A DNA stretch of 38,120 bases, from positions 1 to 38,120 of the IMG/VR virus record IMGVR_UViG_3300045257_000050; one strand, 5' to 3'. The notes under the pieces were generated by a model. The model made no database searches. It worked only from the letters and a program-made list of their open reading frames with translations, and had not been told where the DNA came from. Every line of letters begins with the position of its first letter. The first letter of the stretch is position 1. The translations under genes were made by a program, and so were the position numbers. The stretch is from a virus. This document shows positions 1 to 38,120 of this stretch, piece by piece.

Positions 1-92
1 GGCTGTCCGATAGCGTTGCGCATTTCAGTGAGAACGCGCAGCGCCATCTGATCGAACTTCGCACGCTCCGCGTCTACTTTCGGTTCTTTCAT
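1..92 (-). CDS. Unknown small early protein, N-terminal part (gene crosses the window junction)
   Basis: Leftward gene running off the left edge; the 30 visible codons begin MKEPKVDAERAKFDQM. The start is supported by a GGGAGGAAAA ribosome site just upstream and by an ATGA overlap with the preceding gene. If the window is circular, the reading frame passes from base 1 to base 38120 in phase and continues to a TGA at 37916-37918, giving a 98-residue acidic protein. I do not recognise the family. It would be the last gene of the leftward early operon. The coding call is firm; the function is unknown. Confidence 0.75.
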   Translation of the reverse strand, partial: MKEPKVDAERAKFDQMALRVLTEMRNAIGQ

Positions 93-286
93 TTTTCCTC
101 CCTGACCGCAACGATGCGTATTCCGCGCCCGACCAATTCCGGCCACCACGCGACGCCGTAGCCGCGCATGGCATGCTCTGCCGCTCTGATCGGGCAGCGG
201 AACATTCGGCCACTCAGGCGCCCATCGGCCCGGCACACGGCGAACCATTCGCCCTTGTGCGCGATGCCGTTACGGTCGGCGCTCAC
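89..286 (-). CDS. Small hypothetical phage protein (65 aa)
   Basis: The GTG start overlaps the TGA of the ATPase gene upstream (GTGA) and its own TGA overlaps the next ATG (ATGA), so it is embedded in a translationally coupled chain. The protein is basic, with a conserved-looking opening SADRNGIAHKGEWFAVCRADGR and two tryptophans near the middle. The frame and overlaps support a real gene. No domain is recognised; a nucleic-acid-associated accessory role is possible from its position beside recombination genes, but that is inference only. Confidence 0.7.
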   Translation of the reverse strand: MSADRNGIAHKGEWFAVCRADGRLSGRMFRCPIRAAEHAMRGYGVAWWPELVGRGIRIVAVREEK

Positions 287-1344
287 TTGGCTACCTTTTT
301 GTAAGCCGCCGCGATGCGCTCAAGTGTCGCGTCGCGCAGTGCGTCGTCTGCAATCAAGCTCGCCGTGTCGGCTGCACTCTGGTACTTGCGTTTGGCAATG
401 AATTTGTCCACGTCCTCGACGATTTTCGCGTCTGGAACCTGGGCAGCAGCGTGCGGGTAACTGGTCTTCTCCCCATTGGCCGAGTTGGTATGCTCGACTG
501 GGTTACGCCCCGCCGCTGCTGACTCGGGTCCAGCACCGCCGCCCGCACCGTTCGGCGAAGGGAGACTTGCACCGTCGGGCGAGGCTGACTGCGGCGGCGG
601 GCTGGATTCTTTTGCGCCTGCGCCGGCCGCCCACTGCGCCAGGCGCTTGCCTAGTTGTTCGTCAAGCGGCCTTCCCTCCGGAATCATCGCGTCGAATGGT
701 TCGCGCATTTCTGAGATTGATAGGTCGGGTACGCCTTTGCAGTGCGGCGGCAATACCACGGTGAAAATGGTCTCGAACGAAACACGGTCAGACGCTATCG
801 GTTGCCATCCCAAGTCAATCGGCGGCTTTCCTGCGACTATGCGCAGCTTTTCTTTTGCGCGGAAGCAGAGGATTACCGGGCACTTGATTCCAAGCATCGC
901 GTAGATAAAAGCGTTCTCGTCTTTCTTCGGACGAATCCACGCGGCCCACGTCATGCGTTCGCGCTTTTTCCAATCGTCGGTCCCGGCCATGCGGTCAAGC
1001 TCTGCGTCGTGGTACTCCAAAAGTCCTCCGGGTCCGTCATGCATATGACTCGCGCTATCAATAATCAACACGGCTGGATTCAATTGCTTCGCGGCTTCGA
1101 TTGCTTCGGTATAACGCTGCGGGCTGTACGGCGGCGTAATGTCACACGCAACATATTTGAATTTGTCGGCGTACTGATGCCCGCGCGCACCTTCCGCATT
1201 CAGCATGGCTACTACTCCACCATTGGCAAGGCCGACAGCGATTCGATGCGCGCTCATGGTCTTGCCTGACTTCGTTGGTCCGGCCAACCCCACAATCAGA
1301 GGAGTGTCTTGCCTGACCGCCGGACGGAACATGAACGATCCCAC
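283..1344 (-). CDS. Sak4/Rad51-like phage P-loop ATPase (single-strand annealing/recombination)
   Basis: A 353-residue ATPase with Walker A GPTKSGKT at about residues 22-29 and a Walker B-type strand PAVLIIDSASH at about 90-100. The core runs to about residue 235. It is followed by a Ser/Pro/Gly/Ala-rich linker and a short helical tail. The pattern matches AAA_24-type phage ATPases, a group that includes Sak4 recombinases, which anneal single-stranded DNA, usually with a partner nuclease or SSB. The RecE-like gene three genes upstream fits this. The GTG start at 1344 follows an AAGGG site; an ATG at 1332 is an alternative. No SSB gene was found nearby. The ATPase call is firm; the Sak4 assignment is probable. 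Confidence 0.82.
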   Translation of the reverse strand: MGSFMFRPAVRQDTPLIVGLAGPTKSGKTMSAHRIAVGLANGGVVAMLNAEGARGHQYADKFKYVACDITPPYSPQRYTEAIEAAKQLNPAVLIIDSASHMHDGPGGLLEYHDAELDRMAGTDDWKKRERMTWAAWIRPKKDENAFIYAMLGIKCPVILCFRAKEKLRIVAGKPPIDLGWQPIASDRVSFETIFTVVLPPHCKGVPDLSISEMREPFDAMIPEGRPLDEQLGKRLAQWAAGAGAKESSPPPQSASPDGASLPSPNGAGGGAGPESAAAGRNPVEHTNSANGEKTSYPHAAAQVPDAKIVEDVDKFIAKRKYQSAADTASLIADDALRDATLERIAAAYKKVAK

Positions 1345-1345
1345 G

Positions 1346-1594
1346 TCAATACCCTTTTATCGCGTCGCCGCCTGCCTTTTCGCAGGTCGCGCGCCACCAA
1401 TGCGGCGAACGCTGGAACTTGAGGAAGGCGGAAACTTCAATCGGAAACCCGTTCCCGAGGCGTTCGAGGTTATCGTCGTCGGCAGCGGCAATAGCAGCGA
1501 ACAACGCCCGCTTGAAGTCGCCACAAAAGCGATATTGCCACTCAAGGATCACGCGCTCTTCGTCGTTGAGATCGGCGTAGCCTGGAATGTTCAT
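1346..1594 (-). CDS. Conserved small phage protein of unknown function (82 aa)
   Basis: Begins MNIPGYADLNDEERVILEWQ and contains a helical middle segment followed by the aromatic stretch SPHWWRATCEK. It starts within the stop of the upstream gene (ATGA overlap at 1591-1594) and ends one base before the GTG of the ATPase, so it is probably translated as part of the recombination block. I recall similar short proteins beside Sak4-like ATPases in other proteobacterial phages, but I cannot assign a role. Real gene, unknown function. Confidence 0.8.
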   Translation of the reverse strand: MNIPGYADLNDEERVILEWQYRFCGDFKRALFAAIAAADDDNLERLGNGFPIEVSAFLKFQRSPHWWRATCEKAGGDAIKGY

Positions 1595-1779
1595 TTCGCG
1601 GCTTCCTTCTTGGCATTCGTCAGCACGCGGGCCTTGCGCGGTTTCGCGTTCACCGCCGCGATGATCTTCGGCAGGTCGATCGCATCCACGGATTGCGAGT
1701 ACCGCTCCATTATTTCGGGGACAGGGCGGTCATCGGCTTGGCTGGCTGGCGTCCACTCGGTAATCAGTATTTTGAACAT
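1591..1779 (-). CDS. Conserved small phage protein of unknown function (62 aa)
   Basis: Begins MFKILITEWTPAS and ends in a strongly basic tail (KPRKARVLTNAKKEAAK). The start overlaps the stop of the upstream gene by one base and its stop overlaps the next ATG by four bases. The amphipathic N-terminal strand followed by a basic tail suggests a small nucleic-acid or protein-binding factor, but this is inference. It lies between the RecE-like and ATPase genes and probably belongs to the same functional unit. Confidence 0.78.
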   Translation of the reverse strand: MFKILITEWTPASQADDRPVPEIMERYSQSVDAIDLPKIIAAVNAKPRKARVLTNAKKEAAK

Positions 1780-2027
1780 TATTTTTGTTCCTTTGCGTCT
1801 GCTTTACCGAGTTCGTAGCACATAATCAGAGCCTCGGCCACCCATGCCAAGTCGCGGCTAAAGCGCACGTCTTCCGGTTCCATTGCATCGGATTCGAGTC
1901 GCGCTGTTTCTCCGTTGTGCATGATGCGGATATATCCAGCATATTCCTTGCCGCTGCCGTTGTTTGACACCCATCCTTTTTCTTCTTCGGACAAATCCTC
2001 GAAAGTCTGAATCGAAACTTTCAACAT
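1779..2027 (-). CDS. Small acidic phage protein (82 aa), unknown function
   Basis: Begins MLKVSIQTFEDLSEEEKGWV. This start was chosen because an AGGGAG site lies just upstream and because the start falls directly after the RecE-like stop at 2029. A longer upstream extension of the same frame reads as arginine/serine-rich antisense of that gene and is not credible. The N-terminal half looks like mixed strands; the C-terminal half (DLAWVAEALIMCYELGKAD) is helical. No family is recognised. It is coupled to the genes on both sides. Confidence 0.78.
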   Translation of the reverse strand: MLKVSIQTFEDLSEEEKGWVSNNGSGKEYAGYIRIMHNGETARLESDAMEPEDVRFSRDLAWVAEALIMCYELGKADAKEQK

Positions 2028-2028
2028 G

Positions 2029-2916
2029 TCAGTCTCCCTTGAAAACGTCTGCCATGTTGAACGGGATGCCGTCCTCGTCCGCGTCGGACTGCTGGCGCTC
2101 TTCGATTTCCGCGAGCATCCACGGGCGAGGTTCCGCCCAATGCACCCTGGGCGAGTAGGCGGGCCACTTCCCGGCCTCAAGGCACGATTTCCAGGTTGCC
2201 AGGGCTACGGACAGCTTCGCCTTGGCCAGCGCCTGCCACGCGGGCGCCAAGCCGATTAGCGAGCAGGAATACGGCGCTTTGGTCTCTTGCACAAGCGTTA
2301 CCACGCGGCAGGCCGTCGGGTCCGACAGCGAGTTGACCCCGCGCTCGTACAGGACGATGCCGATGTCGTAGCCTGGGAGCTGCGTTCTGATCCAACTATC
2401 CGGCGCCGCGGAGCCCGGTGTGGTCTTGAAACTCAGGCAAATCCTGCGATCCGCGGTCAACCAATCGGGCCTGACCTTGCAGCGCACGTCGTCCACATCG
2501 AAGATGATGGTCGATTCTGCTTCCCCGGTGCTGAACACCCCGGCGATCTCGCTGGATTCGACGAACGCCTGCGCCGCCTTGACCATCGTCCAGACTTCGC
2601 TCACCTTGCGCTCCAGGATCGGGAGCTTACCAGCCGCGCGGGCGTCGTCCCGCGCTTGCTGCGCCGCTTTCGTGCGCCAGTCGGGCGCGTCTACCACCAC
2701 CAGCGAGCTCGTGCCGCCCTCCAGCAAGCAAGCGTGTGCGAAGGTTCCGATGTCGGCGGTTGAGTTGTCGTCTCGCACGCGGTCCGGGTTCCATGGGCTT
2801 TCCGTCCAAGCGTGCAGGGGGCTCTTGTCCAGCAACGTCTGCGCTAGGCCGGCGCTAAACGCCTGCTCGTCTAAGTAGGCTTGCATCGGAAGATCAGAAT
2901 ACAGGCCTGGTTTCAT
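2029..2916 (-). CDS. RecE/exonuclease VIII-like PD-(D/E)XK protein with altered motif III
   Basis: 295 residues. The opening MKPGLYSDLPMQAYLDE resembles RecE-type phage nucleases. IGTFAHACLLEG is the usual helix carrying a conserved histidine, and KVRPDW (Asp151) matches motif II. The next core strand should read acidic-X-Lys, but here it is L-S-F-K-T-T: Ser162 replaces the expected Asp/Glu while Lys164 is kept. The family degrades double-stranded DNA 5'-3' and hands the strand to an annealing protein, here presumably the Sak4-like ATPase. The start at 2916 is set by an ATGA overlap with the upstream zinc-ribbon gene; a GTG at 2922 is also possible. The fold call is good; nuclease activity is uncertain. 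Confidence 0.8.
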   Translation of the reverse strand: MKPGLYSDLPMQAYLDEQAFSAGLAQTLLDKSPLHAWTESPWNPDRVRDDNSTADIGTFAHACLLEGGTSSLVVVDAPDWRTKAAQQARDDARAAGKLPILERKVSEVWTMVKAAQAFVESSEIAGVFSTGEAESTIIFDVDDVRCKVRPDWLTADRRICLSFKTTPGSAAPDSWIRTQLPGYDIGIVLYERGVNSLSDPTACRVVTLVQETKAPYSCSLIGLAPAWQALAKAKLSVALATWKSCLEAGKWPAYSPRVHWAEPRPWMLAEIEERQQSDADEDGIPFNMADVFKGD

Positions 2917-3089
2917 GCCCACCCCCTATCGCGGTCAAGTTGTTCGTGCGCTTCGTCGCGTTCCGCCGCCTCGCAATTGCGCGCTTCCCTGTTGCATTCG
3001 GATTTGCCGCAGGTCTCATACCGCTCGCCGAAGTTGTCGTAGACGCCCAATTCCTCGCCGCAGTAAAAGCAGTGCTGCATCTTTTTCAT
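2913..3089 (-). CDS. Small zinc-ribbon phage protein (58 aa)
   Basis: Too short for many gene finders but well supported: GGAG ribosome site, ATG at 3087-3089, and ATGA overlap with the RecE-like gene. The product begins MKKMQHCFYCGEELGVYDN, with Cys7-x2-Cys10 followed by Cys27 and Cys32 (ETCGKSEC), a typical four-cysteine zinc ribbon. The rest is a charged helix (EAAERDEAHEQLDRD). Similar four-cysteine mini-proteins are frequent in phage early operons. The role is unknown; DNA or protein binding is likely. Confidence 0.82.
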   Translation of the reverse strand: MKKMQHCFYCGEELGVYDNFGERYETCGKSECNREARNCEAAERDEAHEQLDRDRGWA

Positions 3090-3110
3090 GCTCTCTCTCC
3101 TTTGAAATTC

Positions 3111-3398
3111 CTACTTCGTCAATTCCATCAGCGTGAACGGCGATACCTGCTTGCTGAACACATGCGTTACCGATACTCCGCCTACGTTTTCAGGTTTAGG
3201 CGACAGGAAGCGCAACCTCTCAATTAGAATGCGAATGTCAGAGCGCAGGGCATCGTTTTCCGCCTGCATCGCGTTCGTCTGTATCGATCCAGGATACAGT
3301 TTGCCGACATACAGCCCGCTTCCGTCGGGGACCATAAATCGCACGGTCTTCGTCTCCCAATCTACGTTTGCGTTCAGCGGCCATTCTTCGCGGTGCAT
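3111..3398 (-). CDS. Hypothetical phage early protein (95 aa)
   Basis: Starts MHREEWPLNANVDWETKT and contains a strand-rich first half followed by a coiled helix (QAENDALRSDIRILIERLRFL) in the second. No strong ribosome site is seen before the start, so it may be translated by coupling to the gene ending at 3401. Codon use matches its neighbours. I do not recognise a family; the helix could support dimerisation. Confidence 0.65.
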   Translation of the reverse strand: MHREEWPLNANVDWETKTVRFMVPDGSGLYVGKLYPGSIQTNAMQAENDALRSDIRILIERLRFLSPKPENVGGVSVTHVFSKQVSPFTLMELTK

Positions 3399-3400
3399 TT

Positions 3401-3655
3401 CTAACGGCCTTGCTTCAATGGACTGCCATAGGTAGTTAAATCACCTTCTGCGGTGGTGACGTGGCGGTCCGCGCGTTCGTCCGGTTTGTCGTCGTGAAAA
3501 TCGGCTGGAGTCAAATTGAGTGCCCAGTAAGCTCCGCGCGCAAATCCAAGCATGTACAGATCGTCAATCGCAGGTATGCGAACAATTTTTGGCATTTCGC
3601 CAAGGTCAACTTCAAGCTGGCTGCGAGCAGCGGCTTTAATATCTGATAAATTCAT
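3401..3655 (-). CDS. Hypothetical phage early protein (84 aa)
   Basis: Begins MNLSDIKAAARSQLEVDLGEMPKIVRI. The ATG at 3653-3655 overlaps the TGA of the upstream zinc-ribbon gene. The middle segment DLYMLGFARGAYWALNL is a conserved-looking hydrophobic helix; the C-terminus is short and polar. No domain is recognised. Gene reality is supported by the overlap and by codon pattern. Confidence 0.72.
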   Translation of the reverse strand: MNLSDIKAAARSQLEVDLGEMPKIVRIPAIDDLYMLGFARGAYWALNLTPADFHDDKPDERADRHVTTAEGDLTTYGSPLKQGR

Positions 3656-3828
3656 TTCTCACCCTCCCTGATCCGGCGCTCTTCCCATTCGTCGCCCGGC
3701 GGGCCTTCCGCTGCGATCTGCGCCTTGACGCACGCGGCGCAGGTATAGTGCCGCCCATCCAACACGCCGCCTTCGTCATAGTCCATCTCGCCCTCTTTCC
3801 CGCAGGAGTCGCAGATTTCGTAGCTCAT
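3652..3828 (-). CDS. Small zinc-ribbon protein (58 aa)
   Basis: The start at 3828 (MSYEICDSCGKEGEMDYD) is set by an ATGA overlap with the gene upstream; a longer upstream frame is not needed. Two CxxC knuckles are visible, Cys6-x2-Cys9 and Cys31-x2-Cys34 (YTCAACVKAQ), making a compact zinc ribbon with an acidic linker. The C-terminus is a charged helix (DEWEERRIREGEK). It is one of at least four Cys-rich mini-proteins in this operon. Function is unknown; metal binding is likely. Confidence 0.8.
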   Translation of the reverse strand: MSYEICDSCGKEGEMDYDEGGVLDGRHYTCAACVKAQIAAEGPPGDEWEERRIREGEK

Positions 3829-4127
3829 ACGATCAACACCTTTCGAATGTTGATGCTGCACTGATCTGGTTTATCCGATTCACCGTACCAGCACAGCAGC
3901 CATTGCCAATCAGCGGGCGCGCATTGCCGATCGAAAATCCCATCATGCCGCCGCCACATTTTGCCGGGGTAAACGCCGGTCGGCAGGGTACTTGAGTATT
4001 CATGTAGCGCCTTGAATGTGCAATCGGTCATAAGCGCGTGCGTCTCGTCAATCGTAATTGCGCTCAACGGTGGCTGATCCCAATGCGCGCCGAGCGGATC
4101 AGTAATCGCAGGAATCACGCTTTCCAT
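3825..4127 (-). CDS. Conserved phage early protein of unknown function (100 aa)
   Basis: Begins MESVIPAITDPLGAHWDQPP and ends with the motif CSINIRKVLIV. Central features are DETHALMT and GVYPGKMWRRHDG, then an aromatic run WQWLLCWYG. I recall this pattern (TDPLG..W.QP, THALM, GVYPGKMWKR, C.IN.RKV) from many proteobacterial phages, where it is annotated only as hypothetical. It overlaps the basic mini-gene upstream and the zinc-ribbon gene downstream. A beta-rich fold is likely; the role is unknown. Confidence 0.8.
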   Translation of the reverse strand: MESVIPAITDPLGAHWDQPPLSAITIDETHALMTDCTFKALHEYSSTLPTGVYPGKMWRRHDGIFDRQCAPADWQWLLCWYGESDKPDQCSINIRKVLIV

Positions 4128-4279
4128 TTTGGCGCCCTCGAATTGCGGTCAAGCACGTAAATCCCGCGCTTCCTGAGGTACGCAATCGCCCTCGCGCGCT
4201 TCTCGTCCATCGTCACCGCTCGGGGCAGGGGATCAGTCGGGCGCTCGATCTGCTTTACTAGTCTGAGGCGAAATTGCAT
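4115..4279 (-). CDS. Small basic phage protein (54 aa)
   Basis: Starts MQFRLRLVKQIERPTDPLPR behind a perfect AGGAGG ribosome site spaced for the ATG at 4277-4279. The product is very basic, with a helical stretch DEKRARAIAYLRKRGIYVLD that resembles a small DNA-binding helix pair. Its 3' end overlaps the downstream gene by 13 bases. Not recognised. The strong ribosome site suggests high expression, so it could be an early host-takeover protein, which is inference. Confidence 0.75.
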   Translation of the reverse strand: MQFRLRLVKQIERPTDPLPRAVTMDEKRARAIAYLRKRGIYVLDRNSRAPKWKA

Positions 4280-4310
4280 GGCATCCTCCTAGAAAATCCT
4301 CCCTGCGGTT

Positions 4311-4541
4311 TTACTTGGACTTGTATATCCGCATTCGCTGCATCTGGTCGATTGCTTGCCGCAAGGTACGTCCGAGATTGCCGAGACCAAGCCCTCGACA
4401 CTGAGCCGGTGGTTGCATCTTCGCGTGCAGTAATATCGGTTCCCTATTCGCCTCGGCTTCGAGATAGTCAAGGCGCTCTGCATCTTTACGCAGTTCGGCG
4501 AGCTCGGACGCGGGCACCTGGATTGCATCGTGCTCCGTCAT
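4311..4541 (-). CDS. Hypothetical phage early protein (76 aa)
   Basis: Begins MTEHDAIQVPASELAELRKDAERLDYLEAEAN, an opening helix seen in many short phage proteins (LRKDAERLDWLE). It ends with a basic helix QAIDQMQRMRIYKSK. The start lies in the ATGA overlap with the gene ending at 4538. The middle carries no recognisable domain. The coding call is strong; the function is unknown. Confidence 0.75.
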   Translation of the reverse strand: MTEHDAIQVPASELAELRKDAERLDYLEAEANREPILLHAKMQPPAQCRGLGLGNLGRTLRQAIDQMQRMRIYKSK

Positions 4542-4741
4542 GGCATATCGTCAATTTCTGCATACCCACACTCGTCGCAGGTCCAGACGTAGTAACCGCA
4601 GCCGTCCGCGTCGAATTCTTTTCTGCGCGTCCCGGTTTCATGCGGGCAGTTACCCATGGCGCGTTCCATCGCGTTATGCTCGCGCAGGGCCATCGCTTGT
4701 GCTTGCTCGCGCTCGATCTCGGGGAAAGCGTTGCGGCTCAC
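4538..4741 (-). CDS. Small Cys-rich, probably zinc-binding protein (67 aa)
   Basis: The GTG start at 4741 overlaps the TGA of the gene upstream (GTGA). An N-terminal helix (REQAQAMALREHNAMERA) is followed by a metal-site pattern NCPHETG ... VWTCDECGYAEI, that is Cys-x-x-His plus CxxC. This resembles short zinc-finger proteins of phage early regions. The non-ATG start and overlap suggest coupled translation. Role unknown. Confidence 0.75.
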   Translation of the reverse strand: MSRNAFPEIEREQAQAMALREHNAMERAMGNCPHETGTRRKEFDADGCGYYVWTCDECGYAEIDDMP

Positions 4742-5367
4742 GATTGGGCCTTGGTGATCGCCGCGCGGGCCTTCTCGCAGTCCAGACTGAAGTTGGCTGG
4801 AGATCCCTCACCCAGACGGTTAAATAAATACACAATGTCACGCTCATGCGATAGAACACGTTCGAGTGCAGCAAGCAGATCAGGCGCGGCGGAGATCAGC
4901 ATAGCATTGGCTCGATCTTCATCTGGGCTGATACAATGATCGCGATTCATCGTGTCTGCAACGGGGCCGTACCGATTGAGAATCGGCGCATTAATGGCAA
5001 AGAAACCTGGATCATCTGGAGACGGTTTTGGATCGCACTGCTCGCGCTCTGCTTCCCATTGTCCAGGCGTGTGACTCATTTTCCATCCCTCCCTCTCTCG
5101 CGTTAAAATCAGACCGCAGTCGCACCGTTCCCTCGGCCAATGTTCCCGATGCGGTGTGCGCAGCGACGCGCAACTTGGTGCATGCATATTTTGTGCGGGC
5201 GAATGCTTGCGGCAGAAGTTTATAAACATATTCCAAGTCGGCGACCATTCGCGTCTAACTTCCCCGTTCAGGCCATGTTCGCGCGGGTAGCAAAATCCGC
5301 ACCGCTCATCCGTGCGTGCCGCCATGGTTTGCGCGAATTGTTCATTGATAATGTTCGCTTCGATCAT
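4738..5367 (-). CDS. Cys-rich N-domain joined to an MSHTPGQW-type phage domain (209 aa)
   Basis: One open frame holds two parts. Residues 1-96 are Cys/His-rich (ERCGFCYP, FCRKHSPAQ, RCDCG). The rest begins MSHTPGQWEAE and contains ANAMLISAAPDLLAALERVL, a domain that usually stands alone in phages. The full start at 5367 (MIEANIINEQ) has GGAGA 7 bases upstream. An internal ATG at 5079 also has its own GGGAGGG site, so two products, one nested in the other, are possible. The junction could be a fusion caused by loss of a stop. Function unknown. Confidence 0.65.
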   Translation of the reverse strand: MIEANIINEQFAQTMAARTDERCGFCYPREHGLNGEVRREWSPTWNMFINFCRKHSPAQNMHAPSCASLRTPHREHWPRERCDCGLILTREREGWKMSHTPGQWEAEREQCDPKPSPDDPGFFAINAPILNRYGPVADTMNRDHCISPDEDRANAMLISAAPDLLAALERVLSHERDIVYLFNRLGEGSPANFSLDCEKARAAITKAQS

Positions 5368-5414
5368 TTCCATTCTCCGTGTGCGTTAAAATTCCATCGC
5401 CGCGGCCAGACTCG

Positions 5415-5567
5415 CTACCTGCGCGCCACTTCGTCCGAGAATGCTCTTTCCGCCTCGCCCTCAGGATATTCGTCGTAGTGTCCTGCCTCAACCCGTGCGT
5501 CGAATTCAGCATTCAGCGCGTCGCACCGTTCCTGCGTGTAGCCTGCGGTATTTTCGAGTGTGAACAT
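5415..5567 (-). CDS. First gene of the leftward early operon (50 aa), conserved unknown
   Basis: Starts MFTLENTAGYTQERCDALN behind a GGGAG ribosome site; an upstream in-frame extension lacks such a site. The pattern (T-x-x-NT-x-GYT, ALNAE, EAERAFSDEVARR) matches short conserved proteins I recall from many proteobacterial phages and prophages. It is mostly helical and acidic. As the promoter-proximal gene it should be made first after infection. Function unknown. Confidence 0.8.
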   Translation of the reverse strand: MFTLENTAGYTQERCDALNAEFDARVEAGHYDEYPEGEAERAFSDEVARR

Positions 5568-5610
5568 TTTTATCTCCCGGTTTCGCGCCGCCGCGCAGCG
5601 CACAGTTGCA

Positions 5611-5640
5611 ATCCTACGCATGTTTGTGCTAGTGTGTCAA
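5611..5640 (-). promoter_or_regulatory. Leftward early sigma70-type promoter
   Basis: On the minus strand a perfect -35 TTGACA (5635-5640) is followed after 18 bases by TAGGAT (5611-5616), about 45 bases upstream of the first leftward gene. It lies in the 102-base gap between divergent genes, so it is placed to drive the whole leftward operon. A GCACA/TGTGC inverted repeat (5600-5604, 5625-5629) spans the -10 and could be a binding site for the HTH protein encoded next door; this is inference. Confidence 0.6.
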
Positions 5641-5669
5641 CTATTTTGTAAATACGCGGATAGTATATT

Positions 5670-5876
5670 ATGACAGCAGACGAAGTGCGCGACTTGATAC
5701 GCGAACGGATCGGCGCTGGCACTCAGGTTGATTTGGCGCGCAAATTCGGCGTATCTGGATCATACTTGAGTGACGTTCTCAAAGGTTCACGCGAACCAGG
5801 CGGCAATTTGCTAGAAGCGCTCGGCCTAAAGCGAGTAGCGGATTACGTGCCCAAGCGCAAGGCGAAACCGGCATGA
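5670..5876 (+). CDS. Cro-like small helix-turn-helix regulator (68 aa)
   Basis: A 68-residue protein with a helix-turn-helix at about residues 16-45: QVDLARKFGVSGSYLSDVLK, then the common phage tail REPGGNLLEALGLKRVADY. It probably binds operators in the gap it shares with the leftward promoter and sets early/late timing; no partner CI-type repressor is visible. The ATG has no clear Shine-Dalgarno, and TATATT abuts it directly, which is unusual. Its stop overlaps the next ATG (ATGA). Confidence 0.85.
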   Translation: MTADEVRDLIRERIGAGTQVDLARKFGVSGSYLSDVLKGSREPGGNLLEALGLKRVADYVPKRKAKPA

Positions 5877-6079
5877 TCGCCACCACCCCGCCGGAACTGC
5901 CCGCCGAGCGGTGCGGCAACTGCTCGATGGCCGGGCCGGCTGACGACGCGAGCGGCGTGCTGCACGATGCAGGCTGGCTGCACTGCGCGCACCAACGCAC
6001 GTATGAGTACGTATCGCCGCGTCACGGTTGCCACTTCGATCCGTCGCGCTTTATCGCCAAACCGGAGCGGCAGGGATGA
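5873..6079 (+). CDS. Small Cys-rich, probably zinc-binding protein (68 aa)
   Basis: ATGA-coupled to the HTH gene. Motifs: ERCGNCSMA (CxxC), LHCAHQR and HGCHFDPSRF, giving four Cys plus His as in small zinc-binding phage proteins that end with a C-x-F-x-P motif. The protein ends 68 residues on and is coupled by ATGA to the next gene. Function unknown; structural zinc is likely. Confidence 0.78.
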   Translation: MIATTPPELPAERCGNCSMAGPADDASGVLHDAGWLHCAHQRTYEYVSPRHGCHFDPSRFIAKPERQG

Positions 6080-6345
6080 AAATCGCCATGCTCATGAATC
6101 GTCACCTCGCGCGCGCCGAGAACATTTTGGATGCGGCTGAGATTGTCCTCGACGACGAGCGGACTGAACTCGCTACTGATTTACTGCGCGCACTAGGCGA
6201 ACGTAAAATTGCCGCCGTCTGTCGCGTGTTTAATGCGTTCCATGCAAAGCAGCCGTGGAACGATGCGCAGCAGTTGCGGTGCTTGTACTTATGCTTTTGC
6301 GCAACGGCGCTCACTGAAGGATTGCCGGAAATGCTGCCAGCATGA
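6076..6345 (+). CDS. Helical hypothetical phage protein (89 aa)
   Basis: The start MKIAMLMNRHLARAENILDAAE is fixed by ATGA overlap with the gene before; its stop overlaps the next ATG. It is almost entirely helical, with DERTELATDLLRALGERKIAAVCRVFNAFH in the middle. A Cys-containing helix (CLYLCFCATALTE) near the end could pack in a bundle or touch a membrane. No family is recognised. Confidence 0.72.
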   Translation: MKIAMLMNRHLARAENILDAAEIVLDDERTELATDLLRALGERKIAAVCRVFNAFHAKQPWNDAQQLRCLYLCFCATALTEGLPEMLPA

Positions 6346-6656
6346 AAGAGTTGATCCCGCCGATCCTGCGCCGCCTGGGGCCGCTCTCAATCGAGCGCAT
6401 CGGCGCCGAACTCGGCAATCCGAACGATCGCACCCTGCGCGCTTGGCTCACTGCGCTACGCGACGAAGGGCGCATCGTGCAGCGGTACGCGGGCAGAAAC
6501 GGCATAAACGGGCGCGTCTATGCTTACGACATCGCGCCTGCGTACTCGCCGCTACCGACGATGCGCGCGACGGAATATCGCTGGCCGGTGCCAACGGGGT
6601 CTGACCCAGACCGCGTGCTCCGCTTATTCCGGCTGGATGGGCAGGGGGCAGAATGA
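6342..6656 (+). CDS. Winged-helix-like DNA-binding protein (104 aa)
   Basis: Residues 1-60 read as a winged helix: MKELIPPILRRLGPLSIERI, then RTLRAWLTALRDEGRIVQRY, with a basic wing (AGRNGINGRVYAYDI). The C-terminus ends with the motif GSDPDRVLRLFRLDG, which is common in similar phage proteins. It is coupled to both neighbours through ATGA overlaps. It is likely a regulator or DNA-associated accessory factor; the target is unknown. Confidence 0.72.
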   Translation: MKELIPPILRRLGPLSIERIGAELGNPNDRTLRAWLTALRDEGRIVQRYAGRNGINGRVYAYDIAPAYSPLPTMRATEYRWPVPTGSDPDRVLRLFRLDGQGAE

Positions 6657-6877
6657 GCGTGTGGGCAGACGGCGAATGGCAGCAGTACGATCCGAGGTGG
6701 ACGCGGGAATATTGCGACTATGTGGACAGACTTCGCACGGAGGGCCTGCGTTACCATCCGGTCGGTTTTTGCCGCAAGTGCTGGACTGTTCACCTTGATC
6801 CGCACCTGAATCCGTGCGCGACACACTCAGACAGGCGCAACCCGCTGCATAAGCCTGATTGGGGAGCAAAAACATGA
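6653..6877 (+). CDS. Small phage protein with a Cys/His metal site (74 aa)
   Basis: Begins MSVWADGEWQQYDPRWTREY. A probable metal site follows: FCRKCWTVHLDPHLNPC, with CxxC plus His and Cys. It is translationally coupled (ATGA) at both ends. Tryptophan-rich and basic at the C-terminus. No family is recognised; nucleic-acid binding is possible. Confidence 0.72.
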   Translation: MSVWADGEWQQYDPRWTREYCDYVDRLRTEGLRYHPVGFCRKCWTVHLDPHLNPCATHSDRRNPLHKPDWGAKT

Positions 6878-7026
6878 AACGCCTGCCGATTATTCGCCAC
6901 GTCCGTTGGTTTATTCTGCACGCGCGATTTATGCAGTGGTGGTTTTCCGTTGGCCGGCATTACTGGCTTGTGCCGAACGATGAGGACATGCAATATCTGG
7001 AGGATGTATGGAACGGGAAACGTTGA
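6874..7026 (+). CDS. Small basic/aromatic phage protein (50 aa)
   Basis: Start ATGA-coupled to the previous gene; the product begins MKRLPIIRHVRWFILHARFM and ends with DEDMQYLEDVWNGKR. The pattern (LPIIRH..RW, then an acidic helix ending W.G) recurs in short phage proteins I recall from related genomes. The central aromatic helix could be membrane-associated. The gene overlaps the next by 19 bases. Confidence 0.75.
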   Translation: MKRLPIIRHVRWFILHARFMQWWFSVGRHYWLVPNDEDMQYLEDVWNGKR

Positions 7027-7274
7027 TTCAGCGTGACAATCAAGCCATGGCGCAAACACTCGATTACCTGCGCCAATCTAACCATAAAGAGCACGTTATT
7101 GCAGCGCGGTTATTTTCGGAATTGCAGACGGAGAGAGCGCGGCTGCGCGATGCGATTATGGAGATGTCACACTGCAATTTGCACACCGGCGACGGCCCGC
7201 ATTGCGCTTGCTCGCAGCGGGAACGTGAAACTATTGCCAGCACCGTCCTGGGTCGATATGGGCACCCCGCCTGA
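7008..7274 (+). CDS. Hypothetical helical phage protein with C-terminal Cys/His cluster (88 aa)
   Basis: The ATG at 7008 follows a GGAGG site and lies inside the 3' end of the preceding gene. Residues 1-55 are helical and coiled-coil-like (QAMAQTLDYLRQSN, LQTERARLRDAIMEM). Residues 55-75 hold a Cys/His cluster, CNLHTGDGPHCACSQ, that could bind metal. The tail QRERETIASTVLGRYG is helical. Function unknown. Confidence 0.72.
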   Translation: MERETLIQRDNQAMAQTLDYLRQSNHKEHVIAARLFSELQTERARLRDAIMEMSHCNLHTGDGPHCACSQRERETIASTVLGRYGHPA

Positions 7275-7323
7275 GGCCGTGCGGCGGCTTTTCAGGCTGG
7301 AGTAAGGGGTAGGGCAGGGTGAA

Positions 7324-8274
7324 ATGGCACCGCTGGCTATAGACCTGTTTTGCGGCCTCGGCGGCTGGACTGACGGACTTCTTGCCGAAGGCTACGACGT
7401 GATCGGTTTCGACATCGAGCGGCACGATTACGGTACAGGCAGCTATCCTGCGCAACTTGTGTTGCAAGACGTGCTGACGCTTCACGGCGCGCAGTTCAGG
7501 GACGCGGTGCTGATCGTGGCGAGCCCGCCCTGCCAAGCGTACAGCTACCGCGCGATGCCGTGGTCGCGCGCAAAGGCGTTGCCGCCACCCGATAATGCTC
7601 TGTTCGATGCGTGCTTTCGGATTCAGCGGGAAGCATGCGCGGCGGCTGACAGGCATATTCCGATGATCGTCGAGAACGTGCGCGGGGCGCAGAAGTGGGT
7701 GGGGCGGTCGCGCTGGAATTTTGGAAGCTATCATTTGTGGGGCGACGTGCCGGCGCTGATGCCGATGACTGCGCCACACCAGGTCATGAAACAAGGCATC
7801 GCACACCGGGGCGAAGGTGTAACTAATTTCCATGGTCCCCAATGCGAGGATAAGTCACACAAAGTCCCAGGTTTCCGTTTTGACGGCAGCGGAAGATCGT
7901 TTCAGACGGCGAGTGTAAAAATTCATGCGCAGGTATCAACAGAAGGCATCCGAGGCGGCACGGAAAGTAATGCCGCGCCTGCGCATGATACTGGCTTCAA
8001 AACGCACGGAATGAACTGGAGCAGCCGGGAGTTGCGTGGCCAGGACTTCACGCGCATCGCAGGCGAGCAAGCCGAGGGCGTGAAATTTTCGCAATCTGGC
8101 GCGGCATGGTTTGACGGCACGCCGCGCGACAAGATGCTCGGAGAAAAAGGCCCGGCTGCGTTCGGCTCCAAGAGCAGCGCCCGCAAAGCCGCATCCGCCG
8201 CAATCGCCAGGATTCCGTTTCCGCTCGCGCAGCATCTGGCTCGCGTGTTCAAGCCCACGCTGCCGGAGTGCTAA
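7324..8274 (+). CDS. Phage C5-cytosine DNA methyltransferase
   Basis: 316 residues. Motif I is DLFCGLGGWTDGL (residues 7-19), the AdoMet site. Motif IV is SPPCQAYSY with the catalytic Cys70. Motif VI is ENVRGA at 117-122. A conserved RWNFGSYHLWG follows, and motif X-like IPFPLAQHLARVF is at the C-terminus. It methylates cytosine C5 in double-stranded DNA. No restriction enzyme is encoded nearby, so protection of phage DNA against host restriction is the likely role (inference). The segment between about 160 and 280 is variable and probably includes target recognition. It is the last gene of the 5670-8274 run. Confidence 0.9.
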   Translation: MAPLAIDLFCGLGGWTDGLLAEGYDVIGFDIERHDYGTGSYPAQLVLQDVLTLHGAQFRDAVLIVASPPCQAYSYRAMPWSRAKALPPPDNALFDACFRIQREACAAADRHIPMIVENVRGAQKWVGRSRWNFGSYHLWGDVPALMPMTAPHQVMKQGIAHRGEGVTNFHGPQCEDKSHKVPGFRFDGSGRSFQTASVKIHAQVSTEGIRGGTESNAAPAHDTGFKTHGMNWSSRELRGQDFTRIAGEQAEGVKFSQSGAAWFDGTPRDKMLGEKGPAAFGSKSSARKAASAAIARIPFPLAQHLARVFKPTLPEC

Positions 8275-8286
8275 ACTGCCCGGCAA

Positions 8287-8440
8287 CCGCCCGCGGTAAG
8301 TTCCCTCCTGCGGGCGGCTAGGCCCCGGATCCTACGGCGCTCGCGTACCGTCCGGGGCCGACAGAACGCTTGAAGCGCGCGGTATCCTATCCTGCGCGAG
8401 TAGAGCCAGGCCGGGGTCGGGCGTGACGTTCGCCCCGGCC
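8287..8440. terminator. Array of GC-rich hairpins between convergent genes
   Basis: Three strong inverted repeats occur in 154 noncoding bases: 8287-8294 with 8310-8317 (8 bp), 8321-8329 with 8351-8359 (9 bp), and 8409-8416 with 8433-8440 (8 bp, with a GGGCG/CGCCC alternative inside). A weaker GCGCG pairing lies between the second and third. They sit between the end of the methyltransferase and the end of a leftward gene. No T-runs follow, so they may act as bidirectional transcription barriers or as a structured RNA rather than classic terminators. Confidence 0.5.
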
Positions 8441-8447
8441 GCCTACG

Positions 8448-8774
8448 CTAGTCGTAAAATTCCTGACCGCGACTGTCGTACAGTGCGTTGGATGCCTGCT
8501 CAATCTCCATCCTGAGCATAGACTGATCGTTGTACAGTACGCGACTATCGTGCTCATAATCGATGCTGACGGGGCGGCTGTAGCCGCTCGCGCGTTGCAC
8601 GTCGATTTTGACGATGCACAGTGCGTTGGGAAAATGGGCGCGAACGACGCGGCGATATTCGCGCGTCAGTGCGGCAATCCATTTATCGGTATTGAAACCC
8701 TCAGGGGAGTCGCCAGTGAGATACTGGTCGGAGATGATTACGGTAAAGCGGCTGCGGTTCCGATGGTTTGTCAT
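8448..8774 (-). CDS. Orphan leftward gene, unknown protein (108 aa)
   Basis: A lone minus-strand gene in a rightward region. The start MTNHRNRSRFTVIISDQY follows a GGAG site, and a good promoter lies upstream (8838-8865). The protein is mixed alpha/beta with IVKIDVQRASGYSRPVSI and an acidic C-terminus. No family is recognised. Its separate promoter, its inverted-repeat operator and the hairpins beyond its stop suggest independently regulated expression, as seen for phage accessory genes; that is inference. Confidence 0.7.
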   Translation of the reverse strand: MTNHRNRSRFTVIISDQYLTGDSPEGFNTDKWIAALTREYRRVVRAHFPNALCIVKIDVQRASGYSRPVSIDYEHDSRVLYNDQSMLRMEIEQASNALYDSRGQEFYD

Positions 8775-8837
8775 TTTGCCACTCCAGCCCCTGTATTCCC
8801 CGAGGCGCGGTGTTCCGCGAAATCGCGGTACAACTGA

Positions 8838-8880
8838 ACTATAAACAATGTGTAAAACAAATCAAGCCATTTTGCACATT
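8838..8880 (-). promoter_or_regulatory. Leftward promoter overlapped by an 11-bp inverted-repeat operator
   Basis: Minus-strand -35 TTGATT (8860-8865), 16-base spacer, -10 TATAGT (8838-8843). An inverted repeat, AATGTGTAAAA at 8847-8857 and TTTTGCACATT at 8870-8880, matches at 10 of 11 positions across a 12-base gap and covers the -35 and spacer. A bound dimer would block this promoter. The half-site CAATGTGTAAA recurs exactly at the helicase-methylase promoter (10701-10711). The binding protein is not identified; the HTH protein at 5670 is a candidate. Confidence 0.65.
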
Positions 8881-8891
8881 TATTTTCGACC

Positions 8892-9071
8892 ATGATCGTC
8901 AGCCGCAGAAAGCCGGGACCGGATCACAGCGCGGTGATGCGCGGGATTGCACGGATGCGCCGGTTTGAGCGCGAGCGGGCAGAATGGATCAGGAACCATC
9001 CGGGCGCGAGCCAGGACGAACTGCGCCGGGCGATGGATGAGCTCGCGGCGCGGCTGACGCCAGGCGCGTAG
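8892..9071 (+). CDS. Small basic phage protein (59 aa)
   Basis: Begins MIVSRRKPGPDHSAVMRGIARM and continues RRFERERAEWIRNHPGASQ, then a helix DELRRAMDELAARL. The frame has strong coding character: GC-rich third positions and two amphipathic helices. Short proteins with a KPGPDHSAVM-like opening are common in phages. The start codon is close behind the operator region, with no obvious Shine-Dalgarno. Possibly DNA-binding; function unknown. Confidence 0.65.
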   Translation: MIVSRRKPGPDHSAVMRGIARMRRFERERAEWIRNHPGASQDELRRAMDELAARLTPGA

Positions 9072-9073
9072 GG

Positions 9074-9102
9074 TTGATTTCCGGGCGCGCGTGATTTATT
9101 CT
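9074..9102 (+). promoter_or_regulatory. Rightward promoter for the replication genes
   Basis: TTGATT at 9074-9079, a 17-base spacer, and TATTCT at 9097-9102, directly after the stop of the 59-residue gene. It would start RNA near 9109, about 95 bases before the next start codon, and so drives the structured leader and then the 9204 and 9555 genes. Both boxes are 4-5 of 6 matches to consensus. Confidence 0.5.
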
Positions 9103-9134
9103 GAAAGGGTTGGACCTCAGGTTCAATAAAATCC

Positions 9135-9180
9135 TGCGAGCCCATATCCCGCGGTGCCATGAACGCCGCGGGTACTCGCA
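9135..9180 (+). ncRNA. Structured 5' leader hairpin
   Basis: Two nested stems: outer TGCGAG (9135-9140) with CTCGCA (9175-9180), inner CCCGCGG (9148-9154) with CCGCGGG (9166-9172), separated by a short internal loop and capped by an 11-base loop. It lies 23 bases before a GGAGG ribosome site and ATG at 9204. A cis-acting regulator such as an attenuator or translational operator is plausible. It does not match a riboswitch class I know. Confidence 0.5.
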
Positions 9181-9203
9181 CGTTCCTTTCATGGAGGATT
9201 ATC

Positions 9204-9554
9204 ATGCCAGCACCCTATTACGTCTCAGTCAGAGGCGGCCCGAATGGGGAATTCCCGAACAAACCGCACGCAACCTTGGAGATCGCCACGGCAGAGGCGC
9301 GCAGGCTGCATCAGTTGCTCAAAGGCGAGTACTTGGTGCGCGTGATGGAAACCACGCTCGACATTGACGCTACGCAAATCCGCATGAAAAGCGGAATACT
9401 TCAACCGAGAACGGTATATCAGCCTGTACGCAACCCGGAAGGGGAAACGTGGGAGCAGATACACGCTGCTAAAAAACTCAAAAAGAAAAGCGCGCCCGTT
9501 ATCGTTGTAAAGCGCAAGAAAATCCTACAGGGAGCAGAAACGGAGGGCGCTTAG
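9204..9554 (+). CDS. Hypothetical protein upstream of the replication gene (116 aa)
   Basis: The start MPAPYYVSVRGGPNGEFPNK is set by a GGAGG site; the frame also extends upstream through the leader hairpin but lacks a ribosome site there. The N-terminal half is strand-rich (YYVSVRGG, EYLVRVMET). The C-terminal half is lysine-rich (AKKLKKKSAP, VVKRKK), suggesting nucleic-acid binding. It ends immediately before the O-like gene (TAG then ATG), so the two are probably co-translated. Not recognised. Confidence 0.72.
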   Translation: MPAPYYVSVRGGPNGEFPNKPHATLEIATAEARRLHQLLKGEYLVRVMETTLDIDATQIRMKSGILQPRTVYQPVRNPEGETWEQIHAAKKLKKKSAPVIVVKRKKILQGAETEGA

Positions 9555-10493
9555 ATGGCGCGCATCCGTTCGATCAAGCCTGAATTCTGGACAGATGTCG
9601 CAGTCGTCGAATGTTCGCCGAATGCACGCCTACTTTTCATCGGTACGTGGACATTTGCCGACGATTGCGGCAACCTGGACCGGTCAGCAAAGCAACTGAA
9701 AGTCCAAATATTCCCAGCCGACAATATCGACTGCGAGCCGTTGATTAACGAACTCACAAGGCACGAATTGCTGATCGAATACACCTCGGCCGGGAAAGCC
9801 TACCTGCACATCAAGAATTTCCGCCGGCATCAACGCATCGATCGCCCAGGCCCGCCACGTTTTCCCGAATTCGTCGAATATTCGTCGAAAAGTTATCCAC
9901 AGGCCAATCAGGAACCATTATCATTACAAAACTCGGAACATACTGAAAACAAACAATTCGACGAACAGTCGTCGAATACTCGTCGAGCATTCGCCCCCGG
10001 AGGGGAAGGGAGTGGAGGGGAGTCGAAGGGAAAAGGAAAGGGAGAGGATTTATGCGAGCACCGCGCTTTGCCTGTGGATAACTCGCCGGCTCGGGCCGAG
10101 AAAACCCCCGAAAAGCCAAACCCGAAACCCCGAAAACCCAAACCCCTGCCCGAAGAGATTCCCAAACCCGAACCCCCGAAAACCGGATGGTGGAACACGG
10201 ACCCCGGAATCCTTGCGACCGCGAAAACCCTCAACCTGCCGGCAATCAGCGGCGAAACCGTTCGCGCACTCAAAGAGCGTTGCTTCGCGGAAATCGAGCG
10301 CATGAAAAGCGCCAACGCAGTCCCTCTGCCGACAATTCAGCCGCCATCCTGCGCGCACTGCGGTGCACCCTTTGCCAACGGCGGATTCACGTCCATGTCC
10401 ACCGGCAACGTGTGCAATCCCTGCTATGCCGCCTACCTGCGCTCAGAGTGGCAGCCAGGACAGCCGGATCAACCCCAAGCGCCAACTGCCTGA
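9555..10493 (+). CDS. O-like phage replication initiation protein
   Basis: 312 residues. The N-terminal domain matches the phage replication-protein pattern: MARIRSIKPEFWTD, CSPNARLLFIGTWTFADDCGN, LKVQIFPAD, and YLHIKNFRRHQRID at about 92-105. A polar linker with Lys/Pro-rich repeats (about 170-205) leads to a helical segment and a C-terminal zinc finger, CAHCGAPF ... CNPCY. It is expected to bind iterons and recruit host helicase. The gene itself carries iterons and two DnaA boxes, as lambda O carries its origin. No helicase-loader gene follows directly. Confidence 0.8.
   Translation: MARIRSIKPEFWTDVAVVECSPNARLLFIGTWTFADDCGNLDRSAKQLKVQIFPADNIDCEPLINELTRHELLIEYTSAGKAYLHIKNFRRHQRIDRPGPPRFPEFVEYSSKSYPQANQEPLSLQNSEHTENKQFDEQSSNTRRAFAPGGEGSGGESKGKGKGEDLCEHRALPVDNSPARAEKTPEKPNPKPRKPKPLPEEIPKPEPPKTGWWNTDPGILATAKTLNLPAISGETVRALKERCFAEIERMKSANAVPLPTIQPPSCAHCGAPFANGGFTSMSTGNVCNPCYAAYLRSEWQPGQPDQPQAPTA
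9870..10081. other. Candidate replication origin inside the O-like gene (iterons and DnaA boxes)
   Basis: Two tandem pairs of 11-base repeats with core TCGTCGAA lie at 9870-9880 and 9881-9891, and at 9968-9978 and 9979-9989 (last copy TCGTCGAG). An inverted copy is at 9956-9965. Perfect DnaA boxes lie at 9893-9901 (TTATCCACA) and at 10073-10081 on the other strand (TGTGGATAA). The 60 bases between the pairs are AT-rich. A purine-rich run follows at about 10000-10050. This layout resembles origins of lambda-type replicons. Confidence 0.7.
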
Positions 10494-10581
10494 GTCGCCC
10501 GCCATAGCGTCAATATTCCGCCACCGGCGGCAGCAAGGCAAAACAAGCCGACATCGATTTAACTGACCCGCCTGGGATCAC

Positions 10582-10593
10582 TTTGCCGGCAAA
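10582..10593. repeat. Perfect 12-base palindrome in the gap before the helicase gene
   Basis: TTTGCCGGCAAA sits in the 227-base noncoding stretch between the O-like gene and the helicase-methylase. The rest of that stretch has short GC hairpins (for example CCGCC/GGCGG near 10518) and a promoter at its end. It could be a protein-binding site or part of a weak terminator; no T-run follows. Confidence 0.35.
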
Positions 10594-10685
10594 GGGTGGG
10601 GGCAGATTGCCACCTGCCTCGACCGGCGGGGGACCAAATCGGCCGGCATGCTCTAACTGGCACCGAAATAAATTAGTAAAACGGG

Positions 10686-10717
10686 TTGACGCTCTGTGAC
10701 CAATGTGTAAATATTGG
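10686..10717 (+). promoter_or_regulatory. Promoter/operator of the helicase-methylase gene
   Basis: TTGACG at 10686-10691, 16-base spacer, TAAATA at 10708-10713. The -10 region lies inside a CCAAT-N8-ATTGG palindrome (10700-10717) and contains the 11-mer CAATGTGTAAA (10701-10711), also found in the operator at 8846-8856. Transcription would begin at about 10720, essentially at the ATG at 10721, so the message may be leaderless. Confidence 0.55.
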
Positions 10718-10720
10718 AGC

Positions 10721-12922
10721 ATGGACGCCTACGCCGAATTTCTGCGCGCGAAAGCCGTGACTGATCCTGCGACCGGCCTCGCCGAAGTACCGCCGCTCAA
10801 TCCGATGCTATTTCCTTTTCAGTCCGATATCGTGCGATGGGCGCTGCGGCGGGGGCGGGCTGCGCTTTTTGCCGATTGCGGGATGGGCAAAACGCCAATG
10901 CAACTGGAATGGGCGCATCATGTTCCGGGTGAAATTCTGATTCTGGCGCCGCTCGCAGTATCGGCGCAGACGGTACGCGAGGGCGCGAAGTTCGGGGTTG
11001 TCTGCTCCTACGCGCGGAACGAATCTCAAATCAGCGAACGCATCACCGTGACGAACTATGAAATGCTGGATCATTTCGACATTGAAAGATTCAGCGGCGT
11101 GGTGCTGGACGAGAGCAGCATCCTGAAAGCCTACGACGGCAAAACCAGAACTAAAATCGTTGATGGATTCGCGCAGACGCCTTTCCGCTTGGCTTGCACG
11201 GCAACTCCGGCGCCGAACGATTACATGGAGCTAGGCAATCACGCGCAGTTTCTCGGCGCGATGAGCTACACCGAGATGCTGTCCATGTTTTTCGTCCATG
11301 ACGGCGGCGAAACGCAGAAATGGCGGCTGAAAGGGCACGCAGAATCGGAATTCTGGAAATGGCTTTGTTCCTGGGCGGTAATGATTCGCAAGCCATCTGA
11401 TCTTGGATACGATGATGGCGATTTCAAGTTGCCTGAAATGGTGATGCACGATGTCACTGTTAAAGTCGATACGCCGAGTGAGGGGTGGCTTTTCCCAATC
11501 GAAGCGGCGAGTCTGCAAGAACGAATCGGCGCCCGCCGCGATACGGTAGCGGAGCGTGTCGCGCATTGCGCTGCGATAGCCAACGCAACCGATAAGCCAT
11601 TCATGATCTGGTGCAATCTGAACAGCGAAGGCGAAGCGCTCAGAAAGGCGATACCAGGCGCAATCGAGGTCAAAGGTGCCGATTCGATCGAGAGCAAGGA
11701 ACTGAACCTGCTCGCATTCAGCGAAGGGCGCATCCGTTGCCTGATAAGCAAGCCGTCGATTGCGGGCCACGGCCTCAATTGGCAGCACTGCGCCGATATG
11801 GCGTTCGTCGGATTGAGTGACAGCTACGAGCAATTTTATCAGGCCGTCAGGAGATGCTGGCGTTTTGGTCAAAAGCAGTCAGTAAATGTGCATGTAATCT
11901 GCGCCGAGACCGAAGGCGCGGTAGTGGCGAACATTAAACGCAAAGAGAGGGAGGCGCTGGCGATGGCCGAGAATATGGTCGAGAACATGCAGGAATTGAA
12001 TGCGGCGGCGCTGCGCGGGGCGAGTGTACGCAGCAAGACTGCATACGAGCGTGACGTGCGCAGCGGCGAAGGATGGACTTTGCACTTGGCCGATTGCGTG
12101 GAGCTCGCTGGCGAACAGGCAGACGAGAGTATCGACTATTCGATCTATTCGCCCCCATTCGCCAGCCTTTACACCTACAGCAACTCGGACCGTGACATGG
12201 GCAACTGCGCCGACGATGCGCAATTCATGGAGTCGTATCGCTTTATCGTCGCCGAAATTTTCCGCATAACAAAGCCGGGGCGGCTCACGTCGTTTCACTG
12301 CATGAACATGCCGACTAGCAAAGTCCGTGACGGCGTGATTGGCTTGAAAGACTTCCGGGGCGAGTTGATCCGCATGCACATCGAGTCCGGCTGGATTTAT
12401 CACAGTGAAGTGTGCATCTGGAAAGACCCGGTGACGGCGATGCAGCGCACGAAGGCGCTCGGCCTGCTCTACAAGCAGATCAAGAAGGACTCGGCGATGT
12501 GCCGTATGGGGATTCCCGATTATGTAGTGACCATGCGCAAACCGGGCGAGAATGCCGAGCGCGTAACGCACACGCCCGATGATTTGCCGGTGCATGAGTG
12601 GCAGAAGATCGCCAGCCCGATCTGGATGGACATTAACGCGAACGACACGCTGCAATTTCGTTCTGCGCGCGAGCACAACGACGAGCGCCACATTTGCCCG
12701 TTGCAGCTTGAAGTAATCCGCCGTTGCCTGCGCCTGTGGTCTAATCCTGGCGATGTGGTTTTCAGCCCATTCGCCGGCATCGGATCAGAGGGGTTCGAGT
12801 CGCTGCGCGCTGGACGCAAGTTCATCGGCGCCGAACTTAAGCGATCGTACTGGCAGCAAGCGTGCTTGAATCTTGCGCAGGCGCTGCGCGAGCAGCAAGG
12901 GCTTTTTTCGGAAGTCGCATGA
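10721..12922 (+). CDS. SF2 helicase-DNA methyltransferase fusion
   Basis: 733 residues from ATG 10721. The helicase half has Walker A DCGMGKT (52-58), a DESS Walker B box (130-133), motif III CTATPAP (159-165) and motif VI QAVRRCWRFGQ (374-384), a SNF2/DEAD-like set. The methylase half has SPPF (477-480), HICPLQL (657-663) and FSPFAGIGSEG (681-691), the beta-class order of an amino-methyltransferase (N4-cytosine or N6-adenine). No nuclease domain is seen. The likely role is DNA modification coupled to translocation, for example protection of phage DNA. An in-frame ATG at 10703 lies inside the operator. GGAG sits only one base before 10721. Confidence 0.85.
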   Translation: MDAYAEFLRAKAVTDPATGLAEVPPLNPMLFPFQSDIVRWALRRGRAALFADCGMGKTPMQLEWAHHVPGEILILAPLAVSAQTVREGAKFGVVCSYARNESQISERITVTNYEMLDHFDIERFSGVVLDESSILKAYDGKTRTKIVDGFAQTPFRLACTATPAPNDYMELGNHAQFLGAMSYTEMLSMFFVHDGGETQKWRLKGHAESEFWKWLCSWAVMIRKPSDLGYDDGDFKLPEMVMHDVTVKVDTPSEGWLFPIEAASLQERIGARRDTVAERVAHCAAIANATDKPFMIWCNLNSEGEALRKAIPGAIEVKGADSIESKELNLLAFSEGRIRCLISKPSIAGHGLNWQHCADMAFVGLSDSYEQFYQAVRRCWRFGQKQSVNVHVICAETEGAVVANIKRKEREALAMAENMVENMQELNAAALRGASVRSKTAYERDVRSGEGWTLHLADCVELAGEQADESIDYSIYSPPFASLYTYSNSDRDMGNCADDAQFMESYRFIVAEIFRITKPGRLTSFHCMNMPTSKVRDGVIGLKDFRGELIRMHIESGWIYHSEVCIWKDPVTAMQRTKALGLLYKQIKKDSAMCRMGIPDYVVTMRKPGENAERVTHTPDDLPVHEWQKIASPIWMDINANDTLQFRSAREHNDERHICPLQLEVIRRCLRLWSNPGDVVFSPFAGIGSEGFESLRAGRKFIGAELKRSYWQQACLNLAQALREQQGLFSEVA

Positions 12923-13110
12923 CGAAATGGTGCCCAGGCTGCCAAGCCAAACTGCCCGGCCGCGCGTTCGGCGACAACAGGAGCACGAAGGATGGGCGCA
13001 TGCCGTACTGCCGGGATTGCATGGCCAGAATCGTCCGCGAGCATCGGGTGCGCGTGGGCAAGACGCAGGCCGGGCGCAAGGTTGGGCGACCGCGGAAGGC
13101 GGCGGCATGA
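12919..13110 (+). CDS. Small zinc-finger protein with AT-hook-like tail (63 aa)
   Basis: ATGA-coupled to the helicase-methylase. Motifs: WCPGCQAKLPGRAFGDN, then MPYCRDCMARIVREH, a CxxC...CxxC zinc site of the kind seen in phage HNH-like mini-proteins but without a full HNH. The tail ends VGRPRKAAA, which resembles an AT-hook (GRPRK). DNA binding is likely. It is coupled by ATGA to the RuvC-like gene. Confidence 0.78.
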   Translation: MTKWCPGCQAKLPGRAFGDNRSTKDGRMPYCRDCMARIVREHRVRVGKTQAGRKVGRPRKAAA

Positions 13111-13622
13111 TTTTGGGCCTGGATCCCGGTACGACGGAGAGCGCAATCATTGCGCTGGAGTCTGACGGTGTTATCGGCATGCACGATAAGCTGCCGAATG
13201 ATGGTTTGCTTGTGCGGTTGCGCAGCTATTGCGATGCTGTTCACGACTTGCTTGCGATCGAGGACATTGAGGCGCGCGGGATGGCAGTCGGGCGCGAGAC
13301 ATTCGAGACGGCGAAGTGGATAGGGCGCTTTGCCGAGGCATGGCAGAATCGTGGCGGCAAGGTGGTGCTGATCTACCGGCGGCAGGTGAAGATATTCCAT
13401 TGCGGTTCAGCCAAAGCCGGGGACTCGAACATTCGCGCCGCGATTATCGACCGATACGGCGGGCAGCCTGCGGCTATCGGTTTGAAACGCTCGCCTGGGC
13501 CTTTGTTCGGGATCAAAGCTGATCGATGGTCGGCGCTCGCTGTGGCCTTGACAGCCGAGGGTAAGCCAGCGAATCCTGCGCTCGCCATGCCGCAGGCGAA
13601 AATACTGGAACTGCCGGTTTGA
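13107..13622 (+). CDS. RuvC-like Holliday-junction resolvase / RNase H-fold endonuclease
   Basis: 171 residues, start set by ATGA overlap. MILGLDPGTTESAII is the first RNase H-fold strand with Asp6. IEARGMAVGRETFETAKWIGRF and FHCGSAKAGDSNIRAAIIDRYG follow, and the last acidic site is KADRWSALAVALT. The pattern matches phage RuvC-like resolvases, which cleave branched DNA before packaging or in recombination. It is the last gene of the rightward replication block. Confidence 0.82.
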   Translation: MILGLDPGTTESAIIALESDGVIGMHDKLPNDGLLVRLRSYCDAVHDLLAIEDIEARGMAVGRETFETAKWIGRFAEAWQNRGGKVVLIYRRQVKIFHCGSAKAGDSNIRAAIIDRYGGQPAAIGLKRSPGPLFGIKADRWSALAVALTAEGKPANPALAMPQAKILELPV

Positions 13623-13776
13623 CCGACTTCACCCTCGTCGGCGAGCTGCTGCGAACGGATTTGAAGCGGCAGACTGAGGTTTGGAGTTGCGAGTAGGCTA
13701 TGCCTAGGGGATAGTCCACGGATAGGATATGGGTATTGGCGCAGGCGGACGTACGCCGAACAGGGAAAGGATGCCG

Positions 13777-13828
13777 AAATCGGTTCAAACCGCCGGTAAG
13801 CGCGGTTTCAGCGGTAGAACCGATTTTT
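13777..13828 (+). terminator. Long two-part hairpin followed by T-run (rightward terminator)
   Basis: A 10-bp perfect outer stem (13777-13786 with 13817-13826) is continuous on its 5' side with a 7-bp inner stem (13787-13793 with 13802-13808), leaving an 8-base bulge on the 3' side; TTTTT ends the structure. It lies 155 bases after the RuvC-like gene, in the otherwise empty stretch 13623-13885. An intrinsic terminator for the replication operon is the best reading; a small structured RNA is possible. Confidence 0.6.
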
Positions 13829-13885
13829 GATACCTGGGTATGTCCGGATGTGGCTTGGTGCTGCCGGACTGGTTTTATCAGGGTT

Positions 13886-14317
13886 TTAAGCGGTTTCGGC
13901 ACCATTGCTGGCACATTTTCTTGCCAGCCGAACGGCGTTTTCCGATAGTTCCTGAATTTTGGCGGGAGATTCAGCGGCCCAAACCTGTTTGAGGAAGGCG
14001 TAGTGGATTCCGCCGGCGGCTGTCACGAAGCAGCCGAATTTCTGAATTTCAGGCGGGATTGGAATGTCACGCCGGGTGCCAATGAGTGCATCAATCTGAC
14101 GTTTAGTCTCGTCAAGTTGTGCAGCTATTGCGCGCATCTGGCCGAGTTCGGATTCTTCGCACCACTTCTTTTCCACCATGGCGTCCAGAAGGTAATTCAG
14201 GGTTCTGAAAAACAGTTTAGGGCGTTGATCCGCCTTTAATTTTCTGTTCTGTTGTATTCCCATCCATTGCAGTGAGTCTGATTCGATTCGGCAACGTGAA
14301 TTGACGTCGATTTGCAT
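13886..14317 (-). CDS. Second orphan leftward gene, unknown protein (143 aa)
   Basis: Starts MQIDVNSRCRIESDSLQW behind an AGGAG site and faces the replication operon. The middle is helical, RPKLFFRTLNYLLDAMVEKKW, then QMRAIAAQLDETKRQIDALIG, a coiled-coil-like stretch. The C-terminus has HYAFLKQVWAAESPAKIQEL. No domain recognised. It is isolated, with noncoding DNA on both sides and an extended -10 promoter upstream, resembling a separately regulated accessory gene. Confidence 0.7.
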   Translation of the reverse strand: MQIDVNSRCRIESDSLQWMGIQQNRKLKADQRPKLFFRTLNYLLDAMVEKKWCEESELGQMRAIAAQLDETKRQIDALIGTRRDIPIPPEIQKFGCFVTAAGGIHYAFLKQVWAAESPAKIQELSENAVRLARKCASNGAETA

Positions 14318-14365
14318 GATGTGCTCCTGATAGCGGTTGAGTGAGTGCTGGCGGCCCTGGCGATA

Positions 14366-14377
14366 TCAGGCGCCTGA
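14366..14377. repeat. Perfect 12-base palindrome upstream of the orphan gene
   Basis: TCAGGCGCCTGA lies about 50 bases upstream of the orphan leftward start and about 35 bases downstream of its possible -10 box. Its position suits an operator or an attenuating hairpin in the leader. Nothing else identifies its partner. Confidence 0.35.
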
Positions 14378-14409
14378 GCCTTTAACCGTCTCCACGGACC
14401 AGCGATATG

Positions 14410-14439
14410 AGCATAGCATCTGTGGGCGCAATTTGACAC
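14410..14439 (-). promoter_or_regulatory. Possible extended -10 promoter for the orphan leftward gene
   Basis: On the minus strand the sequence TGCTATGCT gives an extended -10 (TATGCT at 14410-14415); a weak -35 GTGTCA lies 18 bases upstream. The same TGCTATGCT box stands before the leftward HNH gene at 23709-23717. Confidence 0.4.
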
Positions 14440-14462
14440 ATTCACGCACATAAGCGTAAGGT
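14433..14462 (+). promoter_or_regulatory. Possible late promoter before the terminase genes
   Basis: A perfect -35 TTGACA (14433-14438) precedes the small terminase gene by 57 bases; the -10 at 18 bases (TAAGGT, 14457-14462) is weak. A phage activator might be needed. It overlaps the opposing promoter for the orphan leftward gene. Confidence 0.35.
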
Positions 14463-14494
14463 GCTGATTTTTCAGGTCTTGAAATCACACCACA

Positions 14495-14776
14495 ATGGCG
14501 AAACGCGGCGCCCCGCTCGGTAATAAAAACAACAACGATCGCAAGCGTGGCGCAATTTTCCTTGAGGCGCTGTATCGGTGCATCGCGCAGGATGATGGCG
14601 AACGGGTCCGCCAAGCCGCGGACAAACTTCTGATTCTCGCCTCGGCCGGCGTACCGTGGGCGACGCAGATGCTTGCTGAGCGGCTGGACGGGAAGGTGCC
14701 GCAGGCGATCACCGGGGCGGATGGCGGATTGTTCCAGGTGGTGATAAACGCCACGGCGCGCGACGAGACGCTTTGA
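14495..14776 (+). CDS. Small terminase subunit-like protein (93 aa)
   Basis: Begins MAKRGAPLGNKNNNDRKRG, the opening typical of short phage proteins just upstream of the large terminase. Helices follow (IFLEALYRCIAQDDGERVRQAADK, ATQMLAERLDGK). Small terminases recognise pac or cos DNA and stimulate the large subunit. Position immediately upstream of the large terminase, with overlapping stop and start (TGATG), supports the call. The Shine-Dalgarno is poor. Confidence 0.65.
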   Translation: MAKRGAPLGNKNNNDRKRGAIFLEALYRCIAQDDGERVRQAADKLLILASAGVPWATQMLAERLDGKVPQAITGADGGLFQVVINATARDETL

Positions 14777-16125
14777 TGGCTTTTGCGCTCACCACGAAAC
14801 AGGAACAGGCGCAAGCAATCTGCGCCGGCGACGCGACGCACATCCTGTTATACGGAGGCAGCCGCAGTGCAAAAACTTTTCTCTTGATGCGCAACATCGT
14901 CATGCGCGCGTTGAAGGCGCCGGGATCAACTCATGCGGTGCTGCGTTTCCGCTTGTCGCATTGCGTATCGAGCGTGGTGCAGCAAACATTCCCGCGTGTG
15001 ATGGCGCTCGCTTACCCGGACGTGCCGTATCACGTCGGCGGGAACCTGATAGCGCAGATCGGCAAGTCCCAAATCTGGTTTGGTGGATTGGATGACAAAG
15101 ATCGCGTGGACAAAATTTTGGGGCAGGACCACGCGACGCTGTTCTTCAACGAGTGCTCGCAAATTCCATTCGCAGCGCGCGAGACCGCGACGACGCGCTT
15201 GGCGCAACTTGTGGAACAGCACATGACGAACAGGGCGCCGACAATGCTCAAGCCCAGGGCCTTGTACGATTGCAATCCGCCAAGCAAGGCGCATTGGGCG
15301 TACAAGTTATTCATCCAGAAAATCAACCCAGATACGCGCCTGCCCCTCTCGCATCCGGACGATTACGCCTGCATGCAAATGAACCCGCAGGACAACGCGG
15401 AAAATCTGCCTGCGGAATATATGGCGACGCTCAACGCACTCTCGCCGCGGCTGAAAAAACGTTTCCTTGCCGGCGAATTCGCCGACGCGACGCCGAATCA
15501 GTTATTCTCCGAGGAGACGATCGAGAAATGGCGCGTGCTCGACGGCGATCTGCCGGACTTCGTGCGCGTGGTGGTGGGAGTCGATCCGTCCGGCTCTGGC
15601 GACATGGACAATGCTGACAACGATGCAATTGGAATCGTCGTGGGCGCCCTCGGCACGGATGGAAATGCCTATGTGCTGGAGGACTGCACTGTCAAGGCGG
15701 GGCCCGCGACCTGGGGCAAAGTTGCCGTGGACGCATTCGACCGGCATGCGGGGGATATGATTGTCGGCGAAGTGAACTACGGCGGGGCGATGGTCGAGGC
15801 GACGATACAGACCGCGCGCCGCGCGCAGGGATCGCGCAGGTTGCCCTACAAGGCGGTCACGGCCACGCGGGGCAAGGTGGTGCGGGCCGAGCCGATATCC
15901 GCGCTCTACGAAACCGGAAAGTGCCGGCATGTCGGATATTTCCGCGAGCTTGAGGACGAACTGAGCGGATTCAGCACGGTTGGCTACCTGGGCGATCGCA
16001 GTCCGAACAGGGGCGACGCGCTGATATGGATGCTCACGGAACTATTCCCCGGCGTAGTCGCGCCGCGCCGAGAGAAAAAGCCGCTTGAGCAGCGCACGAT
16101 TGTGGGCGGATCATGGATGACGTGA
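14776..16125 (+). CDS. Terminase large subunit (ATPase-nuclease DNA packaging motor)
   Basis: 449 residues. Walker A GGSRSAKT (27-34), Walker B LFFNE (about 122-126), and nuclease acidic sites VGVDPSGSGD (about 266) and RGDALIW near the C-terminus. It packages DNA into the prohead through the portal and cuts it. The P22-like portal and coat suggest headful packaging. The ATG at 14776 overlaps the stop of the small subunit gene; a TTG three bases earlier is less likely. Confidence 0.93.
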   Translation: MAFALTTKQEQAQAICAGDATHILLYGGSRSAKTFLLMRNIVMRALKAPGSTHAVLRFRLSHCVSSVVQQTFPRVMALAYPDVPYHVGGNLIAQIGKSQIWFGGLDDKDRVDKILGQDHATLFFNECSQIPFAARETATTRLAQLVEQHMTNRAPTMLKPRALYDCNPPSKAHWAYKLFIQKINPDTRLPLSHPDDYACMQMNPQDNAENLPAEYMATLNALSPRLKKRFLAGEFADATPNQLFSEETIEKWRVLDGDLPDFVRVVVGVDPSGSGDMDNADNDAIGIVVGALGTDGNAYVLEDCTVKAGPATWGKVAVDAFDRHAGDMIVGEVNYGGAMVEATIQTARRAQGSRRLPYKAVTATRGKVVRAEPISALYETGKCRHVGYFRELEDELSGFSTVGYLGDRSPNRGDALIWMLTELFPGVVAPRREKKPLEQRTIVGGSWMT

Positions 16126-16202
16126 TGCTTGCGGAAATTGTAATCGTGTGCGGACTGATATTCATTCTTTGCGCTATTGTCGAATGGGCGCTGAGCGAAT
16201 GA
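16113..16202 (+). CDS. Single-pass membrane microprotein (29 aa)
   Basis: MDDVMLAEIVIVCGLIFILC followed by AIVEWALSE. It is almost entirely one transmembrane helix flanked by acidic residues. The ATG at 16113 follows GGCGGA; a second in-frame ATG at 16125 overlaps the terminase stop. Its own TGA overlaps the next ATG (ATGA), so it is tightly coupled on both sides. Easily missed because of size. Possible inner-membrane factor; role unknown. Confidence 0.6.
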   Translation: MDDVMLAEIVIVCGLIFILCAIVEWALSE

Positions 16203-16615
16203 CCCCCGGCAAACGCACGCACAAATCGGCTTCGCTGCGGGTGGCGATCCCGACCGGGTTCCCGGTTGAGTTTTGGGAAACTTGCCGCGAACTCGTTTCG
16301 GTGCAGTCCTCCGCTCAAGGACGCGGCGACGCGACTGCGCTTGTTTGGGCTACATGTCGCGAAGCGGATCAGGCGTGGCTCGCGCTTATCGTGAAGCCGG
16401 AAGTATTCGCGCCCGGTCTGACGATAGAGCGGTTGCGCCGGTGGTACGCTAAATTCGGTTTCGTGGAGATTCAGGCGCAGCCGTGCTTGCTTGCGCGCGT
16501 GCCGACGATTAATGTGGACAAGAGTCAACGTGCTCGCGCGCGGCATTTCGCTTTGGCAGTTCAGACCGCCAACGCGCGCCGGCCCGAGCGTGTAGTGAGA
16601 ATCGCGCATGGCTAG
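16199..16615 (+). CDS. GNAT-like N-acetyltransferase family protein (138 aa)
   Basis: The start is set by ATGA overlap at 16199. The middle carries GRGDATALVWATCREADQ, resembling the acetyl-CoA loop of GNAT proteins, and LRRWYAKFGFVEIQAQPCLLARVP matches the GNAT motif B end (WY.K.GF..I). Such phage proteins near terminase or portal genes may acetylate a host or virion target. The fold is probable; the substrate is unknown. Confidence 0.65.
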   Translation: MTPGKRTHKSASLRVAIPTGFPVEFWETCRELVSVQSSAQGRGDATALVWATCREADQAWLALIVKPEVFAPGLTIERLRRWYAKFGFVEIQAQPCLLARVPTINVDKSQRARARHFALAVQTANARRPERVVRIAHG

Positions 16616-16835
16616 CGAATTTGAGATTGAATTCGTTCCGCTTGGCTGGCGTAGGGGAGACAAGCTTTCGTTGCGCAATGCCCCGCCGAATGGGCGCGGT
16701 TTTGTCGCTTTACACTCTGACTGCTTGGGAATTTACGATGTACATCCGAAATCAATTGCCGCCGTAGAGTTTTGGAGCGGAGAAGAGGCCAAAATCAACG
16801 CATGGCTGAAATGGTGGCGGGCAAATGGCCTATAG
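16608..16835 (+). CDS. Hypothetical protein upstream of the portal (75 aa)
   Basis: MASEFEIEFVPLGWRRGDKL is strand-rich; the end EEAKINAWLKWWRANGL is a tryptophan-rich helix. It starts inside the end of the GNAT-like gene and overlaps the portal start by 11 bases, so it is translated as part of the head operon. No family recognised. Confidence 0.7.
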   Translation: MASEFEIEFVPLGWRRGDKLSLRNAPPNGRGFVALHSDCLGIYDVHPKSIAAVEFWSGEEAKINAWLKWWRANGL

Positions 16836-19197
16836 CGCAAACGAACCCGACGCCGAAGATTTGCCGGATGCGGGCGAGCAGTCGGACGAGGAAATTTTAG
16901 AGGAAGCGCGCGAACGCTACGCCATCGCCGAAGCAGCCGAAAGCGAGAACCGCGTAGACGCGCGCGACGATCTGCTTTTCTTGAAGGGCGGAACGAATCA
17001 GTGGGATCCCATCGCGGTGCAGCAGCGCACGATCGCGCGCCGGCCGATGATTACGGTCAATTCGCTGCCCACGTACCTGCATCAAGTCACGAACGATCAG
17101 CGGCAGAATACGCCGTCGATCAAGGTACATCCTGTCGGCGACTCAGCCGATGACGACACCGCGAAGGTGCGCCAAGGGATGATCCGGCACATTGAGTACG
17201 AATCGAATGCTGATGCAGCGTATGACACCGCAGTCAACAGCGCGGCCGGAATTGGCTTCGGATATTTTCGCCTTGTGCCGGAATACTATGACGACAAAAC
17301 CTTCAATCAAAAGCTGTGCTTCAAGCGCATACGTAATGCGCTCAGCGTGAAGATCGATCCGCTGAATACGGAACCAGACGGCAGCGGCATGCAATGGTGC
17401 TTCATCGAGTCGCTGATCGATCGCAAGGAATTCAAGCGGCAGTTTCCGAAAGCGAAAGCATGCGATGCGTCGCTATTTAACGGCGCATCCGGCTACAGCG
17501 CATGGGGCAGCATGGACAATGTGCTGATCTGCGAATACTACCGGATCGAAAAGACGGCCGCGACGGTGGTGCTGCTATCGAATGGCGAGAGCGGCTTTAA
17601 GGACGACTTGCTTGAGTTGCCGCCGGGCGTGACGATCGAGAAAGAGCGGCCGGGCACGCGCTGCCGTGTGATGTGGCACAAAATCACTGCCGTCGATATT
17701 CTGGAAAAGACCGAGATCAAGTGCAAGTGGATTCCGGTATTCCCAGTCTACGGCGACGAAATCGACATCGAAGGCAAGGTCACGCGCAGCGGGATGATTC
17801 GCAATGCAAAGGGGCCAGCGCAAAGTTATAACGTGTTCATGACCGTGGCAACGGAGGAAGTGTCCGCGCGCAGCAAATCGCCGTGGGTGATGGCAGAAGG
17901 GCAAGAGGAAGGCCACGAGGACGAATGGGGCGCCGTGGCGAGCTCAATTCTGCCGTACGTGCTCTACAAGCCGACGACGGTTGATGGGCATATTGTTCCC
18001 GCGCCGCAGCGTCAGCCGATGGCGGATATTCCTGTCGGGTTCCTCGCGTTGGCGATGCATGCTGGCGACAATGTAAAACAAACAACCGGAGTTTTTACAG
18101 GCACATTCCAAGGGCGACTTGGCGCAGCGGGTACGGCGAAATCCGGCATCCAGGAGCAGCGCCAGCAGAGTCAGGGCGAAATGGCGTCGTTTCATTACAT
18201 GGATGGATTGATGAGGGCGATCAGGCAAGCCGCGCGCTGTCTCAACTACATGATCCCGTACTATTACGACTGGCAAGGCGCAGCGAAGATCATGAATGAG
18301 GACGGTACGATTGGGCACGCGCCGATCAACACGCCGCAGGTTGAGCAGGACGAGACCGGGCAAGCGATCACGCGAATCTTGAACGACATGACGGGCGGGG
18401 AGTACGACACGACGGTATCGAGCGGGCCGAGCTACAGCACGCTGCGCCAGGAAGCCGCTGACGGCATGGCCGAGAACATGGCGAAGAATCCGGGCTTGTG
18501 GAACGTGATAGGCGATCTGTACGTGAAGAATCAAGACTGGCCCGGCGCCGACGAAATGGCCGAGCGCATCGCCAAGACGATCCCGCCGCAGATCCGCGGG
18601 CCGCAGAAGGGCGAGCCCGACGAACCCGTGATCCAGACGCCGCAGGGGCCGATTCCAGCCGCGCAAGCCGGGCAGATGATCGCCCAGATGCAAGAGCAAT
18701 TGCAACAGGCGCAGGAGACGCTAAAGAAGGCCGATATCGCAGGCCAGCAGTTGAACGCGATGAAACAACAGCAGGTCTTGAATGAGCAGCAGCTTGAACC
18801 GCAGCGCCAGCAAGCCGAGCAGATGAAGCTGGCTGCCGCAATCGAGGAAGCGCGCGCAAAGACCATGACGGCGCAGGCCGACTTGCTGCGGGCGCAGGCC
18901 GAGGCGCAGTCCGTGCCGCACAATGCCGCGAAGGGCGCGCAGGAAGCCCAAACGGCGCACATGAAGGCGCAGGTCGATCTGTTGCACGAACAGCAGCGCA
19001 TCGAAATCGAGGCCGCGAACGCCGCCGCAGAGGGGCTGAATGGCGAGAAAGGCGAAGCGTTCGAGGCGTGGAAGGCAACGCTTGAAGCGCACACGAAAAT
19101 CCGCGTCGCAGAGATTATGGCGGGGTCGAAGCTCGCCGTAGCCGATAAAGCGGCCAAATCAAAACCGAAAGGAAACTCCAATGGTCAAACTGCCTAA
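16825..19197 (+). CDS. P22-like portal protein
   Basis: 790 residues, slightly longer than P22 gp1 (about 725). The N-terminal region ARDDLLFLKGGTNQWD and RPMITVNSLPTYLHQVTNDQ fits the P22-portal family, as does GVFTGTFQGRLGAAG in the core. The last 180 residues are a Gln/Ala-rich helix (QMQEQLQQAQETLKKAD and repeats), the expected barrel. It forms the dodecameric ring through which DNA enters. Position after terminase and before scaffold/coat is canonical. Confidence 0.9.
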   Translation: MAYSANEPDAEDLPDAGEQSDEEILEEARERYAIAEAAESENRVDARDDLLFLKGGTNQWDPIAVQQRTIARRPMITVNSLPTYLHQVTNDQRQNTPSIKVHPVGDSADDDTAKVRQGMIRHIEYESNADAAYDTAVNSAAGIGFGYFRLVPEYYDDKTFNQKLCFKRIRNALSVKIDPLNTEPDGSGMQWCFIESLIDRKEFKRQFPKAKACDASLFNGASGYSAWGSMDNVLICEYYRIEKTAATVVLLSNGESGFKDDLLELPPGVTIEKERPGTRCRVMWHKITAVDILEKTEIKCKWIPVFPVYGDEIDIEGKVTRSGMIRNAKGPAQSYNVFMTVATEEVSARSKSPWVMAEGQEEGHEDEWGAVASSILPYVLYKPTTVDGHIVPAPQRQPMADIPVGFLALAMHAGDNVKQTTGVFTGTFQGRLGAAGTAKSGIQEQRQQSQGEMASFHYMDGLMRAIRQAARCLNYMIPYYYDWQGAAKIMNEDGTIGHAPINTPQVEQDETGQAITRILNDMTGGEYDTTVSSGPSYSTLRQEAADGMAENMAKNPGLWNVIGDLYVKNQDWPGADEMAERIAKTIPPQIRGPQKGEPDEPVIQTPQGPIPAAQAGQMIAQMQEQLQQAQETLKKADIAGQQLNAMKQQQVLNEQQLEPQRQQAEQMKLAAAIEEARAKTMTAQADLLRAQAEAQSVPHNAAKGAQEAQTAHMKAQVDLLHEQQRIEIEAANAAAEGLNGEKGEAFEAWKATLEAHTKIRVAEIMAGSKLAVADKAAKSKPKGNSNGQTA

Positions 19198-19486
19198 CTT
19201 TCTGCGCCAGTACATCCTGCGGCCACCTTCTGACTTCATCACCTCGCGCTCGCTTGCCGCAGGCGTGGCCGAAACGCTGACACCGCCGGCTGGCGCCAAT
19301 TGCGTGATTCTCTCGGCTACATCGGACTTTGCCGTCGTCAAGAATGCAGTCGCAACCGTGCCCGCTGACGTGACCGATGGCACGGCGAGCGAGTTGAACC
19401 CGATCGGATACGAACTGTACGGCGTGCAAACTTTGAGCGTTATTTCGATCGCAGGCGGACTCCTGACGGCAGCCTGGTACTCTTGA
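19181..19486 (+). CDS. Putative small head protein (101 aa)
   Basis: Preceded by AAAGGAAA and overlapping the portal's 3' end. MVKLPNFLRQYILRPPSDF opens a strand-rich protein with LTPPAGANCVILSATSDFAV, a beta-sandwich-like pattern, and hydrophobic Ile/Ala strands to the end. It lies in the head operon with an overlapping start for the next gene, so a decoration or head-joining role is plausible, but no family was recognised. Confidence 0.65.
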   Translation: MVKLPNFLRQYILRPPSDFITSRSLAAGVAETLTPPAGANCVILSATSDFAVVKNAVATVPADVTDGTASELNPIGYELYGVQTLSVISIAGGLLTAAWYS

Positions 19487-20721
19487 TGCGCGCAGGGTTT
19501 CCAAAGGAATTTGTAGCGTCAGATCGCCGCGGCGAGATATTCACGCGGCTGAGCGATTCTGAAGCTGGCGGCGCAGGCGGGGGTGGTTCGCCATCGTTCT
19601 TGCTGCTTCTAGATGATCTCGGCAATGGCATCGTCAATACCGTTCCGGTAATTGCTTTAGGCTCTGCAACGCCGACATTCACCAACGCATCGGTCAGGTG
19701 GACAAAGCTCGCAAGCGGGTTATGGGGGCAGGTCGCAACGGGTATCGCGCGATCAAGCTACTTTGGCCGCGATACTGCGGTAGGAGCATACGGCGGCTAC
19801 CTGAGCGAGCCTGCAGGCGTGCAGTTGACTACGCCTACCGCAGCGATTCGGGATATGACTAATGCGGCCTGGATCAAGGTCGGAGCGCCAACGGTTACGC
19901 TGACCGGGACAGGCATTGATGGTGTACCTAACTCATGCACCCGCATCGTGGCGAACGCGCCGAACACGACTCTCTTGATAACGCTGGTTGCTGCGGCTTC
20001 GGCACGCACCTACAGCCCATTCATTCGCCGTGTTGGCGGCAGCGGCACTATCCTGATCCAGCAGGGCGTTACGACACTGGACGTTACCGCAAGCCTGAAT
20101 AGCGTTACGCTCACCCGCTGCGAACTCAATACGAGCGTGCTCAACGTGGCCTATGGCGTGTTGATCGGCTCGACCGGCGATTCGATTGACGTGGACTTCA
20201 ACGGATTCGAGGCGTTGACCGCAACGCAGTTCGCAACAAGTCCGATGGCAAGTACTGGCGCAGCGAGAGCAGCAGACCGCATGGACTTTCTCGCGGCCGG
20301 CAATGTGGACTTCACGCAAGGCACGGCGTATGCGGAGCTTTCAACGAATTACACGATTAGCCCGGCTAACGTAGCCGCACTCGCGGCGACGATGAACGGA
20401 CAGATGTTAGCCGTCGGTGTGGGCGGCGCGGCAACGGGCATCACGGTGTTTGACGGCAATTCGTCTACGACAAAATCTGGCCTCTCCAGCATGAATACTG
20501 CCGTGAGAAAACGCGCAAGTTCCTGGGGGCTGGCAGGCCAGATGGTTACAGGCGACGGCGCAGCGCCTGGGGTGGCTGCATTCGACGGAACGATGGGCGC
20601 GGGGCCAAATATCGAAATAGGCCACTTCGCAGGAGCCAATCAATGGGGCGGCAGCATTCGCGGTGTGCGCATCTTCCCCGCTCAACTAACCTCGGCGCAG
20701 TTGCAAGCTCTAACAGTCTAA
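19486..20721 (+). CDS. Lectin/CBM-like virion protein (411 aa)
   Basis: The ATG at 19486 overlaps the previous stop. A Gly-rich hinge (GGAGGGGSPS, about 29-38) precedes a domain with GYLSEPAGVQLTTPT, MTNAAWIKVG, GTGIDGVPNSC and ARTYSPFIRRVGGSG, the pattern of carbohydrate-binding-type modules in phage fibre and head-spike proteins. The C-terminal part ends IRGVRIFPAQLTSAQLQAL, typical of concanavalin-like (LamG) folds. It is probably displayed on the virion, binding glycans. Its position between portal and scaffold suggests a head, not tail, location (inference). Confidence 0.72.
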   Translation: MRAGFPKEFVASDRRGEIFTRLSDSEAGGAGGGGSPSFLLLLDDLGNGIVNTVPVIALGSATPTFTNASVRWTKLASGLWGQVATGIARSSYFGRDTAVGAYGGYLSEPAGVQLTTPTAAIRDMTNAAWIKVGAPTVTLTGTGIDGVPNSCTRIVANAPNTTLLITLVAAASARTYSPFIRRVGGSGTILIQQGVTTLDVTASLNSVTLTRCELNTSVLNVAYGVLIGSTGDSIDVDFNGFEALTATQFATSPMASTGAARAADRMDFLAAGNVDFTQGTAYAELSTNYTISPANVAALAATMNGQMLAVGVGGAATGITVFDGNSSTTKSGLSSMNTAVRKRASSWGLAGQMVTGDGAAPGVAAFDGTMGAGPNIEIGHFAGANQWGGSIRGVRIFPAQLTSAQLQALTV

Positions 20722-20731
20722 GGAGATCACG

Positions 20732-20935
20732 ATGCCGCAAATCACACTGACAGCGACCGCAGGCCAAGCCGCAGCCGTGCAGCACGATGTCGGCAAAGCC
20801 CTCAATCTCGGACGCGATGCGACGCTCGCGGAAGTCACTCAGTACGCGCGCGACCAGTTCGAGGCGTTGCACCAGCAAATTTTACGAAACGAATCCAATG
20901 CTGCGCTGGTAATTCCGCCGTTGGCGTTGACGTAG
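20732..20935 (+). CDS. Small hypothetical head-operon protein (67 aa)
   Basis: AAGGAG lies 7 bases before the ATG. The protein reads MPQITLTATAGQAAAVQHDV, then the helix TLAEVTQYARDQFEALHQQI and a short hydrophobic tail. It is located just before the scaffold. Unknown role; possibly a small structural or chaperone-like factor. Confidence 0.7.
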   Translation: MPQITLTATAGQAAAVQHDVGKALNLGRDATLAEVTQYARDQFEALHQQILRNESNAALVIPPLALT

Positions 20936-20944
20936 GAGGAAATG

Positions 20945-21823
20945 ATGGAAAATGCGGCTGGATTGACAACGGGCACGGATACGGGTATATCTGGCGGCGC
21001 TGATGCCGCCGCTCCAGGTGGTTCAGCCCTACCGGCCCCCGGCGCCGAAGACCAAGCCGGCGCACCCGCCACGACGGAAGACCTCGCGCAAAACGCAGCA
21101 GAGACTACCGAGCAGCAGGAAGCTCGGAAGCAGTCCGCCTTTCAGCGTCGCCTAGACCGGCAGAGAACCGCCCGAGTCGCAGCAGAAACCGAAGTCAGGC
21201 TGCTCCGGGAGCAGAACCAGCGGCTCGAAGCGCAGTCTCGGCCGGCGCAGGAAACAGGCGAGCCAAAGCGCGAGCAATTCGAGGACTACGAAACCTACTT
21301 GCGCGCCGTCACGCGGTACGACGCGGCGCAGGTGGCGAATCAAAGTCTCCAGAGCGAACGCCAGGCACGCCAGCAAGCCGAACAGCAGGGCCGCGAGGTA
21401 GCGAGCACGCAAAAGCTCGCCGCCGACTGGCAAGCGCGGGAAGCCGCGTTTCAGGCCGCAACGAAGGATTATGCGAGCGTCGTCTCCGCGTACGTTGAGG
21501 AAGGGCTGCCCGACCTCTCCGGCGCCGCGCGAAGGGCGATCGTGGAATCCGAAGTAGGACCGGCGCTCTTGCACCATCTTGCGAAAAACCCTGACGTGGC
21601 CGAGCGGATTACGGACCTCTCTCCGCTGCGGCAAGTGGCCGAACTCGGCAAACTGGAAACCAGCCTAGCGAGCCCGGCCGGGAAGAAAGGAACGAACGCG
21701 CCGGCACCGCCCTCGCCGTTAAACGGTGGGCGCAGCATCTCCCGAGAACTCTCCGGGGATATGAGCCAGAAAGAGTACGAAGCGCTACGCGCGAAGCAAG
21801 GCGCGCGATGGGCGCGAAGATGA
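20945..21823 (+). CDS. Scaffolding protein
   Basis: 292 residues from ATG 20945, which has GGAGG five bases upstream (an ATG three bases earlier is too close). The N-terminus is disordered (Gly/Ala/Thr/Pro). Residues 50-160 are a long Gln/Arg/Glu helix (RRLDRQRTARVAAETEVRLL). The end has KEYEALRAKQGARWARR, a basic tail as in P22-type scaffolds that contact the coat. It acts inside the prohead and leaves before or during packaging. The order scaffold-coat is canonical. Confidence 0.82.
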   Translation: MENAAGLTTGTDTGISGGADAAAPGGSALPAPGAEDQAGAPATTEDLAQNAAETTEQQEARKQSAFQRRLDRQRTARVAAETEVRLLREQNQRLEAQSRPAQETGEPKREQFEDYETYLRAVTRYDAAQVANQSLQSERQARQQAEQQGREVASTQKLAADWQAREAAFQAATKDYASVVSAYVEEGLPDLSGAARRAIVESEVGPALLHHLAKNPDVAERITDLSPLRQVAELGKLETSLASPAGKKGTNAPAPPSPLNGGRSISRELSGDMSQKEYEALRAKQGARWARR

Positions 21824-21830
21824 AATAGGG

Positions 21831-21863
21831 GCGCGGGGCATCGCAGGGATGCGACCTCCGCGC
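21831..21863 (+). promoter_or_regulatory. Hairpin between scaffold and coat genes
   Basis: GCGCGG (21831-21836) pairs with CCGCGC (21858-21863), enclosing GCATC/GATGC (21838-21842, 21848-21852). It lies in the 92-base scaffold-coat gap. No T-run follows. It could process or stabilise the coat message, or set the scaffold/coat ratio; this is inference. Confidence 0.4.
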
Positions 21864-21915
21864 TAAAACGTGAGTAAGGCTACCGCCGCGAGGCGTCGCT
21901 GGAAGGAATCGCAAG

Positions 21916-23130
21916 ATGTCCAACGTTCTTGTCACATCGTCTCTGGTGGCGAAAGAGGCGCTCGCCGTCCTGAAAAACATGCTGTCCTTTGCCGCTGCGG
22001 TCAACCGCGACTATGAGGACGAATATGCATCGAACATGAGTCGCGGCTACGCGCCAGGGGCGACGATCAACATCAAGCGTCCGCCTCGCTACACCTACCG
22101 CGCGGGCAGAGTCGCAGCGCCACAGACCACGGTGGAAACGACAATTCCGCTGACGGTCTCGCAGGGCGGCTGCGATATTTTCTTCAACTCGTTTGAGCGC
22201 ACGCTGTCGCTCACGCAGTTCGAGAAAAAAGTGCGCGCTGCGATGGCGCCGGTTGCGAACGAAATCGACCGGCAGGGCTTGCAACTCGCGCACTTCTCGA
22301 CATTCAACACGCTGAATCCGACCGGCGCACTGCCGACGACGCAGGCGCTCGCAATCAACGCGCTCACGTCGATCAATCAGCGGCTAGACGAAATGGCGGC
22401 GCCTGTCAAAGACGGCAACCGCAACATCGTGATGAATCCGGCGCTAAACGGCGCCATGATCCAGGGCTTCGCGGGCCTATTCAACATGGCCGAGAAAATC
22501 TCAGGACAATACCGCACCGGCTACATGCAGGACTCGTTCGGCATTCATCCTGCGATGGACCAGAACGTCGACGTGCATACGAACGGCGCGGGCACGGCAT
22601 CGAACATCAACGGCGCGAATCAGGTCGGATCAGCGATCACGGTGGCGGCAACTGGCGCAGGCACGATCACGCGCGGCACCACGATCACGCTGCCTGGCGT
22701 TTTCGCGGTCAACCCGCAGTCGCGCACGTCAACGGGTGCGCTCGCCAATTTCGTGATTACGGCGGACGTGGCGCAGGGCGCAGTATCGCTGCCGATCAGT
22801 CCGGCAATCGTGACCTCGGGACCGTTCCAAAATGTCACGGCTTCACCGACTACGGCGCAGCCGTTCGTGATTCTCGGGGCCGCCAGTACGGCGTATTCGA
22901 CGAATATCGGGTTCCATCAGGATGCGTTCACGCTGGCAATGGTGCCTTTATATCAGCCGCCTGCCAATGGCGTAATGTCTGTGAAGAGTGTATCGGACGA
23001 AGGATTTACATTGCGCGTGCTCGAATACTTCGACGGTGCGCAAGATATCGCCAATATGCGGATTGATGTGTGCTTTGGGTATGCCGCGACTTACGCGGAG
23101 CTAAGCACCAAATATTACACGATCCCATGA
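21916..23130 (+). CDS. P22-like major capsid (coat) protein
   Basis: 404 residues, near P22 coat (430). MSNVLVTSSLVAKEALAVLK and the region ATINIKRPPRYTYRAGR match the P22 gp5-type coat family, as does HLXFF-like SQGGCDIFFNSFERTLSL. The end NMRIDVCFGYAATYAELSTK fits too. A Thr/Gly-rich stretch about 240-290 probably forms an inserted beta domain. It builds the HK97-fold head. A GGAAGGAA site precedes the ATG. Confidence 0.9.
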   Translation: MSNVLVTSSLVAKEALAVLKNMLSFAAAVNRDYEDEYASNMSRGYAPGATINIKRPPRYTYRAGRVAAPQTTVETTIPLTVSQGGCDIFFNSFERTLSLTQFEKKVRAAMAPVANEIDRQGLQLAHFSTFNTLNPTGALPTTQALAINALTSINQRLDEMAAPVKDGNRNIVMNPALNGAMIQGFAGLFNMAEKISGQYRTGYMQDSFGIHPAMDQNVDVHTNGAGTASNINGANQVGSAITVAATGAGTITRGTTITLPGVFAVNPQSRTSTGALANFVITADVAQGAVSLPISPAIVTSGPFQNVTASPTTAQPFVILGAASTAYSTNIGFHQDAFTLAMVPLYQPPANGVMSVKSVSDEGFTLRVLEYFDGAQDIANMRIDVCFGYAATYAELSTKYYTIP

Positions 23131-23132
23131 TG

Positions 23133-23639
23133 CTAAATCATGCATCCATCGTGCAGTTTGCGCTTGGCCTCTACATAGGCCGCGTGGGCTTCTTCGGGCG
23201 TGCCAAAAACGCCAAGCCACTTTTTTCGTCTAGCAACAGTTATTCCGGCACACCATCCTTTGTGGGACTTGCTCCAATAAGCGCCAAGCAAACCAGATTT
23301 GCTCGATATTCGCGCATTTCGTTCGTTCTGAGCATTCAGCTTCTCAGTAGCTTCGCGCAGATTTTCAATTCCGTTGCCTGCTTCCTTTCCATGCTTGTGA
23401 TCGACGTCCACAAACGGCCAACGTCCATGCACGTAAAGCCAAGCGAGTCTATGCGCGGCGTAGTTTGCGCCGTCAACGTAGATGTAAATGTACCCGTCGT
23501 GGTGGTGGCTGCCGGCAATATCGCCAACGCGACTACCGCGCCGGTTGTCAGTGAGTCTGGTAAAAACTCCGCTCACTGGATCGTAATGAAGCAACTCTTT
23601 CAACCGCTTTTGCGTAAGAGTACGATTGCGCTTGCTCAT
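23133..23639 (-). CDS. Free-standing HNH-AP2 homing endonuclease
   Basis: 168 residues from ATG 23639 (GAGG upstream). The N-terminal part MSKRNRTLTQKRLKELLHYD is followed by AHRLAWLYVHGRWPFVDVDH, with the HNH site D80-H81, N92 and N102. An AP2-like DNA-binding end (GLLGAYWSKSHKGWCAGITV) closes it. It sits opposite to the late operon, directly after the coat gene, with its own promoter (23709-23736). Such enzymes are selfish elements that cut cognate phage genomes lacking them. Confidence 0.9.
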   Translation of the reverse strand: MSKRNRTLTQKRLKELLHYDPVSGVFTRLTDNRRGSRVGDIAGSHHHDGYIYIYVDGANYAAHRLAWLYVHGRWPFVDVDHKHGKEAGNGIENLREATEKLNAQNERNARISSKSGLLGAYWSKSHKGWCAGITVARRKKWLGVFGTPEEAHAAYVEAKRKLHDGCMI

Positions 23640-23673
23640 GCTGTTGCCCTCTACGGCAATGGGATGGGAAGTG

Positions 23674-23701
23674 GCGCTCAAGGGGTCACGTCCTTGGGCG
23701 C
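23674..23701. terminator. 10-bp hairpin between the HNH gene and the next late gene
   Basis: GCGCTCAAGG (23674-23683) pairs with CCTTGGGCGC (23692-23701), one G-T wobble, 8-base loop. It lies in the leader of the leftward HNH message and, on the plus strand, before the 23730 gene. No T-run follows. It could hide the HNH ribosome site, or limit transcription from either direction. Confidence 0.45.
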
Positions 23702-23708
23702 TGCGATC

Positions 23709-23736
23709 AGCATAGCATAAAGGACAATCATGACAA
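23709..23736 (-). promoter_or_regulatory. Leftward promoter of the HNH endonuclease
   Basis: On the minus strand, -35 TTGTCA (23731-23736), 16-base spacer and -10 TATGCT (23709-23714) with an extended TGC just upstream. It lies over the start of the opposite gene at 23730. The same TGCTATGCT box stands before the orphan gene at 14410. Confidence 0.5.
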
Positions 23737-24173
23737 TCAAGCTCTTGAAGGAATATGACGGCTATGCTGTGGGAACGCTGCTCACACTGCCCGAGTCGAA
23801 AGAATCCGAACTGGTCGGAAAGCAAATCGCCTCCGTCGCGCCGCCGCAGCCTCCGGGTATGCCGGCGCCTGAGCGCAAGGCCGTTCCGCTACCGCCGCCG
23901 AAGCCGCTCACTGTTCCCGAATCACTCGGCGCGTTGCGTGCGCACGTCGTCTCACTGCGCAACCAACTCGCGCGCGGATCGAAAAGCGACATCGATGCAA
24001 TCGGCGCGCATCTGACCGATCTCGTCGCGTGGATCGATGCAGTGATCGACGACAAGCACCACAATCCGGGCTCGATTGCGACGATCGCGATTGATCCTGT
24101 CGCGGCGCACGCGGCCGATGTGAAGGCCGAAAAGGATCGAGTCGCAGCGGAAAAAGCTGAGAACCATACGTAA
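23730..24173 (+). CDS. Putative virion-associated protein with LLxxYxGYxxG domain (147 aa)
   Basis: Opens MTIKLLKEYDGYAVGTLLTL, and a similar domain opens the next gene (LLNRAYGGYASGTIVELP), so the two share a domain. A Pro-rich linker (QPPGMPAPERKAVPLPPPKP) leads to a helix pair and a Lys/Glu-rich tail. Head-tail joining or decoration is plausible from position after the coat; the family is not identified. Confidence 0.65.
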   Translation: MTIKLLKEYDGYAVGTLLTLPESKESELVGKQIASVAPPQPPGMPAPERKAVPLPPPKPLTVPESLGALRAHVVSLRNQLARGSKSDIDAIGAHLTDLVAWIDAVIDDKHHNPGSIATIAIDPVAAHAADVKAEKDRVAAEKAENHT

Positions 24174-24203
24174 TCGCCAACGAAAAGGAAAAGGAATCAC
24201 ATC

Positions 24204-24587
24204 ATGGTGCTTTTGAATCGTGCGTATGGCGGCTATGCCTCGGGGACCATCGTCGAACTGCCGGCAGACACGGAAGCCGCACTCATTGCGCAAGGGCTTG
24301 CAGTCACGAACGCGGGGCCCGCGACATCTGGAGCGGTATCGACGACGTACAACAGCGGGACTGTCACCGTCGCCATTGGTGCGGCGTCCGTCGTTGTCAC
24401 GAATCCACAATGCACAGTGAGCAGCAAAGTCTGCGCCTACGTTTCGCAGGCGGCGGCAGACGGCACGCTGTTGCGCGTGGAGCGCATCGTGTGCGCGGCG
24501 GGATCGTTCACGATCTTTGGCACGGCAAATGCGACCGCGGCAACCGCGATCGATTGGATCTTGTTTCCAGCGCCGGGTGGCGTGTAA
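24204..24587 (+). CDS. Putative virion protein, second copy of the LLxxYxGYxxG domain (127 aa)
   Basis: MVLLNRAYGGYASGTIVELP matches the opening of the preceding protein and suggests duplication. The C-terminal two thirds are strand-rich (TVTVAIGAASVVVTNP, FTIFGTANATAATAIDW), different from the helical tail of its partner. Probably a virion surface or joining protein. The ribosome site AAAGGAAAAGG is strong. Confidence 0.65.
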   Translation: MVLLNRAYGGYASGTIVELPADTEAALIAQGLAVTNAGPATSGAVSTTYNSGTVTVAIGAASVVVTNPQCTVSSKVCAYVSQAAADGTLLRVERIVCAAGSFTIFGTANATAATAIDWILFPAPGGV

Positions 24588-24606
24588 TCTCGCGCCATGA
24601 TTGCAA

Positions 24607-25332
24607 ATGCCGAGCGCTACTGCTCTCCAGTACATCGAGGATGCGCTTGGGTTAACAAGTTCCCTCGGCACGGATCAGACGCTCACTTTTGACGAGACGT
24701 CCGACTGCCTCCGCAAGTTCAACCAGCTTTTGGATAGCTGGAGCGCGCAAAATCTCGCGGTCTACGGCACGGCCAATCAGACCTTCAACAGCGTCGCCAA
24801 TTTAGCGACGTATCCCATCGGCCCCGGATCCACGTGGAACGCAGATCGCCCGCAGCGCATCTGGGAGCCCGCGTACACCGTCATCAACGGCGCCACGTTC
24901 GCTTGCACCATGATGACGCAGGCAGAATACAACATGGTAGGAGTAAAGACTCAGCCCGGCCAGTTCCCGCTTCGTTACCTCTTCATCAACGATTTCCCGG
25001 CCGCATCGGTGACGCTGTGGCCGGTTCCTGACGCGATTATTCCGATCACGTTTTCGATTGATCGGCTGCTGACGCAGGTCGCGGCGGTCGGAACCACGAT
25101 TTCATTCCCTCCCGGCTATGCCAAGGCATTCGTTGAAAACCTGGGGATTGACCTCGCGCCAATTTTCGGCAAGAAGTTGTCGAACTATCCCGAACTGATT
25201 CAATCAGCGCGCGAATCCCTCGGCATCGTCAAGCGTTCGAACAGAAAGCCGCGCGTGCTGCAACTGGATGCGGCGATTGCCGGGCTTGGCGGGCGACGCG
25301 GCTGGCTTGGTCCGAACGGGTTCGGCGGGTGA
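24607..25332 (+). CDS. Gp4-like tail accessory / packaged-DNA stabilising protein
   Basis: 241 residues from ATG 24607. The opening ATALQYIEDALGLTSSLGTD and the sequence KFNQLLDSWSAQNLAVYG match P22 gp4-like proteins; PLRYLFINDFPAASVTLWPVP is the typical middle. It binds below the portal and plugs the head after packaging, and gp4 homologues may have muramidase activity. No clear Shine-Dalgarno is present; a TTG six bases upstream is an alternative start. Confidence 0.85.
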   Translation: MPSATALQYIEDALGLTSSLGTDQTLTFDETSDCLRKFNQLLDSWSAQNLAVYGTANQTFNSVANLATYPIGPGSTWNADRPQRIWEPAYTVINGATFACTMMTQAEYNMVGVKTQPGQFPLRYLFINDFPAASVTLWPVPDAIIPITFSIDRLLTQVAAVGTTISFPPGYAKAFVENLGIDLAPIFGKKLSNYPELIQSARESLGIVKRSNRKPRVLQLDAAIAGLGGRRGWLGPNGFGG

Positions 25333-25335
25333 GTC

Positions 25336-25899
25336 GTGCCGACTATGGATGAAATCCTGCAAGCGCAACGGCAGAACACGCCGAGCACGTTTGAATCGTT
25401 GATGGGCGCGGCGCGCGATCCGCAGTTCTACCGCGATATGGGGAGCCGGGTTTATGATGCTCTGGCGGATGGCGTGCGCAATGTGTTTCCGACTGGCGCA
25501 AAACCTGGGGGCAGTCTTGCACAGCGCGGCGTACCTGTTGATCCTGGGTACAATCAGAAGATTCAGAACCTGGGATTTGCTGGAATGACTGCGACGCGGG
25601 CAATAGTTTCAGGGATCGGGAAAGATTTAGTAACGCTGTATCACGGTACAAGCAAAGACGCGGCGGATTCGATTCGCCAATCTGGCACAATCAAAAGCGG
25701 TGACTATTTCGGCAATATCAGAGGGGTTTCATTAACGCCAAACAAGAAAGTTGCGGAGGAATTCGGTTCCGAAGTTATTGAGGTAAAGATACCAAAGAAA
25801 CGCCTTGTAGTTGATCCAGAATCAGTAGATAACGCAGACATCGGCAGCGCTCTGCGCGACGGCGCAAGTGTCTACGCTACCGGGGATGTATTGCTGTAA
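25336..25899 (+). CDS. ADP-ribosyltransferase-like virion-operon protein (187 aa)
   Basis: Residues 1-95 are helical and structural-looking (QFYRDMGSRVYDALADGVRN). The C-terminal part has LYHGTSKDAADSIRQSG (His103), GVSLTPNKKVAEEFGSEVIE and KRLVVDPE, the order of ART-fold proteins (YHGT, VSLT, hydrophobic strand). The segment 25600-25890 is visibly more AT-rich than its neighbours, a hint of transfer. If active, it could be ejected and modify a host protein at infection, as Alt does in T4. Start GTG 25336; ATG 25345 is possible. The enzyme call rests on motifs only. Confidence 0.6.
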   Translation: MPTMDEILQAQRQNTPSTFESLMGAARDPQFYRDMGSRVYDALADGVRNVFPTGAKPGGSLAQRGVPVDPGYNQKIQNLGFAGMTATRAIVSGIGKDLVTLYHGTSKDAADSIRQSGTIKSGDYFGNIRGVSLTPNKKVAEEFGSEVIEVKIPKKRLVVDPESVDNADIGSALRDGASVYATGDVLL

Positions 25900-27317
25900 T
25901 GCCGCGCATTTCACTCCTGGGTCTCGGGCAACTCGCGCGCAGTTCGTTCGTAACGGCGAACGGAATTACCAATATGGCGGTAGAGTCCAGACCGCAAGGC
26001 GAAAAGAGCATCCTTGTCGCTTTTTCCACGCCGGGCCTGCGCCTATTCGCAGACTTCGGCCCGATGCCCGTTCGCGGCGGCATCGCGTTCGAGGAATTGG
26101 ACGTGTGCTTCGTCGTTCATCTCGGCAACCTGTACGAAGTGAACAATATCGGCGTGGCGACGGTGCGCGGCATGCTGCTGACGACTCAAGGCCGCGTCGG
26201 CATGTCGCACAACACGGTGCAGGTCATGATCGTGGATGGCACGGCGGGCTACATCTACAACACCGTGACGCATGCATTCGCGCAGATTACGGACCCTGAT
26301 TTTCCGGCGAATCCTGCAACCGTCACCTATCTGGGGCGCCGCTTCGTCGTCAGCATCCAGGACTCCAGCCGCTTCCAAGCGTCCGACATTGACGACGGCC
26401 TTTCGTGGGATGCGCTCAACTTTGCAAACGCCGAGGTGAGCCCGGATCAAATCGTGCGCGCCTACGCGAGCAACGGGCAACTGATCCTGCCGGGCTATCT
26501 CGTCACGGAATTCTGGGGCAACTCGGGCACCGCGGATTTCCCGTTCTCGCAGTTGCAGGGCACGGCGAACGAGTGGGGGCTTGCCGCGCGCTACAGCATT
26601 GCGCGCTTCGACAATACGTTCTGCATGTTGGTCCAAAACAGAATGGGCCAAGTGATGATCGGGAAGATGAACGGCTATCTGCCAGAAAAAATCTCGTCTC
26701 AAGACATGGATTTCGTCATCAACCAGTACGCCGTGACGACGGATGCGAGCGCACTTTCCTACATGTGCAACGGGCACCCGATGTACCAGATCAACTTCCC
26801 GAGCGTGCCGGCATCGTGGCTCTACGACGGCTCGCAGAATCCTGGGCAATGGTCGAAGGTCAAGAGCTTCGGCATCGCGCGGCATCTGGCCGAATTCGGC
26901 TTCACGCTGCTTGGCCAGCAGATCGTGGGCGATTTCTCGACCGGGCGCCTGCATCGGCTCGATTGCAACGCACTCACCGACAACGGCGCATCGATCGAGC
27001 GGGAGATCGTGAGCGAGACCGTGGCGAATCCGGGCTTGGAGTACCTGCAAGCCGATTGTTTGCGAATCGATATGGAAGTCGGCAACGGCACGGCGACGGG
27101 GCAGGGGTCGAATCCGCAGATTGGCCTATCCGTATCGCGCGACAACGGCAAAACCTGGGGCGCGCAGATGTGGAAGACGATGGGGGCGATCGGGCAGTTT
27201 CGCACGCGCGTGGAGTGGCGCAGGCTCGGAACGGCACGTTCGTTCGTTTTTCGTATCACGGTCACAGATCCTGTGCCAATGGTGATAGTGAGCGCAACGC
27301 TGAATCCGGATGACTGA
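25899..27317 (+). CDS. Gp10-like tail accessory / packaged-DNA stabilising protein
   Basis: 472 residues. Matches the P22 gp10 plan: MPRISLLGLGQLARSSFVTA, then repeated strand units such as VRGMLLTTQGRVGMSHNTVQ and TYLGRRFVVSIQDSSRFQAS. The end has GLSVSRDNGKTWGAQMWKTMG, a beta-propeller-like pattern, then VRTRVEWRRLG-type strands. It seals the portal with gp4. The ATG overlaps the ART-like stop (TAATG). Confidence 0.85.
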   Translation: MPRISLLGLGQLARSSFVTANGITNMAVESRPQGEKSILVAFSTPGLRLFADFGPMPVRGGIAFEELDVCFVVHLGNLYEVNNIGVATVRGMLLTTQGRVGMSHNTVQVMIVDGTAGYIYNTVTHAFAQITDPDFPANPATVTYLGRRFVVSIQDSSRFQASDIDDGLSWDALNFANAEVSPDQIVRAYASNGQLILPGYLVTEFWGNSGTADFPFSQLQGTANEWGLAARYSIARFDNTFCMLVQNRMGQVMIGKMNGYLPEKISSQDMDFVINQYAVTTDASALSYMCNGHPMYQINFPSVPASWLYDGSQNPGQWSKVKSFGIARHLAEFGFTLLGQQIVGDFSTGRLHRLDCNALTDNGASIEREIVSETVANPGLEYLQADCLRIDMEVGNGTATGQGSNPQIGLSVSRDNGKTWGAQMWKTMGAIGQFRTRVEWRRLGTARSFVFRITVTDPVPMVIVSATLNPDD

Positions 27318-27319
27318 GA

Positions 27320-27592
27320 ATGGCGGCACTCATAAATGCGCCCCCCGAAACTCCAGTCGATCGATTGGACGATGACGGTTCCATGCTCGCGGTCAATCCA
27401 TCGTGGCGCAATTGGTTCGGCGCGGTATTTTTGATCTGCAATGCCATGGTGCAGAGTGGGACTACGGCGCAGCGCCCGGTCAAGCTGCTTTGGGTCGGGC
27501 GAATTTTCTACGACGTCACGATCGGCAAACCGATTTGGATTGCATCGCTGACGCCTACGGTCTGGGTTACGGCGGACGGCATCCCGGCATAG
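27320..27592 (+). CDS. Small conserved phage structural protein (90 aa)
   Basis: Opens MAALINAPPETPVDRLDDDG and has NPSWRNWFGAVFLICNAMVQSGTT, then RPVKLLWVGRIFYDVTIGKP. This pattern (W..WF....ICNA, SGTTAQRP) recurs in short proteins I recall next to tail and ejection genes of proteobacterial phages. Occupies the slot of the tail needle/gp14 genes in P22, but similarity to them is not shown. Confidence 0.7.
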   Translation: MAALINAPPETPVDRLDDDGSMLAVNPSWRNWFGAVFLICNAMVQSGTTAQRPVKLLWVGRIFYDVTIGKPIWIASLTPTVWVTADGIPA

Positions 27593-27601
27593 GGACACAT
27601 C

Positions 27602-29539
27602 ATGGCTGCAAACACATTCAGCGCACTGACCAATCCGACGCCCTCGGCAACGATGGGCGGACTGCAACAGCCCGCTCCTGTTGGTAGGTGGATATTGGCA
27701 GAATCGGGCTATCACTTTTCGCCAGAGATTTTGCAAAAAGTCCTGAGTGATCCGCGTTCGCAGTTTGGCACTGGATCGACATATGTGAATGACGTAACAG
27801 GAGAGATAAGCCCGAATGGACCGCCTCCTGGGCAGCCGGCTTGGGACGCGGGCCGAGATGGTCAGGCGGTGCAGGTCGATAACGGCATAGATCGATACAA
27901 GCCTACGCCAGAATGGCAGGCGCAGATTGACGCGAACAAGGCGCGAAACAGCAATCCATTTGGCCCAGGTGTCGGCGGCATTCTCGGCGGCCTCGCGGCA
28001 GGCTCGGCGTTCCTGCCATCTGCCGCAGCCGCGTTTGCGCCAGCCGCCGCTGCTCCGGCTGCCGCTGCTCCGGCTGCCGCTTCGACCGGCGAGGCGTTGC
28101 TCGGACCTGCAACAGGCTTTGTGCCTTCCGGTTTGACCACGGGCGCCGGCGCCACAGCGGCGCAAGGCGCAGCCGGCGGTTTTTCGGTCATCCCAGGCTC
28201 GACCTCGCTCGGCGGGGCGCTAGAGGCTGCGGTCGGGAACGCGGCGGGGCAATCGCTCATTCCAGGGTCGCTGGCTACCGCCGGCGCAATGGGTACTCCT
28301 GCACTCTCCCCTGCGCTCCAGGCGCTTCTCGCGGGTGGTGCTGGCGCCACTGTTGCTGGTTTGGCGCCGGCGGCTGTTCCGAGCGTCGCGCCAGTGGCTC
28401 CTGCGCCGGTTGCACCGCCGGTCACGCCTACACCCGGCTTTCAACTGCCGCCGGGCTTCAATCAAGCGGCGCAGCTCGCCAGTGCTGGCGCGGCGGCAAA
28501 GGCGTTGCTCGGAAGTGCCGGCAGCAACGAATCCGGCCAATCGTTCGACGCTTTCGGCAATCCATTCAGCAATCCAGCGGGCGCCGCCGCGGCCGATGCA
28601 GCAAACAACGCCGGCGCGACCACGCCGCAGAGCCAGGCGGCCGAGGCCGACGGGCAGGCGCTCAATCCGGGAGGGTTCAACGGCACCGGCGCGACCGTCG
28701 ATCCTTCAACAGGATTGCCGATCAGGGTCGGGAACACGTCCAGCGCAGGCGACGCGCTGAACCGCATCGTCAACGGCACCGGCACGCCTGGGGACTACCT
28801 GACGCTCGGCATACCAGCCAGCGGGGCATTGGCGAGCCTTCTGGCCGGCGCGAATGCGAGCAACGCCAGCAGCAAGGCAGCCGATGCGCAACTCCAGGCC
28901 GCGCAGGCCGCGATCGCCGAGCAGCGCCGGCAGTTCGACGTGACGCAGGCCAACAACGCGCCATTCCTCGCTACGGGCACAGCGGCCAATGCGCGCCTGT
29001 CTCAATTGCTCGGCACGGCGCCGGGTTACACCGGTTCGGACGCGGGCTCGCTGACCAAGCCCTTCACCTCGGCGGACTTGAACGCGGATCCTGTGTACAA
29101 CTCCGGGCTCCAGTTTGGGCTGGATCAGGGCACAAAGGCGATCAACGCGCGAGCGATCGCCGGCGGGAATTACGACTCAGGCGCTACCTTGAAGGCGCTG
29201 ACGCAATTCGGGAACGATTACGGCAGCACGAAGGCGAACGACGCCTTTAATCGGTTCCAGACCACGCAGGGGAATATCTACAACCGGCTCTCAGGGGTTT
29301 CCGGCACCGGCCAAACCGCGGTCGGGCAGGTAGCGCAGGCAGGGCAGGCGGCGACGAACAATATCACCGGCTCGATCGCGGACGCGGGCAACGCGCGGGC
29401 AGCCGGCATCGTCGGCGGGGCGAACGCAGTCACCGGCGCCGCCGGCAACATCAACTCGCTGGCGAACAATTTCAGCAGCAACGCGACGCTGCAGGCGCTT
29501 CTAGGGCAGCGGCAGCCGACATACTTTGCAAACGGGTGA
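27602..29539 (+). CDS. DNA-ejection protein, gp7-like (645 aa)
   Basis: The C-terminal 200 residues match gp7-like ejection proteins: AEQRRQFDVTQANNAPFLAT, then NYDSGATLKALTQFGNDYGS and FNRLS-type repeats with GQTAVGQVAQAGQAATNN. The middle (about 110-300) is Ala/Pro-rich low complexity. Such proteins are packaged in the head and injected to form a conduit through the envelope. Followed directly by two further ejection-type genes. Confidence 0.75.
   Translation: MAANTFSALTNPTPSATMGGLQQPAPVGRWILAESGYHFSPEILQKVLSDPRSQFGTGSTYVNDVTGEISPNGPPPGQPAWDAGRDGQAVQVDNGIDRYKPTPEWQAQIDANKARNSNPFGPGVGGILGGLAAGSAFLPSAAAAFAPAAAAPAAAAPAAASTGEALLGPATGFVPSGLTTGAGATAAQGAAGGFSVIPGSTSLGGALEAAVGNAAGQSLIPGSLATAGAMGTPALSPALQALLAGGAGATVAGLAPAAVPSVAPVAPAPVAPPVTPTPGFQLPPGFNQAAQLASAGAAAKALLGSAGSNESGQSFDAFGNPFSNPAGAAAADAANNAGATTPQSQAAEADGQALNPGGFNGTGATVDPSTGLPIRVGNTSSAGDALNRIVNGTGTPGDYLTLGIPASGALASLLAGANASNASSKAADAQLQAAQAAIAEQRRQFDVTQANNAPFLATGTAANARLSQLLGTAPGYTGSDAGSLTKPFTSADLNADPVYNSGLQFGLDQGTKAINARAIAGGNYDSGATLKALTQFGNDYGSTKANDAFNRFQTTQGNIYNRLSGVSGTGQTAVGQVAQAGQAATNNITGSIADAGNARAAGIVGGANAVTGAAGNINSLANNFSSNATLQALLGQRQPTYFANG
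28046..28081 (+). repeat. 15-base tandem repeat in the ejection gene
   Basis: The unit GCCGCTGCTCCGGCT occurs twice and is followed by a partial copy; it encodes repeated Ala/Pro motifs. It lies in the low-complexity part of the protein and is a likely slippage site, so length may vary between isolates. Confidence 0.6.
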
Positions 29540-29543
29540 TTCC

Positions 29544-30872
29544 ATGGCGCTCGACCCTTCAATAATTTTGGGCGTTCAGAGTCCGAAATTGCAGCTAAAC
29601 GACCCGATCGAGACTTATACCAAGGGCGCGACACTCCAGGCGCTGCTCGGACAGCATGACTTGCAGGGTATCCAGCTTCAAAGCGCGCAACAGGGGTTAT
29701 CGGACGACGCTGCCACGCGCGAGGCTTACCGGCAATCCGGCGGCGACCTGGGCACGCTGCGGGCGCTCTTGTCGAAGGGCGGTCAGTACAAGGAAGTGCA
29801 GGCAATCGACAAGTTGCTGCTCGATAACTCATTCAAGCAGTCGGAAATCGCCAAAAACACGGCAGATGTGCCGAAAATCCAGCAAGAGGCGCTCTCCAAG
29901 GCAGATACGTTATATCGCGATGCGTTCGGCACCGTCGCAAACCCGCAAGAGGCGGCGCAGTTGATTACGGCCGGATTCAATCACCCGCTCCTCGGGCCGA
30001 AACTGCAAATGAATGGCTCGCTTCAAGATCATTTACAGCGGATTCCGCAGGACGCGGCTAAGTTCGATGAATGGAAGCAACTCATGAGCCCGGAATACGC
30101 CAAGTCGAAGCAAGCAGCGGCGACGCTCGCGGAAACTGCGCGCGGGCACACTTTGACGGCGCAAACAGAGAAAGCCGGACAGGATGTGACATTGCGCGGA
30201 CAGAATTTGGTGGATGCGCGCACGCGCGAACGGCTCGCCTACGATCAGGCGCAGCCAAAGGGCCAAGTAGTACCGACTGAGCAGGGGCTTATGCTCGCCG
30301 ACCCTCGGGCCGCAACAGCGCAGCCCATGCTGGGGCCTGACGGCCAGCCGCTTGAACGGCCGCTAAAGGCGATTCCGCCGAGCGCGAATACCGGCATCCT
30401 GGAGAACGCGAACAATCTGCGCCGGGCCGAGCAGGCGCTGGCGCTGGTTGAGGGAAAGACTGTCAACACGGCGAAGGGCAGCACCACGGCGACCGGGTTC
30501 AAGGGCTATCTGCCGGGTGCGATCCTGAACCGCACTGACCCGACCGGCGTCGAAACGCGGGCCGCGATCGCCGACCTCGGCAGCCTGATTATCCACGAAC
30601 GCAGCGGGGCGGCGGTCACGGCCAGCGAGTCGCCGCGACTGGTGCCGTTCATCCCCCAGGTGACCGACGATCATGCGACCGTGGTCAAGAAGCTGCGCCG
30701 ATTCACTGAAATCTACCGGGACATGGCGAAAAACTTGGACGAGACCTATTCCAAGGATCAGGGATACCGGCCGAATCCGGTATCGGCGCGGGGTGCCGGG
30801 GCCGGAATCGATCCTGCCAGCCTTTCGGATGCCGAACTGATGCGCGAGCTAGCGAAAAGCAGGGCAAAGTAG
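29544..30872 (+). CDS. DNA-ejection protein, gp20-like (442 aa)
   Basis: The start MALDPSIILGVQSPKLQLND is the first good ATG after the previous stop. Much of the protein is a long Gln/Ala/Lys-rich helix (TLQALLGQHDLQGIQLQSAQ, KSKQAAATLAETARGHTLTA). The end GIDPASLSDAELMRELAKSR is a motif seen in ejection-type proteins. Position between gp7-like and the large ejection protein matches gp20. Start and stop overlap the next gene (TAG/GTG). Confidence 0.7.
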   Translation: MALDPSIILGVQSPKLQLNDPIETYTKGATLQALLGQHDLQGIQLQSAQQGLSDDAATREAYRQSGGDLGTLRALLSKGGQYKEVQAIDKLLLDNSFKQSEIAKNTADVPKIQQEALSKADTLYRDAFGTVANPQEAAQLITAGFNHPLLGPKLQMNGSLQDHLQRIPQDAAKFDEWKQLMSPEYAKSKQAAATLAETARGHTLTAQTEKAGQDVTLRGQNLVDARTRERLAYDQAQPKGQVVPTEQGLMLADPRAATAQPMLGPDGQPLERPLKAIPPSANTGILENANNLRRAEQALALVEGKTVNTAKGSTTATGFKGYLPGAILNRTDPTGVETRAAIADLGSLIIHERSGAAVTASESPRLVPFIPQVTDDHATVVKKLRRFTEIYRDMAKNLDETYSKDQGYRPNPVSARGAGAGIDPASLSDAELMRELAKSRAK

Positions 30873-33538
30873 TGGATCCTTTAGCGCTCATGGTTGAAGC
30901 AAACCGGCGCGGGTTGCTGCCTGAGGATCAGAAAATGCTGCTTGAGGAAGCACATAGGCGCGGTTTGCTCGAAGCGGTATCGGATACGCCGACTTGGAAA
31001 AAGGGCCTGGTCGCGCTCGGACGCGGCATGACTGACATAGGGCAGGGTGCGCAGCAACTTGTTCGAAGCGGGATCGAAGCGCTGCCAGGTGTTCCACGTG
31101 GCGCAGCCGGGGCCGAGGATTACAACGCGAAAGTCGCCGAGGAATTGCGCCTGTTTAAGCCGTTTGAGGAAACCGTATCGGGTTCGTCTATCGGGCGCGC
31201 GGTCGGGGCTGCATTGCCTACGTTGGCACTGCCTGTCGGAACGGCGGCGCGCGGCGCCGGCGCGGTCATATCCAAGTTGGCGCCTACGGCAGGGGCGCGG
31301 GTTGCCGGGAGCGTTGCTGCCGATGCTGCTTTGACCGGCGCCGGCCAGGGTGCGCTCATGGCTACCGATACAGGCGAAACGCACCTTGGCGGGGCGGCCG
31401 CTGGCGCTGCTGGCGGGGTTGCTGCGGTAGGCGCCCTGAATGTTGCCGGCAGAGTCGCTACGCCTGCAATACGGGCCTTGGCAAACAGGATCAACCCGCA
31501 AGCACCGATCGCGGCCGGTATGACGACTGGCGCACCTGGAATGTCGCCTGAACTGACTGCGGCGGTCATTCGCGCGTTGGAAAAGGAAGGGATCGACGTG
31601 CCAAGTCTTACCGCCGATGCGCGCGCCCGGATCGCTGCAATGGCAGCAGATACCGTGCAGGGCAATCCGGTGACGGCGAAGGAGCTAGCGCGCGCTGCGC
31701 GTTTGCAATCGCTTCCTGTACCCATTCAGGGAACGAAGGGGCAACTGTCAAAGGATTTCGCGCAGAATCAACTTGAGCAGAGCTTGGCAAAAAGCACCTC
31801 GGCCGGGGCGCCCATTCGGGAAGCATTTGCGACGCAAGACGAAAAACTGATCGAGAACTTGGATAAGTTTCGCGGTCAGACAGGTGCAAACATCGCAACC
31901 GAAGGCGATATGGGGCGCAGCGTGGATGCCGCGTTGCGGGCCCGGATCAAAAAGTCCAACGCAAATATCGGCGCATTGTATCGGGAAGCGGAAAAGACTG
32001 GCGAGACGCTGGCGCCCGTAGACGCTCAACCGCTTGTCGATTGGCTCGCCGCGAATGAATCAAATGCCGTAGCGGCGCCAGCAATTGACGCCATCAAGAA
32101 TAATCTGTTGAAGATTGGCGCAATTGAAGTGGACAAGGCAGGGGCCATCATTGCGAAGGCATCGAGGCCGCAGACGGCGCCCGAGTCAATATCCCAGGCA
32201 GTCAGAAAGATTGGCGGGCTTAAGCGTGCAGAGCGGCCGGATATTACCGGCGGGCACAAGGGAAACGATACGCTATTCACGAAGGACGGCATCGCGATTG
32301 ACCAGATGGTGCCGCGCCTTAGAGAGCGTGGATTCGACATCAACGAAATGGATGTAGACGGAGGCGTGCAACAGTTACGCGATATGCTCGCCGACGAAAT
32401 AAGCGGGCGCGCAAAGCATTTTCCGATTGGTTCAGAGGGCGCGCGCGCACGTACCGGGGTGCCTGATGAAGCGGCATTCCAAGATATCATGCGTCAGTAC
32501 AACACCGCCTCGTCAGAGAATTCCAAAGCCTTCGATTTCAACGATAAGGACCCAGGTTTTATAAGTGAGCAAAAGTGGCTCGACGACTGGCGGGATGCAC
32601 AAGTCCAGGCGTTAAAAGCGGCATCAAAACCGCAAAATGTGCTCGGGATTGAGCCCCGCAAGTTCGTAGCGAAGCCAGTCACAATCAATGATCTGGAAAA
32701 TATTCGCAAAGCCGCGGTCAACTTGGGCGACGCGAGCAGCAACGGGCATTACATGAGCGAAGTAAAAAAAGTCATCGACGGCATGACGGAAGGCGTCGGC
32801 GGCGAAGCGTATCAGGCCGCGCGCTCGGCACGCCTGCAACACGCTCTGCAATTCGAGGAACCTGGCGTGATTCAGAACGTCGTCGGCATGAAGTCGCGCA
32901 CTGACCGCGCCGTGCCTTTCGAGGACGTTTTCAAAAAGACGGTTATCAATGGCTCGATTGATGATCTGAAGCTGCTCAAGCGCACGCTCATCGCGAACGA
33001 TCCGGCAACGCGCGAGGCCGGTGTGCAGGCGTTAAAGGATATGCGGGGGCAAGCGATTCAATACCTGAAAGACGCGGCGACGAACAACGCTTATGAGACA
33101 ACAAGCGAGGCTGCGTTGCGGCGCGCGTACAATCAGATCGGGCCTGAGAAAATGCAAGAGCTGTTTGGTGGGAACGTCGCCAAGCAATTCGCCAATTTTC
33201 TCGAAGCGGTCAAGGATTTGAAAGTTCCGCCGAAGGGAACATTCAATCCGAGCGGGACGGCGGGAGAGCTCGTGAACTGGGTCGATCGCATTCTCGGCTT
33301 TGTGCCAGGCGGCGGCATTGTCAAGGCGGGCGTCAAGGGGGCTGCGAAGTTGGCAGAGTCGGCGAAGGCGTCCGGACAAGCGGCAGCGGCGGTAAATCCG
33401 ATTGATCCAGCGGCAAACGCTTCTGCGACATTGGCGCAGCAAAATGAACGAGTGCGGGCGCTGCTCGATTCGCCTACCGCGCGGAAGTTGAAAGGACGTG
33501 CTGCTGCGTTGATCGCTGCCGGCGCAGCCGGTCAATGA
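30872..33538 (+). CDS. Large DNA-ejection/internal virion protein, gp16-like (888 aa)
   Basis: GTG start overlapping the previous stop. Residues 1-60 hold a repeated helix (MVEANRRGLLPEDQKMLLEE, AHRRGLLEAV). Residues 75-210 are Gly/Ala-rich and hydrophobic, suited to membrane insertion. The middle (about 470-515) has GIAIDQMVPRLRERGFDINE and VQQLRDMLADEI, resembling an associated domain of large polyvalent phage proteins. The end is helical. It is packaged and ejected with DNA. The gp16-like assignment is by order and character. Confidence 0.7.
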   Translation: MDPLALMVEANRRGLLPEDQKMLLEEAHRRGLLEAVSDTPTWKKGLVALGRGMTDIGQGAQQLVRSGIEALPGVPRGAAGAEDYNAKVAEELRLFKPFEETVSGSSIGRAVGAALPTLALPVGTAARGAGAVISKLAPTAGARVAGSVAADAALTGAGQGALMATDTGETHLGGAAAGAAGGVAAVGALNVAGRVATPAIRALANRINPQAPIAAGMTTGAPGMSPELTAAVIRALEKEGIDVPSLTADARARIAAMAADTVQGNPVTAKELARAARLQSLPVPIQGTKGQLSKDFAQNQLEQSLAKSTSAGAPIREAFATQDEKLIENLDKFRGQTGANIATEGDMGRSVDAALRARIKKSNANIGALYREAEKTGETLAPVDAQPLVDWLAANESNAVAAPAIDAIKNNLLKIGAIEVDKAGAIIAKASRPQTAPESISQAVRKIGGLKRAERPDITGGHKGNDTLFTKDGIAIDQMVPRLRERGFDINEMDVDGGVQQLRDMLADEISGRAKHFPIGSEGARARTGVPDEAAFQDIMRQYNTASSENSKAFDFNDKDPGFISEQKWLDDWRDAQVQALKAASKPQNVLGIEPRKFVAKPVTINDLENIRKAAVNLGDASSNGHYMSEVKKVIDGMTEGVGGEAYQAARSARLQHALQFEEPGVIQNVVGMKSRTDRAVPFEDVFKKTVINGSIDDLKLLKRTLIANDPATREAGVQALKDMRGQAIQYLKDAATNNAYETTSEAALRRAYNQIGPEKMQELFGGNVAKQFANFLEAVKDLKVPPKGTFNPSGTAGELVNWVDRILGFVPGGGIVKAGVKGAAKLAESAKASGQAAAAVNPIDPAANASATLAQQNERVRALLDSPTARKLKGRAAALIAAGAAGQ

Positions 33539-33672
33539 TGTTTTCGGTACAGCGCATCCTTGATCTTTCCGCGCGGGATTGCTGGCCGTAAAAGCGCGGC
33601 AATCAGTGAGGCGGCGCCCCAAACTATCAAGTACGCAAACGGCCGAACGAATGCTGCCAGCGCAAACGACAT
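33532..33672 (-). CDS. Possible antisense membrane microprotein (46 aa)
   Basis: Minus strand, MSFALAAFVRPFAYLIVWGA then ASLIAALLRPAIPRGKIKDA: one clear membrane helix and a basic tail. It is the only coding candidate in the 150-base gap between the ejection and fibre genes, and it overlaps the ejection gene end by 7 bases. No Shine-Dalgarno precedes the start, so translation is uncertain. Confidence 0.4.
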   Translation of the reverse strand: MSFALAAFVRPFAYLIVWGAASLIAALLRPAIPRGKIKDALYRKHH

Positions 33673-33690
33673 AAACGGAGAATAGCACAG

Positions 33691-34527
33691 ATGCCCGCAG
33701 TCAATCCGTCACCCTTCGGCGTGAAGCCTCAATTCGTGCTTGCAAGCGGTTTGCCTGCGGTGGGCAATCTTTTATTTACATACGTTGCAGGCAGTGTTGG
33801 AACGATGCAGCCAAGCTATACTGACGCGAGCGGGGCGGCCGCTAATCCAAATCCGATTCTGCTGAATGCGCTCGGAGAAACCCCTAACGAATTATGGGTA
33901 TCGGCGACGCAGAACTATAAATATGTGTTCGCTCCCGCAGGCGATACGAATCCTCCGACTTCGCCAATCTTTACAATAGATAACGTCCCAGGCGCCCCCT
34001 CCTCGAACGTTGTCGCATCCGAATGGGTCGATTCCGGCCTGACGCCTACCTTCGCATCGGCCACGTCGTTCACGGTTCCAGGCGATCAGACCTCCATTTT
34101 CCAATTGCAGCGCAGGGTCAAGACGACGAACGCGGGCGGCACGATTTACAGCACCATCGTCGGGAGCGTGTTTGGCGCTGGCGTGACTACGGTAACGGTA
34201 GTCAACGACGCAGGCGTGCTTGATGTGGGCCTATCCTCAGTTGCCTACGGATTCATATCGGTTATCAATACGTCGCTGCCCGCATTCCCGAGATTTGCCG
34301 ATGGGGAAGTGCCGGTAGGCGTGATTAACGGCGTTGGAGCAGTCGGCAATGTGGTATTCTCGCTTGCTCATACGCCGAGTCCAGCCGCAAGTCTGCGCAT
34401 TTTCCACCGCGATGGGCCGCCCTTTTTTGTGGGCGTCGATTTCAATCTCGTCGGCAATATCATCACATTTCTAGCAGCGAGCACGCCTCAAACTGGCGAC
34501 TTGCTGAGTGCTTTTTACCGCTTCTAA
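33691..34527 (+). CDS. Tail fibre/spike-type protein (278 aa)
   Basis: Opens MPAVNPSPFGVKPQFVLASG and continues with LPAVGNLLFTYVAGSVGTMQ and ANPNPILLNALGETPNELWV, the head-binding N-terminal pattern of many phage fibres. The remainder is strand-rich and ends PQTGDLLSAFYRF. GGAG lies ten bases before the ATG. It probably attaches to the tail hub and carries or presents the receptor-binding part; no enzymatic depolymerase motif was seen. Confidence 0.72.
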   Translation: MPAVNPSPFGVKPQFVLASGLPAVGNLLFTYVAGSVGTMQPSYTDASGAAANPNPILLNALGETPNELWVSATQNYKYVFAPAGDTNPPTSPIFTIDNVPGAPSSNVVASEWVDSGLTPTFASATSFTVPGDQTSIFQLQRRVKTTNAGGTIYSTIVGSVFGAGVTTVTVVNDAGVLDVGLSSVAYGFISVINTSLPAFPRFADGEVPVGVINGVGAVGNVVFSLAHTPSPAASLRIFHRDGPPFFVGVDFNLVGNIITFLAASTPQTGDLLSAFYRF

Positions 34528-34535
34528 GGATTGCC

Positions 34536-35375
34536 ATGAGAATGATTCTCGCCGCGCTCGCTCTTTTCGCCTCTGTCGCGGTCGGTGCGCCCGTCAGTCC
34601 GTTTGGCGGCGGCACGGGCAAAGCAAATCCGAATACGAGCATTGTCACCGTGGCCGGGCCGCTTACCACGGTCGGAAACTTCCTTACTACCCTAACAATC
34701 ACCGCGCCGACTTCGATCACGCTTCCTACCAGCGGCACGCTCGCAACAACGGCGCAAATCACTGGTGGTACGCTTGCAGGTAGCTTCACTACTGTTACTG
34801 CCACCGGCGCCGTCACTTCCACTGCCTCTGGCAATGCTTTTATTTCTAATAGCACAGCGGATCAAACTGGTTTTGTTTTGCAGAATGCCGGTGTTACTAA
34901 ATGGACCCTATACAATCGATCAGGCTTTGCCGATAACTTTCAGATTCTAAGTGCTACTACCGGCACCGGTTTCACCGTTTTACAAGCTAGCGGCAGGGGG
35001 TCATTTGGCAGTGGCGCTGATGTCGTAGGCAGTCTTACTGCTACATCTTTCAACGATGATGCAGGGAACCTGATAATCAGTTCGACGAATCCGACGATTG
35101 CGAGCGGGTTCGGAACCGGGCCTGCGATTCTTGCTAACAACACGGCGGCGTTCAGGGTGACAGTGGGGACCACGCCAGGGAGTCAAGGTGCGTTCACTAT
35201 GCCGGCCGCGCCTAATGGGTGGGTTTGTAGCTGCCAAAATCTTAACGGCACTCCACATATGACTAGACAAGATTCATCCACAACTACGTCAGTTTCGTTT
35301 ACGAACTATACGTCCTTGGCCGCTGGTAATTTTACCGCAGGGTCTGTTCTGCTCTTTCAATGCGCGGCATTTTGA
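34536..35375 (+). CDS. Fibre-like protein with predicted signal peptide (279 aa)
   Basis: MRMILAALALFASVAVGAP is a typical secretion signal (Arg then hydrophobic core, AxA-like end). It is followed by FGGGTGKANPNTSIVTVAG and SITLPTSGTLATTAQITGG, the beta-strand repeat style of phage fibres. The end has Cys-containing GWVCSCQNLNGTPHMTRQDS. A signal peptide is unusual for a virion fibre; it may be exported, or the hydrophobic start may anchor assembly. AAGGA lies 8 bases upstream. The middle is more AT-rich. Confidence 0.68.
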   Translation: MRMILAALALFASVAVGAPVSPFGGGTGKANPNTSIVTVAGPLTTVGNFLTTLTITAPTSITLPTSGTLATTAQITGGTLAGSFTTVTATGAVTSTASGNAFISNSTADQTGFVLQNAGVTKWTLYNRSGFADNFQILSATTGTGFTVLQASGRGSFGSGADVVGSLTATSFNDDAGNLIISSTNPTIASGFGTGPAILANNTAAFRVTVGTTPGSQGAFTMPAAPNGWVCSCQNLNGTPHMTRQDSSTTTSVSFTNYTSLAAGNFTAGSVLLFQCAAF

Positions 35376-35482
35376 TGCCGCGCCGCTTCCTCTATACCTC
35401 GCCGCGCGATTGGTTCGCCCTTGTCGTCACGCTAATATTCACGGCATTAGTTTGGTTTTTGCGTTTGCACTACGCGCAATAG
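35375..35482 (+). CDS. Single-pass membrane microprotein (35 aa)
   Basis: Start overlaps the fibre stop (TGATG). MPRRFLYTSPRDWFALVVTL then IFTALVWFLRLHYAQ: basic N-terminus followed by one membrane helix. A longer in-frame start at 35360 is possible. Located at the head of the lysis region, so it may be a holin-type or regulatory peptide; function is not established. Confidence 0.6.
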   Translation: MPRRFLYTSPRDWFALVVTLIFTALVWFLRLHYAQ

Positions 35483-35483
35483 C

Positions 35484-35795
35484 ATGGACATGCCTGGGCT
35501 CCGCGGGGAAATTGTACGCACCGCCGTTATGGCGATGACGACGACGATTTTGGGCTTCGTGGTGGCTGGCGTTACTGGCGTTTTCGGAAAGATCGACGCT
35601 ATTGCAGACATCAAGAAATCGCAGGATGCGCAGGCCGCCCAGGTGCTCGTGTTGAAGGAACAAATGGACAAGGCCAAAGACAATGCCAACGATCTTAAAA
35701 GCGCTATCGTCGGATTTTCCGCTGAGCACAAATTTCTAATTGAAACGGTAAAGGAACTTCGGGACGATCTGGCGGCGGCGAGGCGGGCGCGTTGA
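35484..35795 (+). CDS. Membrane-anchored coiled-coil protein, possibly lysis-related (103 aa)
   Basis: N-terminal membrane helix (about 13-34, AVMAMTTTILGFVVAGVTGV) followed by a charged coiled coil (IKKSQDAQAAQVLVLKEQMD and EHKFLIETVKELRDDLAAAR). The layout resembles an inner-membrane spanin or accessory holin, but I cannot distinguish them. Its stop overlaps the holin-like gene (TGATG). Confidence 0.62.
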   Translation: MDMPGLRGEIVRTAVMAMTTTILGFVVAGVTGVFGKIDAIADIKKSQDAQAAQVLVLKEQMDKAKDNANDLKSAIVGFSAEHKFLIETVKELRDDLAAARRAR

Positions 35796-36133
35796 TGGAT
35801 GAATCGGCAAAGTCTCAACTCTACGCCGCCGTGCGTGCTGTCATGTATTTGATCGGGGCGACAGGGATAGACCTTGCACACCATTTTGGCAACGAACAGA
35901 CGCAGATTCAGATTGCCGGCGCCATCGTGTTTCTTGTGGCATATGGGCTATCTGTTTACGACAAACTCCAGGTCAAGCACAAGCTCGCCCAGGCCGTCAA
36001 TGTCGGGATCGTCGCCGCAGACAGAACCAGCGGGGCTACGCCGCTTGTCACGCCTGACGAAGCGCCCAAGCTCATTGCGATCATCGGCCCGACGCTTCCC
36101 GACGCACTCCCAAATCCGCTCTCAGGCCATTAA
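35795..36133 (+). CDS. Holin-like protein (112 aa)
   Basis: MDESAKSQLYAAVRAVMYLI opens a helical protein with two hydrophobic segments (about 12-30 and 42-59, IAGAIVFLVAYGLSVYDKLQ), as in Pam3-gp28-type phage holins. The C-terminal half is soluble, with TPLVTPDEAPKLIAIIGPTL. Coupled to the upstream coiled-coil gene. It would permeabilise the inner membrane to time lysis. Confidence 0.65.
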   Translation: MDESAKSQLYAAVRAVMYLIGATGIDLAHHFGNEQTQIQIAGAIVFLVAYGLSVYDKLQVKHKLAQAVNVGIVAADRTSGATPLVTPDEAPKLIAIIGPTLPDALPNPLSGH

Positions 36134-36142
36134 AATGCGCGC

Positions 36143-36364
36143 ATGGCAAATAACCCGCGTCCCGTCACCATTGACCGGTATTTCTGCTTCGAGAGCGGCG
36201 GCGGGTTCATTTTCAGCATTGTGGGCAAGACGAAAGATGGGCGTGACGTTGTGATTGGGCGCACATAGCGGTATCGGAACCTGAACGACATGATTGAGTC
36301 TGCGCGATTGGTGCGCGGCAAGAACACCGAAATTCCGATCGTTTGGAACGGTAAGAGTTTTTAG
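36143..36364 (+). pseudogene. Small lysis-region gene interrupted by an in-frame amber codon
   Basis: The frame MANNPRPVTIDRYFCFESGG continues to VVIGRT, then TAG (36266-36268), then resumes RYRNLNDMIESARLVRGKN and EIPIVWNGKSF to a TAG at 36362. Both halves are coding in character and join as one 73-residue protein. It is either a nonsense mutation, a sequencing error or a readthrough site. Other genes use TAG as a normal stop, so reassignment of the codon is unlikely. Confidence 0.6.
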
Positions 36365-36387
36365 GGGTGGTTCTGACCCTTGAGAAC

Positions 36388-36462
36388 ATGGCAATCGCCG
36401 TCGCAGCCTACGCGCTCTGCTGCGGCGCGGTGTTGCTATTTTGTAAATGGATTCACTGTTAA
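36388..36462 (+). CDS. Membrane microprotein (24 aa)
   Basis: MAIAVAAYALCCGAVLLFCK ending WIHC: one hydrophobic helix with four cysteines. TTGAGAAC precedes the ATG; an in-frame GTG at 36367 would add seven residues. The next gene has a strong ribosome site directly after its stop. Lysis-region membrane peptide of unknown role. Confidence 0.5.
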   Translation: MAIAVAAYALCCGAVLLFCKWIHC

Positions 36463-36476
36463 AAAAGGAGAATTAA

Positions 36477-36716
36477 ATGAGTTTCAATTTTGAATTTGTT
36501 GCAACCAGAAAAGACGCCGGCGATATTCTCGAAGAGGAAACGGCGCCCGAGGCCATCAAAGAAGTTTTGCGCCGCGGACTAATCGCTTTTAATCCAGAAT
36601 CCTTAGTACGAGTGAAGGCTGTAGGCCATCTGTTCAATGGCGATTATCAAAGAAGTAATGCAGACTTGATCGTAGAACAAGTATCAATTCGCACACCGAA
36701 GGCGCGAGGCAGTTGA
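36477..36716 (+). CDS. Small hypothetical protein (79 aa)
   Basis: Preceded by AAAAAAGGAG. MSFNFEFVATRKDAGDILEE opens an alpha/beta protein with ETAPEAIKEVLRRGLIAFNP and VKAVGHLFNGDYQRSNADLI. Noticeably less GC-rich than neighbours. No family recognised. Good ribosome site suggests strong expression. Confidence 0.65.
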   Translation: MSFNFEFVATRKDAGDILEEETAPEAIKEVLRRGLIAFNPESLVRVKAVGHLFNGDYQRSNADLIVEQVSIRTPKARGS

Positions 36717-36749
36717 GCCATAAGTGCTGAACCGTCAAGAATTCCTTGT

Positions 36750-36851
36750 ATGTTGAGGCAGAATGGGTACATCAAGTGGGCCGACATCGGCATGGCCCTC
36801 GTTGCGGCGCTGCTGTTCGTCGCATTGCTCGTCATGCTTGCTGAACATTAA
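36750..36851 (+). CDS. Membrane microprotein (33 aa)
   Basis: MLRQNGYIKWADIGMALVAA followed by LLFVALLVMLAEH: soluble start and one membrane helix. The ATG lacks a good ribosome site. Its stop lies 12 bases before the next ATG. Possible lysis or regulatory peptide. Confidence 0.48.
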   Translation: MLRQNGYIKWADIGMALVAALLFVALLVMLAEH

Positions 36852-36863
36852 CCGGAGAAATCA

Positions 36864-37262
36864 ATGCCTATCGTGCGCCAAGTCTGGTCAATCCTCGCAG
36901 CGGTTTGCCTCGCCGCCGCGCTCGCCGTCGCCGTGCCGCAGTTCGGGGGCTGCGCGGCAGGAACAAACCCGCTCGGCAGCGTGCTGTTGGCGCCTGATCT
37001 GGACACATTCAACAAGAAACTCGGCGCGGCGCTTACCCTCAATACAGCAATCCGGCGCGCATCGGTCACGCTGATGGATGCAGGCAAGATCAGTTCCCAG
37101 GACGGAGAGAACGTAATGGCTGCGAACGATGCAGCCAAGGCCGGTCTCGACCTCGCAGCGACCATGAGCAAGATCGACCTGAATGCCGCCGATGGGAAAC
37201 TGACGGCGGTCAATGCTACGCTGGTCGCGCTTGAAGCATACCTAACCTCCAGGCGGCAATAA
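36864..37262 (+). CDS. Probable lipoprotein/envelope protein (132 aa)
   Basis: N-terminal signal-like segment (MPIVRQVWSILAAVCLAAAL) ends at FGGCAAG, a possible lipobox with Cys30. The rest is helical, FNKKLGAALTLNTAIRRASV then SSQDGENVMAANDAAKAGLD, matching a conserved phage protein pattern I recall near endolysins. CGGAGA precedes the ATG. It may act in the envelope with lysis factors. Confidence 0.62.
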   Translation: MPIVRQVWSILAAVCLAAALAVAVPQFGGCAAGTNPLGSVLLAPDLDTFNKKLGAALTLNTAIRRASVTLMDAGKISSQDGENVMAANDAAKAGLDLAATMSKIDLNAADGKLTAVNATLVALEAYLTSRRQ

Positions 37263-37474
37263 TGGGTCCGGGCGAGATACTGGCACTCCAGATCATCCTA
37301 GGCTTGGTTGACCGGGCTGCCGCGTATTCTGCCGCGCTTGCCAAAGCCAAGGCCGAGGGCCGCGACCTCAGCGAAGCCGAGATTCTGGCGCTCGCGCAGG
37401 ATGACGACGTAGCGAGGGCCGAGCAGGTTTTGGCAATCGCCCGGCGGCGGGCGGAAGAGGCGAAGACCGCGTGA
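37262..37474 (+). CDS. Small helical lysis-region protein (70 aa)
   Basis: MGPGEILALQIILGLVDRAA then AYSAALAKAKAEGRDLSEAE, charged helices and a basic end. The start overlaps the lipoprotein stop (TAATG) and its stop overlaps the endolysin GTG. The amphipathic N-terminus could sit at a membrane. No family recognised. Confidence 0.65.
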   Translation: MGPGEILALQIILGLVDRAAAYSAALAKAKAEGRDLSEAEILALAQDDDVARAEQVLAIARRRAEEAKTA

Positions 37475-37911
37475 ACGACAAGCCTACCCGAGAAGAGCGG
37501 ATCAATAATCCTGGCGGTATCGAGCGCACGCGCGGCACGATCTGGAAAGGGCAGAATAACGACCAATCCACCGATGCACGCTTCGTCGTGTTCACAAGTG
37601 CGGTATGGGGTATCAGGGCGTTAGCGAGGACGTTGCTCACCTACTCCAGAGTCTACCCGCAGGACAGTCCGCGTGACATCGATACGGTGCGGGAAATCGT
37701 CTCCAGATGGGCGCCGCCGGGCGAGAATGACACCGACGCATACATCCACGCCGTTGCGAATACGACCGGATTCATGCCGGATCAGGCCATCGATGTCACC
37801 GACCCAAAGGTTATGTCGGCGCTGGTTATCGGAATTATTCGGCAAGAGAACGGAAGAAATTCGTACCACTTTGACGTGATAAATGACGGCGTTCAGCGGG
37901 CGCTCGCCTGA
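37471..37911 (+). CDS. Endolysin-like (PRD1 P5/structural-type muramidase family) protein
   Basis: 146 residues. The pattern REERINNPGGIERTRGTIWK, RFVVFTSAVWGIRALARTLL, then REIVSRWAPPGENDTDAYIH and RQENGRN fits a domain found in phage lytic or virion proteins, where it cleaves or binds peptidoglycan. The GTG start (37471) overlaps the previous stop. Position at the end of the rightward late block suits the endolysin. The catalytic residue is not assigned. Confidence 0.72.
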   Translation: MNDKPTREERINNPGGIERTRGTIWKGQNNDQSTDARFVVFTSAVWGIRALARTLLTYSRVYPQDSPRDIDTVREIVSRWAPPGENDTDAYIHAVANTTGFMPDQAIDVTDPKVMSALVIGIIRQENGRNSYHFDVINDGVQRALA

Positions 37912-37915
37912 GCGC
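37900..37915. terminator. Hairpin between convergent gene ends
   Basis: GCGCTC (37900-37905) pairs with GAGCGC (37910-37915), 4-base loop; it covers the endolysin stop and adjoins the leftward stop. It is positioned to separate late rightward and early leftward transcription. There is no T-run. Confidence 0.4.
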
Positions 37916-38120
37916 TCACGAATAGCTCTGCTCAATAGCATTCACCAGCGCCAGTTCGGCGGCAACGATGTTCTCCCGGCCTTCTGAATGGATGAACGTC
38001 TTTGCCGCCTCGGCGACGGTGCGCAGGCAATTCAGTTCAGACTTTTCAACCATAATTGCTTCAATAAACTGCTCGTCCGGTTCACCGGTACAATCTTCGC
38101 CGTCGGGGCCGGAGGCAGGC
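37916..38120 (-). CDS. C-terminal part of the junction-crossing small early gene
   Basis: Leftward frame open from the right edge to TGA at 37916-37918: acidic start (ASGPDGEDCTGEPDEQ), then helices FIEAIMVEKSELNCLRTVAE and ENIVAAELALVNAIEQSYS. It joins in phase to the gene cut at base 1 (CC plus G completes a proline codon), giving one 98-residue gene. Converges on the endolysin gene with four bases between the two stop codons. Confidence 0.75.
   Translation of the reverse strand, partial: PASGPDGEDCTGEPDEQFIEAIMVEKSELNCLRTVAEAAKTFIHSEGRENIVAAELALVNAIEQSYS

Follow-up and report, generated by a model that had tools for sequence, protein, structure and literature searches.

Genes at the edges of the window

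The stretch of DNA analyzed here (the window, 38,120 bp) is the entire IMG/VR record IMGVR_UViG_3300045257_000050. Its left edge cuts a minus-strand gene, gene A, of which the 5' end (30 codons and 2 bases) occupies positions 1-92; the gene is complete in a related contig, G004 (IMG/VR 3300045303_000112, locus L005), where it encodes 123 aa. On the same strand, a conserved gene of 65 aa (positions 89-286) lies upstream of a variable cargo site, the next gene starting in an ATGA overlap with its stop. In ten related contigs (L118-L127) and the window, about seven different genes stand directly behind the 65-aa gene by way of this overlap, which marks the site as a hot spot for the exchange of small cargo genes. 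Scanning the 65-aa gene against bacterial and archaeal genomes for a prophage or host returned nothing.

The right edge cuts a second minus-strand gene, gene C, whose 3' end (67 codons, positions 37916-38120) is a C-terminal module in relatives. Its convergent neighbor is a plus-strand lytic-domain ("endolysin") gene at positions 37471-37911 (phrog_873, 1.8e-48). This gene also adjoins gene C in a second related contig, G001 (IMG/VR 3300045120_000403), with 100% protein identity, and G001 matches the right arm of the window at 98.5% over 1.4 kb.

Genome organization

Between the two edges, a P22-like head and DNA-ejection module occupies positions 14773-33538 on the plus strand, comprising terminase, portal, scaffold, coat, gp10-like, gp7-like and ejection protein genes. 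Both the portal (PF16510, E 2.1e-153) and the coat (PF11651, E 2.2e-31) are of the P22 type. Matches to phrog_8865, phrog_578, phrog_598 and phrog_26400, in this order, correspond to scaffold, gp10-like head closure and DNA-ejection genes, and the P22 order of scaffold, coat, gp10-like head closure, gp7-like ejection and further ejection protein is kept. Judged by its portal, its coat and its matching head gene order, the window can be classed as an ordinary P22-like podovirus. The Salmonella phage P22 group has portal, scaffold, coat, gp10-like and gp7-like genes in the same order, but sequence identity is low and no P22-type tailspike was identified in the window: for a tailspike with endorhamnosidase, the genes at positions 33691-35375 gave no match in PHROGs or Pfam.

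Among named phages, Rhodoferax phage P26218 (NC_029061) and EBPR podovirus 1 come closest in their portal, with about 50% identity and genome lengths of 36.1-36.3 kb. For P26218, the assembly yielded a circle with varying start points, and the phage was taken by its authors to be terminally redundant or circularly permuted (PMC4657236). The annotated replication genes of P26218 (DNA polymerase, replicative helicase, thymidylate synthase) are unlike those identified in the window, whose early regions carry an exonuclease VIII-like gene, a replication initiation gene and a helicase-methyltransferase. The latter is a single protein of 739 aa (positions 10703-12922) that combines helicase and N6/N4 DNA-methyltransferase parts, and a C5-methyltransferase-like gene stands separately at positions 7324-8274.

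Several intervals within the head operon differ between the window and its relatives. An HNH endonuclease gene with an AP2-like domain lies antisense behind the coat gene (positions 23133-23720, minus strand); G001 has only about 22 bp at this site, so that it resembles a mobile gene for a homing-type endonuclease. Immediately ahead of the gp10-like head gene, a gene of 187 aa (positions 25336-25899) shows a weak ADP-ribosyltransferase match (DRAT, E 4e-4, below the Pfam cut-off). Only 38 bp separate the matches to window positions 25290 and 25900 in G001, pointing to a recent insertion or loss of this gene. Finally, the genes between portal and scaffold (positions 19483-20935) have homologues beside tail or lysis genes in seven related contigs (G002, G003, G004, G008, G009, G010 and G013; in G002, for example, at 33272-34668). 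This suggests a tail or receptor-binding module that may have moved elsewhere in the operon.

In-frame fit of the two edges

The preliminary description had joined the two edges of the window into one gene and concluded that the phage genome looks closed. The arithmetic of this join is correct. Reading leftward from the minus-strand ATG at positions 92 to 90, base 1 is reached after 30 codons and two bases (CC), and base 38120 supplies the third base (G) of the split codon, so that the codons around the join read CAG, CC-G and CCT. The leftward frame from 92 to 1 and on from 38120 to 37916 is uninterrupted, with a stop adjoining the endolysin gene, and amounts to 98 codons. On the minus strand, the hypothetical joined sequence would read ...GCTATCGGACAGCC followed across the join by GCCTGCCTCCGG..., which can also be written as ...GGACAGCC followed by GCCTGCC....

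Such a fit is expected rather often. Each edge falls within a gene, and the two genes share a strand, so that phase alone decides whether they fit. When two of the window's own genes running in the same direction were joined at random (20,000 trials), 33.1% of the joins were in phase to the native stop; the frame stayed open for at least 50 codons beyond the join in 47.6% of random joins of its own genes (20,000 trials). The in-frame fit of the edges is a one-in-three coincidence, no more than chance.

Homologues of the joined protein were also sought. A tblastn search of the phage collection with the 98-aa protein gave noise only, and Pfam and PHROGs searches gave no match. When viral contigs were scanned with the same protein, matches covered residues 1-30 or residues 32-98, never both in one frame, and scanning viral contigs for exact patterns from both edges recovered only continuations contradicting the join. 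Among contigs carrying the 65-aa gene, none of ten contained the join of gene A to gene C. The homologue covering both halves that the preliminary description had proposed to look for did not appear; in relatives, the halves are two different genes. The 98-residue protein almost certainly does not exist.

Related contigs spanning the site

What lies beyond each edge can be read in the relatives. At the left edge, G004 shows 99.35% identity over window positions 1-615. The first 402 bases of the window are identical in G004, which then runs on into the remaining part of gene A. The residues that follow the window's half in this 123-aa gene are ...AIGQPMVYGADW... (also written ...MRNAIGQPMVYGADWHVEFARRLREAWELEG...), and the gene A sequence expected beyond base 1 is ...AATGGTCTACGG....

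At the right edge, three relatives (G001, G002 and G004) continue beyond base 38120 with one identical sequence, GCAGGTTCGGTAGTAATCG.... This common continuation, GCAGGTTCGGTAGTAATCGTCGGGG, is different from the left end of the window, GGCTGTCCGATAGCG; the gene C sequence expected beyond base 38120 is ...GCAGGTTCGGTAG.... The last 67 residues of the window correspond to the C-terminal module of a gene of 217 to 274 aa in relatives. In G001, the module belongs to a protein of 217 aa that begins MSAEPTLAEQ... and is encoded immediately behind the 65-aa gene; in G003 (IMG/VR 3300045283_000099), to a 274-aa protein starting MTAEVEALL...; and in G004, to a 254-aa protein of which only the C-terminal 67 residues correspond to the window edge. 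In the closed contig G008 (IMG/VR 3300047409_000291), it forms a free-standing gene of 71 aa. The module (...EDCTGEPDEQFIEAI...) is thus re-used behind different N-terminal parts among relatives. Direct closure at the join is contradicted by these contigs, since in close relatives both edges continue differently, an outcome that the preliminary description had itself named as refuting it.

Four relatives (G001, G003, G004 and G008) each have the right edge and the left arm on a single contig, with order and orientation as expected. The DNA between the positions of the two edges measures 445 bp in G001, 616 bp in G003, 1546 bp in G004 and about 970 bp in G008, so that the first three have the same gene order across the edges as the window but 0.4-1.5 kb between the halves. 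The order in G004 is gene A (123 aa), gene B (237 aa) and gene C (254 aa), with an ATGA overlap at each junction. The site of the window's ends is internal in five relatives: G003, G004 and the closed contigs G008, G010 (IMG/VR 3300045285_000056) and G013 (IMG/VR 3300045242_000089). On the three circles, the lysis genes and the 65-aa gene are close neighbors; G010 and G013 also carry P22-like head genes, with about 31-35% protein identity to those of the window. These relatives, three of them closed, place the right arm beside the left arm, and their gene arrangement supports a circular gene order for the window's phage as well. The window measures 38.1 kb, compared with 39.1-41.0 kb for the closed relatives (repeat removed). 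Part of the earlier claim of completeness stands, namely a near-complete genome with a circular gene order and the P22-like head genes present, but the genome is not closed.

A 127-base signature at the left edge

The first 127 bases of the window (positions 1-127) mark an assembly breakpoint. Exactly these bases also end contig G002 (IMGVR_UViG_3300045257_000173): the two contigs have the same first base, are identical over 127 bases and diverge at base 128. At the other end, G002 extends 87 bases further than the window. The end repeats of the closed contigs G008, G010 and G013, which carry other cargo genes at the site, are exact and also 127 bp each; the window has no such repeat, and no exact direct or inverted terminal repeat (DTR/ITR) was detected between its ends.

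On a circular template, an assembler leaves a repeat of k-mer length at the ends, and such lengths reflect the k-mers of the assembler (CheckV paper, PMC8116208). Thus, 127 looks like the assembler's k-mer. Together with the end shared with G002, this would make the left edge an assembly-graph breakpoint arising from co-existing related phages. By the same reasoning, a join truly closed at k = 127 would be expected to show its ends overlapping by 127 bp, and ends that abut without overlap would not be neighbors in the graph. The signature is seen at the left edge only, and it is from there that we infer a k-mer cause for the break. At the right edge no exact partner end was found, the longest exact match being 91 bases; the break there may have the same cause.

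Interpretation

Altogether, the window is almost certainly a linear, near-complete contig of a permuted P22-like phage, with a gap of probably about 1 kb at the variable cargo site, and not a closed genome. It would contain almost the whole of a circularly permuted (or circular-mapping) podovirus genome assembled from a metagenome. Its ends would flank the cargo site, which has the leftward 65-aa gene on one side and the lysis genes on the other; gene A is cut at the left end and gene C at the right. The missing DNA may amount to about 0.7-1.6 kb and would comprise the remainder of gene A, perhaps gene B, and the start of gene C. This estimate derives from the layouts in relatives (gene A then gene C, about 0.7 kb; genes A, B and C, 1.6 kb), so that the gap in the window's own phage may have a comparable size. 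Sharing and swapping of sequence between co-existing related phages at this site probably made the assembler stop there. Headful packaging may be presumed for this phage; related contigs start at different points, as would fit permuted ends.

Other readings were weighed. With the site taken as a hot spot where small cargo genes are swapped behind the fixed 65-aa gene via ATGA overlaps and the C-terminal module is re-used, the window might carry a genuine deletion fusion there; we consider such a fusion very unlikely. A truly closed genome, in which a deletion linked the beginning of gene A with the C-terminal module of gene C and created a real 98-residue gene, appears highly improbable. The frame is open and in phase, and the module is mobile, standing behind different N-terminal parts in G001, G003 and G004 and alone in G008, so that fusions do take place at this locus. 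However, an in-phase fit is expected in 33% of cases by chance, and the join is present in no contig. A circle assembled at k = 127 should moreover have left an end repeat of 127 bp like those of G008, G010 and G013, and none is present; the left edge coincides with the shared 127-base breakpoint.

It is extremely improbable that the contig is a large chimera whose two arms come from different phages. Compared with its relatives it is mosaic, its head genes matching G001 and its early genes G003, G004 and G008, but a mosaic make-up is normal in phages of this kind. Most of the window's head and lysis genes stand in G001 in the same order (many with 89-100% protein identity), together with the 65-aa gene of the left arm, all on one contig. 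A linear genome whose physical ends are fixed at bases 1 and 38120 can be rejected as having practically no probability. G002 does begin at exactly the same base, but the stretch in common is exactly 127 bases, the sign of an assembly vertex, and the right edges of the two contigs differ by 87 bases. In addition, relatives have intact copies of the genes cut at both edges, and five of them carry the site in their interior.

With the window taken as a linear contig with a gap, its case indicates that the in-frame fit of contig edges, which arises one time in three, is weak evidence for a complete phage genome. A stronger test of closure is cheap: an end repeat of k-mer length, together with relatives spanning the join. 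The record should be labelled as linear with a gap, and the genome is useful as that of a near-complete P22-like phage whose portal is related to those of betaproteobacterial phages.
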